This document shows, piece after piece, positions 1-64,000 of a stretch of DNA of 64,000 nucleotides. The notes beneath the pieces are model-generated. The model was not told the origin of the DNA. It saw only the letters and a list, made by a program, of their open reading frames with translations, and did no database searches. Source of the DNA: an uncultured bacterium. GTDB taxonomy: Bacteria > Verrucomicrobiota > Kiritimatiellia > CAIKKV01 > CAITUY01. A program made the position numbers and the translations under genes. Numbering within the stretch: the stretch's first letter is position 1; each line of letters starts with the position of its first letter. Location: the NCBI GenBank assembly GCA_903895695.1, contig CAITUY010000095.1, forward strand, positions 1-64,000, given 5' to 3'.

Positions 1-322
1 GGCCATCTCGTCCACGTCCGGCCAGATCGGCCAGGCGGGGCAGGTCAACTACTCGGCCTCGAAAGCCGGCCTGATCGGCGCTGTCAAAGCCCTGGCCCGC
101 GAAGTGGGCAAGAAGAACCTCTATGTCAACGCGGTGGCGCCCGGCATCATCGAGACCGAAATGGTAGCGCATCTACCCAAAGACCAGATCCTGCCATTGA
201 TCCCGCTCCACCGCTTCGGCACGGTCGAGGAGGTCGCGGCAGTCGTCAACTTCCTCTGCGCCGAGGAGCATCTTTACATTCACGGCCAGGTCATCGGCGT
301 GAATGGAGGATTGGCGATCTGA
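1..322 (+). CDS. fabG: 3-oxoacyl-ACP reductase (FabG-like), 3' part only
   Basis: NADPH-dependent ketoreductase of the short-chain dehydrogenase family; it would reduce the beta-keto group of ACP-bound acyl chains. The reading frame is open from base 2 and runs off the left edge, so the N-terminal Rossmann motif is not visible. The visible part carries the catalytic YxxxK (YSASK), preceded by a Ser-containing strand (AISSTSGQ), then NAVAPGIIET and the C-terminal VIGVNGGLAI, all typical of FabG. It is followed at once by a FAD oxidoreductase whose start overlaps its stop codon, so it is the first visible gene of the acyl-chain cluster. FabG family is firm; that it serves the specialised cluster rather than housekeeping fatty acid synthesis is inferred from context. 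Confidence 0.93.
   Translation, partial: AISSTSGQIGQAGQVNYSASKAGLIGAVKALAREVGKKNLYVNAVAPGIIETEMVAHLPKDQILPLIPLHRFGTVEEVAAVVNFLCAEEHLYIHGQVIGVNGGLAI
305..309 (+). promoter_or_regulatory. Ribosome binding site GGAGG deciding a CTG start
   Basis: A perfect GGAGG lies 9 bases before the CTG at 319, inside the end of fabG. No ATG, GTG or TTG exists in the oxidoreductase frame between this site and the Rossmann motif, so it supports a non-canonical CTG start overlapping the fabG TGA. Confidence 0.6.
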
Positions 323-1815
323 AGAACACTTACGACGATATCGTTATCGGTAGCGGCGCCAGCGGGCTCACCGCCACGCTGCTGCTGGCACTGCACGGCC
401 GCAAGGTTCTGCTGCTCGAAAAAGCACCCCGGATCGGCGGCTCCCTGTGCCGGTTCCAACGGCGCGGCGTACCGTTCGACACCGGGTTCCACTTCACCGG
501 CGGACTGACCGAGCGGGGCCTCCTGAGCCGCATGCTATCCGTCCTTGGGCTCGCCGGGGCCGTGGAACCCGTGTTCATGGCGGCTAACCACACGCACCGC
601 TTCGTGTTCGAATCGGAGGGGCGCGTCTTCGACCTGCCTTGCGGCGTGGCCGAGTGGCGTCGCGCACTACTGGCCGAATTCCCCGGCGACCGGATAGCCG
701 TGGACCGCTATTTCGATCGGGTCGAAACCGTTCGCATGCACACGCCCGGCATGGATCTGAGCCGCCTCACGGAACCGGCGCGCCGGCTGGACGAGGATTC
801 CGTGAGCCTCGCCGCGGTGCTGGACGGCCTCACGGATAATGCCCTGCTCAAGGCCGTGCTGTGCGGGCTGGGCATGTGCCACGGCGTCAAGCCCTCCGAG
901 ATCTCGTTCGCCAGTCACGCCCGCGTCTGTTTCGAACTATACGAATCCACGGCCCGCCTGCGACACGGAGGAGAGTCGCTGATCGACGCCTTTGCGGACC
1001 GCTTCAAAGCCCTGGACGTGGACGTGCGCACCGGGTCCTGGATCACGGCCTGCGGCGACGTCACGGACGACCGCGTGACGCGGTTCGAACTCAATACGGG
1101 CGAAGAAGTGTCCGCCGGATCGGTCATCCTGACCATTCACCCCCGCCAGATCCTCGAACTGCTTCCGCGCGGGCACTACTCCAAGGCCTTTGCGGCGCGC
1201 GTGGAAGCGTTCGAGCCGTCGGCCGGATTCTTCACGGTGTACGGAACGCTGGACGATGGCCCCGACCCGGACTTCGGTTCAACGATCGTCTCGCTCTTTC
1301 CCTCCCTGGACTTCGAGGCAATGCTCAGCCCCGACTACCGCGGCGAGCCCGCGCTCGTGATCGTCGGCAGCCTCGACGAAGCCAACGGTGCGCCCTGCCG
1401 CGTGGTCACGGCCTTCGAACCGTCATTTTTCGAACATGTGGCGCCGTGGAAGGACTCGCTCACGGGCCGCCGTCCGCCGGGCTACGCGGCTTACAAGGCA
1501 GACCGCGTGGCGGCGATCCGCCGGCATCTCGGCCGCTACGATCGCCGCTACGAGGAGCGCCTGCGCGTGCTGGACTCGGCTTCGATCCTCACGTTCCGCG
1601 ACTACCTGCACTCGCCCGAAGGGGCGGCCTACGGAATCAAGCAGAAGGTCGGGCAATACAACTTGATCGGCAAGCTGCCAATCCGTAACTTCTTCGCCGC
1701 CGGTCAGAGTTCGCTCCTGCCGGGCCTGATGGGCGCGATGATGTCGTCGTTTGTCGTCACACGCCTGGTGCTGGGCAGGGACACGGTCAACCGCCTCACG
1801 AGTACGCCGCCATGA
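319..1815 (+). CDS. CrtI-like FAD-dependent oxidoreductase / desaturase
   Basis: Flavoprotein of the phytoene desaturase/NAD(P)H-FAD superfamily, about 498 residues. The dinucleotide-binding motif IVIGSGASG sits at residues 8-16 with an acidic end of strand 2 (LLLEK), followed by GGSLCRF and FDTGFHFTGG as in CrtI relatives. The C-terminal AAGQSSLLPGLMGAMMSS is the usual FAD-contacting tail. The first ATG in frame (532) would remove the whole FAD-binding motif, so the start must lie upstream. The only plausible one is CTG 319 with GGAGG 9 bases before it, overlapping the fabG stop. It overlaps the next gene by ATGA. Desaturation or isomerisation of an ACP-bound or lipid acyl chain is a reasonable inference; the substrate is unknown. 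Confidence 0.85.
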   Translation: MKNTYDDIVIGSGASGLTATLLLALHGRKVLLLEKAPRIGGSLCRFQRRGVPFDTGFHFTGGLTERGLLSRMLSVLGLAGAVEPVFMAANHTHRFVFESEGRVFDLPCGVAEWRRALLAEFPGDRIAVDRYFDRVETVRMHTPGMDLSRLTEPARRLDEDSVSLAAVLDGLTDNALLKAVLCGLGMCHGVKPSEISFASHARVCFELYESTARLRHGGESLIDAFADRFKALDVDVRTGSWITACGDVTDDRVTRFELNTGEEVSAGSVILTIHPRQILELLPRGHYSKAFAARVEAFEPSAGFFTVYGTLDDGPDPDFGSTIVSLFPSLDFEAMLSPDYRGEPALVIVGSLDEANGAPCRVVTAFEPSFFEHVAPWKDSLTGRRPPGYAAYKADRVAAIRRHLGRYDRRYEERLRVLDSASILTFRDYLHSPEGAAYGIKQKVGQYNLIGKLPIRNFFAAGQSSLLPGLMGAMMSSFVVTRLVLGRDTVNRLTSTPP

Positions 1816-3041
1816 AACTGAGACGAGTCGTCATCACCGGTATGGGCAGCGTGTCGCCGCTCGGGCGCGGCACGGCCGCGCTGGTCCAGGGCATCGAGGC
1901 CGGCCGTAGCGCGGTGCAGGTGATGGAGGGCTGGGAGAAGTACATCGGGCTGCGCAGCCGCGTGGGCGCGCCGGCGGAACTTAAGGACGAGAAACTCATC
2001 CCGCGCCAGAACCGACGGTCCATGGGCCGCATGAGCCTCTTTGCCGTCCAGGCGGCCCAGGACGCCCTGGCCGATGCCGGCCTGGACCCGGCCGTGGCGT
2101 CGTCCGGCCGCCTCGGTTGCATCGTGGGGTCCACGACGGGCAGCGCCATCAGCATCAGCCAGGCATTCGAGACGATGCTGCCGGACCGCGACCTGACCAA
2201 GCTCTCGTCGATGATGTTCTTCCATTGCCTGTCGCACACGGCGACCATGAACGTGGCGCAGTGCCTCAAGATCAACGGGTGCGTGATGGCGACCTCGGCC
2301 GCCTGCGCCTCCGCCTTGCACGCGCTCGGGACCGGCTACGACCTCATCCGCCTCGGCCGCCAGGATTTCATGCTGTGCGGTGGCGCTGAAGAACTGCACC
2401 CGACCGTCACCGGCTCGTTCGATGTGCTCTTCGCGACCTCCGTGAAATACAACACTACGCCCCACCTGACCCCCCGCCCGTTCGACCGCGATCGCGACGG
2501 GCTGGTATGCGGCGAAGGCAGCGGCATCCTGCTGCTCGAGGACTACGAGCATGCCGTGGCCCGCAATGCCCGCATCCACGCCGAGCTGCTCGGGTTCCAC
2601 ACGTGCAGCAGCGGCGACCACGTGAGCGAGTCCAGCCGGCCGGCCATGGTCGCCTGCATGCGCGAGGCCCTCCACGACGCCGGGCTCGAGCCGCGGCAGG
2701 CGGACTACATCAATGCCCATGCCACGGCCACGCTGCAAGGCGACAAAGAAGAGGCCGAGGCCATCCGCGAGGTGTTTGGCGACGCCGTTCCCGTGAGCAG
2801 TCTCAAGGGCTATATGGGCCATACCCTCGGCGCCTCGGCCGCCCTGGAACTGGCCGCCTCGCTCGCCGGGATGCGCAAGGGTCTGCTCTACCCGACCCGG
2901 AACCTCGACAACGTGAGCCCCGAGTGCCAGGGAATCCGCCACGTGATGGGCGCCCCCGAACGCCGCGACGCGCATGTCGTGGTAAAAAACAGTTTTGCGT
3001 TTGGCGGGATCAGCGCGGTTCTGGTATGCAGGATGCCGTGA
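1812..3041 (+). CDS. fabF: Beta-ketoacyl-ACP synthase II-type ketosynthase
   Basis: Condensing enzyme that extends ACP-bound acyl chains with malonyl-ACP. At 409 residues it has normal FabF length. The catalytic triad is complete: Cys165 in TSAACAS, His303 in NAHATAT and His337 in KGYMGHTLGAS. The N-terminus VVITGMGSVSPLG is the standard KAS II opening. It starts with an ATG overlapping the previous stop and is followed by an ACP gene 18 bases later. The ACP, ligase and LolA neighbours suggest that it belongs to a dedicated pathway rather than primary fatty acid synthesis, but the sequence alone does not separate the two. Confidence 0.95.
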   Translation: MKLRRVVITGMGSVSPLGRGTAALVQGIEAGRSAVQVMEGWEKYIGLRSRVGAPAELKDEKLIPRQNRRSMGRMSLFAVQAAQDALADAGLDPAVASSGRLGCIVGSTTGSAISISQAFETMLPDRDLTKLSSMMFFHCLSHTATMNVAQCLKINGCVMATSAACASALHALGTGYDLIRLGRQDFMLCGGAEELHPTVTGSFDVLFATSVKYNTTPHLTPRPFDRDRDGLVCGEGSGILLLEDYEHAVARNARIHAELLGFHTCSSGDHVSESSRPAMVACMREALHDAGLEPRQADYINAHATATLQGDKEEAEAIREVFGDAVPVSSLKGYMGHTLGASAALELAASLAGMRKGLLYPTRNLDNVSPECQGIRHVMGAPERRDAHVVVKNSFAFGGISAVLVCRMP

Positions 3042-3059
3042 ACCTAAGGAACCACACCC

Positions 3060-3335
3060 ATGACCAAGGATGAAATCGTTGCTTTGACCAACCGGGTGTT
3101 CGAGGAGTCGTTCGAGATCCCGGCCGAAAAGCTGACCCCCCAGGCTCGCATCTTCGACGAGTTGGGCCTCGACAGCCTCGACATCGTGGACCTGATCGTC
3201 GCCTTGCAGAAACAGTTCAAGATCCAGATCCGCGAGGACGAACGCGTGCGCACCATCCGCACGCTGGAGGATGTCTACATGTTCATCCTGACCCTCAAGC
3301 AGGAGTCCGAGCAGGCGCGACCCGCGGGATCATGA
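3060..3335 (+). CDS. Acyl carrier protein
   Basis: Small acidic carrier protein of 91 residues, which would be phosphopantetheinylated on Ser39 in the motif DELGLDSLD. The helix that follows (IVDLIVALQKQF) is typical of ACP helix II. It carries the growing acyl chain between the ketosynthase, reductase, HotDog domain and acyltransferase encoded around it. Its stop overlaps the ATG of the acyltransferase, implying coupled translation. Family assignment is firm; it is one of two ACPs in the window and shows no sign of being the general AcpP. Confidence 0.95.
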   Translation: MTKDEIVALTNRVFEESFEIPAEKLTPQARIFDELGLDSLDIVDLIVALQKQFKIQIREDERVRTIRTLEDVYMFILTLKQESEQARPAGS

Positions 3336-4087
3336 ACGTCCTTAAGCTGATTGTCCTGAACGTCTGGTTCTATGCCCTGCTCGTCGTCTACACGCTGGTG
3401 GCGGTTCCCGCCCTGACGCTGTTCGTGGCCGTCCAGGCCCCGTTCATCCCGCATCGTCAGGCCATGCGCCTGTTCCGCAAGGCCATCCGCTGGTACGGCT
3501 TTGTCGTGATCTACATCCTCCCCTTTCCGCTCGTCCGGGTCCGTTACGAGGACCGCGCCGGCGAGGAGGGGCCCGGCCCGTACCTGATTGTTTGTAATCA
3601 CCGTTCATCGTCGGACCCTTTCCTGATGGCCTGCCTGCCGCTGCCGGAGGTCGTGCAGGTGATCAACACCTGGACCTTGCGCCTGCCCGTGTGGGGACTG
3701 GCGGCCCGCCTGGCCGGGTACCTGAGCGTCAACGACATGCCGGTCGAGACGTTCTTCGACCGCGCGGCCGGCTATCTGCGCGGGGGCGCCTCCATCGCCA
3801 CCTTCCCGGAAGGCACGCGGGGCCGAGACCGCATCATGGGGCCGTTTCATAGCACGGTATTTCGCCTGGCCCTTCAGGAAAAAGTTCCCATCCTGCCGCT
3901 CTGCATCTCCGGCAACGAACGCATTCCGCCGCGGGGCACCATGCTCCTCCACCCCGGCCGCGTCACGCTGCGGCGGCTGCCGTCCCTGACCTGGGCAGAC
4001 TACAAGGACTTGACGCCCTTTCAGTTGAAGAACAGAGTACGGGATCTGATTGGCCGCGAACTGGCCGCCATGGAGGCAACGACGTGA
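3332..4087 (+). CDS. PlsC-type 1-acyl-glycerophosphate/lyso-lipid acyltransferase
   Basis: Membrane-bound acyltransferase of the PlsC family, 251 residues. A long hydrophobic N-terminus (residues 3-38) anchors it. The HX4D catalytic motif is His90-Asp95 (NHRSSSD), and the acceptor-binding FPEGTRGRD follows. It would transfer the finished ACP- or CoA-bound chain to a glycerol or other lipid acceptor, as the acyltransferases of aryl-polyene clusters are thought to do. It overlaps both neighbours by four bases (ATGA upstream, GTGA at its 3' end), so it is part of one translational unit. The acceptor cannot be told from sequence. Confidence 0.9.
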   Translation: MNVLKLIVLNVWFYALLVVYTLVAVPALTLFVAVQAPFIPHRQAMRLFRKAIRWYGFVVIYILPFPLVRVRYEDRAGEEGPGPYLIVCNHRSSSDPFLMACLPLPEVVQVINTWTLRLPVWGLAARLAGYLSVNDMPVETFFDRAAGYLRGGASIATFPEGTRGRDRIMGPFHSTVFRLALQEKVPILPLCISGNERIPPRGTMLLHPGRVTLRRLPSLTWADYKDLTPFQLKNRVRDLIGRELAAMEATT

Positions 4088-5391
4088 GCCGCTTCAAAGG
4101 CCTTCCCGGGCTCGAATTCCAACCGCCCGAGGCGATCCATTCCGCGCAGGCACGGGTGCTGGCGAAACACGTGGCTCACTGCGCCCGGCATTCGCCCTAC
4201 TACCGCCGCCTCTTCAAGGAAGCCGGCGTTAGAGCGGCCGACATCGGACTGGACAACCTGGCCGAACTGCCCCTGACGACCAAGGCCGATTTCGCCACCC
4301 ACAATGCCGACTTCCTCGCCGTGCCGACCGCCGACATCGTCGATATCGTGTTGTCGTCGGGCACCACCGGCACACCCACGCGCGTCATGTACACCGAGCG
4401 CGACCTGCAGCGCCTGGCCTACAACGAGGAGATCTCCTTTACCGCGTGCGGGCTCACGCCTGCCGACACCGCACTCCTCACCTGCACCATGGATCGCTGT
4501 TTCATTGCCGGGCTCGCCTATTTTCTCGGCATCCGGGCCGTCGGCGCGGCCGCGATCCGCAACGGCCACGGCACCCTGGCCAGTCACGCTGGCATCATCG
4601 CATCCATCCGGCCCACCGTGCTCGTGGGCGTGCCCTCGTTCCTGCGCAAGCTCGCGGTTTACCTGAACGAGCACGGCGCCAACGCCGCCCGCACGTCGGT
4701 TCGAAAACTCGTCTGTATCGGCGAGCCGGTGCGCGGCGCCGATATGGCCCCGCTCAAGCTCGGCGCCGACCTGCGGGCGCTCTGGGGGGCCGACGTTCAT
4801 TCGACCTACGCTTCGTCGGAGTGCATCACGTCATTCTGCGAGTGCACCGCCCAGCAGGGCGGGCACCTGCACCCCGACCTGGCCATTCTGGAAATCCTCG
4901 ACGCCCGCGGCCGGCCCGTGCCGGCCGGCACGCCCGGCGAAATTGTGCTCACGCCCCTCGGCATCGAGGGCATGCCGCTGCTCCGCTTCAAGACCGACGA
5001 CATCGGTTTCATTGTCCCCGGCCCGCCCTGCTCCTGCGGCCGCACCTCGCCCCGTCTGGGCCCGATCCTCGGCCGCCAGCGGCAAATGATGAAGGTGCGA
5101 GGCACCACGCTCTACCCGCAGGCCGTATTCATCGCGCTGGACGAAATCCCGAATGCCGGCGATTACTACCTGGAAATCCGGACCGACGGCGACCTTTCCG
5201 ACGACCTCATCATCCACCTCGGCGCCCATGCGCAGCAACCGCCCGTGGCCTGGATCCGCGAACAATTGCAGGCCCGGCTGCGAATTGCGCCCACGATCGT
5301 CGTGGAGCCCGAGGAGGACGTGAAGCGCCGCGTCTACACGCCCGAATCGCGCAAACCCGTCCGCGTTCTGGACAGGAGGAATGCTCCGTGA
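4084..5391 (+). CDS. Acyl/aryl-activating AMP ligase (phenylacetate-CoA ligase-like)
   Basis: Adenylate-forming enzyme of 435 residues, the length and style of the PaaK group. The ATP-binding loop SSGTTGTPT is near residues 89-97, YASSE is the A5-type motif, and a Cys-rich segment (CSCGRTSPRLG) is characteristic of the PaaK/CapK branch. It starts at GTG 4084 overlapping plsC. It would activate a carboxylic-acid starter unit for loading on the ACP or CoA, the role given to the ligase of aryl-polyene clusters. The starter (aryl or alkyl) is not determinable here. Confidence 0.88.
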   Translation: MSRFKGLPGLEFQPPEAIHSAQARVLAKHVAHCARHSPYYRRLFKEAGVRAADIGLDNLAELPLTTKADFATHNADFLAVPTADIVDIVLSSGTTGTPTRVMYTERDLQRLAYNEEISFTACGLTPADTALLTCTMDRCFIAGLAYFLGIRAVGAAAIRNGHGTLASHAGIIASIRPTVLVGVPSFLRKLAVYLNEHGANAARTSVRKLVCIGEPVRGADMAPLKLGADLRALWGADVHSTYASSECITSFCECTAQQGGHLHPDLAILEILDARGRPVPAGTPGEIVLTPLGIEGMPLLRFKTDDIGFIVPGPPCSCGRTSPRLGPILGRQRQMMKVRGTTLYPQAVFIALDEIPNAGDYYLEIRTDGDLSDDLIIHLGAHAQQPPVAWIREQLQARLRIAPTIVVEPEEDVKRRVYTPESRKPVRVLDRRNAP

Positions 5392-6878
5392 GTTGTCACA
5401 GTCCTATGATTGGCGAGGAGTTCACGCGGGCCGATGTGGAGGAGGCCGCCCGCACCGGTCGACTGCTCTCCATGGAGATCGAGTTCAGCCTGCGGTGCAA
5501 CTACCGCTGCCAGTATTGCTATGTCGAGCAAACCGGCGATACGGCCGGCGAGATGGCGCCCGACGAAATCCGCGACGTGATCCTGCAGGCCCGGGACCTG
5601 GGCGCCCGGAAGATCATCGTGCTCGGCGGCGAGCCCATGATCTACCCGCACATCATGGACATGCTCGCTTTCATCCGCCAGCACGGCATGCATGCCGAGA
5701 TGTTCACCAACGGGACCCACGTCACGCCCGAGACCGCCCACCGGCTGTACGACCTCGGCGTGCAGGTTGTGCTGAAAATGAACAGCTTCGATGAGGCGAT
5801 CCAGGACGAGTTGGCCGGCGTCAGGGGCGCCTACCGGACCATCCAGGCGGCCTTCGACAGCCTGCGCGCTGCGGGCTACCCGGCCGACGGCCACCTCATG
5901 GCCGTCAGCACCATCATCTGCGCCCAGAACCTGCCGGAAGTCACGCGCCTGTGGCAGTGGCTCAGGGACCAGGACATCACGCCCTACTTTGAGATCATCA
6001 CCCCCCAAGGCAATGCGCGGGACCATAACGGGTTGGAAGTCGATCTGCCCACCTTGCACAAGGTCTTCGGCGAACTGTCCGAGATCGACCGCACGCGCTA
6101 CAACCACCACTGGGACCCCCAGCCGCCGCTGGTGGGCGACCGCTGCCTGCGGCACCAGTTCTCCTGCCTCGTGAGCGCGTTCGGCACCGTCCGCCCCTGC
6201 GTCGGCGTCACGCTGCCGGTCGGCAACGTGCGGGAGCAAAAACTGGCGGATATCCTGCGCGATAGCGAGATCATCGGCGACTTGCGCCGCTACAAACAGA
6301 CGATCCGCGGCCCCTGCGCGGCCTGCGAAAAAGCGTCCGTCTGCTACGGGTGCCGCGGCGCCGCCTACCAGTTGACCGGCGATTACCTGGCGTCGGACCC
6401 GTTGTGCTGGCGGAACGCCGGCCGGGAGGCCGAGATCATGACGTTGCCCGTCGAGGCCGGGAAACTGATCCCGCAGCAGGCGCCGCTCAAGGTCGCGGAC
6501 CGGCTGATGTCCGTGGGCGAACGCGTGGCCGTGGTGGAGACTGACCTCCGCACGGACAGCGTGTTCGTCCGCGCCGACGGCACGCTGGATCCGGCGGCCT
6601 ACCTCGAACTGATCGCCCAGGCCGCGGCCGCCATGAACGGGTTCCGGGCCACGCGCCGCGATAGTCCCGAGCCCGAGGGCTACCTGCTGGGGGCGCGTAA
6701 TCTCGAAATTCTGGGCCCGGCCCGCGTGGGCGACACCCTGAGCGTCCGCGTCTTCAAAGCCACCCGTTACGGCGATTTTGGCATCATCGAGGGCGCAGTC
6801 TCGCGCGGCGAAACGCTGCTCGCCAAAGGCGAGATCAAGGTGTGGCACAAGACCGGTGCGGCCGTGCCGGCGGCGTGA
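5388..6878 (+). CDS. Radical SAM/SPASM protein fused to a FabZ/ApeP-like HotDog domain
   Basis: About 496 residues in two parts. Residues 30-350 are a radical SAM enzyme: CNYRCQYC (Cys37, Cys41, Cys44) binds the SAM [4Fe-4S] cluster, VLGGEPMIYP follows, and a SPASM-like Cys-rich region (RPCVGV, CAACEKASVCYGC, DPLCW) probably holds auxiliary clusters. Residues about 360-490 form a HotDog domain: IPQQAPLKVADRL, LELIAQAAAA and GYLLGARN match the ApeP-type dehydratase pattern. The FabZ GHFP histidine motif is not seen and Gln replaces His in the opening motif, so dehydratase activity is uncertain. GTG 5388 is preferred: AGGAGG lies 8 bases upstream and the start overlaps the previous stop. An unusual fusion; the HotDog part may dock ACP-bound substrates. 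Confidence 0.85.
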   Translation: MSCHSPMIGEEFTRADVEEAARTGRLLSMEIEFSLRCNYRCQYCYVEQTGDTAGEMAPDEIRDVILQARDLGARKIIVLGGEPMIYPHIMDMLAFIRQHGMHAEMFTNGTHVTPETAHRLYDLGVQVVLKMNSFDEAIQDELAGVRGAYRTIQAAFDSLRAAGYPADGHLMAVSTIICAQNLPEVTRLWQWLRDQDITPYFEIITPQGNARDHNGLEVDLPTLHKVFGELSEIDRTRYNHHWDPQPPLVGDRCLRHQFSCLVSAFGTVRPCVGVTLPVGNVREQKLADILRDSEIIGDLRRYKQTIRGPCAACEKASVCYGCRGAAYQLTGDYLASDPLCWRNAGREAEIMTLPVEAGKLIPQQAPLKVADRLMSVGERVAVVETDLRTDSVFVRADGTLDPAAYLELIAQAAAAMNGFRATRRDSPEPEGYLLGARNLEILGPARVGDTLSVRVFKATRYGDFGIIEGAVSRGETLLAKGEIKVWHKTGAAVPAA

Positions 6879-6892
6879 GAATCGGTTGAGGG

Positions 6893-7071
6893 TGGGAGGT
6901 GGATGGTGGAAGGGTCATTAGTCATTGGTCGTCGGAGGTCGAGTGAATAACATCCACAAACAGCCAGCGTCCAGTGTCACACGTCAGAACAATCGGACCG
7001 CCCTCACTTGGGCGTTGAGCGTTCCTCCCTCCCTCCGTTCACTGTTCACTGTTTACTGTTCACTGTTCACT
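6893..7071 (+). repeat. Heptamer repeat blocks before and within the start of the LolA gene
   Basis: From 6893 to 6948 the sequence divides exactly into eight in-phase heptads of changing content (TGGGAGG, TGGATGG, TGGAAGG, GTCATTA, GTCATTG, GTCGTCG, GAGGTCG, AGTGAAT). Three more run from 6965 to 6985 (CAGCGTC, CAGTGTC, ACACGTC). A purer block GTTCACT x5, with one T for C, runs from 7037 to 7071 and encodes the hydrophobic part of the LolA leader. Confidence 0.85.
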
Positions 7072-7686
7072 TCCCTTTCCCTCACCGTCTTCGCCGCCCC
7101 CGCCACGAACGCGGCCGCCCCGCTGCTGGTCGAATTGCAGCGCAGCCTGGCCGGCACCACGAACGTTCAGACCGATTTCGTGCAGGAGAAGAACCTCGCG
7201 ATCCTCCAGCAGGCTGTCATCATCAAGGGCCGCCTGGCCGTGACGCAACCTGACCGCCTGGCCTGGCAGGTTCTGGAGCCGATCCGCTACAACCTCGTGC
7301 TGGACGGGACCACGCTGCGCCAGTGGGACGAGGCCACGGACAAGGTGCAGCAGATGTCGCTGGCAGGAAACCCTGTTTTCGGTGTCGTCGCCACCCAGCT
7401 CCGCGCCTGGTTTGCCGGCCACTTCGATGCCCTGACCAAGGATTTCGACGTTTCCATCGACGCGACTGTCTCGCCGCCCGCCATCGCCTTTGTGCCGCGC
7501 GAGGCCAGCTTCGCCGCCAAGGCTATCCGGCGCGTGACGCTCACGTTCCGCGAAGACCGACGCTACCTCCACAGCATCCTGATCGACGAGCGCAGCGGCG
7601 ACCGTACGCTGATGACCTTCACGAATACCGTTCTGAACGGCGCCGTGGACCCCACCCTGTGGGAGGTCAAGCCGCATGGCCGCTAA
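6943..7686 (+). CDS. lolA: LolA-like outer-membrane lipoprotein carrier
   Basis: Periplasmic LolA-fold protein. The mature part (from about residue 50) has the family pattern: FVQEKNLAILQQAVIIKGRL, then LAWQVLEPIRYNLVLDG and LRQWDEATDKVQQM. LolA shuttles lipoproteins to the outer membrane; LolA-like proteins also occur in aryl-polyene clusters, where they are presumed to move the lipid product. The start is uncertain. GTG 6943 has GGAGG four bases before its spacer but gives a long n-region; TTG 7015 would give a compact signal peptide without a ribosome site. Either way the hydrophobic leader core (SLFTVYCSLFTSLSL) is encoded by a GTTCACT heptamer repeat. The next gene starts inside its end, 11 bases before the stop. 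Confidence 0.82.
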   Translation: MNNIHKQPASSVTRQNNRTALTWALSVPPSLRSLFTVYCSLFTSLSLTVFAAPATNAAAPLLVELQRSLAGTTNVQTDFVQEKNLAILQQAVIIKGRLAVTQPDRLAWQVLEPIRYNLVLDGTTLRQWDEATDKVQQMSLAGNPVFGVVATQLRAWFAGHFDALTKDFDVSIDATVSPPAIAFVPREASFAAKAIRRVTLTFREDRRYLHSILIDERSGDRTLMTFTNTVLNGAVDPTLWEVKPHGR

Positions 7687-8446
7687 CCGATTCCTCGGCG
7701 AATTGGCGGTTCTTCAGGTAGGGCGACGGCGTCCTCGCCGCGCCGAGCCTGTCGCGGTCCTGTCACGGCGGGGCGGGGACGCCCACGCCCTACCTGGCCT
7801 TGGCGCTGCCTGGCGACTCTGCCTCCTTCTCCTGCTCGCCTCGTGCCGGACGGTGGCGCCACCCGCCACGGCCCCGGCGCCCAACCTCGCACCGCTGCCC
7901 GAGCGCTTCACGGCGCGGCAGTCCGTGGTATTTGAATTCCGGCCGCACTGGTGGTGGCCGACCATCCGGCTCACGGCGTTGGGTTACGCCTCGGTGAACC
8001 GGCCGGCGGACGCCTACACGGTGGTGTGCCTGACTCCGCTGGGCGTGAAACTCTTCGACGTGTCCCGCACGAATGGGCAAAACCAGGCCAATGTGGCACT
8101 CCCCTTGCCCGGCGACGCCGCAAAGGCGGGACAGGCCATCGGCGACGATATCGCCGCGCTCTACCTCGGCCTCACCCCGCCCCCGGCCGCAGTGCCCAGC
8201 CGTCACGGCGACCGATTGACCTTCCGTCATAGGGAGGCTGGCCAAACAACGGAGTGGGTCTTTTCCACCGCGACAGGTCAACTCCATAGCAAGACTGTGA
8301 CGGGCGATGGCGTCTGCCGCGCGCTCACTTTTAGCGACTACCACGCCGTGGGCGGGACGTCGTATCCCACTACGCTGACCCTTCAAAACCGCCGCTTCGG
8401 CTACCGCATCATCGTCCGCATCCAAGACCTGCAACCCGTGCCGTGA
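7676..8446 (+). CDS. DUF3261-like outer-membrane lipoprotein
   Basis: Predicted lipoprotein: a hydrophobic stretch ends in LLLLLASC, a lipobox with the acylated Cys at residue 57. The mature part (RQSVVFEFRPHWWW, LGYASVNRP, PLGVKLFDV, YPTTLTLQNRRFGYRIIV) resembles the DUF3261/ApeN-type lipoproteins that accompany LolA-like genes in aryl-polyene clusters. ATG 7676 has GGGAGG nine bases upstream and overlaps the LolA gene. About 27 residues ahead of the signal peptide are encoded by a palindromic repeat (7716-7795), so the leader is unusually long. No ATG, GTG or TTG lies between the repeat and the signal peptide. Its stop overlaps a GTG at 8443. Confidence 0.75.
   Translation: MAANRFLGELAVLQVGRRRPRRAEPVAVLSRRGGDAHALPGLGAAWRLCLLLLLASCRTVAPPATAPAPNLAPLPERFTARQSVVFEFRPHWWWPTIRLTALGYASVNRPADAYTVVCLTPLGVKLFDVSRTNGQNQANVALPLPGDAAKAGQAIGDDIAALYLGLTPPPAAVPSRHGDRLTFRHREAGQTTEWVFSTATGQLHSKTVTGDGVCRALTFSDYHAVGGTSYPTTLTLQNRRFGYRIIVRIQDLQPVP
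7716..7795. repeat. 80-bp palindrome-ended repeat, copy A
   Basis: Begins AGGTAGGGCG and ends CGCCCTACCT, a perfect 10-bp terminal inverted repeat. It matches the reverse complement of 35624-35702: the first 35 bases are identical and most of the rest agrees. It lies in frame between the start codon and the signal peptide of the DUF3261-like lipoprotein. Confidence 0.9.
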
Positions 8447-8463
8447 CCCTACCAGGAACGCCC

Positions 8464-11043
8464 ATGGCCGATAAAGAAGCCGCCGCCCGCATCAAAATCA
8501 ACAAGCTGCTCGAAGCCGCCGGCTGGCGCTTTTTCGCGGACGCCCACGGCCAGGCCAACATCCAACTCGAACCCAGCGTTTCGTTGAAGGCGCAGGACCT
8601 CGATGCGTTGGGCGCAAACTTCGAGAAGGCGACCAAAGGCTTTATCGATTTCCTGTTGCTCAACGCCAAGGGCTTCCCATTCATTGTTCTCGAAGCCAAG
8701 GCCGAAAACAAAAGCCCACTCGCGGGCAAGGAACAGGCACGCAAGTACGCCAAGGCGCAGAACTGCCGGTTCGTCATTCTCTCCAACGGCAACCTGCACT
8801 ATTTCTGGGATCTCGAACGCGGCAATCCCTATCTCATCACCGTGTTCCCGACGCCGGAGTCCGTTGCCGGCTATCAGAAGAACACGCCCGACCCCCAGCG
8901 CCTGATCGATGAGGTGATCGCGGACGACTACATCGTACTCACTCAGCGGCCCGGCTACGCCGCGGAGGCCGCCTGGAAAAACGAAACCGAGCGCCCCGGT
9001 TTTATCGCGACGAACAGCCTCCGCTTCCTCCGCGACTACCAGAAGAAGGCCATCACCGCGGTTCAACAGTCCGTCGCCAACGGGCACGACCGCTTTCTCC
9101 TCGAAATGGCCACCGGCACCGGCAAGACCCTCGTGTCGGCCGCCCTCATCAAACTGTTTCTCCGCACCGGCAATGCCCGCCGCGTGCTTTTCCTCGTGGA
9201 CCGGTTGGAACTCGAAGTCCAGGCGTGGAAGGCGTTCAAGAAGGTTCTCGCCAACGATTACAAGTGCGTCATCTACAAGGAGAATCGTGACGACTGGCGC
9301 CACGCCGAGATCGTCGTCACCACCGTCCAGTCGCTGCTCTTCAACAACAAGTACCGACAACTCTTCTCGCCCACAGATTTCGACCTTGTGATATCGGATG
9401 AGGCCCACCGTTCCATCGGCGGCAACGCCCGCGCCGTATTCGACTACTTTGTCGGCTACAAACTCGGCCTCACGGCCACGCCCCGCGATTACCTCAAGAA
9501 ATTCAACCCGCACAAGCCCACGGCCGCCAGCGACCCGCGCGAGTTCGAACGCCGCCTGCTGCTCGACACCTATCGCACCTTCGGCTGCGACAACGGCCAA
9601 CCCACCTTCCGCTACTCCCTGCTCGACGGCGTGAAAGACGGGTTCCTGGTCAATCCCATCGTCGTAGATGCCCGCAGCGAGGTCACGACCCAGCTCCTGT
9701 CGGACAAGGGCTTTGTCGTCGAATTCAAGGATGACGACGGCGACGACCAGACCGAGACCTACAAGCAGCGGGAGTTCGAGAAACGCTTCTTCTCGGACGC
9801 CACCAACCAGCTCTTCTGCAAGACCTTCCTAGAAAATGCCCTGCGCGATCCTATCAGCGGCGAGATCGGCAAATCCATCGTCTTTGCCGCCACCCAGAAA
9901 CACGCCGCCAAACTCACGCAGATTCTGAATCTGATGGCCGACAAAATGTTCCCCGGCAAATACCAATCCGACTTCGCCGTGCAGGTCACCTCGCAGGTCG
10001 ACGGCGCCCAGCAGCTCACGATCAATTTCACCAACAACAACCTGCTCGGTTCCGCCAACTTCATCCCTGCCTACAAGACCAGCAAGGCCCGCGTCTGCGT
10101 CACCGTCGGCATGATGACCACCGGCTACGACTGCCCGGACATCCTCAACCTCGGCCTGTTTCGCCCGATCTTCTCGCCCACCGACTTCATCCAGATCAAG
10201 GGCCGCGGCACCCGACCGCACGATTTCCGCGAGCAACTCTTTGACGAGAGCCATGGAGGGCCACGCTTCGTCGTGGCCGTAACTGGCGGACGCGACGGAG
10301 CGCGTCCCTCCACAGAAAAGCAAGCCTTCAAGCTCTTCGACTTCTTTGCGAACTGCGAGTATTTCGAGGAGAAGTACAACTACGACCAGGTCATCAAACT
10401 GCCCAAACCCAGGACCAAAGGCGGCGAAGGCGGCGGCACAGGCCCTGTCGTGACTGCCGGCGCCTACGAACACATCGGCCCGGACATCATCGCCACGATG
10501 AAGGAAGCCGCCGTCGGCCTCGAAGGCATGAAAATCGACCGCATGTTCTACGAGAAGTTCGAGGACACGGTGCGGAAGAACGATTTCATCGCCGCCAGCG
10601 TCGAGGCCGGCCAGTGGGACCGCGTGATCGCCTATGTGAACAAGGAGCTTTTCGACAAGCCTGCCGAGTTCTACACCCTCGACAAGCTTCGCAAAGCCGC
10701 CGCCGTGGACCGCCGCATCGGGCTGCGTGAAATCCTGGAGAAGATCTTCGGCCTCATCCCGCGCTACAAGTCCAAGGACGAGTTGCTGGAAGAGGAGTTC
10801 TCCAAGTTCGTGGCCGACTACAAGCCCGAGGAGGCCGAGGCCCTCCCGGCCATCAAGACCTTCTTCAAGGCCTACGTCACCAGCGACCAGATCCGCCACA
10901 TCATCGAGTCCGGCCAATTCACCGACCTGGCGACCAATCCGACCTTCTCCACCCGCGACTTCCGCGCCGTGCCCGCGAAGTACCGGGCCTTGATTCCCGA
11001 GTACGTGAAGGACTACGTCTCGTTGAACTTGTTTGCGGCATAG
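8464..11043 (+). CDS. hsdR: Type I restriction enzyme R subunit (HsdR)
   Basis: Translocase-nuclease subunit of a type I restriction system, about 859 residues. The N-terminus has a PD-ExK-type nuclease core (FIDFLLLNAKGFPFIVLEAKA, Glu-x-Lys near residue 77). The helicase motor follows: Walker A ATGTGKT at about 216, DEAH at 312 (SDEAHRS), LTATPRDYL, and motif VI QIKGRGTRP. The C-terminal part resembles the EcoEI-type R C-terminal domain. ATG 8464 (AGGA upstream) is preferred to GTG 8443, which overlaps the preceding lipoprotein. A 59-bp palindromic repeat is inserted in frame at 10254-10312, in what should be a surface loop after motif VI, without breaking the frame. Confidence 0.95.
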   Translation: MADKEAAARIKINKLLEAAGWRFFADAHGQANIQLEPSVSLKAQDLDALGANFEKATKGFIDFLLLNAKGFPFIVLEAKAENKSPLAGKEQARKYAKAQNCRFVILSNGNLHYFWDLERGNPYLITVFPTPESVAGYQKNTPDPQRLIDEVIADDYIVLTQRPGYAAEAAWKNETERPGFIATNSLRFLRDYQKKAITAVQQSVANGHDRFLLEMATGTGKTLVSAALIKLFLRTGNARRVLFLVDRLELEVQAWKAFKKVLANDYKCVIYKENRDDWRHAEIVVTTVQSLLFNNKYRQLFSPTDFDLVISDEAHRSIGGNARAVFDYFVGYKLGLTATPRDYLKKFNPHKPTAASDPREFERRLLLDTYRTFGCDNGQPTFRYSLLDGVKDGFLVNPIVVDARSEVTTQLLSDKGFVVEFKDDDGDDQTETYKQREFEKRFFSDATNQLFCKTFLENALRDPISGEIGKSIVFAATQKHAAKLTQILNLMADKMFPGKYQSDFAVQVTSQVDGAQQLTINFTNNNLLGSANFIPAYKTSKARVCVTVGMMTTGYDCPDILNLGLFRPIFSPTDFIQIKGRGTRPHDFREQLFDESHGGPRFVVAVTGGRDGARPSTEKQAFKLFDFFANCEYFEEKYNYDQVIKLPKPRTKGGEGGGTGPVVTAGAYEHIGPDIIATMKEAAVGLEGMKIDRMFYEKFEDTVRKNDFIAASVEAGQWDRVIAYVNKELFDKPAEFYTLDKLRKAAAVDRRIGLREILEKIFGLIPRYKSKDELLEEEFSKFVADYKPEEAEALPAIKTFFKAYVTSDQIRHIIESGQFTDLATNPTFSTRDFRAVPAKYRALIPEYVKDYVSLNLFAA
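10254..10312. repeat. 59-bp palindromic element inserted in frame in hsdR
   Basis: Terminal inverted repeats TGGAGGG and CCCTCCA enclose two hairpins, GGCCACG/CGTGGCC with loop cttcgt and GGACGCG/CGCGTCC with loop acggag. It encodes about 19 residues (GGPRFVVAVTGGRDGARPS) between LFDESH and TEKQAF of HsdR. Confidence 0.85.
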
Positions 11044-11055
11044 GGAGAACGACGC

Positions 11056-11787
11056 ATGGCAAAACTCAGGCCCAGTGGCGGATACCGCGACCTGCGCAGC
11101 TTTCAGGCTGCCACCATCATCTACGATGCCACCTACTGGTTCAGCGAACGCTTCCTGGAGCCGCGTTCGCGCATGAGCGATCAAATGGTTCAGGCCGCGC
11201 GCAGCGGTCGACAGAACATCGCCGAGGGCAGCCGGGCAGCCGCCACCTCATCACAGACCGAACTGCGCCTGGTCAACGTCGCCCGTTCCAGCCTGGAAGA
11301 ACTGCTGCTCGACTACGAAGATTTCCTGCGGCATCGCCACCTGCGCCAATGGAAGCCCGACGACCCCGAAGCCCTGGCCGTCCGCCACATCGGGCAGAAT
11401 CGGTCCGATCAGTCCGATCCGGCGGATCCCGCCGCCCACTATGCGCTCTACGCCGCCTGGCTCGATCACGATGACCCCGCCATTCGGGCGAATGCGTTGC
11501 TGTGCCTTATCAACCAGGCCAACACCTTGCTCGACCGGCAGATCGAGGCGCTGGAGGCGCAGTTCATTGAAGAGGGCGGCTACAGCGAACAACTCGCCAC
11601 CGCCCGCCTCGCCGAGCGCAATCGCAAGAGGACCGGCCCGCCGCCCGAGTCGCCCGCGACCATTCCCCCCTGCCCCGAGTGCGGCAAGGCCATGGTCCTG
11701 CGCACCGCCCAGAAGGGCAAGAGTGCCGGCAAACAATTCTGGGGCTGCTCCGGCTACCCCGACTGCAAAGGTTTAGTGGATGTTTGA
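11056..11787 (+). CDS. Four-helix-bundle protein with C-terminal topoisomerase-type zinc ribbon
   Basis: About 243 residues. The N-terminal 100 residues are a four-helix bundle of the S23/23S-rRNA-intervening-sequence type (MSDQMVQAARSGRQNIAEGS, ELRLVNVARSSLEELLLDYE). A longer helical middle follows. The C-terminus is a C4 zinc ribbon of the topoisomerase I kind (CPECGKAMVL, FWGCSGYPDCKGL). Such four-helix-bundle proteins often sit inside restriction-modification operons, and this one lies 12 bases after hsdR and just before hsdM. Its role is unknown; a scaffold or nucleic-acid-binding partner is possible. A nonamer repeat at 11399-11430 encodes RSDQSDPADP at the junction between the parts. 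Confidence 0.85.
   Translation: MAKLRPSGGYRDLRSFQAATIIYDATYWFSERFLEPRSRMSDQMVQAARSGRQNIAEGSRAAATSSQTELRLVNVARSSLEELLLDYEDFLRHRHLRQWKPDDPEALAVRHIGQNRSDQSDPADPAAHYALYAAWLDHDDPAIRANALLCLINQANTLLDRQIEALEAQFIEEGGYSEQLATARLAERNRKRTGPPPESPATIPPCPECGKAMVLRTAQKGKSAGKQFWGCSGYPDCKGLVDV
11399..11430. repeat. Nonamer repeat ATCNGNCNG, copy 1 (coding)
   Basis: Three in-phase nonamers (ATCGGTCCG, ATCAGTCCG, ATCCGGCGG) plus a partial fourth. They are in frame inside the four-helix-bundle/zinc-ribbon gene and encode Ser-Asp/Ala-Asp-Pro repeats. Confidence 0.8.
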
Positions 11788-11790
11788 GAG

Positions 11791-11822
11791 ATCTGCCCGA
11801 TCCGTCCGATCCGACGGATCAC
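11791..11822. repeat. Nonamer repeat ATCNGNCNG, copy 2 (intergenic)
   Basis: ATCTGCCCG, ATCCGTCCG, ATCCGACGG and a partial fourth unit fill the short gap between the zinc-ribbon gene and hsdM. They end just before the AAGGA ribosome site of hsdM. Confidence 0.8.
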
Positions 11823-11833
11823 AAAGGAAGCCC

Positions 11834-14353
11834 ATGCTCGACACCGACACCAAACGCCGCATCGACACCGCTCGCGATATTCTCGTGGGCAAGGTGCCCG
11901 ACCCAAAGTCGCAGGTCGAGCAGATCACGATCGCGCTCATTTACAAGTTCATGGACGACATGGATGCCGAATCGGAGGAGCTCGGCGGCAAGCGCAAGTT
12001 CTTCACCAAAGAGTTCGCCCGCTACGGGTGGGCCAAACTCTTGCGCGCCGGCCTGGGCGGACACGAAATGCTCGGCCTCTACGCCGAAGGCATCACGAAG
12101 ATGCCCGAGAACCCCGGCATTCCGCCGCTCTTTCGCGACATCTTCAAGAATGCCTACCTGCCTTACCGCGATCCCGAAACGCTCAAGACCTTTCTCAAGA
12201 TCATCGACGAATTCAGCTACGATCACAGCGAGCGTCTCGGCGATGCCTTCGAGTATCTGCTCTCCGTGCTCGGCTCCCAGGGCGATGCCGGCCAGTTTCG
12301 AACCCCGCGCCATATCATCGATTTCATGGTCGAAATCGTTGACCCGAAAAAGGGCGAGGTGATTCTCGATCCCGCCTGCGGCACGGCCGGGTTTCTCATC
12401 TCGGCTTATAAACACATCCTACGCGCGAACAATCCGGCAGATCCCTCCAATCTGTCAGATCGCTCGGTCAAACCCCTCACACCCGACGAAAAGGGTCGCC
12501 TGGCCCAGAACTTCAAGGGCTACGACATCTCGCCCGACATGGTGCGCCTGTCGCTGGTGAACCTGTATCTGCACGGGTTCGCCGCCCCGCACATTTACGA
12601 ATACGACACGCTCACTTCCGAGGAGCGCTGGAACGAGTTCGCCGATGTCATTCTCGCCAACCCGCCGTTCATGTCCCCGAAAGGCGGCATCAAGCCGCAC
12701 AAACGCTTTTCGATCCAGGCCAAGCGCAGCGAAGTGCTGTTTGTCGACTACATGGCCGAGCACCTCACGCCCAACGGCCGCGCCGCGATCATTGTGCCCG
12801 AAGGCATCATCTTCCAGAGCCAGACCGCCTACAAAGAACTGCGGAGAATGCTGGTCGAAAAGTCCCTGGTCGCCGTGGTTTCCCTCCCCGCCGGCTGCTT
12901 CAATCCGTATTCCGGGGTCAAGACTTCCATCCTCATCCTCGACAAATCTCGCGCCCGACAAAGCGACACCATCGCCTTCTTCAAGGTCGAGAACGACGGC
13001 TACGGCCTCGGCGCCCAACGCCGCGCCTTCGACAAAAACGACCTGCCCGCCGCGCTGGAGGCAATTAGGAATTACGAATTGGGAATTACGAATGACGACG
13101 AAGCTGCGTCTGGCGATCTCGTAATTCGTAATTCTCAATTCCTAATTGTGCCGAAATCGAAGATTTCGGCAAACGGCGACTACAACCTCAACGGCGAGCG
13201 GTATCGGGAGGGGGGTGAGAGAAGTTCGAAATTTCCATGGGCGACGTTGGGCGACATTGCGCTTGGGAAACCGCAATATGGGTCAGGAGCGAGCAAGGTG
13301 AACTACAATGGCGCAGTTCGCTATATTCGCATCACCGATTTAACCGACCGCGGCGAGTTGAAAGAGACTGATCCTGTTTCGCCTTCGACCATCGAAGAAG
13401 ACTGCTACCTGCAACAAGGCGACTTGCTTATCGCCCGCTCGGGTTCGGTAGGCCGCGCCTACCTTCACCAAAAGAAATCGGGCAGTTTCCAATACGCAGG
13501 TTATCTCATCCGCTTCCGCCTTGATCTGGCGAAAGCGATTCCCATGTATGTCTTCCAGATCACGCAGTCGCCTCATTGGGATGATTGGATTACCCAGCAG
13601 TCCAAGACGGGAACGATTTCGAACATCAATGCACAGGAATACTCGGCGTTCCGGTTCCCCCTCCCGCCCCTCGACATCCAAATGGAAATCGTGACTGAGA
13701 TCGAGGGCTACCAGAAAGTCATCAACGGCGCCCGCGCCGTCCTCGACAACTACCGCCCCCACATCCCCATCCACCCCGACTGGCCGATGGTGGAATTAGG
13801 CGAAGCCTGTGACGTGCGCGACGGCACGCATGACAGTCCGAAATACGTTCTCGAAGGTTTTCCCCTCGTCACATCGAAGAACCTGAAGAATGGCTACATT
13901 GACTTCACCGAAGTGAATCTGATCAGTCGCGAAGATCTCGACGCGATTAACAAGCGCTCTAAGGTCGATGCAGGCGACCTATTGATGCCAATGATAGGCA
14001 CGATTGGGAGTCCGGTGGTGGCGGATGCATCCCGCGAGTACGCCGTGAAGAACGTCGCCCTGATCAAGTTCCCCCAGGGATGCCAAGTGGACAACTGGTA
14101 TCTCAAGGCTGTTCTCGATTCCGCGGCAATGCAAAGCCATTTCGACCGGCAGGCCAGTGGCTCGACTCAGAAGTTTATCCCACTCGGCTTCATCCGGAAA
14201 CTTTCCATCCCCCTCCCGCCCCTCGCCACGCAACAAGCGATCGTCGCAGAGATTGAAGCCGAGCAAGCGCTGGTCGCCGCCAACCGCGACCTGATCGCCC
14301 GGTTCGAGAAGAAGATACAGGCGACGCTGGAGAGAATTTGGAATTGCGAATGA
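11834..14353 (+). CDS. hsdM: Type I restriction-modification HsdM-HsdS fusion
   Basis: About 839 residues combining modification and specificity subunits. The N-terminal half is an N6-adenine methyltransferase of HsdM type: helical HsdM_N, then the SAM motif LDPACGTAGF and catalytic NPPF (ILANPPFMSPKGG). From about residue 460 two target-recognition regions follow, each ending in the HsdS-type FPLPPLDIQMEIV or IPLPPLATQQAIVAEIE and a coiled-coil spacer. Its substrate is an adenine in a bipartite site defined by the two recognition domains. ATG 11834 has AAGGAAG upstream; an earlier ATG at 11780 would translate the nonamer repeat. Two repeats lie in frame: nonamers at 12432-12467 and an inverted heptamer repeat at 13062-13150 in the M-S linker. 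The stop is also inside heptamers. Confidence 0.93.
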   Translation: MLDTDTKRRIDTARDILVGKVPDPKSQVEQITIALIYKFMDDMDAESEELGGKRKFFTKEFARYGWAKLLRAGLGGHEMLGLYAEGITKMPENPGIPPLFRDIFKNAYLPYRDPETLKTFLKIIDEFSYDHSERLGDAFEYLLSVLGSQGDAGQFRTPRHIIDFMVEIVDPKKGEVILDPACGTAGFLISAYKHILRANNPADPSNLSDRSVKPLTPDEKGRLAQNFKGYDISPDMVRLSLVNLYLHGFAAPHIYEYDTLTSEERWNEFADVILANPPFMSPKGGIKPHKRFSIQAKRSEVLFVDYMAEHLTPNGRAAIIVPEGIIFQSQTAYKELRRMLVEKSLVAVVSLPAGCFNPYSGVKTSILILDKSRARQSDTIAFFKVENDGYGLGAQRRAFDKNDLPAALEAIRNYELGITNDDEAASGDLVIRNSQFLIVPKSKISANGDYNLNGERYREGGERSSKFPWATLGDIALGKPQYGSGASKVNYNGAVRYIRITDLTDRGELKETDPVSPSTIEEDCYLQQGDLLIARSGSVGRAYLHQKKSGSFQYAGYLIRFRLDLAKAIPMYVFQITQSPHWDDWITQQSKTGTISNINAQEYSAFRFPLPPLDIQMEIVTEIEGYQKVINGARAVLDNYRPHIPIHPDWPMVELGEACDVRDGTHDSPKYVLEGFPLVTSKNLKNGYIDFTEVNLISREDLDAINKRSKVDAGDLLMPMIGTIGSPVVADASREYAVKNVALIKFPQGCQVDNWYLKAVLDSAAMQSHFDRQASGSTQKFIPLGFIRKLSIPLPPLATQQAIVAEIEAEQALVAANRDLIARFEKKIQATLERIWNCE
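12432..12467. repeat. Nonamer repeat ATCNGNCNG, copy 3 (coding, in hsdM)
   Basis: Four in-phase nonamers (ATCCGGCAG, ATCCCTCCA, ATCTGTCAG, ATCGCTCGG) are in frame shortly after methyltransferase motif I. They encode NPADPSNLSDRS in what is probably a loop. Confidence 0.8.
13062..13150. repeat. Inverted heptamer repeat in the HsdM-HsdS linker
   Basis: The left arm is built on CAATTAGGAATTACGAATT and the right arm is its approximate reverse complement (CGTAATTCTCAATTCCTAATTG), about 28 bases apart. Units such as GAATTAC recur every seven bases. The block stays in frame and joins the methyltransferase to the first recognition domain. Confidence 0.85.
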
Positions 14354-14370
14354 CGAATTACGAATTGAGG
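14334..14370. repeat. Heptamer repeat at the hsdM-S stop codon
   Basis: GAATTTG, GAATTGC, GAATGAC, GAATTAC and GAATTGA run through the end of the fusion gene. They supply its last residues (RIWNCE) and its TGA. Confidence 0.8.
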
Positions 14371-14378
14371 CACAGGGA

Positions 14379-14744
14379 ATGAAGGAAAACATCGTTCAGC
14401 AGAAAAGTTACGCCTTCGCAGTGCGAATCGTTAGGCTCTACCAACACCTGGCTGCGGAGAAGAAGGAATATGTTTTATCCAAGCAGGTGCTGAGGTGCGG
14501 GACGAGCATCGGTGCAAACGTCGAGGAAGCCATCGGAGGTCAATCGCGTGCCGACTTCCTCTCGAAGTTGTCGATCGCCTACAAAGAGGCCCGGGAGACT
14601 GCCTATTGGCTGCGCCTTCTCAAGGACACCGATTACCTCACGGCAACCCAGTTCGAAAGCATCCATGCCGACGCAGAGGAACTCTGCCGAATCATGACTG
14701 CCATTCAAAAGACCACGAAGAAGAGACCGGATGACAATTCGTAA
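14379..14744 (+). CDS. Four-helix-bundle protein (S23/IVP family)
   Basis: A 121-residue four-helix bundle of the 23S rRNA intervening-sequence type. Hallmarks are FAVRIVRLYQHL, LRCGTSIGANVEEAIGGQSR and SIAYKEARETAYWLRLL. Members commonly lie inside restriction-modification and other accessory loci; function unproven. It is the second such protein in this operon, after the one at 11056, and sits between the HsdM-S gene and a DUF3037 gene. The gene is flanked on both sides by GAATTAC-type heptamers, which suggests insertion as a cassette. The family is clear, the role is not. Confidence 0.9.
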   Translation: MKENIVQQKSYAFAVRIVRLYQHLAAEKKEYVLSKQVLRCGTSIGANVEEAIGGQSRADFLSKLSIAYKEARETAYWLRLLKDTDYLTATQFESIHADAEELCRIMTAIQKTTKKRPDDNS

Positions 14745-14769
14745 TTCACAACTTGTCATTCGTAATTGC
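14733..14769. repeat. Heptamer repeat after the four-helix-bundle gene
   Basis: ATTCGTAATTC, ACAACTT and GTCATTCGTAATTG form an approximately heptad-phased block overlapping the gene's stop. It is the opposite-strand version of the GAATTAC units at 14334-14370, so the small gene is bracketed by inverted copies. Confidence 0.7.
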
Positions 14770-14789
14770 CACGCGAAGGGAGCACTCCG

Positions 14790-15635
14790 ATGAAAACCGC
14801 CTACACCTACACCGTGTTGCGTTACTTACACGACACTACGACCGGTGAGTTCGTGAATGTCGGGGTCGCGCTGTACGCGCGGGACGTTCGTTACGCCAGT
14901 GCGCAATGCCGCTCAACGTACGGTCGGCTTTCCAAGACCTTTCCCGGCATGGATGGGGAAGCCTTCAAGAACCTCATGCGCTTCATCCAGTCCCGACTGG
15001 AAGAAATCGGCGACAGCATTCGGAGCGACCTCCCGTTGGACGGCCTGCCCGAATCGGTCATGCAGATCGCCCACGCCGTCTTGCCGCCGGACGACAGTTC
15101 CTTGCAGTGGTCGCCGGCAGGCGGCGGCCTCACCGAGGATCCCTCGCAGACACTGGAGACTTTGTTCGATCGGTTGGTCACACGGTATGACGAACGTCAA
15201 CAGCAAGAACGCCGCACGGACGAGGAGGTCTGGCGGAAGTACAAGCGCAGCCTGGAGACCAGTCATGTGCTTGGACATCTCCAGTCCAAAACCATCGCCG
15301 TAAAAGATGACGAGGTCGAGTTTCGGTATGCCTGGCGTAATGGGCTCTGGCACTGTTTGGAACCTGTTTCCTTTGATCTCAGTTCGGCCGACAGCATTCG
15401 CGACAAAGCACACCGCTGGCTCGGGCAGGTCAGCAGCGTCCAAGATGCCTCCGAAAAGTTCAAAGTCTACCTCTTGCTGGGAGAACCCCAATTGGAGTCG
15501 CTCCGACCTGCCTTTGACAGAGCCATCAGCATTCTGGGCAAACTCCCCGTAGACAAGGAGATCGTGCGCGAGGATAACGCGGCAGCGTTCTCCAGTCGGT
15601 TTGCCCACGAGATTGAGACGCATGCCGGTCTTTAA
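14790..15635 (+). CDS. DUF3037 family protein
   Basis: About 281 residues, mainly alpha/beta and soluble. The N-terminus YTYTVLRYLHDTTTGEFVNVGVALYARD is the DUF3037 signature, compared by family pattern. The protein is about twice as long as the minimal domain, with an additional C-terminal region of unknown fold. ATG 14790 has AAGGGAG upstream. It lies at the 3' end of the type I restriction operon, a usual place for DUF3037 genes, which hints at an accessory defence function. The stop TAA lies inside a perfect palindrome (15631-15657). Confidence 0.78.
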   Translation: MKTAYTYTVLRYLHDTTTGEFVNVGVALYARDVRYASAQCRSTYGRLSKTFPGMDGEAFKNLMRFIQSRLEEIGDSIRSDLPLDGLPESVMQIAHAVLPPDDSSLQWSPAGGGLTEDPSQTLETLFDRLVTRYDERQQQERRTDEEVWRKYKRSLETSHVLGHLQSKTIAVKDDEVEFRYAWRNGLWHCLEPVSFDLSSADSIRDKAHRWLGQVSSVQDASEKFKVYLLLGEPQLESLRPAFDRAISILGKLPVDKEIVREDNAAAFSSRFAHEIETHAGL

Positions 15636-15657
15636 GGTCGCAATTTGCGACCTTAAA
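15631..15657. repeat. Perfect 27-bp palindrome over the DUF3037 stop codon
   Basis: TTTAAGGTCGCAA and TTGCGACCTTAAA are perfect 13-bp inverted arms around one base. It could act as a hairpin in RNA, but there is no following U-run, so it looks more like a repeat element than a standard terminator. Confidence 0.75.
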
Positions 15658-15885
15658 CGTTGGGCCGATGCAGTGGCGGTTCGCGACCGATTGCCGTTAT
15701 CCCGTTCACCATCAATAGGTTGCATGCCGCCGCGGACGGCTCGGAGAGCCGTCCCTACCCAAGCAGCCCTGCCGTGGCTGAGGCGCTGCTTTTTTCACAC
15801 AATATTCCCCCCGCCGCCCCCGTTATATGACAGATAGGCCCATACCAGAGGTATGGCAGTGGAACAACATTCAGGAGGCAGAGTA
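15658..15885. other. Intergenic region with two hairpins
   Basis: No coding sequence seen. It holds hairpin GGACGGCT/AGCCGTCC (15734-15754), a short relative of the palindromic elements followed by CTACC. It also holds a 7-bp hairpin CCATACC-aga-GGTATGG (15840-15856), 29 bases before the next ATG. TTATATGAC near 15823 could be part of a promoter; this is weak. Confidence 0.5.
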
Positions 15886-16305
15886 ATGAAGCGGTTGATC
15901 GGTATGCTGACGGTGGCGGGTATTGTGGCGGTTTCCGGGTTCTGCACGACGGCGATGGCACAGGACGCTGGGGGCGCCAAGCACAAGGACGGCGTGAAGC
16001 ATGAGCGGCCAGAAGCCGTCGACATGACCGTGACCGGCACACTCTCCAAGGAAACGAAGACGATTAAGGACAAGACGTTTGACGTCTTCAAGCTGACCGA
16101 TGCGTCCGGTGCAAAGATCGAGATTGGCGGACGGCGCGATGGGGCTGGCGATATCGCGGCGAAGCTGGCTGACTTTGTCGGCAAGGATGTAACCATTACG
16201 GGCAAAGGCTACAAGGGCGACAAGGGCACGCGCATCGTCTCGATCACCAAGGTCGAGGCGGCAGTTCCGCCGGCTCCGGTTGCGCCGCAAGTTCCGGCCA
16301 AGTAA
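15886..16305 (+). CDS. Small secreted protein with OB-fold-like domain
   Basis: About 139 residues. A clear signal peptide (MKRLIGMLTVAGIVAVSGF, cleavage after AMA) is followed by a Lys-rich segment and a compact beta domain (DMTVTGTLSKETK, DVFKLTDASGAKIEIGG, DFVGKDVTITGKGYKG). This resembles small OB-fold periplasmic proteins. The C-terminus is Pro/Ala-rich. ATG 15886 has AGGAGG ten bases before it; an earlier ATG at 15853 lacks one. It is monocistronic with its own terminator. No catalytic residues seen; function unknown. Confidence 0.75.
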   Translation: MKRLIGMLTVAGIVAVSGFCTTAMAQDAGGAKHKDGVKHERPEAVDMTVTGTLSKETKTIKDKTFDVFKLTDASGAKIEIGGRRDGAGDIAAKLADFVGKDVTITGKGYKGDKGTRIVSITKVEAAVPPAPVAPQVPAK

Positions 16306-16325
16306 CACAGTTTTTCTGACCCCAC

Positions 16326-16373
16326 GAGGTCGGTCCGGCTTTCTCCCCCCGCCGCGGCCGACCTCATTTTTTT
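16326..16373 (+). terminator. Rho-independent terminator
   Basis: Stem GAGGTCGG..CCG pairing with CGG.CCGACCTC, followed by ATTTTTTT. It lies between convergent genes and ends transcription of the secreted protein on the + strand. Confidence 0.8.
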
Positions 16374-16376
16374 GCC

Positions 16377-17735
16377 TCACACCCGCTTGTTGACCCAGCG
16401 CCCGGTCTGGAACCAGAGGGCCACCATCAGTCCGTTCACCGTGAGGGCAATGCTCACGGACCACCAGATCCCGAGCATGGACGGGGTCACCAGCCGCGCC
16501 ATCAGGAATGCCAGCGGAACCTGCACGCCCCACAAGCCGATGATGGTTGTGACCATGGGCGATAGCGTGTCGCCAGCCCCCTGGAGCGCGCGGCCCAGCA
16601 CGATGGAAAAGGCCGCGAAGATATAGAAGAACGAGGTCACGCGCAGATAGGAAACCCCGGCGCGGACCACCTCCGGATTCGGGTCAAAAACCCGCACGAA
16701 AACCGGCGCCCACGTCACCAGCACCGCGGCGCAAACCGCCATGATGACGAGGTCGATCAGGACGGCCAGCCAGGCCGCCTGCCGCGCGCGACCCGGTCGG
16801 CCCGCGCCGAGATTTTGTCCCACCAGCGTCGCGGCCGCGTTCCCAAGCACGAACCCCGGCATCAGCAGCACCATGTGGAACCGTGCCGCGATGCCGTACC
16901 CGGCCACCGCGGCCATGCCGCACGATGCCACGATGCGCATCAACACGCCGCTCATCAAACTCCGCGACAGCATCTGCCCGGAACTCGGGATGCCAATCCG
17001 GATCACCCGCCACGCGACCGCAAACTGCGGCCGCCAGTGCGCCTTGAGAACCTTGAGGCCGCCCCGCCCCGTCGCCAGGGCCTCGATCACGATCAGCGCC
17101 GCAATGATCTCGGAAGCCACCGCCGCCCACGCCGCGCCCTTGACCCCCAGGGCCGGCGCACCCAGCAGGCCGAAGATGAACACCGGCGCCAACAGCAGGT
17201 TGATCACGTTCGACAGCACCATGGCATACATCGGGATGACCGTGTTGCCCGACGACTGCAGGATGCTGTTGCCGACGAAGAGCACGAAAATGGCGGCGCT
17301 CCCGATGAACGAAATGCGCAGGTAGTCGGTTCCCAGCGAGCGAACGTCCCCCACCCCGCCGAGCAGGCCGCAGAGCCCGTCCGCCGAATACCAACCGGCC
17401 ACACCGGCCAGCAGGCCAACCGCCAAGGCCGCCATGAGCGACTGCCCCGCGCTCTCGGCCGCTTCGTCCAGGCGCCCCGCGCCCACGCAGCGCGAGACGA
17501 TCGCCACCGTCCCCGTGGAGAGCCCCATGACCACCGGGAAGAGCATCATTAGCACCGTTCCCCCGAGGGTCAGCGCCGCGACGGCCGAAGACCCGAGCCG
17601 GCCGACCCAGAACAGATCGATCACCGTCTGCAAGTTCTGCAGAAGGGCGCTGACCATCATGGGCCAAGCCAGCATGACAAGTCCCTTGAGAAGGGGACCT
17701 TCGGTCAACGCTATCATTCGGGCCTGTGTGGTCAT
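16377..17735 (-). CDS. MATE family multidrug/Na+ antiporter
   Basis: Integral inner-membrane exporter of 452 residues with about 12 hydrophobic helices. MATE-type signatures include LAWPMMVSALLQNLQTVID near the N-terminus, WVGRLGSSAVAALTLGGTV, and ALRGAGDT-like RALQGAGDTLSPM in the second half. It exports cationic or hydrophobic compounds in exchange for Na+ or H+. It is transcribed towards the secreted-protein gene and divergent from the HAD hydrolase. The substrate is not predictable. It is not obviously tied to the acyl-chain cluster 8 kb away. Confidence 0.93.
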   Translation of the reverse strand: MTTQARMIALTEGPLLKGLVMLAWPMMVSALLQNLQTVIDLFWVGRLGSSAVAALTLGGTVLMMLFPVVMGLSTGTVAIVSRCVGAGRLDEAAESAGQSLMAALAVGLLAGVAGWYSADGLCGLLGGVGDVRSLGTDYLRISFIGSAAIFVLFVGNSILQSSGNTVIPMYAMVLSNVINLLLAPVFIFGLLGAPALGVKGAAWAAVASEIIAALIVIEALATGRGGLKVLKAHWRPQFAVAWRVIRIGIPSSGQMLSRSLMSGVLMRIVASCGMAAVAGYGIAARFHMVLLMPGFVLGNAAATLVGQNLGAGRPGRARQAAWLAVLIDLVIMAVCAAVLVTWAPVFVRVFDPNPEVVRAGVSYLRVTSFFYIFAAFSIVLGRALQGAGDTLSPMVTTIIGLWGVQVPLAFLMARLVTPSMLGIWWSVSIALTVNGLMVALWFQTGRWVNKRV

Positions 17736-17864
17736 GCGACGGGCAATGAGTGTAACCGAGCCGTCTCCCGATCAAAAGGTGAATTGACCCTTTCCCCTTG
17801 ATTCCCACCAGTGGCTTGGGTAGACATGCCACGGTCTATCTCGCGACCGAGGAACTGCCAGCCC

Positions 17865-18764
17865 ATGAGTCCCGTCTATACCAAGGACGACCTGATCGCC
17901 CTGAAGCCGCGCCACGACTCCTTCGTGGGCGTAGACTCCGACGGCTGCGTGTTTCCCACCATGGAAATCAAACAGAAACAGTGTTTCCACGGCCTCATCG
18001 TCTCGAACTGGAAACTGGAGAAGATCGAGGCCTACGTCCGGGAGACCGCTGAATTCGTGAACCTCTACTCCCGGCACCGCGGCCAGAACCGGTTCCCCTG
18101 CCTGCTCCTGACGTTCGACCTGCTCCGCGATCACCCGGGCGTGAAGGCCTCCGGCGTGGCCCTGCCCTCCACGGTCCGCCTGAAGACGTTCATCGAGTCC
18201 GGCCGGCCGCTCGGCAACCCCGAGTTGGAACGGGTGGTGGCCGAAACCGGTGACCCGGAACTGGCGGCTGTCTTGAAATGGAGCCACGACGTAAACACCG
18301 CTGTGGCGCGCGTGGTGCGAAGCATTCGCCCGTTCAAAGGAGTCAAGGAAAGCTTCGACGCCATCGCGAAGCACTCCGACGCCATCTGCGTGTCACAAAC
18401 CCCCACCGAAGCGCTGGTCCGCGAGTGGGACGAAAATGCGCTGACCGGCTATGTCGCCGTGATCGCCGGCCAGGAACTCGGCACCAAGGCCGAACACCTG
18501 GCCATGGCCACCCAAGGCAAATATCCGCCTGACCGCGTCCTGATGATCGGTGACGCCCTCGGGGACCTGCGCGCCGCCCGCGCCGTGCGGGCCCGCTTCT
18601 TCCCGATCAACCCGGGCCACGAGGAAGCGTCGTGGGAACGGTTCCACCAGGAGGCCTATGCGCGCGTCCTCGCCGGCACCTATGGCGGCCCCTACGAAAC
18701 GGCCCTGATCCAACACTTCGAATCTCTCCTGCCCGAGTCGCCGCCGTGGATAAGCAGGGCATGA
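17865..18764 (+). CDS. HAD superfamily hydrolase
   Basis: About 299 residues. The catalytic loop is GVDSDGCVF, where the two Asp are the nucleophile and acid/base. The acidic motif IV is VLMIGDALGDLRAA, and VSQTPTEAL is near motif II. A large cap (residues 50-150) separates the first two motifs. HAD enzymes mostly remove phosphate from small metabolites. It precedes an amidohydrolase of the uronate-isomerase type by 28 bases, so both may act in sugar-acid metabolism (inference). ATG 17865 is chosen because the sequence before it has no family features; its ribosome site is weak. Confidence 0.82.
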   Translation: MSPVYTKDDLIALKPRHDSFVGVDSDGCVFPTMEIKQKQCFHGLIVSNWKLEKIEAYVRETAEFVNLYSRHRGQNRFPCLLLTFDLLRDHPGVKASGVALPSTVRLKTFIESGRPLGNPELERVVAETGDPELAAVLKWSHDVNTAVARVVRSIRPFKGVKESFDAIAKHSDAICVSQTPTEALVREWDENALTGYVAVIAGQELGTKAEHLAMATQGKYPPDRVLMIGDALGDLRAARAVRARFFPINPGHEEASWERFHQEAYARVLAGTYGGPYETALIQHFESLLPESPPWISRA

Positions 18765-18792
18765 AAATGAAACACTGAAACCTGGAACCTCC
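18761..18792. repeat. Degenerate heptamer block before the amidohydrolase
   Basis: GAAACAC, TGAAACC and TGGAACC recur every seven bases and fill the short gap between two genes, starting at the TGA of the HAD gene and reaching the next ATG. Confidence 0.6.
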
Positions 18793-20028
18793 ATGCCTGC
18801 CGCCCCCACGCCCCGCCAACTCGAAACCACCGTCCGCAAAGCCCTCGACCGGTTGCCAATCGTCGACCTGCATACGCACCTCTTCGATCCCGCACTGGAT
18901 TCGATGCTGCTTTGGGGCATCGACGAGCTGATCACCTATCACTACCTCGTCGCCGAGGTCTTCCGCGCCCGCCCAGACCTGGACTACGGGACGTACTGGG
19001 CCATGAAGAAGACCGACCAGGCCGACCTGATCTGGCAGGAACTGTTCGTCAAACGCTCGCCCGTCTCCGAAGCCTGCCGCGGCATTCTCACCGTCATGCA
19101 CGCACTCGGACTCGAGACCCGCGTCAAAGATCTCAAGGCCGCCCGCAAGTACTTTGCCAGGCAGACGGTCCGCGGCTACGTCGATTCGGTTTTCAAAATC
19201 GCCAATATCGACAAGGTCTACATGACCAACGACCCCATGGATCCCCAGGAAGGCCCCCAGTGGCTCAAGGGATTTGACCGCGACCCGCGCTTCCTCGGCG
19301 TGCTGCGGCTCGACAGCGTGGTCATGGGCTGGCCGGACGGCGCCGCCCGCCTGCGTGCCCTGGGTTACGAGGCGGACGACGGCCTGACCGGCAGGACGTT
19401 CGATGCCATGCGCCGCTACCTGAACGACTGGTGTGAACGCCTGGCGGCCCGGTACATGGCCATCAGCCTGCCGCCGACTTTCGCCTATCCCGACGTGCAC
19501 TCCCCGGTAACCGAACTCATGACCAAGGCCGTCTTCCCGGTGGCCCGCGAGCGCGGTATCCCGGTCGCCATGATGATCGGCGTGAAAAAACTCGTGAACC
19601 CGGCCCTGCGCCTCGCGGGCGACTCGCTGGGCCGCTCGGATATCGACACCGTGGAGCGCCTCGCCAACGACTTCCCGGACGTGCGGTTCCTGATCACGAT
19701 GCTGGCGCGCGAAAACGCGCACGAACTCTGCATCGCCGCGCGCAAATTCAAAAACATCCAGCCGTTCGGCTGCTGGTGGTTCCTGAACAACCCCAGCCTG
19801 ATCCTCGAGATCACGCGAATGCGCTTTGAAACGCTGGGCCTCTCCTTCGTGCCGCAGCACTCCGACTGCCGCGTGCTGGACCAGTTGATCTACAAGTGGC
19901 AGCACTCGCGCGCGCTGATCGCGAAGGTCCTGGCCGAGAAATACGCCGACCTCGGCGCCGCGGGCTGGGTGCCCACGGCACGCGACATCGAACGCGACCT
20001 CCGCCAGTTGCTCACCTACGCCCCCTGA
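18793..20028 (+). CDS. Amidohydrolase, glucuronate-isomerase-like
   Basis: TIM-barrel enzyme of 411 residues. The metal-binding IVDLHTHLFDP carries the HxH of the amidohydrolase superfamily. LLWGIDELITYHYLVAEVFR and the later FGCWWFLNNPSLILEITRMR resemble UxaC-type uronate isomerases more than hydrolases. It would interconvert a sugar acid in the cytoplasm, or act on a related substrate. It follows the HAD gene and ends overlapping the CobA gene (TGATG). The superfamily is certain; the exact reaction is not. Confidence 0.82.
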   Translation: MPAAPTPRQLETTVRKALDRLPIVDLHTHLFDPALDSMLLWGIDELITYHYLVAEVFRARPDLDYGTYWAMKKTDQADLIWQELFVKRSPVSEACRGILTVMHALGLETRVKDLKAARKYFARQTVRGYVDSVFKIANIDKVYMTNDPMDPQEGPQWLKGFDRDPRFLGVLRLDSVVMGWPDGAARLRALGYEADDGLTGRTFDAMRRYLNDWCERLAARYMAISLPPTFAYPDVHSPVTELMTKAVFPVARERGIPVAMMIGVKKLVNPALRLAGDSLGRSDIDTVERLANDFPDVRFLITMLARENAHELCIAARKFKNIQPFGCWWFLNNPSLILEITRMRFETLGLSFVPQHSDCRVLDQLIYKWQHSRALIAKVLAEKYADLGAAGWVPTARDIERDLRQLLTYAP

Positions 20029-20543
20029 TGAAAGGCTACGTCCAGATCTACACCGGCGACGGCAAGGGCAAGACCACGGCCGCGCTCGGCCTGGTGCTGC
20101 GCGCGGCCGGGGCGGGGCTCCGCGTGTTCGTGGGCCAATTCATCAAGGGCCGCGAGTACAGCGAAATTCGGGCCCTGCGCGAGCACCTGCCGGCCGTGAC
20201 CGTGGAGCAGTTCGGCCTGGGCCGCTTCATCCGCCAGGCGCCGGCGCCCGAAGACATCGCTGCCGCGCGGCAAGGGCTCGCCCGGCTGCGCGAAGCGCTG
20301 ACCGGCGGCGGCTATGACGTGGTCGTCGCCGACGAGGCCTGCACGGCCGTGCAAGCCGGCTTGTTCGGGGAGGATGACCTCCTTGCCCTGCTCGACGTTC
20401 GCCCGGCGACCGTGGAACTCGTGCTCACCGGCCGAGCCGCCGGCGCCCGGCTCCAGGCGCGTGCCGACCTGGTGACTGAAATGCGCTGCGTGAAACATTA
20501 CTTTGCGGCAGGCGTGGCCGGACGGCCCGGCATAGAGTCGTGA
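20028..20543 (+). CDS. cobO: Corrinoid adenosyltransferase (CobA/BtuR type)
   Basis: A 171-residue ATP:co(I)rrinoid adenosyltransferase that makes adenosylcobalamin. The N-terminal P-loop is YTGDGKGKTTAALG, with VGQFIKG, VVVADEAC and a C-terminal EMRCVKHYF region, all typical of the CobA/BtuR/CobO family. The length is a little short of the usual 180-200 residues but complete. It starts within the stop of the amidohydrolase (TGATG), implying translational coupling. No other cobalamin gene is in the window. Confidence 0.93.
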   Translation: MKGYVQIYTGDGKGKTTAALGLVLRAAGAGLRVFVGQFIKGREYSEIRALREHLPAVTVEQFGLGRFIRQAPAPEDIAAARQGLARLREALTGGGYDVVVADEACTAVQAGLFGEDDLLALLDVRPATVELVLTGRAAGARLQARADLVTEMRCVKHYFAAGVAGRPGIES

Positions 20544-20577
20544 CGCCCGCCAGTCTAGAGCACGAGGATCAAACCCC

Positions 20578-22266
20578 ATGAACACCACGCTCGCGCCCCT
20601 CACCGTTACCTTCGAAAACGGCACGACCGCGCTTGTGGCCCCGCGCACCCCCCTGCGCGACGTTCTGCCTCCCACAGCCAGCGCCAACGGCCTCCCCACC
20701 ATCGCGGCCCTTGTCAACAACGACGTGACCTCCCTCTCCTACCTTATCGAGATGGACTGCACCGTGTGCCCCTTGACCCGTACCAACCCCGAGGGCGTCC
20801 ACGTCTACCAGCGCTCGCTTACGTTCCTGCTGGCCAAGACCGTCAAGGAACTCTACCCGGCGGCATCGTTTGCCGTGGACTATGCGATGGGCAACGCCCT
20901 CTACTGCAGCTTCGATCCCAAGGGCGAGAGCGACCACGGCACGGGAGCCCTGCCGGAACACGTGGACGCCCTCCGTGCCCGCATGCGCGAGTCGGTCGCG
21001 GCGAACCTGCCTATCGAGCGCCGGAAGGTATCCTTTGCCGACGCCATCGCCCGGTTCAACGCCGCCGGTCAGACCGACAAACTTAACCTGCTCAAGTTCC
21101 GCAATCCGCCCCGCATCACCCTGCACGGGTGCGGGGGCTTCTATGACCTCGCCCAGGGGCCGCTCGTCCCCGCGACCGGTGTGCTGACCTGCTTCGAGTT
21201 GGGCCACTACCCCCCGGGCCTCATCCTCCAGCTCCCGCTGCCCGGCCAGCCGGACCAGGTGGCCCCGTTCAAGGATCAGCCGCACCTCTTTCAGATCTTC
21301 CGCGAACACAAGGCCTGGGGCCGAATTCTCGGGGTCAGTACCGTCGGCCGCCTGAACGAGATCATCGTCAACAGCGACATCAGTGATTTCATCAAGGTCA
21401 GCGAAGCGCTGCACGAAAAGAAGGTCGCCACCATTGCCGACGAGATCAAACGCCGACGGCCGGAGACCCGCGCCGTCCTCGTGGCGGGCCCCTCGTCGGC
21501 GGGCAAGACGACCTTCGCGAAACGGCTGGGCATCCAGCTCCGCGTAAACGCCCTGCAGGTGTCGACCATCTCGCTCGACAATTACTTTTTCGACCTGGCC
21601 CGCACACCGCGCCAGCCCGACGGCCAACCCGACTTCGAGCATATCGATGCCCTGGACCTGACGCTCTTCAACCGCGACCTGAGCCGCCTTGTCGCCGGCG
21701 AGGAAGTCGAGCTGCCCGTATTCGATTTCAACACCAAGCAGCGCACCTATCGCGGCGACCGTATCCGGCTCGGGCCGGACAGCATCCTGATCATCGAAGG
21801 CATCCACGGCCTCAACCCGCGCCTTACCGAGCAGGTGGCCGAACGCAACAAATTCCGCGTCTACGTCAGCGCCTTGACGCAGCTCAGCATTGACGGCAAC
21901 AACCGGATCCCGACCACCGATAACCGGCTGATCCGCCGCATGGTCCGCGACCGCAAGTACCGCGGCCATGCGGCCCAGAAGACCCTGAGCATGTGGCCAT
22001 CCGTGCGCCGCGGCGAAGAGCGCTGGATCTTCCCCTTTCAGGACCAGGCCGATGCCATCTTTAACTCCGCCCTCGACTACGAGTTGGCCGTGCTCAAACC
22101 GATCGCCGAGCCGCTGCTCATGGAGGTCAAGCCGTCCGACCGCGAATACGCCGAGGCGCGCCGCCTGACGGCCTTCCTTCTGAACTTCATCGGCATCCCG
22201 GACCGCGAGGTGCCCAGCACATCCATGCTTCGCGAATACATCGGCCGCAGCAGTTTCCGGTATTGA
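20578..22266 (+). CDS. Nucleoside kinase with TGS and uridine-kinase domains
   Basis: About 562 residues. The N-terminal TGS-like domain (TVTFENGTTALVAPRTPLRD) and a second-additional-domain-like region, as in threonyl-tRNA synthetase, lead into a phosphoribulokinase/uridine kinase domain. The P-loop AGPSSAGKTTFAKRL is near residue 302, and SLDNYFFD and IIEGIHGLNP follow. This TGS-kinase arrangement is a known family annotated as nucleoside kinase; it phosphorylates uridine/cytidine-like nucleosides. It follows cobO by 34 bases. A long inverted repeat (22289-22369) follows its stop. Confidence 0.92.
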   Translation: MNTTLAPLTVTFENGTTALVAPRTPLRDVLPPTASANGLPTIAALVNNDVTSLSYLIEMDCTVCPLTRTNPEGVHVYQRSLTFLLAKTVKELYPAASFAVDYAMGNALYCSFDPKGESDHGTGALPEHVDALRARMRESVAANLPIERRKVSFADAIARFNAAGQTDKLNLLKFRNPPRITLHGCGGFYDLAQGPLVPATGVLTCFELGHYPPGLILQLPLPGQPDQVAPFKDQPHLFQIFREHKAWGRILGVSTVGRLNEIIVNSDISDFIKVSEALHEKKVATIADEIKRRRPETRAVLVAGPSSAGKTTFAKRLGIQLRVNALQVSTISLDNYFFDLARTPRQPDGQPDFEHIDALDLTLFNRDLSRLVAGEEVELPVFDFNTKQRTYRGDRIRLGPDSILIIEGIHGLNPRLTEQVAERNKFRVYVSALTQLSIDGNNRIPTTDNRLIRRMVRDRKYRGHAAQKTLSMWPSVRRGEERWIFPFQDQADAIFNSALDYELAVLKPIAEPLLMEVKPSDREYAEARRLTAFLLNFIGIPDREVPSTSMLREYIGRSSFRY

Positions 22267-22288
22267 GGGGACATTCGCCTCTCATTCG

Positions 22289-22369
22289 CGCGGCTCGCGG
22301 GGACGCTCACCCTCCAAATCCCGTCCCGCCACCGCTCTTCTGGAGGGCGAGCGTCCCTGCGAGCCGCGG
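22289..22369. repeat. Long inverted repeat, about 28-bp arms
   Basis: Arms CGCGGCTCGCGGGGACGCTC..CCCTCCA and TGGAGGG..GAGCGTCCCTGCGAGCCGCG pair over about 28 bases with two mismatches, separated by 24 bases. The TGGAGGG/CCCTCCA pieces link it to the hsdR element. CTTTTTC about 10 bases later may let it stop transcription after the kinase gene. Confidence 0.85.
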
Positions 22370-22400
22370 TGCGCTTTCCGCTTTTTCGGTTGCCACGGTT

Positions 22401-22432
22401 GAGTTATATTTCTAGTCTTTCAAGTATAACTC
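22401..22432 (+). promoter_or_regulatory. Inverted repeat before the DUF2851 start
   Basis: GAGTTATA (22401-22408) and TATAACTC (22425-22432) are perfect 8-bp inverted arms, the second ending one base before the ATG. It is AT-rich in an otherwise GC-rich area, so it may be an operator or an RNA hairpin that masks the start. No regulator is visible. Confidence 0.45.
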
Positions 22433-22433
22433 C

Positions 22434-23897
22434 ATGTATACCCATCCAACCTGCTCCGCCTTCCCGAAGGCCGCCTTCTACCGCTCCCTGTTTGCGCCCG
22501 TCGCCGGCTGCGTCCGCGAAAGCCCGGCGGGCACGCCCTTCCCGTGGTCGGAACGCCACCTGCGCTGCTTGTGGTACGACTCCCGCTACCGCCCGGCGGC
22601 CCTGGAGACGGTGGATGGTCAGGCGTTGACCGTCGTCGATCCAGGCCGCTGGAATCTTGAGGCCGGCCCGGACTTTCTGGAGGCCACCTTGATCGTGCAG
22701 CCCGGGGCCCGGCACCTGCAAGGCGACGTGGAACTGCACGTGCGGCCGTCGGACTGGGACCAGCACGGACATCGCGCGGACCCGCGCTACCGCCGGCTTG
22801 TGGCGCATGTCACGTGGGCGCACGGACAGTTGCCGGCGGGATCCCTGCCGCCGGCAACGCTCCAAGTCGCGCTGGCGCCTTTCTTCACGGCCGGTCGCGC
22901 CTTCTCCTTCGAGACGCTCGACGTCACCGCCTACCCCTACGCTACGATCGACGACGACCCACCGTGCCGCCGTCCCTGGCGGGCGCTTACCCCGGACGGG
23001 CAGGCCGTCGTGCTGGAAGCGGCGGGGCAGGAACGGCTACGCCGCAAAGCCGAGCGACTCGGAGCCGGCGGCGAGGCCAGGGGGGCCGGACAGGTGCTTT
23101 ACGAGGAAACGCTGGCTGCCCTGGGCTACAAGCACAACCGTCAACCGTGCCGCGAACTGGCGGCCCGCCTGCCAGCGGCGAGGCTGCGCGAAATCGCCGG
23201 TGGCGACGTGCTGCATGCTTATGCCTTGCTCTGTGGCGTGGCCGGCCTGCTGCCCGACCGCGCGCTGCCAGGTTGGGACGGCGCGTCGCGTGCGTTCGTC
23301 CGATCGCTGTGGGATTGGTGGTGGAAGCACGCGGCCGACTGGGAAGGGCGAACGCTGGCGAAGCACGACTGGACGCTCGCCAACTGCCGGCCGCCCAACC
23401 AACCGTTGCGGCGTCTCATGGCGGCTGCCGAATGGTTCGGCGGGCCCTCGCCTCTCGCCGAACAACTGCTGGCACTCAGCGCCAGGCCGCCCCGTGATTT
23501 CCTGCCCGCCATCCTCGCGCTGCTCGGGGCCACCGGGCGGCACACATTCTGGGCAACCCGCCAAGGCCTCACCGGCCAAAGCCTGCCCAAACCATTGGCC
23601 ATCGTGGGTCCAGACCGGGCGGCCGCTCTGGTGGTAAATGTTTTCGTGCCGTGGCTGGCAGCTGCAGGCCGTACCGAACTGACGACCGCCCTGCTGGCGG
23701 CTCTTCCACCTGAGGACGACAACCAAGTGGCGCGGCACACAGCCCATGCCCTGTTCGGGCACGACCACAACCCCGGCCTCTATCGCCGCTCAGGGCTGCG
23801 CCAGCAAGGCCTGTTGCAGATATTCCACGACTTCTGCCTGGATACCCGCGGCGGCTGCGAACGCTGTCCATTCCCCGGCGCGCTCGGGAGTCGGTGA
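22434..23897 (+). CDS. DUF2851 family protein
   Basis: About 487 residues, cytoplasmic. The N-terminal third has the DUF2851 pattern: LRCLWYDSRYRP, WNLEAGPDFLEATLIVQPG, GDVELHVRPSDWDQHGH and RLVAHVTW. The conserved Glu/Asp/His positions hint at a nuclease-like core, but no activity is established. The C-terminus has a Cys cluster (FCLDTRGGCERCPF) that may bind metal. No neighbour helps: the gene stands alone between the kinase and a convergent lipoprotein. Its TGA lies inside a heptamer repeat (23894-23928). The family call is good, the function unknown. Confidence 0.82.
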   Translation: MYTHPTCSAFPKAAFYRSLFAPVAGCVRESPAGTPFPWSERHLRCLWYDSRYRPAALETVDGQALTVVDPGRWNLEAGPDFLEATLIVQPGARHLQGDVELHVRPSDWDQHGHRADPRYRRLVAHVTWAHGQLPAGSLPPATLQVALAPFFTAGRAFSFETLDVTAYPYATIDDDPPCRRPWRALTPDGQAVVLEAAGQERLRRKAERLGAGGEARGAGQVLYEETLAALGYKHNRQPCRELAARLPAARLREIAGGDVLHAYALLCGVAGLLPDRALPGWDGASRAFVRSLWDWWWKHAADWEGRTLAKHDWTLANCRPPNQPLRRLMAAAEWFGGPSPLAEQLLALSARPPRDFLPAILALLGATGRHTFWATRQGLTGQSLPKPLAIVGPDRAAALVVNVFVPWLAAAGRTELTTALLAALPPEDDNQVARHTAHALFGHDHNPGLYRRSGLRQQGLLQIFHDFCLDTRGGCERCPFPGALGSR

Positions 23898-23928
23898 ACA
23901 GTAAACAAGTTACTGCTCACTGTTCACT
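23894..23928. repeat. Palindromic heptamer repeat between convergent genes
   Basis: GTGAACA, GTAAACA, AGTTACT, GCTCACT and GTTCACT: five in-phase heptads that form an inverted repeat. It contains the stop codons of both convergent genes. Confidence 0.85.
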
Positions 23929-24413
23929 GGCTTCGCCCGCTTGAACAGCATCGGTTCGCGGAAGCAGTCGGGCTTGTTGGCGTTCTCGATGATACGCCTG
24001 GCCAACTCTTCGGACGACGCCGCATCCTTCTTCACGACATCCGGGTTCAGGAGACGAACCGTGAGTTCGTCGCCCTTCACCGTATAAGCGGCGAACTGGA
24101 ACACCTCCTTGCTGTCCGGCAGCGTGCCCCGTGCCGTGCCCAGCCATTCCAGTTGCACGAGCGTCTTCCCGCCCGCCCGGCACAGGCAGGCCCGTGCGAA
24201 CATCGCGTCCTTGGACCCGACGGGGTATGACACCAGGTATTGACGCGCATCCAACGGCAGCACCAGCAGCGACTCGGTTTCGTTCGTCTTGGCCGGTTGC
24301 CAGAGCCCGGCCACCGCGCTATCGACCGGAATCGCCGGTGTCTTCGCCAGCGGCACCGCGTAGTCGCACCCCACCAGCACCGCACAGGCCATCGCCATCA
24401 ATGCTCGCTTCAT
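23910..24413 (-). CDS. Predicted lipoprotein of unknown function
   Basis: About 167 residues. MKRALMAMACAVLVGC is a short lipoprotein signal peptide with Cys at 16. The mature part (VAGLWQPAKTNETESLLVLP, YLVSYPVGSKDAMFARACL, VQLEWLGTARG) resembles small lipocalin-like or DUF-type lipoproteins that evaluate as beta-rich, but no family is recognised with confidence. The ATG at 24413 has AAGGAG upstream. The last residues (PVNSEQ) come from a heptamer repeat shared with the convergent DUF2851 gene. Confidence 0.75.
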   Translation of the reverse strand: MKRALMAMACAVLVGCDYAVPLAKTPAIPVDSAVAGLWQPAKTNETESLLVLPLDARQYLVSYPVGSKDAMFARACLCRAGGKTLVQLEWLGTARGTLPDSKEVFQFAAYTVKGDELTVRLLNPDVVKKDAASSEELARRIIENANKPDCFREPMLFKRAKPVNSEQ

Positions 24414-24592
24414 GGTCGGTCTCCTTTCGGCCAAGGGCATACCTGCCAGCCTGACCCTGACCTTGAGTCTAGCGAACGGGTCCGAGTGGGACAAGCTGCT
24501 CGTGCCGCACGATGCGCTTCTACGCGCCCTTTTTGTATTTCATCCTGCCCCGCGCAATCCTATCATGGCGGGATGTCTGTAGCTTCCTGACG

Positions 24593-26773
24593 ATGTGGAC
24601 GTTTCTCTACCCTTTGTTCCTGTGGGCGGCGTCGGCGGCAATCCTGCCCCTGGTCCTGCACCTCATGCGGCGCCGCAAGCCGGTCCGCATTCCTTTCAGC
24701 ACGATCCGTTTCCTCAAACTCGCCGAGCGCCGCTCCTCCAGTCGGGTCCGCATGGAGAACCTGCTGCTCTGGCTGCTGCGGACCCTGCTGATCCTTGCGC
24801 TCGTGGCCGCCTTCGCCATGCCCGTCTGGCGGTCGTCCGGCCTGGAGCACCTGCTCGGGAAATCGCATCGCGACATTGCCATCGTCCTCGACGTGTCCGG
24901 CAGCATGCGCTACGAGACGGGCAGCCGGCGCGTGTGGGACTCGGCGCTGGCCGCCGCCATCGGCCTGGTCCGCGACCTCGACACCGGTGATCGCGCCTGC
25001 GTGTACCTGGCCGGCGAACACGCCAATGCCCTGGTCGAAAAACCCAGCGCCGACCTGGCCACGGTCAGCCGCCTGCTGCGCGACGCCCAACCCGGCAATG
25101 GCGTCTGCCACCTAGCCGAGGCCACAGCGGCCGCGCTGGCCGCCTTGCGCGACTCCCGCAGCCGCGAACGCGAGCTCTACCTCCTCACTGACGGCCAGGC
25201 CCTGAGCTGGCATGATTTCGGCGCCAGCACCAATGGTGACACCGCCAGCACCAACGGTGACACCGCCACTGCCGGCTGGGATCCTTCCACCGTTGACCCC
25301 GGCGTCGCCGTTTTCACGCTGCTGGCGGGCCCGGTCCTGCCGGAAAACACGTGGACGGCTGACGTACGCGTCCGCCCCGACCTGCTCATGACCAATACGG
25401 CCGCCACTCTCACCGCCCACCTGGCGCGGACCGGGCCGGCCCAAAGCGTCGCCGTGGCCCTGCTGATCGACGGTCGCGAGGTCCGACGCCGGTCGGCGGT
25501 TCTCGAATCCGGCGGGGCTGCCACCGTGGAATTCGCCCTGCCTCCTCTCGCCGCCGGCGTCCACACCGCCGCCGTCACCGTCCCGACCGACGGCCTCCCG
25601 CAGGACGATGTCATGCATCTCCTGCTCCGCATCCGCGAGCAATTGCCGGTGCTCTGCGTGGGGGCGGAGGCTGACACCTTTTTCCTCACCACGGCGCTCA
25701 ATCCGGATCGCGCCCGCGCCGGCACGATCCGCCGCATCGAGCCCGACGCGCTCGCCGCCGAGCCCCTGCAAAGCTATTCGACCGTCTTCCTCGTCAACGC
25801 GCTCCCGCTCGGCGGCCAGGCCATTCTCGCCGTGGAGCAGTACGTCCGCCAGGGCGGCGTGCTCGTCATCTTCGCCGGCGACCGCGCCGCCCCGGCCGAT
25901 TACGTTCCCTGGACGATCCTGCCGGCCAAGCCCGCGTCGATCGCCGATCTGCCCGCAGGGCAACGGGTGCGCACGCTGCGCCTGGTCGCCGAGCGAGACC
26001 CGTTGTTCGCCGACTTCGCCCTGCCGCCAGGTGCGGTGCCGACCCTGGCCATCCAGCGGCACCTGGCCTGGCCGGCCCTGGAACCCGGCGCCGTCGTGAC
26101 CGTCATGGCCGGCAACGACGTGCCGCTCCTCGTCAGCCGGCCCGCCGGCAAAGGCCGTGTGCTGCTGTGCACCGTGTCGGCCGACCGCCGCTGGAGCAAC
26201 CTGCCGATCGGCTCGTTCTTCCTGCCGCTGGTGCACCAGATGGTCCAGTACGGCGCCGGGATCGGCCGCGAGCCTATTTTCGCCTGGGTAGAATCGCCGC
26301 TGGCGCTCGGGCCGCTCCTGCCGGATTTCGCCGCGAACGACCGCCTGCTGGACCCGGCCGGCGCCCTGGTCTCGGTGCGGCCCTTCCGCAACGAGGCCAG
26401 CACGGGCTTTCAGGCCGATGGCCTCGTTGAGCCTGGCATTTACGCCCGGGTCCCGGCGGCGGGAAGCCCGCTCCCGGGGCTGGCCCTCAATTTGCGGCGC
26501 GAAGAATCCGCGCTCGATCCCGTCGATCCGGCGATCGTCCGCACCGTGACGGGCTTCCGGACCGTGCTGCTGTCCCGCGACGGCGAGGAACTGCAGCGCC
26601 AGGTGGAAGAGCATCGGCGCGGCCGGCCCCTGACGGAAGCCTTCTTCTGGCTGGCCCTGGTCCTCGCCTTGTGGGAGCTGTGGCTCGCGAACCGCACCAG
26701 CCGCGTGCGGACGCCCCTGACGCAACAGATGCATGTGGACGCCACCGGAAAAGTAACGGGGAGCCTGGGATGA
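24593..26773 (+). CDS. BatA-type membrane protein with VWA domain
   Basis: About 726 residues. The N-terminus (MWTFLYPLFLWAASAAILPL, then HLMRRRKPVRIPFSTIRFL) is the BatA/aerotolerance-regulator N-terminal signature, followed by a second helix (LLLWLLRTLLILALVAAF). A von Willebrand A domain has a MIDAS DVSGSM and LLTDG. A long periplasmic part and a C-terminal helix (FFWLALVLALWELWL) follow. VWA proteins bind metal and protein partners and are often assembled by MoxR ATPases; one is encoded 10 kb downstream in the same operon. ATG 24593 is chosen by homology to BatA. A 21-bp tandem duplication (25223-25264) encodes ASTNGDT twice. Confidence 0.85.
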   Translation: MWTFLYPLFLWAASAAILPLVLHLMRRRKPVRIPFSTIRFLKLAERRSSSRVRMENLLLWLLRTLLILALVAAFAMPVWRSSGLEHLLGKSHRDIAIVLDVSGSMRYETGSRRVWDSALAAAIGLVRDLDTGDRACVYLAGEHANALVEKPSADLATVSRLLRDAQPGNGVCHLAEATAAALAALRDSRSRERELYLLTDGQALSWHDFGASTNGDTASTNGDTATAGWDPSTVDPGVAVFTLLAGPVLPENTWTADVRVRPDLLMTNTAATLTAHLARTGPAQSVAVALLIDGREVRRRSAVLESGGAATVEFALPPLAAGVHTAAVTVPTDGLPQDDVMHLLLRIREQLPVLCVGAEADTFFLTTALNPDRARAGTIRRIEPDALAAEPLQSYSTVFLVNALPLGGQAILAVEQYVRQGGVLVIFAGDRAAPADYVPWTILPAKPASIADLPAGQRVRTLRLVAERDPLFADFALPPGAVPTLAIQRHLAWPALEPGAVVTVMAGNDVPLLVSRPAGKGRVLLCTVSADRRWSNLPIGSFFLPLVHQMVQYGAGIGREPIFAWVESPLALGPLLPDFAANDRLLDPAGALVSVRPFRNEASTGFQADGLVEPGIYARVPAAGSPLPGLALNLRREESALDPVDPAIVRTVTGFRTVLLSRDGEELQRQVEEHRRGRPLTEAFFWLALVLALWELWLANRTSRVRTPLTQQMHVDATGKVTGSLG
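25223..25264 (+). repeat. 21-bp tandem duplication in the BatA-like gene
   Basis: Two copies of a 21-base unit starting GCCAGCACCAA, differing at one base. They are in frame and encode ASTNGDT twice. Confidence 0.75.
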
Positions 26774-28977
26774 CCGCGCCCGATATTCTTTACGAACATG
26801 CGGCGCCCATCGCCGCCATCGGCGCGGCCGTCCTGACGGTGGCCGCGCTGGCCGTGTATTCGTATCTGCGCCACCTCCCGGCGGGCCTCTGGCGGCTGCT
26901 GCTGCTCGCCCTGCGGCTGGCCTTCCTGGCCGTGCTCGCCTGGTGCCTGTTGCTGCCCATGGTCCGGCGCGTGGAAACCGACGCCGTTCGCCCGCATTTC
27001 ATCGTGGCGCTCGACACATCGGCCAGCATGGCCCATCCCCCGGCGCTGCCCAAGACCCCCACGCGCTGGGCGACGGCCTCGCGCCTGCTCGGGCAAAACT
27101 GGGTGCGCCGCCTGCAGAACGACTCCACGCTCGATCTGTTCGCCTTCGACGCCCAGGTCGCTCCGCCGCTCTCGCCCTCGGCCGTCAGCCGCCTGAAGCC
27201 CGAGGGTCGCGCCTCGCACGTGCGCGATAGCCTGCGCAATATCTTCGACCGCTTCCGCGGGCAGGATCTGGCCGGCCTGGTTCTGCTCAGCGACGGCGTC
27301 GACACGCGCGAACTCGACGGCACGTGGGCCGCCGCCAAGTGGCCCTGCCCGATCTACACGGTGAGGCTGGAGCCGCCCGGCAGCGTGGCCGTCGAACCCG
27401 ACGTCCGCGTCGAGTCTGTCAACACTCCGAGGCGGGCCGTGGTGGGCTGGGATACGCGTCTCACCGCGACAGTGGCCGGCGAGGACACCGGGACCGCCCC
27501 GTTCCGCGTCGACCTCCTGGAAAACGGCCGCACTATTGACAGCGCGCCCGCACAACTGGACGAAACCGAAGGCTCGCACGAGGTGTCCTTCCGCCTTTCG
27601 CACGCCGCGGTCGGCAACACGGTCTACACCGTGGTCATCCCGCCCCTGCCGGGCGAGACGCGCACGAATGACAACGCCTACAGCGTCACCGTCCAGACCG
27701 TCGACGCCCGCAACCGCCTGTTGTATGCCGAGTCGGTGCCGCGCTGGGAGTCCAAGTACCTGAACCGCGAACTCCAGGCCAACCACAACGTCACGCCGGC
27801 CTCCTTCGTGCGCGGGCCTGACGGCAAGTTTCTGGCCTACGGCGATCGCGGTGAGATCTCCATGGACCTGACCGACGACCAGTTGGCCCGCTACAAAATC
27901 GTGATCCTCGGCGATCTCGATGCCACCGCTTTGGGCGAGAAGCGCGCTGCGGCGCTGTTGACCTTTGTCGAGAACGGCGGCAGCCTGGTTCTCCTCGGCG
28001 GCCCGAATGCCTGGACCAAGCAGGGGCTACCCGCCACGGTTCTCAGCCGCCTGATCCCGTTCCAGCGGCCCGGCGAGGCACCCGCCACGGAAGGCGTCTT
28101 CCCGGTAACGCTTACCGACGAGGGCCGTGCGCACAGCATCTTCTCGGCCGATACCAACCTCTGGGCCTCGGTCCCGCCCGTGCTGTCGGTATTCTCGGGC
28201 GCCAAACCCGCCGCGGCGGCGAGCGTCCTGGCCGCGGCCGTTACGCCCGACGGCCGCCAGCCGCTGATCGTCGCGCAGAAATACGGCCAAGGCAAGGTGC
28301 TCGCCGTGCTGACGGACTCGCTGTGGCGGTGGCAGCTCGCCCCCGGCCAGGAGCGGCCCTATGCCCGCTTCTGGAGTCAGGCCCTGGAGTGGCTCTCGCC
28401 TGCTGTCACCACCCTCGATCGCTACGAGCTCGACCTGTTCGCGGACACCGCGCAGCTCGTGCTCGGGGAAACGATCACGCTCAAGGCGCGGGTCAGCGGC
28501 CGCGACAAGCCGGGTGCGGACTGGAGCGCCCAGTGCGAAATCGAGATGCCCGACAACCGGCGCCTGCCGCTCACCATGAAACGCCAGGAAGTGGAATCGG
28601 CCGGCGGCCGCTACCCGGGGTGCGCCGCGGAATTCATCCCGCAAATGGCCGGGCTTCACCGGGCCGTGGCCAAGGCCGACATCGACGGCGCCCGCTTCGA
28701 ATCCGCGCCTTTTACCTTCTTCGTCAAGTCCGTTACGCCGGAAGACTCGCCCCGGCCGATCGACGAACGACTGCTGCGCACCCTGGCCGATAACAGTGGC
28801 GGTCGGTTCTGCGAGCCGGACGAGTTGGACTCCGTCCTCGCGCGGCTCGACATCAAAGGCCGCGAGGAACAGCGAGTTTTCTATGCCTCGCTCTGGCAAC
28901 GCCTCCCGTTGCTCGCTTGTATGATCGGTCTTCTGGGACTAGAGTGGATACTGCGAAAGGTACGTAACTTGGCATGA
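26770..28977 (+). CDS. VWA-domain membrane protein with glutamine-amidotransferase-like region
   Basis: About 735 residues. Two N-terminal helices (AAIGAAVLTVAALAVYSYL and LALRLAFLAVLAWCLLL) precede a VWA domain with MIDAS DTSAS and LVLLSDGVDT. The second half has a class I amidotransferase-like flavodoxin fold (KIVILGDLDATALG, FVENGGSLVLLGGP), a combination common in large BatA-associated proteins. The C-terminus ends in a helix (LPLLACMIGLLGLEWIL) and basic tail. It overlaps the previous and next genes by ATGA. It probably sits in the inner membrane with a large periplasmic part; an enzymatic role is unlikely because no amidotransferase Cys motif was recognised. Confidence 0.8.
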   Translation: MTAPDILYEHAAPIAAIGAAVLTVAALAVYSYLRHLPAGLWRLLLLALRLAFLAVLAWCLLLPMVRRVETDAVRPHFIVALDTSASMAHPPALPKTPTRWATASRLLGQNWVRRLQNDSTLDLFAFDAQVAPPLSPSAVSRLKPEGRASHVRDSLRNIFDRFRGQDLAGLVLLSDGVDTRELDGTWAAAKWPCPIYTVRLEPPGSVAVEPDVRVESVNTPRRAVVGWDTRLTATVAGEDTGTAPFRVDLLENGRTIDSAPAQLDETEGSHEVSFRLSHAAVGNTVYTVVIPPLPGETRTNDNAYSVTVQTVDARNRLLYAESVPRWESKYLNRELQANHNVTPASFVRGPDGKFLAYGDRGEISMDLTDDQLARYKIVILGDLDATALGEKRAAALLTFVENGGSLVLLGGPNAWTKQGLPATVLSRLIPFQRPGEAPATEGVFPVTLTDEGRAHSIFSADTNLWASVPPVLSVFSGAKPAAAASVLAAAVTPDGRQPLIVAQKYGQGKVLAVLTDSLWRWQLAPGQERPYARFWSQALEWLSPAVTTLDRYELDLFADTAQLVLGETITLKARVSGRDKPGADWSAQCEIEMPDNRRLPLTMKRQEVESAGGRYPGCAAEFIPQMAGLHRAVAKADIDGARFESAPFTFFVKSVTPEDSPRPIDERLLRTLADNSGGRFCEPDELDSVLARLDIKGREEQRVFYASLWQRLPLLACMIGLLGLEWILRKVRNLA

Positions 28978-29834
28978 ACGGAGCCGCAGACGGAACACGG
29001 GCACGACAGAGCGTGCCCCTCCATGGAGCGCCGCACGATGGAGGGCGGCGCTCTGTCGCCGCCGTGCGCATATGCGGGCCCTCGTCCTGGAGCATTCATG
29101 CGCGAACGCTCACGCTCGGATCCTGCCTCGCTGCGGTTCTCCTTCTCTCCGCCCGCCTGGCCGCGGCCGCCACCAACCTCGTGGTCAACGGCAGCTTCGA
29201 TAACCCCGCCGATCCGCTCAGCGCTTGGCAGACGGTCTACACGAACAAGGGCGAGAGTTGGTACAAAGACAATCCCCAGTTCCTCACGGTCGTCCCGCAT
29301 GACGGCACGCGCACCAGCGTGCTTCGCATGCACGGCACGGATGCCGTCCTCAATGTGCCCGGCCAGGGCGTCAAGGTCGACAGCCGGCCGATCCCGTTGA
29401 CGCTGGACGGCCGATACAAGTTCTCAGCCCGGGCCCGCGGCACGGGGCCCTGCTGCCGCATCCTTCTTGAAGGCTACTACTGGCGCAAGGGCGTGACGCC
29501 GCACGACAACCCCACCCTGTACGAGTTGCAGAAATGCTACAAATTCACGCAGCTCTTCTTCGGCAAGGAGCAGAGCGGCGAAATGTCGCCCGTGCCCGCC
29601 CAGTGGGCTGAAGCCAGCCAGGTGTTCCCCGAGCCGACGCACTCTGATATCGCCAAGCGTTGCCAGGCCGAGGTGCGCTTTGTCGTCATCCACGTGGTCG
29701 CCATCGGCGGTCACGACGGCGATCTCTTCGTGGACGACTTCCGTATCGAGCCCCTTGGTTCTCGATCCCCCGCCCTTTCTGTGCGCCCCGGAACCAAGAA
29801 CCAAGAACCCGGAACCAAGAACCCGGAACCATGA
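28974..29834 (+). CDS. Secreted protein with carbohydrate-binding-like beta domain
   Basis: About 286 residues. From about residue 70 it has the opening of a jelly-roll carbohydrate-binding module (ATNLVVNGSFDNPADPL, SAWQTVYTNKGESWY, LDGRYKFSARARG). ATG 28974 overlaps the upstream stop, but the signal peptide (LTLGSCLAAVLLLSARLAAA) starts only about 45 residues later. The intervening residues are encoded by a palindromic element (28999-29063). The C-terminal tail (PGTKNQEPGTKNPEP) is encoded by a heptamer repeat, so both ends of the protein are repeat-derived. Role unknown; probably a structural partner of the VWA/MoxR system. Confidence 0.7.
   Translation: MNGAADGTRARQSVPLHGAPHDGGRRSVAAVRICGPSSWSIHARTLTLGSCLAAVLLLSARLAAAATNLVVNGSFDNPADPLSAWQTVYTNKGESWYKDNPQFLTVVPHDGTRTSVLRMHGTDAVLNVPGQGVKVDSRPIPLTLDGRYKFSARARGTGPCCRILLEGYYWRKGVTPHDNPTLYELQKCYKFTQLFFGKEQSGEMSPVPAQWAEASQVFPEPTHSDIAKRCQAEVRFVVIHVVAIGGHDGDLFVDDFRIEPLGSRSPALSVRPGTKNQEPGTKNPEP
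28999..29063. repeat. Palindromic element with two complementary-loop hairpins
   Basis: GGGCACG-acagag-CGTGCCC and GGCGGCG-ctctgt-CGCCGCC; the two loops are reverse complements. CTCCATGGAG and TGGAGGG between them match the ends of the hsdR element. It lies in frame between start codon and signal peptide. Confidence 0.85.
29787..29831. repeat. Heptamer repeat AACCAAG/AACCCGG
   Basis: Alternating AACCAAG and AACCCGG heptads fill the junction of two genes. They encode the C-terminus of the upstream protein and end at the ATG of the next gene. Confidence 0.85.
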
Positions 29835-32800
29835 CCTCCTCCCTCCACGCCGACCTCAATCGCGTAAGCCGCGCCGTAAACGGCTGGGCAGCGCTCGCCG
29901 GGCTTGGATTCGCGCTGACGGCGCTCGCCGGCGGTTTGTGGCTGGCGTGCCTCGCCGACCTCTGGATCCCGTTCGGTCGGGCCGTCCGCGTGGGCGTGGC
30001 GTTGGCGCTCGCGGTGGGCGGCCTTGCTGCGCTTGGGCTCCTCCTCAGGACGTTGCTGCGCCGCCGCAACCCGGCAGCAGCCGCGGCGCTCGTCGAACAT
30101 TCTTTCCCGGAACTCGACAACCGCCTCATCAACGTTGTCCAGCTTGCGGGCGAACCGGCCGACGTCCTCGCCCGGGCCTACGTGGACCAGGGCGTGCCCG
30201 CGTGGCAGGGACTCGACTGGCGGCGCCTGCGTAACAACCGGCGTGTTGCCCGCGCCTGGTCGGGCGCCCTGGCCCTGGCCGTACTGTGGGCCGCGTCGCT
30301 GATCTGGATCAACCCGGCCTGGAGCGTCGCCGCGCGCCGCCTGTTGAACCCGTTCTCCAACCTGTCGCCGGCCGCGATAGCCGCGCTGATTTCCGTCAAG
30401 CCCGGCAACGTCATCGTCAATCGGGGCGATCCCCTGACGGTCGTTTGCGAGGCCCGCGGCAAGGTCGGCCAGAAGGTTGCGCTGGAGTGGCGGCCCGATC
30501 ACGACCGCGCGGCCACGCTCACCCTCGGCCCGCTTACGGCGGGCGCCTCCGACTTGTTCACGTACACGTTCGCGCACGTGACCGACGGCTTCACGTACCG
30601 CCTCCACGCCGGCGACGCGCAACCATCCGACCGCTTCCGCGTGACGGTCCGGCCTCCGCTGGCCTTCGCGTCGGTCAAGGGCCACGTTACGCCCCCGCCC
30701 TACACGGGGCTGCCCGCCCGCGACGTGGATCTGCTGGCGGCCCGGCTCACCGTGCCTCAACAGTCCCGGCTCGCCGTGACGATCACCGCGAACCGCCCGA
30801 TTGCGGCAGGTTCGGTGCGCATCGACGACCAACCGCCTGTCGAACTGACGCTGGCGAAAGACGCGGGCACGGCCGCCCTGACCGTCGCGTCGGGCCGCGT
30901 CGTCCGCGTCTCCGCCGCCGATGCCGGCGGGGTGAGCGTCGGCGCGGAGTTTCCGCTCGACCTGCTCCCGGACCGGCCGCCGACGATCCGCCTCATCGCG
31001 CCGCTGGGCCGGGTCGCGCTGCCTGCCGGCGGTTCGCCCCGCATCCAGTTCGAGGCGAGCGACGACTACGGCCTGAGCCGCCTCGCCGTCCAGCGGGTGT
31101 TGCGGTCCGCCACGGGGCCGGCCACCAACGCCTTTCTCCAGGAGTGGACACCGGGCGGCGCTCGCACGGCCACACTGTCATGGACCGGGCTCTGGACCGA
31201 CGTCCGCTCGGACAGCGCCTTCCAGCTCGTGGCCATGGACACGCTCCAGCCCGGCGCGCCCAACTGCACGGTATCGCCACTCATCATCTTCGATCTCACG
31301 CTTTCCGACAGCCTTCTCGAAGCCACCCGCGAGGCCGGCGCATCGGCGGAAGCCTCACTTGCCAAACTGATTGAACTGCAGCGGGCCAACCTGGAACTGA
31401 CCACCCGGCTGCACGGCGTCGCGCCGACCACAACCGCCGAGAATTGGCAGGAATCGAGGGAGGCACAGTCCCACATCCGGCGCCTGGCCGCCGACCTCAT
31501 GGCCGATCCGCGCCAGCCGCTCGGCACGCTGGCGGACTCGTTGCGCCGTGCCCACGAAGGCCCGATGCTGGACGTCATCGATACGCTCGACCGCATCGTG
31601 CGCTACAAGCCCGGCGAACGCACCGCCCTTTCCCCCCGCGCCATCGCTCTCGAGACGCAGATCCTCGAGCTCCTCACCCGCCTCGAATCCGGCCTGGCGA
31701 CCGTTCGCGACCAGCAGTCCGCGACCGGCCTGCTGTCCATGATCGACGCGCTGGTCAAGGGGCAGCGTGACACGCTCGACACGGTGCGCGCCGCCGTCGG
31801 CCGCGCCTTGGCCGTGCCGGCTGCCGTGGCCGCGCGGCAGGACGCGCTGGCCTCGGACGTCGCCACCTTCGCCGAGGGTTGCCGTACCGAGGCGACGCGG
31901 CAGGAACACAACGACGCCGAGTTCGCCAAGGCCGCCCGGGCCGCGGCCGACCTCGCCGAGACGCGCAAAATCCGCGTTCACATGCTGACCGCCGCCGAAC
32001 ACCTGGAGGCAAACCGGAACGACAAGGCCGTGGAGCCGCAGACCCACGCTCTGGAGGGGCTCATCGCCGTGCAGGAACTCCTGAACCGCTGGAGCGTACA
32101 GGACACGGCGCGCCAGACAACCGACCTGCGCGAAAAAGTCGAAGCCGCCAAGGCCGTGCTGGACAAACTCACCGACATTCAGGGCCAGGTCGTCGACTCC
32201 CTGCGTGCCATGGAAACACAAAAGGACCGCTCGGGAAATGACCGCGCCGAACTGACCGAGGAAAACGCCGAGCTCAAATCCCACATGGAGGAAGCCCTGG
32301 CCAAGTTGGCCAACGACCTCCAGGTTCTGCCCAACCTGCCGGTCGGCAACGAGTTGGTGTCGGACATCACGCAGATCTATGAGGAAGTCAAACAAGTCGC
32401 CGGCTCGGACCAGGATCCCGCCACCGAACTGGGACTGCAGAAGGAGGACTGGATCCTCGATACCCTCAAACTGCAAACCAACCGGATGGACGACATGGAA
32501 ATGTGGCTGGTCGCCAAGCCCGACAACGTCAAGCGCAATACGGAGACGTTCGATCTGCAGGAGATGCCCAATATCGCCCTGGTGCCGCTGCCCGACCAGT
32601 TCGAGGACATCATCGGGGACCTGCTCGAGCAGGAGGAAGCGATCAGCGATAAATCCGACGACTCCACCGGTAACCAGGGTTCTGCCGACCTGCCCGCCGG
32701 CTGGGGCGTAGCTGAGGGTGAGTTCACCGACTATGCGGCCAAGGGCAAGTCCGGCAACGAACGACCCGAACACAAGGACCAGGACGGCCGCTCGGGCGTC

Positions 32801-33394
32801 GGCCGCGAAGGCGAATCCGACGGCGAAGTCGTCACGGCCTCCGGCAAGATCAACGAAGGCGACAAGAATATTGAGAAGCGCATGACGCGCGACTCGTCGC
32901 AGGCCGGCCAGATTCAGGAGGACGGGCACAGCGAGGCCAAAGCCACGGGCGGCGGCAAGCAGTCCGGGGTCGCCGAGGGCACGGGCATGTCCGGGCCGGG
33001 GCCCCGCCGTGACCCGACCTCCAACAAGCCCTCGCCGCTCGGCGAGCAGGCCATGCTCCGCCGGAATGCTGAAACGATCTACGCCAAAGCATCGCTGCGG
33101 CACATACGGACAGGTGAGCTGGACGCAGCCATCTACCACATGCGCCAGGCCGAGGATGCTCTGGCGCAGGGCCGGCCCATTCGCCAAGTCCGCGAGTTAC
33201 AGCAGAAGGCTGTGGGCGCGCTGAAGCAGACCAAAACCGAACTGGGCGGCGGCTTCTCGGAGATCGCGCTGCCCGAGAGCCAGCAGCACGAGCAAGCCGA
33301 CGACGACCAGCTCTCGTCGGCCGCCGATGAGGCCCCAGCCCGCTATCGCGACTTGGTCTCGGAGTATTTCAAAGCGTTGAGTGAGGGACCGTGA
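29831..33394 (+). CDS. Very large membrane-anchored coiled-coil protein (DUF4175-like)
   Basis: About 1187 residues. Two N-terminal helices (WAALAGLGFALTALAGGLWL and VGVALALAVGGLAALGLLL) are followed by a third (ALALAVLWAASLIWI). An Ig-like beta region follows (SVKPGNVIVNRGDPLTVVCE, then YGLSRLAVQRV), and a long helical, Glu/Lys-rich C-terminal half predicted to be coiled coil. This resembles the DUF4175 proteins that occur beside BatA/MoxR genes. It starts at the ATG overlapping the previous stop. The C-terminal third is low in hydrophobics and very acidic (SDKSDDSTGNQGS and similar). Probably a periplasmic scaffold; family assignment is by architecture only. Confidence 0.72.
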   Translation: MTSSLHADLNRVSRAVNGWAALAGLGFALTALAGGLWLACLADLWIPFGRAVRVGVALALAVGGLAALGLLLRTLLRRRNPAAAAALVEHSFPELDNRLINVVQLAGEPADVLARAYVDQGVPAWQGLDWRRLRNNRRVARAWSGALALAVLWAASLIWINPAWSVAARRLLNPFSNLSPAAIAALISVKPGNVIVNRGDPLTVVCEARGKVGQKVALEWRPDHDRAATLTLGPLTAGASDLFTYTFAHVTDGFTYRLHAGDAQPSDRFRVTVRPPLAFASVKGHVTPPPYTGLPARDVDLLAARLTVPQQSRLAVTITANRPIAAGSVRIDDQPPVELTLAKDAGTAALTVASGRVVRVSAADAGGVSVGAEFPLDLLPDRPPTIRLIAPLGRVALPAGGSPRIQFEASDDYGLSRLAVQRVLRSATGPATNAFLQEWTPGGARTATLSWTGLWTDVRSDSAFQLVAMDTLQPGAPNCTVSPLIIFDLTLSDSLLEATREAGASAEASLAKLIELQRANLELTTRLHGVAPTTTAENWQESREAQSHIRRLAADLMADPRQPLGTLADSLRRAHEGPMLDVIDTLDRIVRYKPGERTALSPRAIALETQILELLTRLESGLATVRDQQSATGLLSMIDALVKGQRDTLDTVRAAVGRALAVPAAVAARQDALASDVATFAEGCRTEATRQEHNDAEFAKAARAAADLAETRKIRVHMLTAAEHLEANRNDKAVEPQTHALEGLIAVQELLNRWSVQDTARQTTDLREKVEAAKAVLDKLTDIQGQVVDSLRAMETQKDRSGNDRAELTEENAELKSHMEEALAKLANDLQVLPNLPVGNELVSDITQIYEEVKQVAGSDQDPATELGLQKEDWILDTLKLQTNRMDDMEMWLVAKPDNVKRNTETFDLQEMPNIALVPLPDQFEDIIGDLLEQEEAISDKSDDSTGNQGSADLPAGWGVAEGEFTDYAAKGKSGNERPEHKDQDGRSGVGREGESDGEVVTASGKINEGDKNIEKRMTRDSSQAGQIQEDGHSEAKATGGGKQSGVAEGTGMSGPGPRRDPTSNKPSPLGEQAMLRRNAETIYAKASLRHIRTGELDAAIYHMRQAEDALAQGRPIRQVRELQQKAVGALKQTKTELGGGFSEIALPESQQHEQADDDQLSSAADEAPARYRDLVSEYFKALSEGP

Positions 33395-35580
33395 CAAGAC
33401 GCCTCATCCTCGCCCTGCTGCTACTCCCCCTGTTCGCCCGGGCCTCCGCGGACCACTGGGCGATCGAAGGCGCCCCGCTTCGCTTCGAGGTGGAGGTCAC
33501 TCAGCCGCCATCCGAGCCGTCGGCCGGCATCCTGGCCATCATCCCGGACGGCGGCCTGCTGCCGCGGCCCATCGCCGACGCCACGGTCGTAACCCCTGCC
33601 GGCGAGGCCCTGCCCTCCGAGACCGTCTGGCACAACCCGGCACACGGCTACGCGGTGGCCTTCCTGCCCACCGGCAAAGTCGACCACTTCTGGATCTACC
33701 TGCGCGGCACGATCCAAACCCCCTCCTCGGCGATGAACCGCGGCATCTACCCAAGTCTGCTGCTCTTCACTCGCGCAGGCCCGGACGAACTCGAGAAGGC
33801 GGCCCGCCTGCCGGGCACCCTGCCCGACAAAACCGATACTCTCATGGGGCCGGTCCCGAACATCTGCATGCAAGACAACCCCTTCGGTCCCCATGAATTC
33901 TTTCAATCGTACTTTACCGGCTGGATCCGCCGCCCCAAGGCCGCGCGCGTTTACTTCTGCACAATCTCCCGCGACCAGTCCGAACTGCGTGTTGACGGCC
34001 GTACCGCGGCGACGTGGCCGGCCAATCGCGGCCGCAACGAAGGCGCCAAGGGCCAGTTCGGCTCCTGGGTCGAGTTGGCGGCGGGACTCCACCACATCGA
34101 GTACATCCAGTGCGCAGGCAACAGTGGAAAGGAAATGCAGGCCGCCTGGCGCATCCCGGGCGAGACTTCGGGCGAACTCCCGACCGCCATTCCCGAATCG
34201 GCCTACCTGCACTCCGGCCGATGCCGGTTGATCCACGCCGACTTCCGCGACGGCCGGCCGGCGTTCGTAGTGGAAGGCGACCTAACGCCGCAGCGCTATT
34301 TCTGGTTCGGCGACCGCCCTGTGAACCTCTACGACCTGCGCATCAACCCCCTGGGCCAGCCCACGAACGACACGACCTACACGTGGATTTACGACGCCGA
34401 CCGGCGCATGGTCTGGTCGCACTCGTCGTGGCTGTTCGATGGCGGCGCCTCGAACCCCGTGATGGTTTCTGCCGTCAACCGCGCCGGGACCACCAAGGTG
34501 AGCGTGCCGCTCTCCGTCATCGGCGAGGCCCCCCGCGGCAACGTGAATAGCAGCACCGACCGCGCCTGGTTCCGGGCCGTGATGCTCGGCATGTGCGAGT
34601 CCACCGTCGCCGGCCGGAGCCCCTGCGCGCGGTGGTCGCCCGACCTGTGGGAGTTGCTCGCCAACATCGCCGTACCCTTCGAGGGCACCGACCTCCTTGA
34701 AACCATCTTCACCCGCAGCCGGCGCGATACGCTCGCGCTGGATCGCTCCAAGCGCTGGACGCTGGAAGACGTATTCATAGGCGGCCTGCGCAATACGAAA
34801 CCCGACGACGCGCCGCGCTGGATCGAACAGTTCGAAAGAGAGGAGACGGACCCCTCACGGCGTTTCGCCTGGAAGCTGGAACGCTTCGACAGCACGCTCT
34901 ACGACTTCGCCGACACGGTGGCGGCACGCCGCATTGCGGCTGACCTCCAGTCCGCCGCCCAGACGCCCGAGCAGAAACTGCGCGCCATAATCCGGCTCGG
35001 CGACGTCGAGCGGTCCGTCAGCAACCTGGAAGCCGCGGTCACGCTCTATGGCGACGCGCAGGACCGCTATCACGAGCATCTCCGGAACGACCCGGCGACT
35101 CCGCAGCCCAAGCTCCTGGCCCCCACGACCCCGGCGAAACGCAAGGCAGCGCGCATGACCTCCGCGCGCGCCTACGCCCGCGCCCCGGGCCGCGATTGGA
35201 AAACTCTGGCCGTGCGCGAGGCGGCCTTCTATTCGACCGTCTCCAGCCTGACGCAATCCGGCTACTACTTCGAGGCCCGCGACACGCTGCGCCAGTGGGA
35301 ACTCGAAGTGCCGCTCAGCAAGCTTAGCGGCGACTACCCGCTCGCCGAAGCCGAGTACTACCTGGCTGTGGGAAATGTGCGGCGCGCCCTCACCGGCGTG
35401 CAGATGTACCGGAATAGCATGGATATCTCGAGTTCGTTGCCGGAGGTGATGGACCTCGAACTGCGTTGCCTGGTGGAACTGAAGCGGCAGCGCGAGGCCG
35501 AGGCGCTGGCAACCGAGATCCTGAAGGAGTTCCCCAACGCTCCTGCCGGCGAACGGGCAAAAAGGGTTCTGGGAAAGTGA
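33391..35580 (+). CDS. Large secreted protein with PA14-like domain
   Basis: About 729 residues. GTG 33391 overlaps the previous stop; the signal peptide is RRLILALLLLPLFARASA. Around residues 165-260 a PA14-like beta sandwich is suggested by FFQSYFTGWIRRPKAARVYF, ISRDQSELRVDGRTAATWP and LAAGLHHIEYIQ; such domains bind glycans or peptides. The C-terminal 250 residues are helical and repeat-like (ALDRSKRWTLEDVF, AEAEYYLAVGNVRRAL), perhaps TPR. It probably works outside the inner membrane with the other products of this operon. No enzymatic motif seen. Confidence 0.72.
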   Translation: MTRRLILALLLLPLFARASADHWAIEGAPLRFEVEVTQPPSEPSAGILAIIPDGGLLPRPIADATVVTPAGEALPSETVWHNPAHGYAVAFLPTGKVDHFWIYLRGTIQTPSSAMNRGIYPSLLLFTRAGPDELEKAARLPGTLPDKTDTLMGPVPNICMQDNPFGPHEFFQSYFTGWIRRPKAARVYFCTISRDQSELRVDGRTAATWPANRGRNEGAKGQFGSWVELAAGLHHIEYIQCAGNSGKEMQAAWRIPGETSGELPTAIPESAYLHSGRCRLIHADFRDGRPAFVVEGDLTPQRYFWFGDRPVNLYDLRINPLGQPTNDTTYTWIYDADRRMVWSHSSWLFDGGASNPVMVSAVNRAGTTKVSVPLSVIGEAPRGNVNSSTDRAWFRAVMLGMCESTVAGRSPCARWSPDLWELLANIAVPFEGTDLLETIFTRSRRDTLALDRSKRWTLEDVFIGGLRNTKPDDAPRWIEQFEREETDPSRRFAWKLERFDSTLYDFADTVAARRIAADLQSAAQTPEQKLRAIIRLGDVERSVSNLEAAVTLYGDAQDRYHEHLRNDPATPQPKLLAPTTPAKRKAARMTSARAYARAPGRDWKTLAVREAAFYSTVSSLTQSGYYFEARDTLRQWELEVPLSKLSGDYPLAEAEYYLAVGNVRRALTGVQMYRNSMDISSSLPEVMDLELRCLVELKRQREAEALATEILKEFPNAPAGERAKRVLGK

Positions 35581-36449
35581 TGAACTCACAGGAACATCCA
35601 AGGTCTCTTGTCTCCGTCCAGGGAGGTAGGGCGAGGGCCTCCGGCCCCGCCGTGACAGGAACGTCCCAGGCTCGGCGCGGCGAGGACGCCGTCGCCCTAC
35701 CTGTAATCCCGACGAAGACTGCAGTAGCCCTCCTTCTCGCCCTCGGACTGCTCTTGCCGCTGATGGCAACCGCGGCCGCGGAAAAGGGACGGGGCACCGG
35801 CACAGTCCAGTCGTCGCAGCTCTACACGCCGCCCGACCCGAGTGCGACCGGCGGGCTGCGCGGCCGGTTCGATCCAGCCGCGAAGCCCGCCGTGGCCGTC
35901 ATGGCCCAGGCCGTCGACGACTGGAAGAGCGTGTACAAGGGGACGCTCGAGGATGGCGGCCGCGCCTTCGCCTTCAGCGGCCTGCCCGTGGGCCGCTACG
36001 ATCTCGTGGTGGTCACCGCCGACGCGGTCCACGAAGGCCTGACCCTGGCCCGGGCGGACGACACCCTGACGGCGGACGAACGCAAGGCCATCGAGGCGGC
36101 CATTCTGAAGTCGACCCCCTTCTTCGATACGAAGCTCATGCACCGCAGCGCCGGTGTCGGCGGCGACGAGGGCAATGCCCGCGTCTTCCTGCAGGAGGTC
36201 CGGACCCGCCCGGTGACCCTGCAGAGCGCCGAGGTGCGCAGCGACATCCAGGTGCGCAGCCTCAAACTCGTGCTGACCGAGCGTGCTGGCAGGCCGGGCT
36301 GGGCTCTGGTACACACAAGGGAGATCATCCGTCAGGAAGTGACCGAGGGCCAGGTCAAAGGGCTGCTGGCCCATCACTACGTGCCGCGACTTGGCGGTGT
36401 CCGGGTGGTCGAGACGGTGAAGGATTTGGGCACGGTAACGCTGCCGTAA
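35580..36449 (+). CDS. Secreted protein with carboxypeptidase-regulatory-like domain
   Basis: About 289 residues. ATG 35580 overlaps the previous stop. As in two other proteins of the window, the first part is encoded by a palindromic repeat (35624-35702) and the signal peptide follows (TAVALLLALGLLLPLMATAAA). The middle has a small beta domain of carboxypeptidase-regulatory type (FAFSGLPVGRYDLVVVTADAV). The C-terminal part (EVRSDIQVRSLKLVLTE, HTREIIRQEVTEGQ) matches nothing recognised. It precedes the FHA-MoxR gene by 14 bases and is probably a periplasmic partner of that system. Confidence 0.7.
   Translation: MNSQEHPRSLVSVQGGRARASGPAVTGTSQARRGEDAVALPVIPTKTAVALLLALGLLLPLMATAAAEKGRGTGTVQSSQLYTPPDPSATGGLRGRFDPAAKPAVAVMAQAVDDWKSVYKGTLEDGGRAFAFSGLPVGRYDLVVVTADAVHEGLTLARADDTLTADERKAIEAAILKSTPFFDTKLMHRSAGVGGDEGNARVFLQEVRTRPVTLQSAEVRSDIQVRSLKLVLTERAGRPGWALVHTREIIRQEVTEGQVKGLLAHHYVPRLGGVRVVETVKDLGTVTLP
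35624..35702. repeat. Palindrome-ended repeat, copy B (inverted relative to copy A)
   Basis: Begins AGGTAGGGCG and ends CGCCCTACCT; its reverse complement matches 7716-7795 over its whole length, with the first 35 bases identical. It again lies in frame between a start codon and a signal peptide. Confidence 0.9.
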
Positions 36450-36463
36450 CAAAGGAAGAACCC

Positions 36464-37801
36464 ATGGCAACAATCACGTTCATGACGGGACTCGAATCCG
36501 GCAAAAGCCGCGAGATTGACGGAAGCCGGCCGGCCCTCATCGGCCGCAACCCGGAGTGTGACATCGTGCTGGCCGATGCCGTCGTCTCGGGGCGCCACGC
36601 CAGGATCGAGCGCACGTCTGCCGGCTGGACGATCGTCGATCTCGACAGTTCCAACGGCACGTTCATCGGGGGCCACCGCATTGAACGCCAGACACCGCTG
36701 GCCAGCGGCATGCTGGTCGACTTGGGCGACGAAGTCGCCTTCCGCTTCGAATTCGTAGCCGCCGCCGAACCCGACCAGCCGCCGCCCGAGGCCACGCCGG
36801 CCGAGTTGGAATTGATCAAGCAGATGGCCGACCGAACCGAACAGATTCGTCGCGAAGTCGGCAAGGTGATCATCGGGCAGACGGACGTCGTCGAGCAGCT
36901 CATCATGGTCCTGCTCGCGGGCGGCCACGGCCTGCTCGTCGGCATGCCGGGCATGGCCAAAACTCTCATGGTCAGCACCGTGGCCAGGGTGCTCGACCTG
37001 GATTTCCGGCGCATCCAATTCACGCCCGACCTCATGCCGACCGACATGACCGGCACCGAGGTGCTTGAGAGCGACCGGACCACGCAGGAGAAGACGTTCC
37101 GGTTCATCCGCGGGCCCATCTTCTGCAACCTGCTGCTGGCCGATGAAATCAACCGTACGCCGCCCAAGACCCAGGCCGCCCTGCTCGAGGCCATGCAGGA
37201 GAAGCGCGTCACGGTCGGCAACACGACCTATTCGCTCGATGCGCCGTTCTTTGTGCTGGCCACGCAGAACCCCATCGAGCAGGAGGGAACCTATCCCCTG
37301 CCCGAGGCGCAGCTCGACCGTTTCATGTACAACATCTGGGTCGACTACCCCCAGGAGCACGAGGAAGAGGAAATCGTGCGGACCACCACGGCCGCCGTGC
37401 CGACAATGCCGGAGAAGATCCTGAGCAAGCAGGACGTCCTGCAGTTGCAGAGCGTGGTGCGCAAGATTCCCGTGTCGCCGCACGTGGTTAAGTACACGAT
37501 CCGCCTGGTCCGCTCCACGCGTCCCGGCGATGCGCGGGCGCCGGACTTCGTGCGTCAGTTCGTGTCGACAGGCGCCGGCCCCCGCGCCGGACAATATCTT
37601 GTGCTGGCGGCCAAAGCGCGGGCCGTGATGGAAGGGCGCCTGCACGTGAGTTGCGCCGATGTCCGCCGGGCCGCCTTGCCCGTGCTCCGGCACCGGATTC
37701 TCACAAACTTCGCGGCGGATTCGGAAGGGCTGACACCCGTCAAACTGATCGAGAAACTGCTGGCCGCCGTTGAGGAACCGTCCGAGAAGGACTACGCATG
37801 A
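36464..37801 (+). CDS. FHA domain fused to MoxR AAA ATPase
   Basis: About 445 residues. The N-terminal FHA domain (GRNPECDIVLADAVVSGRHA, DSSNGTFIGG) binds phospho-threonine peptides. The C-terminal MoxR ATPase has the Walker A variant GMPGMAKT, Walker B LLADEINRTPP, sensor ATQNPIEQEGTYPLPEAQ and LDRFMY. MoxR proteins act as chaperones that insert metal or assemble VWA-domain partners; two VWA proteins lie upstream in the operon. The ATG has AAGGA upstream. An FHA-MoxR fusion suggests that the assembly step is controlled by Ser/Thr phosphorylation; no kinase gene is in the window. Confidence 0.92.
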   Translation: MATITFMTGLESGKSREIDGSRPALIGRNPECDIVLADAVVSGRHARIERTSAGWTIVDLDSSNGTFIGGHRIERQTPLASGMLVDLGDEVAFRFEFVAAAEPDQPPPEATPAELELIKQMADRTEQIRREVGKVIIGQTDVVEQLIMVLLAGGHGLLVGMPGMAKTLMVSTVARVLDLDFRRIQFTPDLMPTDMTGTEVLESDRTTQEKTFRFIRGPIFCNLLLADEINRTPPKTQAALLEAMQEKRVTVGNTTYSLDAPFFVLATQNPIEQEGTYPLPEAQLDRFMYNIWVDYPQEHEEEEIVRTTTAAVPTMPEKILSKQDVLQLQSVVRKIPVSPHVVKYTIRLVRSTRPGDARAPDFVRQFVSTGAGPRAGQYLVLAAKARAVMEGRLHVSCADVRRAALPVLRHRILTNFAADSEGLTPVKLIEKLLAAVEEPSEKDYA

Positions 37802-37815
37802 CGGGATGAAGCTGG

Positions 37816-38430
37816 ATGAAGCACGCATCCCCATTTCGGGCATCTCCCGCCACCTTGGGGTCCGCCTTGGCGGCAGCCTTGCTCATTGCGCTGCCCCTCA
37901 TCTCCTGCGCCATCCCGGCCGAGATCCACAGCGGCGACATCGCGTTCCCAGTCCCCGAAGGCTTCGAGGCAGTGACGCCCCTGACGAACGAATCCGACGT
38001 CGTGCGCCTCTTCGCCCGCCGGTCCTCGACCACGGCGGAGCCCGATACGTGGCTGACGATCCGGCAGACGCAAGCGTCAACCGGCGCAGTTGAGGCCGCT
38101 GCCGCCGAACCAAGCCGCGGTGTTCTGGGGCGCTACTCCGAGCGCCTGCACGGGTTAGACGTGGCCGTCCTCCAGGACCGGCTCACGACCAACGATTCCG
38201 TCTATCTTCAAAGCCGTGCGCAATTTCCCGCAGGCTCCGGCACACTGGAAGTCGACCTCAAGAGCCGTTCGCTCCAGGACCAAGAGATGAAGGAGATCAT
38301 GCGTGCCATCCTGGCGGCCGCCGCGGCCCAGCGCACCGAAAACCAGCAGGATTTCAGCGGCTGGGGCGCCATGTTCCTCTGCCTGGTTCTGGCCGCCGCC
38401 CTGATCATCATCGCGTGCGGAAGGCGCTGA
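37816..38430 (+). CDS. Membrane protein with extracytoplasmic domain, unknown
   Basis: About 204 residues. The signal or anchor helix LGSALAAALLIALPLI is followed by a beta-rich domain (IHSGDIAFPVPEGFEAVTPL, VVRLFARRS, YLQSRAQFPAGSGTLEVDL). A C-terminal helix (GAMFLCLVLAAALIIIACG) follows. It starts 14 bases after the MoxR stop and is the last gene of this long operon; the next genes are on the opposite strand. No family recognised; a PilZ-like or lipid-anchored sensor is not supported. Probably a membrane component of the same system. Confidence 0.65.
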   Translation: MKHASPFRASPATLGSALAAALLIALPLISCAIPAEIHSGDIAFPVPEGFEAVTPLTNESDVVRLFARRSSTTAEPDTWLTIRQTQASTGAVEAAAAEPSRGVLGRYSERLHGLDVAVLQDRLTTNDSVYLQSRAQFPAGSGTLEVDLKSRSLQDQEMKEIMRAILAAAAAQRTENQQDFSGWGAMFLCLVLAAALIIIACGRR

Positions 38431-38480
38431 GCGGGAGGGTATGGCACCTCAAGCGAAGGGGTTCAACTCTTCTTGGTCTG

Positions 38481-38999
38481 TCACTTGATCCGCGTCAGCT
38501 CGAAGGCGCTTACGGATTTCTTCTTGCCGCCCTCGAACTCCGTCCATTCTGCCGCGAGCTTGCCAGGGCCCTCGAATGTCAGCTTCAGGGCGTGCATATG
38601 CGGCTCCCGTTTCGCATCGACTTCGCCGCCGCGTGCCAGCTCCAGTTCGATCGTATCGGCGGTGCTATTCTTCAGCGCCATCTGAGGCCTGTTCCCGAGC
38701 GCACAGTAATGGGTCATGCAGAGCGCGCCGTTCTTGTCGTAATAGACGCTGACCATCTCGTGAGGCGTTCCCGGAAAGAGCGTCTCGACCACGGCGCTGC
38801 CGGCCCCCGTCACCCGATACTCGACGCGGACCGGTTGCCCCGTGGGTTCCATGCTGCCCGTGCCCTCCCATGTCCCCGCCAGTGATTTCATCCGCTCGAA
38901 TTCCTTCGAACCCGCCGAAGGCTGAGGCGCCATGCCGCCCGCCGCGACGCCCGCCGCCAGTGCCATTACCGCCACCATCCACAATGCCTGTCGCTTCAT
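38481..38999 (-). CDS. Secreted DUF1579-like protein
   Basis: About 172 residues. Signal peptide MKRQALWMVAVMALAAGVAA. The mature part has MKSLAGTWEGTGS, EYRVTGAGSAVVETLFPGTP and MVSVYYDKNGALCMTHYCAL, which fits the THAP4/DUF1579-like beta barrels that often carry heme or small ligands. ATG 38999 has AAGGAG nine bases upstream. It is the last of three small - strand genes (with SRPBCC and DUF3303-like), likely one transcription unit. Binding of a ligand is inferred from the fold only. Confidence 0.75.
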   Translation of the reverse strand: MKRQALWMVAVMALAAGVAAGGMAPQPSAGSKEFERMKSLAGTWEGTGSMEPTGQPVRVEYRVTGAGSAVVETLFPGTPHEMVSVYYDKNGALCMTHYCALGNRPQMALKNSTADTIELELARGGEVDAKREPHMHALKLTFEGPGKLAAEWTEFEGGKKKSVSAFELTRIK

Positions 39000-39100
39000 C
39001 GTCTGCTCCTTCTGTTGTGCGTTTTCGTTCCTTCCAAGAGCCGCTGGGTCTTTCGGCGTACCTCGGTTCGCGCCCGAGGGCCGGGGCAGCCCGGGGCGTC

Positions 39101-39544
39101 CTACCAAAGCCTGGGGAGGGCGTGGCCGGTCTCCAGCAAAGATTTCAGGCTGGCAAAGACCTTTGGCCAACCGTCGGTGATACCCTCCAGCATGGCGGAA
39201 CCGGCGTCAAGGCGGTCATGCAGCACGGAAAGCCGGGTGACGCCACGGCAGGGCGCGACCTGGAGAGTGACCCGCGAATACTTTTGCGGGCGGGCGGCAT
39301 CGGCGGGATCTGCCCACGTCACGATCAGTCGGCGCGGGGGCGAACTCTCCACGACCTTCCCAACCAGGTCGAGCGTGCGGGCCCGGTTGGCGCGCCGATG
39401 CTCCCACACGGAACCGCGTAACCAATCGGAAACGTTGTCATGCTGCCAGTACTGCCGGGTCAATGCCGGATCGAACAACGCCTTCCATACCTGGCTGGGC
39501 GTTGCCGCAATGTAAGTAACGCACGTAAACTGACGCTTGGCCAT
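39101..39544 (-). CDS. SRPBCC (AHSA1-like) domain protein
   Basis: About 147 residues of the START/Bet v1 fold: CVTYIAATPSQVWKALFDPA, LTRQYWQHDNVSDW and ESSPPRRLIVTWADP are typical of the activator-of-Hsp90 C-terminal group. Proteins of this kind bind hydrophobic ligands or act with ArsR-type regulators. ATG 39544 has AGAAGGAGG upstream. It lies between two other small genes on the same strand. No regulator gene is adjacent, so its ligand and role remain open. Confidence 0.85.
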   Translation of the reverse strand: MAKRQFTCVTYIAATPSQVWKALFDPALTRQYWQHDNVSDWLRGSVWEHRRANRARTLDLVGKVVESSPPRRLIVTWADPADAARPQKYSRVTLQVAPCRGVTRLSVLHDRLDAGSAMLEGITDGWPKVFASLKSLLETGHALPRLW

Positions 39545-39563
39545 GACAGGCCTCCTTCTGGCG

Positions 39564-39869
39564 CTAGTACCACTTCTTGGCAAGCAATTCGAGGCCTGCC
39601 CGTCCAAGTTCCTCGGGACTCATGACGATATGGAATTGGACGTCAGCATCGAAGAGCAGAAACCACGGCTCAGCCAGATCCGGCACCTTTGCCGACTGAT
39701 CTACGTTGACGATCAGGATTACGCCTCGGTGCCCGTCGTATTCGGTGAAGTACACGGCTTCAGGTTTGCAGTCCTCTAGTACCCGGTGGATCTTCTGCCC
39801 CACCGTGCCATCCTTGACGGCCGCATTGAACTGGGCGTTTGGAATCTTGACGTGCATGAGCATTCGCAT
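39564..39869 (-). CDS. Small DUF3303-like protein
   Basis: About 101 residues: MRMLMHVKIPNAQFNAAV, YFTEYDGHRGVILIVNV and PDLAEPWFLLFDADVQFHIV form a ferredoxin-like alpha/beta sandwich as in DUF3303 proteins. ATG 39869 has AAGGAGG upstream. First gene of the three-gene - strand group, so a promoter should lie between it and the P-type ATPase. Function unknown. Confidence 0.7.
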   Translation of the reverse strand: MRMLMHVKIPNAQFNAAVKDGTVGQKIHRVLEDCKPEAVYFTEYDGHRGVILIVNVDQSAKVPDLAEPWFLLFDADVQFHIVMSPEELGRAGLELLAKKWY

Positions 39870-40238
39870 TGTCGTCCTCCTTGCGCGTGGACCGAGAAAC
39901 GCCGGCCATCGACTTTCGACAGCCGGTCGGAACCGCGTCATGCGGCCTGTGTCGGGTCCGATGCGCTCCGACCGTGGCAGTCGGTTTTGTTGCTCTGGAG
40001 TGTGCCCTTTGACGCGGAGGACTCACATCGGGAAATCCATGAAGGTGCGCTTCGCAATGCCCTACCTGCGGGCATAGGTCAACGGTATCCACGCACCGCT
40101 GGTCGGGTCTCGCGGTGGGAGCAGTAGATCTGCCGCAGGAGGGCAATCGGCAAGCCGAAACGAGTGGCCGATCCGAATGCGAGTGGACAGTGCCCGCACG
40201 TTCATCCAGAATGCAGCGCTGGCAACCGCCCGGTATAG
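39870..40238. other. Divergent intergenic region, no gene seen
   Basis: About 370 bases between a - strand gene group and the + strand P-type ATPase. Open frames here are short and show no family features. Promoters for both directions should lie in it, but I can see no convincing -35/-10 pair. Confidence 0.5.
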
Positions 40239-42869
40239 ATGACCATTGATCGAGAAATCATGACCGAGTCCAGGAACAACACAAGTGAGACGGCCGGCAA
40301 GGCGACGCGGATCGCCAGCGGCGTTCTGGATCTCGGCGGGCTGTCCGGGCTCGGTGAAAACGAGGCTCGCGCACGATTCCAACGGGAGGGACCGAACGAG
40401 CTTCCCGCGCAAAGGAAACGCACCCTGTTGACCATTGGTCTTGAGGTCGCGCGCGAACCCATGTTCCTGATGCTCGTCGCGGCGGGCACCCTGTATCTGA
40501 TCATGGGCGAGCCGGCCGATGCCTTGATGCTGCTCGGCTTTGTGCTTGTGGTCATGGCCATCACCATCGTCCAGGAGCGGCGCACGGAACGGGCGTTGGA
40601 AGCGCTGCGCGACCTCTCCAGTCCCCGGGCCCTCGTGATCCGTGACGGCTTGCACCGGCGCGTCGCAGGCCGCGAGGTCGTGAGGGGCGACTTTATCGTC
40701 CTCTGCGAGGGCGACCGCGTCCCCGCAGACGGCCTCCTCCGCCGCGGCATCAACCTTGCGGCAGACGAGTCGCTACTGACCGGGGAATGCGTGCCTGTCA
40801 GGAAAGTGCCGTCCGCCGAGGCCCGCGAACTCGACCGGCCGGGTGGCGACGACCTGCCATCGGTGTTCTCTGGAACCCTGGTTACCGCCGGACAAGGCAT
40901 TGCCGAAATTGCGGCCACGGGGCTGCATTCGGAGTTCGGGAAGATCGGCAAGGCGCTGGAACAGATCGAGCCGGAGCCGACCCCGTTGCAGCGCGACACG
41001 GGGCGCCTGGTCCGCACGTTCGCCGTCGTTGGACTCATGGCCTGCGCCGTCGTGGTGGTGGCCTTCGCGTTGACGCGCGGCGGCAGCGTCGAGGTCTGGA
41101 AGCAGGGGTTCCTTGCCGGCATCGCGATGGCCATGGCCACACTCCCCGAAGAATTCCCGGTCGTGCTGACGGTCTTTCTGGCGTTGGGCGCCTGGCGGAT
41201 ATCCCGCAGCAACGTTCTCACTCGGCGAATGCCGGCCGTCGAGACGCTGGGGGCGGCCACCGTCCTGTGCGTCGACAAAACGGGCACGCTTACGCAGAAT
41301 CAGATGACCCTGCGTCAGCTTGCGACGGCCGGCAGCGCCATCGATCTGGCGGCTCTCCAGGGAACCCTCCCGGAGTCCTTGCACAGCATTCTCGAGAACG
41401 CGATCCTGGCCAGCAAACGCGACCCATTCGACCCCATGGAACAGGCGCTGCACGTGGCGGGGGACCGGCTGATCAAGAACACGGAGCACCTGCACCCGGG
41501 TTGGACCCTGGCCCGGGAATACCCGCTGACACCCGGCCTGCTTGCGGTGAGCCACGCCTGGTCCACCGGCGCCACCGAAGAGGTGGCGGTGGCGGCGAAG
41601 GGCGCGCCCGAAGCCATTGCCGATCTCTGCCACATGACGGCGACGCAGGAAGCGTCGCTGGCGCAGGAAGTGGCTGCCCTTGCGTCCCAGGGGCTTCGCG
41701 TGCTGGGTGTGGCGCGCGGAATCACGAGCCGGGGGGATCTCCCCGAGAAGCATCACGATCTTTCGCTTGAGTTCGTGGGCTTGCTCGGGTTCGAGGATCC
41801 GCTGCGGCCCACCGTTCCCGCCGCCGTCGCCGAGTGTCAGGCCGCCGGCGTGCGCGTGGTCATGATCACGGGCGACTATCCCGCAACAGCCCGCAGTGTC
41901 GCCCGCCAGGCGGGCTTTGCCAATTGCGAGACGGCAATCACGGGGCCCGAGCTCGACCGGATGTCCGACGAGGATCTGGCCCGCCGGATTCGGGACGTTC
42001 AGGTCTTTGCCCGCGTCGTGCCCGAACAGAAGCTGCGCATCGTCATGGCGTTGAAGGCCAACCGGGAAATCGTCGCCATGACCGGCGACGGGGTCAACGA
42101 CGCCCCGGCACTTAAGGCGGCCCACATCGGCATCGCCATGGGCGGCCGCGGCACGGACGTGGCCCGCGAAGCCGCGGCGCTCGTGCTGCTGGATGACGAC
42201 TTCACGTCCATCGTCGCGGCCGTTCGCCTCGGGCGGCGCATCTTTGATAACATCCAAAAGGCGATTGCCTTCATCCTGGCGGTTCACGTCCCCATTGCGG
42301 GCCTGTCGATGATTCCGGTCTTCTTCGCCGACTGGCCGCTCCTCCTTCTGCCCGTCCACATCGTGTTCCTGGAACTGATCATCGACCCCTCCTGCTCGCT
42401 CATCTTCGAGGCCGAGGAAGCCGAGGCCAACGTGATGCGACGACCACCCAGACGGCCGGACGAGCGGCTCTTCTCGTGGCGGGCGATCGGGCTCGCCGTG
42501 ATGCAGGGATTCAGCGTGCTCATCGTCTGCCTGGGCGTCTTCCTGCTCGCCCGCACCGGCCATTCCGCCGAAGCCGCCCGCGCCCTGACGTTCGCCACGC
42601 TGGTCGTGGCCTTCGTCGTCATCATTCTCGTCAACAGGTCCTGGACGCGGTCCGCCTTCGCCATGCTGCGGGTCCCCAACGCCGCGTTGCGCTGGGTGGT
42701 GCTCGGCACCTGTGTGTTTCTCGCCGCGGTCCTGACGGTCCCCGTTGCCCAGCGGTTGTTCCACTTTGCCCCGCTGCACACGGTCGACCTGCTCCTCAGC
42801 CTTGGGGCCGGCTTGGTCTGCGTCCTGTGGTTCGAGTTGGTCAAACTCGCCAAGAAGGCGCGCGGGTAA
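40239..42869 (+). CDS. Cation-transporting P-type ATPase (type II)
   Basis: About 876 residues. Phosphorylation motif CVDKTGTLTQNQ with the aspartate near residue 346, MTGDGVNDAPALK in the P domain, LLTGECVP in the actuator domain (Cys where Ser is usual, a mild oddity), and PEEFPVVLTVF in M4 as in Ca2+/Na+-type pumps. About ten membrane helices are expected. It exports a cation, probably Ca2+ or a related ion. ATG 40239 is chosen; ATG 40260 is also possible. It is monocistronic and convergent with the PIG-L gene. Confidence 0.92.
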   Translation: MTIDREIMTESRNNTSETAGKATRIASGVLDLGGLSGLGENEARARFQREGPNELPAQRKRTLLTIGLEVAREPMFLMLVAAGTLYLIMGEPADALMLLGFVLVVMAITIVQERRTERALEALRDLSSPRALVIRDGLHRRVAGREVVRGDFIVLCEGDRVPADGLLRRGINLAADESLLTGECVPVRKVPSAEARELDRPGGDDLPSVFSGTLVTAGQGIAEIAATGLHSEFGKIGKALEQIEPEPTPLQRDTGRLVRTFAVVGLMACAVVVVAFALTRGGSVEVWKQGFLAGIAMAMATLPEEFPVVLTVFLALGAWRISRSNVLTRRMPAVETLGAATVLCVDKTGTLTQNQMTLRQLATAGSAIDLAALQGTLPESLHSILENAILASKRDPFDPMEQALHVAGDRLIKNTEHLHPGWTLAREYPLTPGLLAVSHAWSTGATEEVAVAAKGAPEAIADLCHMTATQEASLAQEVAALASQGLRVLGVARGITSRGDLPEKHHDLSLEFVGLLGFEDPLRPTVPAAVAECQAAGVRVVMITGDYPATARSVARQAGFANCETAITGPELDRMSDEDLARRIRDVQVFARVVPEQKLRIVMALKANREIVAMTGDGVNDAPALKAAHIGIAMGGRGTDVAREAAALVLLDDDFTSIVAAVRLGRRIFDNIQKAIAFILAVHVPIAGLSMIPVFFADWPLLLLPVHIVFLELIIDPSCSLIFEAEEAEANVMRRPPRRPDERLFSWRAIGLAVMQGFSVLIVCLGVFLLARTGHSAEAARALTFATLVVAFVVIILVNRSWTRSAFAMLRVPNAALRWVVLGTCVFLAAVLTVPVAQRLFHFAPLHTVDLLLSLGAGLVCVLWFELVKLAKKARG

Positions 42870-42909
42870 TCATCCGAAAAGCCGACCGGCGTGGCCGGCG
42901 CCTGCGACC

Positions 42910-44352
42910 TCATTCCTTCCGGGCCTGATCGATCCGGATGATCCTCCAATCGGCCCAGTCCAGAGGGATGTTTCCCAGGTAGGTTCGCGCGCTGATCATC
43001 ACGTGCTGCGGCGCATTCAGCGTGTCCCACGGGATGGCGATGTCAAGCTCGTGCGACCGCCGGGCCACGGTAACGTTGCCGTCATGGGGGAGTGCCCGCC
43101 CCGTGTCGAAAACGCGCGTGTCGAGACGGCCGACCAAGATGTGCACCTTCGGCATCCGCACAAACGGCACGTCCGGCCGGTACCCGCAGGCGTAGATGGA
43201 CGCGCCGACCGCCTCGCCGAGCGGACGGGATATGGCCAGGGTGACGCTCAAAGCCTGCGCATCGCTCCGCAGCCGGCGCCACTCGATCCCCACGAATCGA
43301 CTGCGCTCTTCCATCGTCAGCTCGCCCGGCTCGTCGCGCGAGACGCTGTCCCCCGGCCCTCCGGGCCGCAGTTCCTTGAACTGCGGGGTCCGCGGCGACA
43401 ACACCACCGTCGGCGCGTCGCCAAAGAGTTCATTGGCACGGACCAGCGAACCGAGATAACGGCCTGAATAAGCAAACTGTGTCTTGTGCAGGCGAATGGC
43501 TTGGGATTTGAGGGCGACCTCCTGGTCCGTCAACGGAAACGTGAACCACGCATCGGACTCGGCCAGCGCCGCAGGCGGTTCCAAAGGCAGGAGCGGGTCG
43601 TCCACGGGCGGCGCAGGCCACTGCGGGAAGTGTGTCAGGTAGGGGTAGAGCGTCGGGTGAAGCCCTTCGACCGCGAGATCCCACAGGGCCACGCGCGTGA
43701 ACAGGTAGAGGGCCCGGTGGTCAGGGTTGAAATCCGCCGGGTGGGGCACGAACACGCGCGTGGGATGGAACTCGCGCAGTATCGCGGTGAGGTCGGCCAG
43801 CACCGATTCACCGGTGTAGGGCGCACCGGGTCGATAGGCGTTGGCATAGGGCACCTTCGTGGTGCGCGTCAGCATGCTTTCGAGCGGCGGCCGGTTGCCC
43901 CAGTGGTCGGTCCAGAGTTTCAGCGTGCGGAAATCGGGGTAGCCCAGGAAGACCAGTTGGCTTGCGGGGACGTCGAGGCGGCCGGTGGCGGCCAAGGCCT
44001 CGTCATGCCGCAACTGGCCCATGCGCCGGATGGCGGAGGGCTCCAGCACGAAGTGTTTTCGGTAAACGGCAAACGACCACTCGTTGTTATCGCCGTAGGT
44101 GAGGAACACGATTCGAACGGGCAGACCCATGGCTTGCGCCCGCTGGAGAACTCCGCCGCAGGCGAGCGTTTCGTCGTCGGGATGCGGCGCCAGCACCAGA
44201 ATACGATCGCGGGCATTGAGCCTCAGTTCGGTCAGGATCGCGCCGGGCCCGGTCGCTGCCGCCCACGCCGGCAGCCACACCCCCGCGGCCAGAATGAGCC
44301 CGATGACCACGGCCTGCCTCAACAGACCGTTAGTGCTGGAAGCTGAGTCCAT
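42910..44352 (-). CDS. PIG-L family deacetylase
   Basis: About 480 residues. An N-terminal membrane or signal segment (QAVVIGLILAAGVWLPAWAA) is followed by a LmbE/PIG-L domain with the zinc motif APHPDDETLACGG and later PADFNPDHRALYL. These enzymes remove the acetyl group from N-acetylglucosamine-containing substrates. The C-terminal 180 residues form an additional beta domain (VALKSQAIRLHKTQF, then LGNIPLDWADWRIIRIDQ). The start overlaps the GNAT gene by 23 bases, so the two are coupled. It is extracytoplasmic or membrane-bound, unlike cytoplasmic PIG-L proteins. Confidence 0.85.
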   Translation of the reverse strand: MDSASSTNGLLRQAVVIGLILAAGVWLPAWAAATGPGAILTELRLNARDRILVLAPHPDDETLACGGVLQRAQAMGLPVRIVFLTYGDNNEWSFAVYRKHFVLEPSAIRRMGQLRHDEALAATGRLDVPASQLVFLGYPDFRTLKLWTDHWGNRPPLESMLTRTTKVPYANAYRPGAPYTGESVLADLTAILREFHPTRVFVPHPADFNPDHRALYLFTRVALWDLAVEGLHPTLYPYLTHFPQWPAPPVDDPLLPLEPPAALAESDAWFTFPLTDQEVALKSQAIRLHKTQFAYSGRYLGSLVRANELFGDAPTVVLSPRTPQFKELRPGGPGDSVSRDEPGELTMEERSRFVGIEWRRLRSDAQALSVTLAISRPLGEAVGASIYACGYRPDVPFVRMPKVHILVGRLDTRVFDTGRALPHDGNVTVARRSHELDIAIPWDTLNAPQHVMISARTYLGNIPLDWADWRIIRIDQARKE

Positions 44353-44989
44353 ACAGGAGCACCTCCCGAAGTTCCGTGCCGCCCGACACGGGGAACGTCA
44401 ATGCGTCACGGTGAACGACGGCGAAGCCGTGGGTCTCGAAAAACCGGCAGGCGCGAATGCTGTCGGCGCGCACACTGGCATGCACGCCGGCGGCCGGCGT
44501 CTGACGCAGCCGTCGCAAGGCCGCCTCGAGAAGGTCGCCGCCGAGGCCGTGACTGCGGAACCGGACGTCGAGGTTGATGTGGAGGTGCGCAGGATAGGCG
44601 GCATCCGTGAACGGCCGCCGGGTGGCCAGGCGGCGGACATTCGCCCTTGCGGCCCGTATCATGCGCCATGTCTCGGCCCGGCCCAGGGCGCCGCGCAGAA
44701 CGGCGCCGATGAGGGCGGCAGGGGCGATACGAAGCCGCGCGGCCCGCTCGACGGCGCGGGAGTCCGCAGCAGCCAGTACGTAGCCGGCCAGTTGGCCGTC
44801 GGACTCGGCGACCCACGAGCAGGAACGATCCAGATCGGTATAGTAGCGTGTCAATAGATCGACGACCAGCAGTCGATCGGAGAAGAACCCTTCCACCGGT
44901 TCGCCACGGTCCGCCGTGTCGCCGCACAGCCGGCGGACCGCCGCCCGGTCAGCGGAAGCCAGGAGACGGATGACGATGGCGGCTGACAT
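44330..44989 (-). CDS. GNAT family N-acetyltransferase
   Basis: About 219 residues. GNAT features: GQLAGYVLAAADSRAVERAA, LHINLDVRFRSHGLGGDLL (acetyl-CoA loop) and ACRFFETHGFAVVHR. It would acetylate a small amine. ATG 44989 has AAGGA upstream; upstream frame extensions lack the family pattern. It overlaps the PIG-L deacetylase gene, giving an acetylase/deacetylase pair that may act on the same class of amino-sugar (inference). Confidence 0.82.
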   Translation of the reverse strand: MSAAIVIRLLASADRAAVRRLCGDTADRGEPVEGFFSDRLLVVDLLTRYYTDLDRSCSWVAESDGQLAGYVLAAADSRAVERAARLRIAPAALIGAVLRGALGRAETWRMIRAARANVRRLATRRPFTDAAYPAHLHINLDVRFRSHGLGGDLLEAALRRLRQTPAAGVHASVRADSIRACRFFETHGFAVVHRDALTFPVSGGTELREVLLYGLSFQH

Positions 44990-45155
44990 GTTGGGTCCTT
45001 CTTGTCCGCATCCTGACTGATCGGCACTGTCGCGGGGTAGCGGCCCAATCATCGCCAATTCTTGGCTCTTGTCAATCGATGCCACTTGCCTGTCTAATGC
45101 CGGGGAGCGGATCGACAATCCGCGGTAACGGCAGCGCATCTGAGGAGGGCCGACT

Positions 45156-46811
45156 ATGCAGCGTGTCGAACGGAGAGCCAACGCCAGAGCATCCCGGATC
45201 GGTCTCGCCAATCCCGAGTCCACCGTTCCGGCATTGTTCGATGTCAATGCCAGCTTTGGCAAGCCCTGTGCGGGCGAGGCGGAGTTTCCCTGCATCCAGG
45301 ACCGGCTGGACACGATGGACCGGCTCGGCATCAGCCGCGCCCTGGTCTGGAACACGGAGTCGCTCCAGAACCACGCGCTTTCCAGCAACCAGGCCCTGAT
45401 CGAGGAGATTCGCAGCACGCCCGGCGCCGCTGGCCGGATCCTGCCGGCGCTGACTGTTTCGAACCTCATGACCTACGAGCGGGACGGCCTCGCGTCGCTG
45501 GTCGGGCAGCTAAAGGCCATGCCATGCCGCGCTTTGCGCTTTACGAACGTCATGGGACGCCTGACCCTGATGCAACTGGAGCCTGTCATGCGCCAGTTGC
45601 GCGCGCTCAAGCCTGTCATTATCCTCAAACACGATCAGGCCTCCGTGGCCGACATTCTGGAATTCACGGCCGCCTTCCCCGGTGTGTCGCTGGTCCTGAC
45701 CGAGGTCATGTGGGGACCGTGTGTCACGGTTTTCGACCTGATGCGCCGCCGAAAGAATGTTCTTTGCGACACATCCTGGCTGCATTCCTTCGGGGCCATC
45801 GAACTGGTCGTCAAGCATTTCGGCGCCGACCGCCTGATTTTCGGAACCGGGTTCAAATCTCATAACGGGGCGGCGATCGCCGCCCTGGCGCGCGCGCAAC
45901 TCACTGCCGCCCAACGCCGCCTCATCGCCCACGGCAACTTGGACCGCCTGACCGGCCTGGCCGCCACACCGCCCGCCGCCTCGCGCCCGATGGCGAATAC
46001 GCTATGGCCCCGCTTTCTGGAAGGCAAACCGCTAGCCGTCGATGTGGTCGATGCCCACGGTCACCTGGGCCCCTCGGCCGGCTACGTACTCGAAGACCAG
46101 GAAGAACGCGCCCAACTCCAGGCGGGACTCAAGGCCATGGATCGAGTCGGCATCTCCACTCTGCTCGTATCGGGCATGCAGGCCATCATGGGGGCACCCG
46201 TCGAAGGCAACGCGCTCATGGAGGACATTCTCCGCCCCCACGCCGGCCGCGTGTGGGGTTACGTGGGGTTCAACCCGCTTTACGCCGACGCGCTGGTCCC
46301 GAAGCTCGACGCTTATTTCGCCGGTCCCGTCTTCAAGGGGTTCAAGACCCTCTGCGGGTACTGGCAGGTCGCCATCACCGACAAGCGCTTCACTCCGATG
46401 TGGGAGTATGCCCAACGCCACCGTTTACCGGTGCTCTCGCATACCTGGGATGACACCTACAACTCGCCGGCTATGTTCAAAGGGCTGGTGAAGCGTTACC
46501 CGCGCGTCCCCTTTCTGTTGGGCCATTCGGGGGGCGGCACGCGCGGACGCCTCGAGGCCGAGGCCCTGGCGCAGGAACACCGGAATGTCTACCTCGAATG
46601 GTGCGGCAGCTTCTGTACGCCGATCACGTGGGACGAGACGCTGCGCAAGGTGGACCCCCGCCAGGTGGTCTTCGGCACCGATGCCATGGCGCACAGCTTC
46701 GACTGGGAATTGGGCCGGCTGCTGTCGCTCGACGTCCCGGATGACGTGCTGCTCCCGATCCTGGGCGGGAACATGCGGCGCATCCTGGCGATGCGCAGTC
46801 AACGCCGATAG
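45156..46811 (+). CDS. Tandem amidohydrolase (one degenerate, one complete domain)
   Basis: About 551 residues consisting of two amidohydrolase-2-like TIM barrels. The second half has the metal-binding VDAHGHLG, VLSHTW, LLGHSGGG and FGTDAM. In the first half the corresponding places read FDVNASFG, ILKHDQ, LTEVMWGPC and FGTGFK, so the HxH, one His and the Asp are lost. The N-terminal half is therefore probably non-catalytic. ATG 45156 has GAGGAGGG upstream. The upstream gene is divergent and the downstream genes are convergent, so it is monocistronic. The reaction (hydrolysis or decarboxylation of a small molecule) cannot be told. Confidence 0.82.
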   Translation: MQRVERRANARASRIGLANPESTVPALFDVNASFGKPCAGEAEFPCIQDRLDTMDRLGISRALVWNTESLQNHALSSNQALIEEIRSTPGAAGRILPALTVSNLMTYERDGLASLVGQLKAMPCRALRFTNVMGRLTLMQLEPVMRQLRALKPVIILKHDQASVADILEFTAAFPGVSLVLTEVMWGPCVTVFDLMRRRKNVLCDTSWLHSFGAIELVVKHFGADRLIFGTGFKSHNGAAIAALARAQLTAAQRRLIAHGNLDRLTGLAATPPAASRPMANTLWPRFLEGKPLAVDVVDAHGHLGPSAGYVLEDQEERAQLQAGLKAMDRVGISTLLVSGMQAIMGAPVEGNALMEDILRPHAGRVWGYVGFNPLYADALVPKLDAYFAGPVFKGFKTLCGYWQVAITDKRFTPMWEYAQRHRLPVLSHTWDDTYNSPAMFKGLVKRYPRVPFLLGHSGGGTRGRLEAEALAQEHRNVYLEWCGSFCTPITWDETLRKVDPRQVVFGTDAMAHSFDWELGRLLSLDVPDDVLLPILGGNMRRILAMRSQRR

Positions 46812-46848
46812 GCACTCTTCCGGGCAGCGGCAAAACCCAAGCGTGCCG

Positions 46849-47910
46849 CTACCGCGCCAGGTGCAGCGTCACGCGGTTGCCGGCGCAGTCGAGTCTCGTG
46901 CAGAAGACATGGCGGATCTCGGCGGGACCGGATTCGTGACAGACCTGCAGGTCGCCGGCGCCATCGGGCACCGGTACGGCATATCGCCGGCCGCGCCGCA
47001 ACATGAGCGCCGCCACTGCCGCGTGAAAGGCGCTGATGGTCATCAGGCTCCCGCACAGCGGCGCGTAGGAAGCCACGGGCAGTCCTTCCCGGGCCACCGC
47101 TCGATAACCGGACTCATCGTGCGACAGACCGTCGGCATCAAGCAGGTGGACCGCCCCCTCCGGCGCCGGCTCGGGCACTGCCGTCAACTGCGCGCCGGCT
47201 ACGCGGCCGTAACCCGCCCCCTCCCCGCGCGACACCAGGAAGAACACGCTCCCCTCGCCCGGCACCGCCTCGGGTGCCGTCGCGAAGGCGAGCGGCTTGA
47301 TGCGGCCGTCGGCTGGCGTTCGGCACAGCCGCCCGCTGGCATAGGCCATCACCGCCCCGACCTCGTCAACCGTCCCCACGAGCACGTGATCGCACCGCCC
47401 TTCGGCCAGCCACGCGTCGGCCAGGAGCAGTGCCTGGTGGAAGGCGAAATGGAAATGCGTAACTGTCAGCGTCGGCCCCCGCACGTCGAGCGTCATCGCG
47501 ATATAGGAGGCCGCGGCATTGTGAACCGAATGCGAAAACGCCGTGGGCGAAACACCGGCGTCGCCGAACTCGAGGATGCCATCGAGGAACCCGAACGTGG
47601 TCGTGTGGGGGCCCAGGGCCGTGGCCACGATCGTGCCGAGTCGCGAGGTGTCGAGGCGGCCGGCCAGCCCGCTGTCCTGCAGGGCGTCGGCCGCCGCCAG
47701 GACGGCCATGCGCGTGAACCGGTCGGCCCGGCGCGCCTTGGCCAGTACGGTCTTGTCAGCCAGGGTCTCGGGCGCCACGACATACGCCGGCGCACTGCCG
47801 GCGGGAACGGCGACCGTGCCGGGCGCCACCCACCCCTGCTCCAGCGCCTGTTCGAGCGCGGCTGCGCCGCGGCCGCGCGTGAAGACCACGCCCATACCGG
47901 CAATGTTCAT
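46849..47910 (-). CDS. Ketosynthase-like chain-length factor (active-site Cys absent)
   Basis: About 353 residues. The fold is that of the thiolase/ketosynthase family (MNIAGMGVVF, LGTIVATALGP, SPTAFSHSVHN), but the nucleophile motif reads VTHFHFAFHQA, with His154 at the Cys position. The usual HGT and KGYxGH histidines are not present. It is also shorter than FabF. This suits a chain-length factor that partners the ketosynthase of the adjacent gene, as in aryl-polyene and type II polyketide systems. It overlaps the ketosynthase gene by ATGA. Its role is by inference; partner binding is not shown. Confidence 0.78.
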   Translation of the reverse strand: MNIAGMGVVFTRGRGAAALEQALEQGWVAPGTVAVPAGSAPAYVVAPETLADKTVLAKARRADRFTRMAVLAAADALQDSGLAGRLDTSRLGTIVATALGPHTTTFGFLDGILEFGDAGVSPTAFSHSVHNAAASYIAMTLDVRGPTLTVTHFHFAFHQALLLADAWLAEGRCDHVLVGTVDEVGAVMAYASGRLCRTPADGRIKPLAFATAPEAVPGEGSVFFLVSRGEGAGYGRVAGAQLTAVPEPAPEGAVHLLDADGLSHDESGYRAVAREGLPVASYAPLCGSLMTISAFHAAVAALMLRRGRRYAVPVPDGAGDLQVCHESGPAEIRHVFCTRLDCAGNRVTLHLAR

Positions 47911-49076
47911 ACCCGCCTCCCCAGCACCAGCGCGGCGTTATTGCCGCCGAAGGCAAGCGACGTGGAAAGGGCATAGCGGCCCCGTACGACCGTGTGCGTG
48001 CGCAGGGCTTCGAGCGGGATTTCGGGGTCCTGGTTCACAAACCCGGCGCTGGCAGGAACCCAGCCCGCGCGCAGGCCGAGGGCCGTGAACGCGGCCTCCA
48101 ATGCGCCGGCCGCGCCCAGGGTGTGGCCGGTGTAGCCCTTGGTCGAGAGCACCCTGACCGACGGCCCGAAGACGCGGGCCAGCACACTGCCTTCGGTGCG
48201 GTCGTTGTCGCGCGTGGCCGTGCCGTGGGCGTTGACGAAATCAATGGCGGCGGGTTCGAGGCCGGCCTGGGCCAGGCTGAGGCGGATGGCCTGCTCGAGT
48301 CCGGTCCCATCGGGCCGCGGCGCGGTGAGGTGGTGCGCGTCGCAGGCCGCGCCATAGCCAAGCACGTCGAGGGCCGGGACCGCGCCGCGCCGCCGTGCCG
48401 CGTCCTCGGTCTCGAGCACAAGCACGCCCGCGCCCTCGCCCAGGTTCAACCCCTGGCGGTCGCGGTCGAAGGGCGCGCACGGCTCGCGGCTCATGACGCT
48501 CAGGGAATGGAACCCGCACAGGGGAATGCGGTTCAGTTCATCGGCCCCGCCTGCCACGACACAATCGCACAAGCCGCAGCGGAGCCAGGCGAGCGCCACA
48601 CCGACGGCGTCGGCGCTGGAGGAGCAGGCATTGACCACGGTGATCCGCGGGCCCTGCGCCCCGATCGCCCGCGCCACGGCTTCGGCGAGGTTCCCTTTGA
48701 GAAAGCGCTCGACGGGGACCAGGGACGCCGTGCCGGTCTGGCGGTACGCGGTGTAGAAATCCATGTCGTTGAGCTGGCTCGCCACGGTCGTGCCGAAGCA
48801 CACGCCGACACGACGGCCGGTCAGCCCGGCGCCGAGCCCGGCCTCGGACAGGGCCTCGGACACGGCGTGGAGGGCGAGTTGGAGCGTACGCGATTCCGAG
48901 CCCGCGGGCGCCGCGGGGAGCGGGCCGTGCACTTCGAATACAGGCACGTCCAGTGGCGATTCGAACCGGGTTACCTTACCGAAATGCCGACGCCCTTCGG
49001 CGAACGAGTCGAGCGTGTCGGCGCGGTTGAATCCGGCGGCCGAGACTACGCCTATTCCGGTGATGCAGGCCGGCAC
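47907..49076 (-). CDS. Beta-ketoacyl-ACP synthase
   Basis: About 389 residues with the complete condensing triad: Cys151 in VVNACSSSAD, His284 in NAHGTATRDND, and His318 in KGYTGHTLGAAG. N-terminal ITGIGVVSAAGFN and C-terminal STSLAFGGNNAALVLG are standard. It stands between an ACP and a chain-length-factor-like gene and so forms a mini type II condensing module with them. It may feed or extend chains of the cluster at 1-8446; linkage is only inferred from the similar gene set. Confidence 0.94.
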   Translation of the reverse strand: MPACITGIGVVSAAGFNRADTLDSFAEGRRHFGKVTRFESPLDVPVFEVHGPLPAAPAGSESRTLQLALHAVSEALSEAGLGAGLTGRRVGVCFGTTVASQLNDMDFYTAYRQTGTASLVPVERFLKGNLAEAVARAIGAQGPRITVVNACSSSADAVGVALAWLRCGLCDCVVAGGADELNRIPLCGFHSLSVMSREPCAPFDRDRQGLNLGEGAGVLVLETEDAARRRGAVPALDVLGYGAACDAHHLTAPRPDGTGLEQAIRLSLAQAGLEPAAIDFVNAHGTATRDNDRTEGSVLARVFGPSVRVLSTKGYTGHTLGAAGALEAAFTALGLRAGWVPASAGFVNQDPEIPLEALRTHTVVRGRYALSTSLAFGGNNAALVLGRRV

Positions 49077-49086
49077 ACTTCCCGTC

Positions 49087-49377
49087 CTACTTCTTTGCCT
49101 GCTGCGTTTCGTAGACGTAGGTAGCCAGCGTGTTGATCGAACGGAAGATCTCGCGGCCTTTTTCCATGTCTTTGACTTCGACGCTGAAATTCCGCTGGAG
49201 GATCACCACGATTTCGACGGCGTCGAGCGAGTCCAGGCCCAAGCCTTCGCCGAACAGGGCGTCGTCGTCCTTGATCTGGTCGGGGGTGACGCCTTCCATG
49301 TTCAAGTTACTGACCAGCAGTTCCTTGAGCTTGGCGCGGATCTTGACCAGTTCCTGCTCGCGATCTTGTCCCTGCAT
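49087..49377 (-). CDS. Acyl carrier protein
   Basis: About 96 residues; the phosphopantetheine Ser50 lies in GEGLGLDSLDAVEI. Helices on both sides are of ACP type. It starts the KS/CLF mini-operon and ends 10 bases before the ketosynthase. Different enough from the ACP at 3060 that it should serve a separate module or step. Confidence 0.93.
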   Translation of the reverse strand: MQGQDREQELVKIRAKLKELLVSNLNMEGVTPDQIKDDDALFGEGLGLDSLDAVEIVVILQRNFSVEVKDMEKGREIFRSINTLATYVYETQQAKK

Positions 49378-49553
49378 CAGACGTCTCCTCGTCCCTGCGC
49401 CGCCTTGGCGTTCGGAGTCCGGGCATACTCGCGCCTTCGCGCCGTTTTTTCAAGGTTCAATTGCATGGCGGACCGGCGCAAAATCCCTATTGCACAACAT
49501 CGCCCGCCCGCGTACTTTCTCACGTCGAATTAGTCATGATGAACCGGAAAGCT

Positions 49554-50165
49554 ATGGACGACACGAAACACAAGCCAACGAAGGATGACTCGCCCGCCAA
49601 CGCCGAGTCCGCCCCGTCGCCGGATTCGGCTGAGCCGGCGCCCGCCGGCGCCGATCCCCGCGACCTCGAAATCGCCGCCCTGAAAGACCGTCTGCTGCGC
49701 CTGCAGGCGGACTTCGATAACTTCCGCAAGCGCACAACCCGGGACCGCGACGACCAGGCGCGACGGGCCTGCGAACGCATCTTGAAAGACCTGCTCCCGG
49801 TGATCGACCACTTTGACCTGGGGCTCCAGGCGGCGCACAAACATCACGTTAAGCATGCGGTCATCGACGGGCTATCCGGCGTGCTCAAGCAGCTCGAGCA
49901 AGTGATGGAAAAAGCGGGCGTCATGCCCATCGTGACGCAAGGCCAGGTCTTCGACCCGCACGTGCACGAACCCGTCACCCATCTGGCGTCGGACGAACAC
50001 CCGGAGCACGTCATTATCCAGGAAACCCGGCGCGGGTATAAGCTGGGGAACTTCCTGTTGCGGCCCGCGCAAGTGATCGTCTCGACCGGCCCGGCGACCG
50101 GAACCGGGCAGCCGGGCGAGCCGCCGCCGGACGCGGCACCGGAGCAGCCGGAAGAAGAAGGTTGA
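49554..50165 (+). CDS. grpE: GrpE nucleotide exchange factor
   Basis: About 203 residues. A low-complexity acidic N-terminus leads to the dimerisation helix (LRLQADFDNFRKRTTRDRDD) and four-helix part, then the beta domain with VFDPHVHEPVTHL. It is a cochaperone of DnaK. ATG 49554 is chosen; ATGs at 49536 and 49539 in the same frame are alternatives, none with a strong ribosome site. It is divergent from the ACP gene and has no dnaK or dnaJ nearby. The C-terminal extension (PDAAPEQPEEEG) is not unusual. Confidence 0.93.
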   Translation: MDDTKHKPTKDDSPANAESAPSPDSAEPAPAGADPRDLEIAALKDRLLRLQADFDNFRKRTTRDRDDQARRACERILKDLLPVIDHFDLGLQAAHKHHVKHAVIDGLSGVLKQLEQVMEKAGVMPIVTQGQVFDPHVHEPVTHLASDEHPEHVIIQETRRGYKLGNFLLRPAQVIVSTGPATGTGQPGEPPPDAAPEQPEEEG

Positions 50166-50202
50166 ACCGGGGGCGGCGGAGTACGAAGTTCGGCCCCACC
50201 CC

Positions 50203-51369
50203 TCACGCCAGCCGCTTCACGAAGCGCTCGAGGCGATTCATCCCTTCCTCGATGTTTGCCAAACTGCACGCGTAAGAGAACCGCACGTGGTCGTCGGCTC
50301 CGAACGGCAGGCCCGGCACCACGGCCACCTTCTCCTGCTCCAGCAACCGGGCCGCAAAATCGAGGGACGCGAGGCCCGTGCCTGCGATGTTCGGGAAGGC
50401 ATAGAACGCGCCCGTTGGCCGCACGCACGTCAGCCCCCGCAGGGCCGTCAGCCGCCGATGCAGGTACTGGCGGCGCTCGTCGAACGCCTTCACCATCCGG
50501 TCGACGCAATCCTGGGGCCCGCGCAACGCGGCGATCCCCCCGTATTGGGCGAACGTGTTGGGCGCCGAGGTGCTATGGCTCTGCAAGGCCGAACAAGCCT
50601 TGACGAGCTCAAGCGGACCGGCAAAATAGCCGAGCCGCCAGCCGGTCATCGCGTAGGGCTTGCTGAACCCGTTGACGGTGATCGTGCGTTTGAAGATCTC
50701 GGGTGACAAGGCACCGACGCTGGTTGCCTCCACGCCGTCGTAGACCATGCGCTCATAGATCTCGTCGGACACGATATAAAGACCATGCTGCACCGCCACC
50801 TCGGCCAGGGCCGCCAGTTCGGCCCGCGCATACACGGTGCCGGTGGGATTGGACGGGCTGTTCAGGACCAGAACCTTGGAGCGCGGCGTGATCGCAGCCT
50901 TGAGCGCGGCCGGGGTAATCTTCAGGCCGCTCCCATCGCTGCCTTTGACGAACACCGGCTTGCCGCCGGCCACACGTACCATCTCGGGATAGCTCAACCA
51001 GTACGGTGCGGGAATGACGACCTCATCCCCGTCCCGGCAGAGCGCCATGAAGATGTTGAACAGCGAGTGTTTGGCGCCGTTGCTGACAAGCACCTGCTCG
51101 GGCTTGTAGGCAAGTTTGTTCTCGGACGCGAGTTTGTCGGCGATCGCGACGCGCAATTCCATGATGCCGTCGTTCGGGGCGTACTTGGTCTTGCCTTCGC
51201 GCAGCGCTTTGGTCGCCGCTTCCTTGATGTGCTCCGGGGTGTCGAAGTCCGGCTCGCCGGCGCCAAATCCGCAGATATTCTCCCCTGCCGCCGCCATCGC
51301 CTTGGCCTTGGCGTCCACGGCCAAGGTTAGTGACGGAGGAATTCCCGCCACGCGCTCATTGAGATCCAT
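50203..51369 (-). CDS. aspC: Aspartate-type aminotransferase
   Basis: Class I PLP aminotransferase of 388 residues. The Schiff-base Lys237 is in NGFSKPYAMTGWRLGY; NSPSNPTGTVY and the arginine in FSYACS-preceding VRF are standard. It transfers amino groups between aspartate (or aromatic amino acids) and 2-oxoglutarate. Its start overlaps the NDK gene by 14 bases, implying coupling. Substrate range cannot be told from motifs alone. Confidence 0.93.
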   Translation of the reverse strand: MDLNERVAGIPPSLTLAVDAKAKAMAAAGENICGFGAGEPDFDTPEHIKEAATKALREGKTKYAPNDGIMELRVAIADKLASENKLAYKPEQVLVSNGAKHSLFNIFMALCRDGDEVVIPAPYWLSYPEMVRVAGGKPVFVKGSDGSGLKITPAALKAAITPRSKVLVLNSPSNPTGTVYARAELAALAEVAVQHGLYIVSDEIYERMVYDGVEATSVGALSPEIFKRTITVNGFSKPYAMTGWRLGYFAGPLELVKACSALQSHSTSAPNTFAQYGGIAALRGPQDCVDRMVKAFDERRQYLHRRLTALRGLTCVRPTGAFYAFPNIAGTGLASLDFAARLLEQEKVAVVPGLPFGADDHVRFSYACSLANIEEGMNRLERFVKRLA

Positions 51370-52525
51370 AGTACTTCTCCACCCACTCCTTGATGGTGTC
51401 GCGCCCCACGTCCACGATCTTCATCTCGCGCGCCGCGTTCTCCGGGGAGTCGGAAGCATGCGCGGCATTAACCATGATATCGCTGCCGAACTCGCGGCGG
51501 ACCGAGCCGGGCTGGGCCTTGGCCGGGTCCGTGGGACCGAGCAGGTACCGAATCTTCTCCACGGCGCTCATGCCCTTGTAGATCAGCGCCAGGCAGTTCT
51601 CGGACCCGAGCTTGGCCTTATCGGCCTCGGCCACTTGCGATGGCAGATAACCCGTCATGAACCGCACCACGTCCTCAAACTTCTGGTCGCCCATCTGCGG
51701 GCCGAGGTTTTCGCCGATCGTCGCCTTCAAATCCTCGGACACCTGCATGCCCAGCTCGCGTTGCAGGACCTCGCCCGCCTGGTGGCCGACGATGCTCTTG
51801 AACTTCTCCCGCAGGTTGGCGCGAACGGGCCCGTAGAATTCCTCGGCCTGGGCCACGGTCATGCAGAACTTGCGGAGGCCCACGATCCGCAGGCCGGAGC
51901 GCGAGAGCAGGTCGATGATATGGCCGGGCCTGACGCTCGGGAACCGGAAGTTATCCGGCTTGATCAGCACGAGCGTGGTCTGGACGCCCTCGCTCTCGGT
52001 AACGTCGTTGGCCGTATCGACCATGCCGCCATCGGTCGCCGTGTACTCGGCCCACAGCCGCAGCACCGTGGCCGCCCGCTCGACGGAGGGCGCGACGAGC
52101 ACAGCCGGCTCGAAGTAACGCACAGCGCCGTTCTCATCGACGATGAAATCGCCGTAGGTGTCGCGAATGGTCTCACCGCCCACCCAGCCCGCGCGCAGAT
52201 GACCCGTGGCCTCGCGCACTTTCTGGATCGCATTCTCGCCCTCAAACAACAGCATCACGACGCGCCGCCGTTTGCCCGTGACGGAATCGGGCATGTAGTT
52301 CTGGCGCACGTAATCGCTGAGCAGTTGCGCGAACTGCTGGTCGGCTTGCGAACTGGCCAACAGCGAATCGGCGTAGCGCGCGGTCAGCTCCCGACTCGGC
52401 CCGAACATGCGGGCCGCGACGAGCTCCAGCCCGGTGCGGCTCATGAGCCGCCCGATCACGCCGCCGGTGCGCGATTTGGCAATCGTGTAGGGATTGATGA
52501 AGGCAAAGGCAAGTTCGGAGGCCAT
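51356..52525 (-). CDS. ndk: Tandem nucleoside diphosphate kinase, one half degenerate
   Basis: About 389 residues made of two NDK-like domains. The C-terminal domain has TTLVLIKPDNF and the active-site NAAHASDSPENA, so the phosphohistidine is in place. In the N-terminal domain the matching segment reads PAVLVAPSVE, with Leu for His, although FEGENAIQKVREATG and TIRDTYGDF are kept. It would phosphorylate NDPs; the N half is probably structural or regulatory. ATG 52525 has AAGGA upstream. Overlaps the start of aspC. Confidence 0.85.
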   Translation of the reverse strand: MASELAFAFINPYTIAKSRTGGVIGRLMSRTGLELVAARMFGPSRELTARYADSLLASSQADQQFAQLLSDYVRQNYMPDSVTGKRRRVVMLLFEGENAIQKVREATGHLRAGWVGGETIRDTYGDFIVDENGAVRYFEPAVLVAPSVERAATVLRLWAEYTATDGGMVDTANDVTESEGVQTTLVLIKPDNFRFPSVRPGHIIDLLSRSGLRIVGLRKFCMTVAQAEEFYGPVRANLREKFKSIVGHQAGEVLQRELGMQVSEDLKATIGENLGPQMGDQKFEDVVRFMTGYLPSQVAEADKAKLGSENCLALIYKGMSAVEKIRYLLGPTDPAKAQPGSVRREFGSDIMVNAAHASDSPENAAREMKIVDVGRDTIKEWVEKYYGSQ

Positions 52526-52591
52526 GGGAGTCCTTTCCCGGGAAATTGGTGGGCGGAGTATCGACGCTGGCAGCCCGCCGATCAAGCAAAT

Positions 52592-52659
52592 AGTGAACAG
52601 TGAACGGTGAAGACAGTGAACGAGCGGCATTCCCCACTGTTCACCGTTCACTGTTCACT
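52592..52659. repeat. Inverted heptamer repeat GTGAACA/TGTTCAC
   Basis: AGTGAACAGTGAACGGTGAA and its perfect reverse complement face each other around about 28 bases. Units are seven bases long and match those at 7037-7071 and 23894-23928. It sits between two - strand genes. Confidence 0.9.
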
Positions 52660-52660
52660 A

Positions 52661-53761
52661 CTATACCAAAAGGTCCACCTCGAACCCTTCGCCTTCAGCC
52701 CGGATATCGGCCACACCTTGGCAGCCTTGTGGCACGCGCTGGATTACCATGGCGTACTCCATGGCCACCCGCCCGCGCGCCGGCAGCCAGCGGTAGGTGG
52801 GGAGTCCCTGGAACGTGGCCCGCTCGACCGCGGCCCGCAAACCGACCGGGAACGGCGTGTTGCTGAACTCCATGCCCCTCGTCAACTCGCGCCCACGCCA
52901 GGGCGCCGTCTGCCGGTCGAAATTCTCCTCCCAGTTGCCCAGCCATGGGTAGTCGGCCCGCTTCCAGACGTACGCCACCATCAGGCCAACGCCCGGATGC
53001 ACGGCGCTAAACCAGGCATCCTCGCGCCGCGGGTCCATGAGCTGGGTGGAAAAGTCGCTCGACGTCTTCGCCTCGCGGCCGATCGTGCGCAAGTTGATCG
53101 GCCCCTTGACGCCAGGCCCCTGGGGCCACGCGAACGCCGTGTCGGCCTTCAGGCGTTGCCGCCGGCCGAACACGCCGGGGAAAGTGTGCCCCTTGGTCGC
53201 CGACATGTCGAAGACCGTCACGCCCTTTTCCAGGAACGGAGCCCCAAACGTCACGTGCTGGCAGTTCGTGTACGGCAGGTCGCGGCCGGACAGGCTGACG
53301 ATTTCCTCGCGGATGCGGATGACATTCGATCCGCGGCGGGTACTGAAGGTCCGAATCAGCCGCATCTGGGCCGCCGGTAGATCGCAGCCGCACACGAACA
53401 CGAGCCGGTCCCGTGTCACCTTCTGCCCGTAGTCTTCCCAACGCGCCACGGGCGCCTCGCCGTGCACCGTCAAGCCGGCCGCCGCTTCCTCGGGGGATGG
53501 ATCGCCGAAAAAGCCCAGACAGACATTATGCCCGCAGATCGACGCCAGCAGCTTATCCTCGGGATGGTCGGGCTTGGAGGGACCGAACGCCCAGGGCTCG
53601 GCTGTGGGCCATTTCGGCGTCCAGTACGGGTTCATGGCCGGCCCGTCCGCCAACCGCGCAGCCGCCAGATGACCGCCCCCCTGAAGGACCGTCAGGGCCA
53701 GACCCTCGTTGTCCAAAAGCCACGCCCGCCGTTTCCGCCATTTTGCCGCCGAGATCTTCAT
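52661..53761 (-). CDS. Galactose-mutarotase-like protein
   Basis: About 366 residues, without signal peptide. A beta-sandwich rich protein: TVLQGGGHLAAARLADGP, then NPYWTPKWPTAEPWAFGP, RIREEIVSLSGRDLPYTNCQ, DYPWLGNWEENFD and MEYAMVIQRV. This agrees with the galactose mutarotase/aldose-1-epimerase superfamily (DUF4432-like). A role in sugar epimerisation or polysaccharide recognition is inferred only from fold. A heptamer inverted repeat follows the stop. It is divergent from the HAD hydrolase. Confidence 0.7.
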   Translation of the reverse strand: MKISAAKWRKRRAWLLDNEGLALTVLQGGGHLAAARLADGPAMNPYWTPKWPTAEPWAFGPSKPDHPEDKLLASICGHNVCLGFFGDPSPEEAAAGLTVHGEAPVARWEDYGQKVTRDRLVFVCGCDLPAAQMRLIRTFSTRRGSNVIRIREEIVSLSGRDLPYTNCQHVTFGAPFLEKGVTVFDMSATKGHTFPGVFGRRQRLKADTAFAWPQGPGVKGPINLRTIGREAKTSSDFSTQLMDPRREDAWFSAVHPGVGLMVAYVWKRADYPWLGNWEENFDRQTAPWRGRELTRGMEFSNTPFPVGLRAAVERATFQGLPTYRWLPARGRVAMEYAMVIQRVPQGCQGVADIRAEGEGFEVDLLV

Positions 53762-53929
53762 TGCGTCCTCCGTGGGTTACCCGCTTGCCGCCACCGCAAG
53801 ATGCCACAAAGACCCGGCCAGCCGCCATGGGAAAACGAACGGCTTATCCGGCGTTTCTTCACACGCCTCCTTTTTCCTCGCCAGCCACCCGGCGTGTGGC
53901 TCATCCTTTCCCGTCATGAGGATCTCAGC

Positions 53930-54601
53930 GTGAACGACGAGCACCGTCCCGGCATCCGCCACGTCATCTGGGACTGGAACGGCACGCTACTGGACGACGC
54001 GCAGGCCTGCGTTGACGCCGTCAACCTGCTGCTCGCGAGCCGGAACCTGCCGGCCGTTTCCCGGGAGCAATACCTGGAGGTGTTCGACTTCCCCATCCGC
54101 GATTACTACCTGAAAGTCGGGTTCGATTTTGCCCGTGACGACTGGAACGCGTTGACCGAGGAATACCACACGATCTATGCGGACCTCTCCCGCGCATCGC
54201 GGCTGCGCCCTCACGCGCGCCGAATTCTCGACGGGATGCGGGCACGCGGTTGCGGCCTCTCGATTCTATCCGCCTGCGAATCCGTGATGCTCAGGCGCAT
54301 GATGGACGAGCGCGGCATCCTCGACTGCTTTGCCCACATCTACGGACGCTCCGATTACCAGGCGCACTCCAAGGTTGACCTGGGCCGCACCTTGCTCGGC
54401 GAGACCGGAATTGCGCCGGAATCGGCCTTGCTGGTCGGCGACACCACGCACGACTTCGAAGTGGCGCAGGCGCTGGGCGCGCGCTGTCTGCTCATGACCG
54501 GTGGCCACCAGTCCGAGGCCCGCCTGCGCCGCTGCAAGTGCCCCGTGGCGCACACCCTCCGTGAGGTCGTGGACTGGATCGAGGAACAGGCGGGCCGATG
54601 A
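53930..54601 (+). CDS. HAD family hydrolase (phosphoglycolate-phosphatase-like)
   Basis: About 223 residues. Motif I VIWDWNGTLLDDA with both aspartates, motif II ILSACES, motif III Lys in SKVDLG, and motif IV LLVGDTTHDFEVA make it a complete C1-cap HAD phosphatase. GTG 53930 with GAGG eight bases before it is chosen. It overlaps the transglutaminase gene by ATGA. Substrate unknown; Gph-like by pattern. Confidence 0.88.
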   Translation: MNDEHRPGIRHVIWDWNGTLLDDAQACVDAVNLLLASRNLPAVSREQYLEVFDFPIRDYYLKVGFDFARDDWNALTEEYHTIYADLSRASRLRPHARRILDGMRARGCGLSILSACESVMLRRMMDERGILDCFAHIYGRSDYQAHSKVDLGRTLLGETGIAPESALLVGDTTHDFEVAQALGARCLLMTGGHQSEARLRRCKCPVAHTLREVVDWIEEQAGR

Positions 54602-56103
54602 ACCTCAAACGCGCCCTCACCATCGCCGCGATCCTCCTCACCTGGGCGGGCTCCGTCGCCTGGCTGGTTTTCTACGAGGCCTATCCAGAACTGCGGCAGG
54701 ATGTTTCGGGCGGCTACCGGTCGCTACTCTCACGCGGCGTCATGGTCGTCGACGAGTACATGAAGATCACGTTCCAGGGCCGCCAGATCGGCTACAGCCA
54801 GTCGACGGTCGACCTGGACGAGTCGGACCCGCGCCACCAATACCTGGTCGGCAACCGCACGATCCTGCAACTGAACGTCATGGGAACGCGCCAGTGGATC
54901 TCCCTCACCTCGCGCGCCACCGTCGATACGCAATACGCCCTGCAAAGCTTCGCGTTCGTCCTCTCGAGCGCCGGCTACGCCGTGAACGTGGACGGCGAAC
55001 GCGCCGGGCCCGAAACGTTCCAGGCCACGGTTCGAAGCGCCGGCTCGACCCAGCGGTTCAAGGTGGCGATACCCCATGACGCCGTGTTGTATTCGCCCAT
55101 GACGGAAATGGCGCTCAAGGCGCTGGCCCCGGGCAAGGAGGTGACGCTGCGCATGTTCAACCCCGTGTCGATGTCCCCCCAGTCGGTCACGGTCCGCGCC
55201 CTGCGCCGCGAGACGATCCGGCACCGGGGCAAGGACGTCGAGGCGACCGTTCTCGCCGCCACGGCGGAGGGCATGGAGACGCTGTCATGGATCGACCGCG
55301 ACGGCCGGGTCCTGCGCCAGGAAACCCCGTTCGGGTGGACACTTGAAGCCTGTTCAGCGCAGGAGGCCCTCAACGTCCGGGGCGCCGCGCCCAGCTCCGA
55401 CATGCTGACGGCCCTGGCCGTGCCGGTCACGGGCAAGGCCGCCGCGCTGCCCACCGCGCACACGGCGCGCCTCGTGCTTCGCGGGGTGACCGTGGATCCC
55501 GCCTCGCTCGCGAGCCAGCGGCAGACCGTGGTTGCCATGTCCAGCAACACGGTGACGCTCGACGTGCGCGCCGACGCGCTCCCGACCGCCGCGGACCACG
55601 ACGCCGAGGTGCCGGCGGCCGACCTGGCCCCCTACCTGGCGTCGACGCCGTTCGTGCAGGCGGGCGATCCGGCCCTGAAAGCCCAGGCCACCGCCATCAC
55701 GGGTGCGTGCACCAACCGTGTCGAGGCAGCCCTGGCCATTTACGAATGGGTGTACCGGAACGTGGTCAAGAAGCCGACGGTCAGCCTGCCGTCGGCCCTT
55801 GATGTCCTGCGACAACGGGAAGGCGACTGCAACGAGCACACCTACCTCTTTGTGGGCCTGGCGCGCGCAGCCGGAATCCCGGCCAAGATCCGGGTGGGTT
55901 TGACCCTGTACGACGGCCTGTTCTACTATCATGCTTGGCCGTCAGTTTACGTGGGACGGTGGGTGGACATGGATCCCACCCTGGGCCGGCCGGTTGTCAA
56001 CGCCGCTTATCTCTCGCTCCTGGAAGGTGAACTCGCCGAACAGATGAAACTGATGGGCATGATCGGGAAGCTGAAGGTCACGGTCGAGGCAACAGAGCCC
56101 TGA
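54598..56103 (+). CDS. Membrane-anchored transglutaminase-like protein
   Basis: About 501 residues. One N-terminal helix (ALTIAAILLTWAGSVAWLVF) anchors it. The C-terminal transglutaminase-like core has Cys411 (REGDCNEHTYLF), His445 (YYHAWPSVYV) and Asp457 (WVDMDPTLG). The region between is a beta-rich domain (FQGRQIGYSQSTVDLDES). Such proteins may act as cysteine peptidases at the envelope. It overlaps the HAD gene and precedes an ABC exporter across a heptamer-filled junction. Substrate unknown. Confidence 0.85.
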   Translation: MNLKRALTIAAILLTWAGSVAWLVFYEAYPELRQDVSGGYRSLLSRGVMVVDEYMKITFQGRQIGYSQSTVDLDESDPRHQYLVGNRTILQLNVMGTRQWISLTSRATVDTQYALQSFAFVLSSAGYAVNVDGERAGPETFQATVRSAGSTQRFKVAIPHDAVLYSPMTEMALKALAPGKEVTLRMFNPVSMSPQSVTVRALRRETIRHRGKDVEATVLAATAEGMETLSWIDRDGRVLRQETPFGWTLEACSAQEALNVRGAAPSSDMLTALAVPVTGKAAALPTAHTARLVLRGVTVDPASLASQRQTVVAMSSNTVTLDVRADALPTAADHDAEVPAADLAPYLASTPFVQAGDPALKAQATAITGACTNRVEAALAIYEWVYRNVVKKPTVSLPSALDVLRQREGDCNEHTYLFVGLARAAGIPAKIRVGLTLYDGLFYYHAWPSVYVGRWVDMDPTLGRPVVNAAYLSLLEGELAEQMKLMGMIGKLKVTVEATEP

Positions 56104-56111
56104 TATGACCC

Positions 56112-56240
56112 GATATGGTGTTCAGCGTTCAGTGTTCGGTGTTCAGGAGGAATTGACGAATTGCATACGTGGGAGAGCGGCACCAACCAAGGACCACGAA
56201 CTACGAACGAAGAACCTGAACACCGAACACTGAATACTCT
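56112..56240. repeat. Inverted heptamer repeats before the ABC transporter
   Basis: GTTCAGC, GTTCAGT, GTTCGGT, GTTCAGG on the left and AACACCG, AACACTG on the right form an 18-bp perfect inverted repeat (CAGTGTTCGGTGTTCAGG and its complement). Between them GAACTAC, GAACGAA, GAACCTG are further heptads. The junction is all repeat; no ribosome site for the next gene is visible. Confidence 0.85.
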
Positions 56241-56241
56241 C

Positions 56242-56970
56242 ATGATCCACATCCGTAATCTCAACAAGCGCTACGGCACGGTGCAGGCCGTGCGCGCGCT
56301 CGACCTCGACGTTCCCGCCGGCGAGCTCTTCTGCTTCCTGGGGCCCAACGGCGCCGGCAAGACGACCACCATCAAGATGATGACCGGCCTGGTCCGGCCC
56401 GACAGCGGCTCCGTCCGAATCGGCGGGATCGACGCCCTGGCGCAACCGGTCGAAGCCAAGCGCATCATGGGATACATCCCTGACATGCCGTTCCTATACG
56501 AGAAGCTCACGCCCGTCGAATACCTGCGCTTCATCGGCGACCTCTACAATGTCCCCAAGGCCGCGCTGCAGCCGGCCGTGGACCGCGGGCTAACCCAGTT
56601 CGGCCTGGACGACATGCGCAACGCCCTGGTCGGCGACCTGTCGCACGGCATGCGGCAGCGGTTGCTTTACGTCGCAACGTTCCTCCACGACCCGCGCGTG
56701 ATCTTCATCGACGAGCCGTTGATCGGCCTCGACCCGCACTCGATCCGCATGATCAAGGATCTGCTGCGGGCCAAGGCGCGCGCAGGCATGACGATCTTCC
56801 TCACCACCCACATTCTGGCACTGGCCGAGGACATCGCCGACCGCATCGGCATCATCCTGAACGGCTCGCTCATCGCCATCGGCCGCATGGCTGAACTCCG
56901 CACCCAATCCGGCATGGAAGGCAAACTGGAGGACGTGTTCCTGAAACTGACGGAAGGGGAGAGTCAGTGA
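56242..56970 (+). CDS. ABC transporter ATP-binding protein
   Basis: About 242 residues. Walker A GPNGAGKTTTIKM, signature LSHGMRQRLLYVA, Walker B VIFIDEPLIGLDP and the switch His in FLTTHILALAED. This is the exporter-type NBD (ABC-2 class). ATG 56242 begins right after the heptamer repeat, with no ribosome site that I can see. An earlier ATG at 56161 would translate repeat. It overlaps the permease gene by GTGA. Confidence 0.93.
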   Translation: MIHIRNLNKRYGTVQAVRALDLDVPAGELFCFLGPNGAGKTTTIKMMTGLVRPDSGSVRIGGIDALAQPVEAKRIMGYIPDMPFLYEKLTPVEYLRFIGDLYNVPKAALQPAVDRGLTQFGLDDMRNALVGDLSHGMRQRLLYVATFLHDPRVIFIDEPLIGLDPHSIRMIKDLLRAKARAGMTIFLTTHILALAEDIADRIGIILNGSLIAIGRMAELRTQSGMEGKLEDVFLKLTEGESQ

Positions 56971-58628
56971 GCCCCCTCCTCGCCATCTTCACCAAGAATG
57001 CGCATTCGCTCCGCAACCTCGGGCGGTTGATGCAGCGCGAGTCGATCTTCAAGGTCTCGTTCATTCTCCTGTTCGCGACCGGAATGGTGGGCGGGTTCTT
57101 CTCGCTCTTCTGGCACGGCTTCCAGTTCCTGGCCGGACTTGGCCCCGGGAGCATCCTCATCACGCGCCGCCTGTTCGCCCTGTTCTATGCCAGTCTCGGC
57201 GGCATGCTGATCACGTCGAGCATCATTACGTCTTACTCGACGCTTTACCGATCCCGCGAAACCGCGTGGCTGCTCACGGCTCCCATCAGCGTGCGGGATC
57301 TCGTGACGTATAAGGCCCTCGAATCCGCCCTGCTGAGTTCCTGGGCCTTCTTCTTCCTCGTCGTGCCTTACGCGGGTGCCTACGCGCTCCACGAGAAGCT
57401 CGGCCCTTTGTTCGCGCTGTGGACGCTCGTCTTCTCGGTGCCGTTCGTCCTGCTATGCAGCGGGCTCGGCACACTCGTCGGCATGGCCGCCGTGCGATGG
57501 CTGCCTCGCAAGCGCTGGTTCTGGATCGGCTTGGGCTTCCTCGCGGCGGTCGCGCTGGTGCGCACCGTGCTGCAGGCGCGACCGGCCATGCAGGACGAGG
57601 ATTCCTTTGTCCTGAACAAGCTGCTGCCCGGCCTCCAACTGGCCACGCATCCGCTCCTTCCCAACTGGTGGGCAGCCGAAGGCATCATGTCGCTCAGCCG
57701 CGGGTACGTGGGCCGCGGGATCATGTTCTGGTCGGTGCTCACCACGTCGACCTTGATCGTGGGACTGGCGATCCAATGGCTGGGCGACCTGACATTCATC
57801 ACCGCCTGGCACCGCACGGCTGGTTCGGACGGCAACCGGCGCCGGTCAGTCGAACTGCTGGGCTGGCTGGACCGCGCCCTGGGCGGCCTGCCCCATGATG
57901 TGCGCGGCATGCTGCTCAAGGACCTTCGTTCGTTCCTGCGCGATCCCCTGCAATGGTCGCAGGCGCTGATCTTCTTCGGCCTGCTCGGCCTCTACTTCGC
58001 CAGTTTCCGGTCCTTCCGCTACAACCAGTTGCCCGACCTCTGGCGCAACCTGATCGTCTTCCTGAACATCTTCAGCGTAGCCTCGGTCATCTGTTCGCTT
58101 GCCTCGCGCTTTGTCTACCCGCAACTAAGTCTTGAAGGACACAGCTTCTGGATCATCGGCCTGGCCCCGACGAACATGCGGCGCGTGCTGCTGACCAAGT
58201 TCGCGGGTGCGGCCGCGGCCATGGTGACGGTCAGCACGGTGCTCATGACGCTGGCGGTATGGATGCTGCAAGTCGAACCCTTGTTGCGCGCAGTGGCGAT
58301 AGGACTGGCGTTCGGGATTGCGCTCGGGGTCACGGCGCTCTCGGTGGGATTGGGCGCGATCTTCGTCGACCTCAAACAGTCGAACCCTGCGGCGATCATT
58401 TCCAGTTTCGGCGGCACCTTGAACCTGGTGCTCAGCCTTGGCTTCATGCTGGCGGCCATCGTCCCCTTCGGCCTGGCCTGGCACACCCACGTCAAGGGGC
58501 TGATCACCGACGCCTTCTTCCTGCGCGCCAATCTTTGGTCAGCCGCCTGGCTCGTGGGTCTCACGCTGCTCTTCAGCGCGGTCCCGCTCGCGCTCGGTAT
58601 CCGAAGTTTGACGAAGCGCGAGTATTGA
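56967..58628 (+). CDS. ABC exporter permease-like membrane protein
   Basis: About 553 residues with about a dozen hydrophobic segments, for example FILLFATGMVGGFFSLFWHG, LGSILIT-like stretches and VTALSVGLGAIFVDL. It starts at GTG 56967 with AGGGGAG upstream, overlapping the ATPase gene. Together they should form an exporter of the ABC-2 type; the permease is longer than the usual six-helix type and may contain two halves. Substrate unknown; the adjacent transglutaminase suggests envelope work. Confidence 0.82.
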   Translation: MSPLLAIFTKNAHSLRNLGRLMQRESIFKVSFILLFATGMVGGFFSLFWHGFQFLAGLGPGSILITRRLFALFYASLGGMLITSSIITSYSTLYRSRETAWLLTAPISVRDLVTYKALESALLSSWAFFFLVVPYAGAYALHEKLGPLFALWTLVFSVPFVLLCSGLGTLVGMAAVRWLPRKRWFWIGLGFLAAVALVRTVLQARPAMQDEDSFVLNKLLPGLQLATHPLLPNWWAAEGIMSLSRGYVGRGIMFWSVLTTSTLIVGLAIQWLGDLTFITAWHRTAGSDGNRRRSVELLGWLDRALGGLPHDVRGMLLKDLRSFLRDPLQWSQALIFFGLLGLYFASFRSFRYNQLPDLWRNLIVFLNIFSVASVICSLASRFVYPQLSLEGHSFWIIGLAPTNMRRVLLTKFAGAAAAMVTVSTVLMTLAVWMLQVEPLLRAVAIGLAFGIALGVTALSVGLGAIFVDLKQSNPAAIISSFGGTLNLVLSLGFMLAAIVPFGLAWHTHVKGLITDAFFLRANLWSAAWLVGLTLLFSAVPLALGIRSLTKREY

Positions 58629-58681
58629 GGGGATCAAGGTCTCCGAATCGCGATCATAGCAACGCGAGTTGCTTCTGCTGG

Positions 58682-58954
58682 ATGAGTCGCAACCATTCAG
58701 GAACAGTGGGCAATAAGACTTGGGGCCGGTGGGTACCCGAGGATGGCAGGGAGATGAACTGGATACGGCGCGGGTTGCTTGCGACGCCGTCCGAGCAAAC
58801 CATCGCGGTCATTCGGATCCTGGCTGACCACAGGGGTTGTGAACGCAAGGTGGTCGAAACGCTCCTGAAAACATCGCCCATTCAGACGCATGTCGCGAAG
58901 CACATGCCGGAAATCACACGTCTGGTGGCGCGGTTGCCTCTCGAAGCGGTGTGA
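58682..58954 (+). CDS. Small protein of unknown function
   Basis: About 90 residues; the second half (SEQTIAVIRILADHRGCERK, LLKTSPIQTHVAKHMPE) looks like a compact helical domain, the first 20 less so. ATG 58682 or 58754 may be the start. No family recognised. It begins the lower-GC stretch that also holds the HEPN and XamI genes, so may belong to that island. Confidence 0.4.
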   Translation: MSRNHSGTVGNKTWGRWVPEDGREMNWIRRGLLATPSEQTIAVIRILADHRGCERKVVETLLKTSPIQTHVAKHMPEITRLVARLPLEAV

Positions 58955-59014
58955 GGAGTCTTTCAGACGCCCGCTCGATGTTGGGCGTACTATTCCTTGA
59001 GATCGGGCGGCACC

Positions 59015-59623
59015 TCAGGTGAAGTGAGTAGGCGCTCCACCTCCTCGGAATAGAACCCACACGCGCGAGTTTCCCGGCAGCACCAATTTGTGCAGGATGC
59101 CCTTCGCGGCCAGAAGATCCACGAAGCGCTTTGACTTGCCAAAACGTTCGGCGACCTCGGCCTTGCCCATCATGCGTCTTACCGGAGGTTTGGTCTGTTT
59201 GTTGCGGTACTGGCGCCCGTGGCTGCGGACACAAGCGAGAATCCAGGCTCGCTCATCGACCATCACGGTCGGATCAAGGTCCCGGTAGACATCGTCCGCC
59301 GGGGGCTGTGCGACTTGCGCGTGCGCCCACCGGTTGCGAACCGTCTGCATCTCCTTGACGTAGTTGCGGCCGTCGTAGGGCCACGCGTACGCATCGGCGA
59401 GTTCAAACCAGTTCTGGTCGAGGATCCGCAGGAGTGCCGCGAGGTCAAGTTCGTCTAACCGAGTAACGCCGCGCCGTTCAACGTGTTGCCTTTGCTGGAA
59501 TGAGAGTTTGCCCTTCACGCACGTCTCCCACCATTGGGCGGTGAGTTTGGGCAGCATGGTGTCCAGGGCAGCGCAGAGGACCCCGGCGGTCTGTTCAAGA
59601 AGACTGGTCATGTCCACGGGCAT
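59015..59623 (-). CDS. HEPN-domain protein (Swt1-type) with C-terminal HTH
   Basis: About 202 residues. The helical N-terminal part has the HEPN motif RNRWAH (Arg96-Asn97 to His101), with ILDQNWFELADAYAW and GRNYVKEMQTV before it, resembling the Swt1-type HEPN domains of defence loci. HEPN domains are often RNases. The C-terminal 60 residues (MGKAEVAERFGKSKRFVDLL, ILHKLVLPGNSRVWVLF) look like a winged or excisionase-type HTH. AGGAG lies upstream of the start. It is on the same strand as, and about 460 bases after, the XamI-type endonuclease gene. A toxin or RNase effector role is inferred, not shown. Confidence 0.75.
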   Translation of the reverse strand: MPVDMTSLLEQTAGVLCAALDTMLPKLTAQWWETCVKGKLSFQQRQHVERRGVTRLDELDLAALLRILDQNWFELADAYAWPYDGRNYVKEMQTVRNRWAHAQVAQPPADDVYRDLDPTVMVDERAWILACVRSHGRQYRNKQTKPPVRRMMGKAEVAERFGKSKRFVDLLAAKGILHKLVLPGNSRVWVLFRGGGAPTHFT

Positions 59624-59639
59624 AGTGCGCTCCTAGTTC

Positions 59640-60080
59640 AGAGCGGAAGGGCGCCGCGCTTATGGCCGGCATTCGGACGCCGGTGCGAGGGCATAGTGGT
59701 ATTCGCCGAAGGACAGCGCCAGACGGCGTAAATGCTCGCCAATAATAAGAATCGATTCATGATTCCCTATCTCCGGCGGCATGCCCCCTGTCGCAGGACT
59801 GGGCAGAAATGTACAACACGAAAGCAGTTCGCGCAATGAGGGTAGCGTTTTGGTTCGTGCGTAATGATTGGCCATCGGGTAGCAGCAACTGCTTGACGGC
59901 GCCGGCTGGGCGGGCCAGGTCACACAAGGTGGGGATGCGTAGAGTTGTGAAGCGGCGGCGGGCGATGGCAGCGCACCGGGAACTGGGGGACTGGGACAAC
60001 TGCGTCTATGTCTTTGGGCGGCACGTAGGCCTCCACGAACGCATACTCGATCTGTGTGATCCTGTATCCGAAACGCCACC
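59640..60080. other. Region between XamI and HEPN genes, possible decayed gene
   Basis: About 55% GC with no long intact frame. On the - strand one frame holds the 54-codon ORF ending at 59920; another, about 59757-59999, reads ARRRFTTLRIPTLCDL, LLLPDGQSLRTNQNATLI. These could be frame-shifted parts of one former gene. No family recognised, no repeats seen. Confidence 0.4.
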
Positions 60081-60084
60081 TCAT
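59920..60084 (-). pseudogene. Short ORF after XamI, possibly a truncated gene
   Basis: The 54-residue frame starts at ATG 60084 overlapping the XamI stop (ATGA), which suggests a real coupled start: MRWRFGYRITQIEYAFVEAY, VPPKDIDAVVPVPQFPV. It then ends in low-information sequence. A frame change would carry it on into the next open stretch. It may be a small protein or the head of a broken gene. Confidence 0.4.
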
Positions 60085-61085
60085 CTTGGCTTGCCGTGAT
60101 GACTGTTCTTTGGCGCGAGGCTCAACAGACCGCCCAAGTCGGCCAGCCGGTGTTCCCAAACCCAATCGATGCCTTCCGCGGCCTCAGATCCCAAGTCTTC
60201 TGGCCCGAAGTACCCACACAATACCAAGACAAGCCGCAGGTCCCTACCGTAGCACATCTTAAGTTGAGTAAACTTCTGCGCATCTTCCTTCCAGCGTTTG
60301 AAAATATTGAGGGTGGCACCTGCCGATTTGCCATCGATAAAGACCGGCATCTCACCAGCGGCACTCCCGACAGGTTTGATGACACAGTCAATCGGGACGC
60401 TAACCGTCGCCTTTGACTTCCCGGCTGGGAGGCCCAGGCGGAACGTGTAGGTTCCGGCCGACATGGACCGGGGATCGCGGGCTTCTTCCGTGGAAATCTG
60501 GCGATATCCCTGCCTTTTCAACCATCGGCCGATCGCCGTCAACTGCCGCTTCTCCTGAGCATTTCGAATGATGGGATCAGCAGCGGCACCACAGAGGCGA
60601 TCCACCACGACAGTCGCCGCGCGGTCAAGTGCCACTTCATCAGGTCGGCCCCCCTCATCCAACCAAGGAAAAAGGTCCCGATCCGCGACTTCCGCGATCA
60701 CGTCACAAATTCGGGTCAAGGCTTCGGTGAGTTCGGCAGCAGGCATGCGGGAAGGCAAACGCGGTGGCTTCGCATCCTTCCCTTCCATCGATTCAATCAG
60801 GTTCTTGCCAACATACGAGAGCCCCATCAACCGGTCACGAGCCAAGGGTGGCGCGGTGATCATTCGAAGCATCGGCAGAACGCCGGGATTTTGGCGAAGA
60901 ATATCGGGCGTGATCTGGGTCAAGTCGGCCGTTTTCTCGAAGGCGGCAATGACTTCTTTCGTCCGGATCTTTCGCTGCTGCCGGTAGGTTTCGGGAGCAA
61001 AACGCAGGAACCAGTCATTGTAGAAGTCGATAGACTTCTCAACGTCAGCCTTCCAAAGATGCGGCTTATCAGAATTTAGGCCCAC
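60081..61085 (-). CDS. XamI family type II restriction endonuclease
   Basis: About 334 residues. The whole length follows the XamI family pattern: KPHLWKADVEKSIDFYNDWF, LRQNPGVLPMLRMITAPPLA, DRLMGLSYVGKNLI, VVDRLCGAAADPIIRNAQEK, IDGKSAGAT (catalytic acidic/Lys pair likely here) and EAAEGIDWVWEHRL. XamI cleaves GTCGAC. GC is lower than the surrounding DNA, which suggests acquisition by transfer. No DNA methyltransferase gene lies beside it in the window. The ATG at 61085 is the first in frame. Confidence 0.88.
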   Translation of the reverse strand: MGLNSDKPHLWKADVEKSIDFYNDWFLRFAPETYRQQRKIRTKEVIAAFEKTADLTQITPDILRQNPGVLPMLRMITAPPLARDRLMGLSYVGKNLIESMEGKDAKPPRLPSRMPAAELTEALTRICDVIAEVADRDLFPWLDEGGRPDEVALDRAATVVVDRLCGAAADPIIRNAQEKRQLTAIGRWLKRQGYRQISTEEARDPRSMSAGTYTFRLGLPAGKSKATVSVPIDCVIKPVGSAAGEMPVFIDGKSAGATLNIFKRWKEDAQKFTQLKMCYGRDLRLVLVLCGYFGPEDLGSEAAEGIDWVWEHRLADLGGLLSLAPKNSHHGKPR

Positions 61086-61206
61086 GAGTACCGATCTCCC
61101 CCTCCGAACTCGGCTGTCCAGTCTCGTTCGGGGAACAACACACGCAGAAGGTACACCGGCCGAACTTCGGTTTCAACCCTGCTGTCCACTAATTCCGAAG
61201 GGGGTC

Positions 61207-62517
61207 TCATCCAAACCGCGGCAGCACGTCGGCATGCGCTTGCAGGCACTCCTGCAACGCCAGCCAGGCGGCGGGCTTGTCGGATGGAACGATGGTGGGA
61301 TCGAGGTCGATCGCCTCGCGCAGGCGCTTATGACTGCGTTCACGCCAGGCACAAACGATCGCGTCGGTGACCCGGGCCGCGGAGACACACAGCGGCGCCA
61401 CTTCAGGAGGCAGGTGCATCAGCGCGGGGACCAGCCCGTCGGCCGAACCCGTGCAGGGGGTCTCGACCACCACGCCCATCGGCAATTCGGGAATCTGCCC
61501 GCAGTTCATCAGGTTCAAGGCCGGGAACTCGGACGGACGGCCAAATGCGATGGCGGCCGCCAGGTCGACCGGCTTCTCCCACGACGGATGCCGGACGAGT
61601 TCCGCTGCGTCCGCCCGCCCCTCGCCTACGTCGCGCAGCAGCGCCAGGCGGCGTTCGCGTTCGGCGGCGTCGCCATGCGAGGCCTCGCGGGTCCGGGGCG
61701 TGCACTCGCGCGGCGGCAAAAAGTCACGCACGTGTGAGTCGCCGGGCACCAGCAACCACCCGGTCTCACGGGCTAACTGCTCCGATAGCGGCTGGCCGAA
61801 GGAACCGCCCGAGGCCAGGCGCGATTTCAACTCCGGCCTGAGGTCCGCCCCGGTTACCCGATCCTCGAACTTGAGCAGCCAGGCAAAATGATTCGTGCCG
61901 GCTGACACCAGGGACCAGCGCCCGGCCGCCTCGCGGTAGGGATATCCGATCCAGGCTCCGTCATTGAACAGCCGCCATACGCTTTGGTATCCAACCATGC
62001 CCACCGAGCAGAAACCCACGGCCTTGATGCCGTCTTCGCACGCCGCCTGGATGAGGCGCGGCAACGGGTTGGACACGCTGAACAGCCACGCCTTCGGGCA
62101 GCACGCCTGCATATCGCGGACGATTTCGTTCATCAGCGTGAGCTGGCGCAGGGAATAACTGATGCCAGCCACGCCGCCGAACTCGGTCACCAGATGGCCG
62201 GGCACGCGGTGGTCCACGATCCGCACGTCCCGCTCGAATCGTTCCCAGATTTGCCGCGCCGCGCAGCAGAACACGAAGTCCGCGTCCGCCAGCGCCTCGG
62301 TTCGCCGGGTGGTGGTCGTCACGCGCAACGACACGCCCTGATCGGCCGCCATCCGCCGCGCCACGCCGGCCATCAGGCCCAGCACGCGCTCATCCACATC
62401 GACGAGGGCCAATTCACAGCCGGCCCAGCGGTGCGCCACGATCAAATCGTGCAGCACGCTCGGGCCAAACACGAAACTGCCCGCCCCGATCACGGCAATC
62501 TTGGGTGTCGTTGTCAT
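61207..62517 (-). CDS. GH4 family glycosidase (NAD-dependent)
   Basis: About 436 residues. NAD-binding IAVIGAGSFVFG at the N-terminus, then VDVDERVLGL, VSNPLPRLIQ, GFCSVGMVGY and AGTNHFAWLL, including the Cys and His that bind the metal in glycoside hydrolase family 4. The enzyme cleaves alpha- or beta-glycosides by a redox mechanism needing NAD+ and a divalent metal. The substrate (alpha-glucoside, galacturonide or phospho-sugar) is not determinable. It is divergent from the Nramp transporter gene. Confidence 0.9.
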   Translation of the reverse strand: MTTTPKIAVIGAGSFVFGPSVLHDLIVAHRWAGCELALVDVDERVLGLMAGVARRMAADQGVSLRVTTTTRRTEALADADFVFCCAARQIWERFERDVRIVDHRVPGHLVTEFGGVAGISYSLRQLTLMNEIVRDMQACCPKAWLFSVSNPLPRLIQAACEDGIKAVGFCSVGMVGYQSVWRLFNDGAWIGYPYREAAGRWSLVSAGTNHFAWLLKFEDRVTGADLRPELKSRLASGGSFGQPLSEQLARETGWLLVPGDSHVRDFLPPRECTPRTREASHGDAAERERRLALLRDVGEGRADAAELVRHPSWEKPVDLAAAIAFGRPSEFPALNLMNCGQIPELPMGVVVETPCTGSADGLVPALMHLPPEVAPLCVSAARVTDAIVCAWRERSHKRLREAIDLDPTIVPSDKPAAWLALQECLQAHADVLPRFG

Positions 62518-62662
62518 GGCTTAACCTGTTGGAAACGGACCTCACGATGCGCCGTGTGCCCGTTCGGCACAATGCCACAGTGGAAGAGACGGGGCACGTT
62601 GAAACTGAACGCGCCTCAATCGCCGTTGCCCGCGATCCCCGCTCCCGTGTATGCTGGCGCGC

Positions 62663-63982
62663 ATGGCACTCACGCAAACAACGCCGCCGGCTGACCCGAC
62701 CCGCACCGCGGGCGACACGGCCACTGTGGACGCGGCGCTCGATGTGCTTTCCGGGCGCAGCGGCAAGGGCCGGTTTGGCCGGCTGCTGCTGTTCATGGGG
62801 CCGGCCTTCATCGCCAGCGTCGCCTATGTCGACCCCGGCAATTTCGCGACCAACATCCAGGCGGGCGCCCAGTATGGCTACACGCTGCTGTGGGTGGTCA
62901 CCGCCAGTAACCTGATGGCCATACTGATCCAGAGCCTGTCGGCCAAGCTCGGTATCGCGACCGGCAGCAACCTCGCCGAAGTATGCCGGAACGAATACCC
63001 CCGCCCCGTGGTCTGGGGCCTCTGGGCACTGATGGAGATCGTGGCCATGGCCACGGACCTGGCCGAGTTCCTCGGCGCCGCCGTCGGCATGAACCTGCTC
63101 TTCGGCATCCCCCTGTTCGCCGCCGGGCTCGTCACCGCCGTCGTCACCTTCGTGGTACTCGGCCTGGAACGATACGGCTTCCGCCCGCTCGAGACGCTCA
63201 TCACCGCCCTGGTGGGGGCGATCGCCGCCTGCTACGCGGTCGAAACGCTCATGGATCGGCCGGACTGGGCCGCTGTGCTGGGCGGCTCCGTGACGCCGCG
63301 CCTGCCCGACCGCCAGAGCGTCGTGCTGGCCGCCGGCATTCTCGGCGCCACGGTCATGCCCCACGTCATCTTCCTGCACTCTTCGCTCATGCAGGGCCGC
63401 ATCGTCGTGCGCGACCCGGTGCTGATGCGCAAACTGTTCCGTTTCGAAACCATCGACGTCATGGTGGCCATGGGGTTGGCCGGCCTGATCAACGGCGCCA
63501 TGCTGATCATGGCGGCCTCGACATTCCATCGCGGCGGCCTGCAGACGGTCGGCACGCTCGAGGAAGCGCACCGGACGCTGCAGCCGCTGTTGGGCCGGAC
63601 GGCAGGCTGGGTCTTTGCCCTCTCCCTGCTGCTCGCCGGCCTGTCCTCGGCCACGGTTGGCACCATGGCCGGCCAGGTCATCATGCAAGGCTTCCTGCGC
63701 CGGCATGTCCCGGTCTGGCTGCGCCGCCTGGTGACCATGATCCCGTCGCTGGTGGTGATCGCCGTCGGATTCGACCCGACCCGCACGCTCGTCTTCAGCC
63801 AGGTGCTGCTCAGCTTCGGTCTGCCGTTTGCCGTAATCCCGCTGGTCATGTTCACGCGCCGCCCGGACCTGATGGGCCCGCTCGTAAACCACCGCGCCAC
63901 AACCGTCCTGGCCTTCGTGGTGGCCGGGCTCATCACGCTGCTGAACGCTTACCTCATCATCCAGATGCTGACAGGAGGCTGA
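62663..63982 (+). CDS. Nramp family divalent metal transporter
   Basis: About 439 residues with 11-12 membrane helices. TM1 has the canonical YVDPGNFATNIQAG; TM6 reads GATVMPHVIFLHSSL (Val in place of the usual Asn after MPH). It imports Mn2+ or other divalent metal with protons. ATG 62663 is chosen; ATG 62651 gives four more residues; neither has a clear ribosome site. AGGAGG before the next gene lies inside its end. Confidence 0.9.
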   Translation: MALTQTTPPADPTRTAGDTATVDAALDVLSGRSGKGRFGRLLLFMGPAFIASVAYVDPGNFATNIQAGAQYGYTLLWVVTASNLMAILIQSLSAKLGIATGSNLAEVCRNEYPRPVVWGLWALMEIVAMATDLAEFLGAAVGMNLLFGIPLFAAGLVTAVVTFVVLGLERYGFRPLETLITALVGAIAACYAVETLMDRPDWAAVLGGSVTPRLPDRQSVVLAAGILGATVMPHVIFLHSSLMQGRIVVRDPVLMRKLFRFETIDVMVAMGLAGLINGAMLIMAASTFHRGGLQTVGTLEEAHRTLQPLLGRTAGWVFALSLLLAGLSSATVGTMAGQVIMQGFLRRHVPVWLRRLVTMIPSLVVIAVGFDPTRTLVFSQVLLSFGLPFAVIPLVMFTRRPDLMGPLVNHRATTVLAFVVAGLITLLNAYLIIQMLTGG

Positions 63983-63986
63983 CGAC

Positions 63987-64000
63987 ATGTTCGCGCATAT
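63987..64000 (+). CDS. Start of the next gene, cut by the window edge
   Basis: AGGAGG (63973-63978) precedes ATG 63987; only MFAH and part of the next codon are visible. The opening could fit a universal stress protein, but this is a guess. Confidence 0.35.

Follow-up and report, generated by a model that had tools for sequence, protein, structure and literature searches.

A radical SAM/SPASM enzyme fused to a predicted ApeP-type half of a split dehydratase in an aryl-polyene/flexirubin-like gene cluster

The ApeI:ApeP pair of the aryl polyene clusters (PDB 6qsr) is a dehydratase working as a heterodimer with a single active site, according to an excerpt of PMC8041823, and the same excerpt describes an ApeH-ApeI fusion in Acinetobacter baumannii. 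Also among the nearest described systems are the clusters for flexirubins and aryl polyenes, with FlxY, FlxB, LolA2, DUF3261 and MMPL, and the ladderane-candidate cluster kuste3335-3352 with Kuste3343 (PMC2649909, PMC4790861). A link between clusters of the latter kind and the ladderane lipids of anammox bacteria is suspected but not proven, and in Desulfotalea psychrophila no ladderanes were found despite synteny (Rattray et al., PMC2649909).

The window, which is the whole stretch of 64,000 nucleotides that was analysed, carries at 5388-6878 of the forward strand a single intact frame of 496 residues. In this protein, the radical SAM and SPASM parts (residues 31–340) are followed by a HotDog domain (residues 353–489). 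The radical SAM core (PF04055; residues 31–166, 5478-5885, +) includes the CxxxCxxC motif, of which C41 and C44 are kept in 79/79 aligned fusion members and C37 in 78, the remaining one having a gap. The SPASM part (residues 253–340, 6144-6407, +; PF13186 at 253–313) has seven cysteines (C253, C271, C310, C313, C319, C322 and C340), each found in all 79, so that the signature of a radical SAM/SPASM enzyme is present. The first-pass annotation, made from the sequence, had proposed this uninterrupted two-domain frame, and a search for other proteins with both domains bears it out: the best 120 homologues listed are all the same fusion, as are the 79 aligned members, and their neighbourhoods were compared. 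No curated functional radical subfamily of NCBIfam exceeded its cut-off for the window protein; the nearest named families are AhbD (141/500 bits), NirJ (NirJ2, 127/500 bits) and PqqE, all far below cut-off. The substrates of AhbD, NirJ and PqqE are tetrapyrroles or peptides. The fusion is a novel combination of known parts, already visible in database annotation, and no described fusion of this kind came up by title or abstract in the literature searched, with subscription journals largely outside its scope.

The C-terminal domain (6444-6854, +) has a HotDog fold, and its closest sequence and structure are those of ApeP (6qsr), as the first reading had supposed. E407, the predicted catalytic glutamate (codon at 6606-6608, +), and Q411 are present in 79/79 aligned fusion members, and in 103 of 104 ApeP-profile matches, the exception being an ordinary FabZ (L120). 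Among the aligned fusions, no catalytic histidine is conserved at residues 388–404. In the ApeP-profile matches, a histidine stands anywhere within the 18 residues before the glutamate in 24/104, and a GHF-type one in 1/104, an ordinary FabZ. The loop histidine of 6qsr_B (DGHLP) is not conserved in the fusions, where position 399 is variable. A self-sufficient dehydratase was thus ruled out, since the catalytic histidine is missing, and the best reading of the domain's sequence is a predicted ApeP-type half, the one that bears the glutamate, of an ApeI:ApeP dehydratase split over two chains. PF22817 gave no match to the window protein at E <= 1 in Pfam, so the family assignment rests on structure and relatives; one family member (L040) reaches 29 bits over a cut-off of 27, and for the 120 listed homologues precomputed annotation gives a match to it in a newer version.

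The locus resembles the ApeI:ApeP system in its HotDog fold, in an ApeP half with the Glu-Gln motif, in an ApeI half with the GHFP histidine, and in the occurrence of both as separate genes in one kind of cluster; it differs in that the ApeP half here forms the C-terminal end of a protein that begins with radical SAM and SPASM parts. As in the A. baumannii ApeH-ApeI protein, at least as presented in the excerpt of PMC8041823, half of a split dehydratase is joined to another pathway enzyme, but there the acyl-ACP synthetase is the fused partner and ApeI the fused half.

The ApeI-type gene of the source genome lies apart from the fusion (C194:53243-53638, -; 142.2 bits). Hence the earlier idea that the HotDog part replaces the dehydratase does not stand: the glutamate that it asked for is there, the histidine is not, and the predicted histidine half is encoded by a separate gene. 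The structural model of this partner is a HotDog, and among known structures its profile matches 6qsr_A, the ApeI chain, best; since the best 50 Foldseek rows of the model, which are FabZ and FabA chains, do not include 6qsr_A, its filing as ApeI rests on the profile match. The histidine is present in 38/38 ApeI-type partners, which at the glutamate position have Gln in 29 and Glu in 3, most of them thus having Gln where 6qsr_A has Asp. Of the 62 ApeI-profile matches, all have the histidine and only 7 the glutamate, which is missing in 55.

In a sample of 194 genomes, the fusion was found in 13 and an ApeI-type gene at E <= 1e-20 in 12, with 11 in common (Fisher p 3.4e-15, a value that overstates independence because the co-occurring genes are mostly operonic and the genomes related). 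The two fusion genomes missed at this threshold have weaker ApeI-type genes, which gives 13/13. A looser search of the same sample revealed further genomes with ApeP outside the fusion, so the pairing with ApeI is claimed for the 13 fusion genomes and not for ApeP at large. In a wider set covering 50 genomes of 80 fusion loci, ApeI reached at least 100 bits in 44, two of them (L038 and L057) with ApeI and the fusion on different contigs; a strong ApeI was lacking in six (G272, G273, G282, G286, G307 and G308), and G282 has an ApeI fragment of 48 residues. A local ApeI was lacking in 7/44 fusion loci with 6.5 kb downstream; L009, L025, L038 and L056 have it elsewhere in the genome, and the remaining three are L074, L082 and L085, from a locus-level search.

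Upstream of the fusion, the contig start cuts a FabG/FlxB-like ketoreductase, whose C-terminal fragment (2-322, +) is 85% identical to residues 140–244 of its L038 counterpart. It is followed by a CrtI/CrtD-like FAD oxidoreductase (331-1815, +; 68% to the L038 gene), whose start codon is not fixed, the frame being open to the contig edge, and whose 532-1815 part matches TIGR02733 at 39.8 bits, far below cut-off. Next are a FabF-type ketosynthase (1812-3041, +; PF00109/PF02801; PRK09116 at 424 bits, below the cut-off of 470); an acyl carrier protein (3060-3335, +; 84% to the L010 family member, the family representative matching PF00550); a PlsC-type acyltransferase (3332-4087, +; PF01553); and a FlxY/PaaK-like AMP-forming ligase (4084-5391, +). 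Downstream are a LolA-like carrier (6925-7686, +; PF03548), with a start probably over-called, and a DUF3261/LolB-like protein (7676-8446, +), assigned by family match, with PF11659 below cut-off (E 0.0023). LolA-extended forms were also seen (P0061 and P0077). Minor or shadow-frame families were also recorded (F16, whose representative matches PagL; F18-F22; and F25).

The ligase, FabG, LolA, MMPL and DUF3261 genes, together with the ketosynthase, ACP, thioesterase, GT2 and PlsC types, liken these clusters to those of flexirubins and aryl polyenes, a setting that the first-pass annotation had also suggested. The cut-offs of the NCBIfam flexirubin models were not reached, with 435.8/520 bits for FlxY (NF053551) and 89.6/125 for LolA2_flexi in the window, and 294.9/340 for FlxB in the L047 relative. 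Unlike flexirubin and aryl polyene clusters, the clusters studied here have three radical SAM enzymes and a CrtI-like enzyme.

The two halves of the fusion also occur apart. ApeP outside the fusion has no radical enzyme nearby in 16/16 loci; the radical enzyme is unfused in another set of 16 loci, with a complete FabZ in 5/16 and a split ApeI in 0/16. One homologue of the radical enzyme (a single protein cluster, 1 of 120 listed) is joined instead to an ACP domain with the DSL serine. In L054 and L057, the fusion has few cluster genes around it; layouts of the L040 and L064 types are examples of a complete cluster. One carrier, L071 (Pontiellaceae bacterium B12227), lacks the MAG label in its listing.

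The reading that we prefer, with a probability of roughly one half, is that the fusion keeps a radical enzyme with a tailoring role close to chains that an ACP carries in an anaerobic pathway of the aryl-polyene/flexirubin kind, the HotDog domain being a split-dehydratase half. The fused ApeP-type half and the ApeI-type protein would pair around a single active site, like ApeI and ApeP themselves, and in each cycle of an anaerobic type II polyene pathway this heterodimer would dehydrate 3-hydroxyacyl-ACP. Less certainly, the same ACP might then pass the chain, now unsaturated, on to the radical SAM site of the fusion protein. There, a 5′-deoxyadenosyl radical could abstract a hydrogen, with the SPASM clusters as electron acceptors; such a step may be an O2-independent oxidative tailoring in which the cluster's two B12-binding radical SAM enzymes would also take part. 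The joining of radical SAM to a dehydratase half makes it likely that the radical chemistry acts on carrier-held chains; in this sense, the acyl-ACP link proposed at first had the right direction, given the split-dehydratase pairing and the ACP-fused homologue. The L139 protein described below, which joins both halves, also speaks for the preferred reading. Points that weigh against it are the occurrence of the ACP fusion in just one protein cluster, the ApeI-type partners that retain Glu, the Asp of 6qsr_A, the genomes and loci in which no ApeI was seen, the sparse surroundings of the fusion in L054 and L057, the L117 locus described below, and the tetrapyrrole or peptide substrates of the nearest named radical families.

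Somewhat unlikely is a reading in which an unusual starter is made and activated by the FlxY/PaaK-like ligase together with the radical SAM/SPASM enzyme and its B12-dependent radical SAM companions, while the HotDog half just holds the enzyme on the synthase complex. In most clusters with the fusion, and in several with the unfused form, the ligase gene is next to that of the radical enzyme, and no ammonia-lyase or other starter-making enzyme was seen among the annotated recurrent families. L117 retains the ligase, the B12 enzyme and the radical enzyme, and neither a ketosynthase nor an ACP was matched within 20 kb, as would fit a role in making a starter or a small molecule. On the other hand, L126-L129 and L130 have the ACP, ketosynthase, acyltransferase and radical enzyme with no ligase seen (L127 and L129 being contigs of 7-8 kb), and G079 has the ligase but no match to the fusion profile (E <= 1e-60) or to TIGR04072 (E <= 1e-40) nor, over 19 kb, a B12 enzyme.

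It is improbable that the HotDog domain has no catalytic part and serves only to dock and target the enzyme, with dehydration left to an ApeI-type homodimer. Four ApeI-type partners of fused clusters (L079, L083, L084 and L086) keep both Glu and His and so might be active without the fused half; against this stand the conservation of E407 and Q411, the lack of the glutamate in most ApeI-profile matches, and the joining of both halves in one protein of 267 residues in L139 (ApeP match at 1–135, 112 bits; ApeI match at 154–265, 69 bits).

The link to ladderane-type clusters did not figure in the first-pass annotation. TIGR04072 ('rSAM_ladder_B12', cut-off 360) is exceeded in the source genome (C194, 604.6 bits) and in L115 (412.2 bits). 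In L115, L116 and L119, a radical SAM/SPASM domain, 47–50% identical, lies between the ligase and the TIGR04072-type enzyme, and these loci share the gene order of the Kuste3343 cluster, a likeness drawn from gene order and not from the sequence of Kuste3343. The genomes of L115 and L116 are positive for HZS_alpha, unlike that of L119. Unlike the fusion cluster, loci of this type have an unfused radical enzyme and a complete FabZ. A role of the fusion in the synthesis of ring-bearing lipids, ladderane-like or other, through a radical cascade that a polyene undergoes is very unlikely: the ligase, radical enzyme, TIGR04072 enzyme, CrtI-like enzyme, MMPL, ketosynthase, ACP and FabG are common to the anammox candidate cluster, but a close orthologue of the radical enzyme occurs in just 5/42 HZS_alpha-positive genomes of one class, and D. 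psychrophila is syntenic yet yielded no ladderanes. A frameshift or assembly error joining two genes, for which no supporting evidence was found, is excluded by the occurrence of both parts in 120/120 listed homologues and 79/79 aligned members.

A bolder form of the preferred reading, which we regard as rather doubtful, is that the HotDog heterodimer dehydrates every polyenoyl-ACP as it forms and that radical chemistry then rearranges the chain before the next round or release, giving ring-bearing or radically tailored lipids in anaerobes outside anammox; it would explain what the unfused Kuste3343-type enzyme acts on. In the literature searched, the radical SAM enzymes of ladderane-type clusters have no assigned substrate. 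One clade joins the enzyme to a dehydratase half and another lineage joins it to an ACP, and both point to carrier-bound acyl chains as a testable substrate class. Since some loci have ApeP but no radical half, and others a radical enzyme but no dehydratase half, the activities are separate in nature and clean knock-outs are possible. In addition, the patchy presence of orthologues in HZS_alpha-positive genomes bears on whether the gene can be required for ladderanes.

The radical SAM/SPASM-HotDog fusion of 496 residues (window 5388-6878, + strand) retrieved 1987 homologues at E <= 1e-10 (7997 scored), and both domains were present in all of the best 120 of these. Other proteins with both domains, for which the first-pass annotation proposed a search, are thus available, and at least 120 homologues with both domains in one protein rule out an assembly or frameshift artefact. 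One homologue, P0064, is annotated in one source as a radical SAM enzyme plus a 'predicted hotdog family 3-hydroxylacyl-ACP' protein, so the architecture was already visible in database annotation. The hosts of the best 80 of 311 related loci are MAGs named Nitrospirae, Omnitrophota, Deltaproteobacteria, Kiritimatiellae, Verrucomicrobia, Lentisphaerae, Brocadiaceae and others. In P0061 (727 residues) and P0077 (720 residues) the fusion extends into a LolA domain, either genuinely or through a joined frame; this LolA part is of the periplasmic type, attached to a cytosolic enzyme.

The single active site of FabZ requires the His of GHFP and the Glu of LEAMAQ, and both motifs were found in the complete FabZs of L116 and L119, two loci with an unfused radical enzyme. 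The fused HotDog domain kept the catalytic-type Glu and the next Gln in 79/79 aligned members, in which a conserved His was sought and not found. The ApeI-type protein presented the His in 38/38 sequences, with Gln at the Glu position in 29 of them and Glu in 3. Across a broader set of 62 ApeI-profile hits, the His was present in 62/62 and the Glu in 7/62, namely L079, L083, L084 and L086 from fused clusters, L138, and L119 and L120, which are ordinary FabZs from unfused clusters. Glu and Gln were kept in 103 of the 104 ApeP-profile hits, the exception being the ordinary FabZ of L120, and ApeI 6qsr_A has Asp at the Glu position. PMC8041823 describes ApeI/ApeP as a heterodimeric dehydratase with one single active site, and reports one strain in which ApeI is fused to ApeH; here, in contrast, the opposite half (ApeP) is joined, and to a radical enzyme. 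The pairing of the two halves is supported by a 267-residue protein (L139:9747-10550) that holds both, with an ApeP match at residues 1-135 including the Glu and an ApeI match at 154-265 including the His.

Among 194 genomes of the window's phylum, the fusion profile (E <= 1e-60) matched 14, with the HotDog part included in 13; the match in G185, one of these, begins at a contig edge, and that in G148 spans the radical part only. ApeI-type genes (E <= 1e-20) occurred in 12/194 genomes, eleven of them fusion genomes and the twelfth G079 (Fisher p 3.4e-15, indicative only since the genomes are related). The remaining fusion genomes, G083 and G191, carry weaker ApeI-type genes adjoining MMPL (75 and 66 bits). 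ApeI of at least 100 bits was found in 44 of the 50 fusion genomes tested (50 of 80 loci), the other six giving at most 54 bits. Seven loci had no local ApeI, and the genome-wide check covered four of them (all but L074, L082 and L085). Since these four genomes (L009, L025, L038 and L056) carry ApeI away from the fusion locus (118 to 164 bits), the match between fusion and ApeI goes beyond operon co-location; for L038 and L057 the ApeI coordinate is greater than the length of the fusion contig.

The clustering of neighbour genes across 80 loci (best 80 of 311), a comparison also proposed in the first-pass annotation, revealed a recurrent order: FabG, CrtI-like, KS, ACP, PlsC, FlxY/PaaK-like ligase, fusion, LolA, MMPL, DUF3261, ApeI-like, 4HBT thioesterase, KS, KS-like, B12-radical SAM, TIGR04072 B12-radical SAM and GT2. 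For 44 loci the sequence extended 6.5 kb or more downstream of the fusion; among these, MMPL and LolA were each present in 43, the TIGR04072-type enzyme in 38, the second B12 enzyme and ApeI-type genes each in 37, the ligase in 34 and the CrtI-like gene in 32. Few cluster genes flank the fusion in L054 and L057. The window contains the first half of the cluster, from a FabG fragment through DUF3261, with MMPL missing between LolA and DUF3261. The other half is found on contig C194 of the same genome, which presents GT2, TIGR04072 (605 bits), the second B12 enzyme, KS-like, KS, thioesterase and ApeI-type genes. The N-terminal part of FabG lies near the end of C194 (L092:14353-14526) and a C-terminal part at the window start (2-322), so the two contigs may be adjacent, with the half-clusters as divergent neighbours. 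Large frames resembling, by eye, type I restriction-modification genes (window 8443-14353, +) start right after DUF3261, where the polyene cluster goes on in many relatives. Elsewhere in the window (46849-49377, -) there is a second pair of ketosynthases, accompanied by an ACP; a class I/II aminotransferase and a protein containing a nucleoside diphosphate kinase domain are encoded nearby.

The ApeP half also occurs on its own. The G079 cluster encodes ApeP as a protein of its own, 138 residues long and placed between ligase and LolA, plus an ApeI-type partner; no radical enzyme was matched within 19 kb, and genome-wide there was neither a fusion-profile match (E <= 1e-60) nor a TIGR04072 match (E <= 1e-40), while the five other genomes in the latter search each have one, that of G148 below the cut-off. 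A HotDog-only search matched 53/387 genomes, and in 20 of these the matching frame was shorter than 300 residues. Sixteen of these 20 were examined, G079 included and G577, G683, G656 and G569 (matches at contig starts) left out; contig ends truncate three of the loci (L135, L137 and L142), and seven belong to a single genus. Fifteen encode separate ApePs and one the ApeP-ApeI protein of L139, and ten have an ApeI-profile hit. None of the 16 has a fusion-type radical enzyme nearby, so the dehydratase half persists in the absence of its radical counterpart; L149 gave an unrelated weak radical SAM hit of 19 bits. B12 radical enzymes occur in one of the 16, L139, whose cluster has no match to the fusion-type radical SAM/SPASM enzyme.

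Unfused radical enzymes are common (1087 in the search; the best 120 of these have 342-384 residues). Sixteen such loci were examined (L115-L117 and L119-L131, with the ACP-fused L118 treated separately and a fused G282 match left out), of which L131 is distantly related (36% identity) and L122, L127 and L129 are short contigs. A complete FabZ with both His and Glu occurred in five (L115, L116, L119, L120 and L121), the L115 copy with no in-frame start within the stretch read, and a split ApeI in 0/16. In the tree of the radical part (67 rows), the 27 fused rows grouped in a single clade (SH-aLRT 100) that also encloses five unfused rows, L126-L130, giving three changes in all including the ACP fusion. 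This topology is consistent with, without proving, one fusion event followed by later losses; neither ligase nor ApeI was found at the five nested loci.

The gene order of L115, L116 and L119 is that of kuste3352-3335, as listed in PMC4790861 and discussed as a ladderane-candidate cluster in PMC2649909, with the ligase, radical enzyme and TIGR04072-type enzyme in the places of kuste3344, 3343 and 3342. The L115 B12 enzyme scored 412.2 bits against TIGR04072 (cut-off 360). The L115 and L116 genomes are HZS_alpha-positive, and that of L119 gave no HZS_alpha match. In the class of G194 (75 genomes), the 11 fusion-profile matches comprise three fused, seven unfused and one ACP fusion (G266). A close radical-enzyme orthologue occurred in 5/42 HZS_alpha-positive genomes of this class, in some of which not all first-look candidates were scored, and some of which (G262 and G263) hold many HZS_alpha copies and may not be anammox. 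If ladderanes are a product of all anammox bacteria, this patchy distribution makes it unlikely that the orthologue is required for them.

Each of the two domain kinds has precedents, as do half-dehydratase fusions, and the literature has discussed radical SAM enzymes in this cluster position as ladderane candidates; in the papers searched, no description was found of a join between radical SAM and ApeP, of its complementary partner or of the loss pattern. L117 (8094-11792) carries a ligase gene, a B12-radical SAM gene and an unfused radical SAM/SPASM gene, with no ketosynthase match in 20 kb, which suits a role of the radical enzyme, with the ligase and B12 enzyme, in starter-unit synthesis, and counts against its action on a carrier-bound chain. 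Three observations favour such action: the fusion exists, it is conserved across phyla, and in one separate case, P0123 (L118:9404-10801), a single protein cluster listed on six contigs, a homologue of the radical enzyme is joined to an ACP domain (residues 393-448, E 8.4e-10, with a DSL serine) in place of the HotDog. The reading best supported by the sequences is that the HotDog half would pair with ApeI to dehydrate the 3-hydroxyacyl-ACP of a conjugated-chain pathway; next in rank, the radical half would be brought to the same carrier-bound chain.
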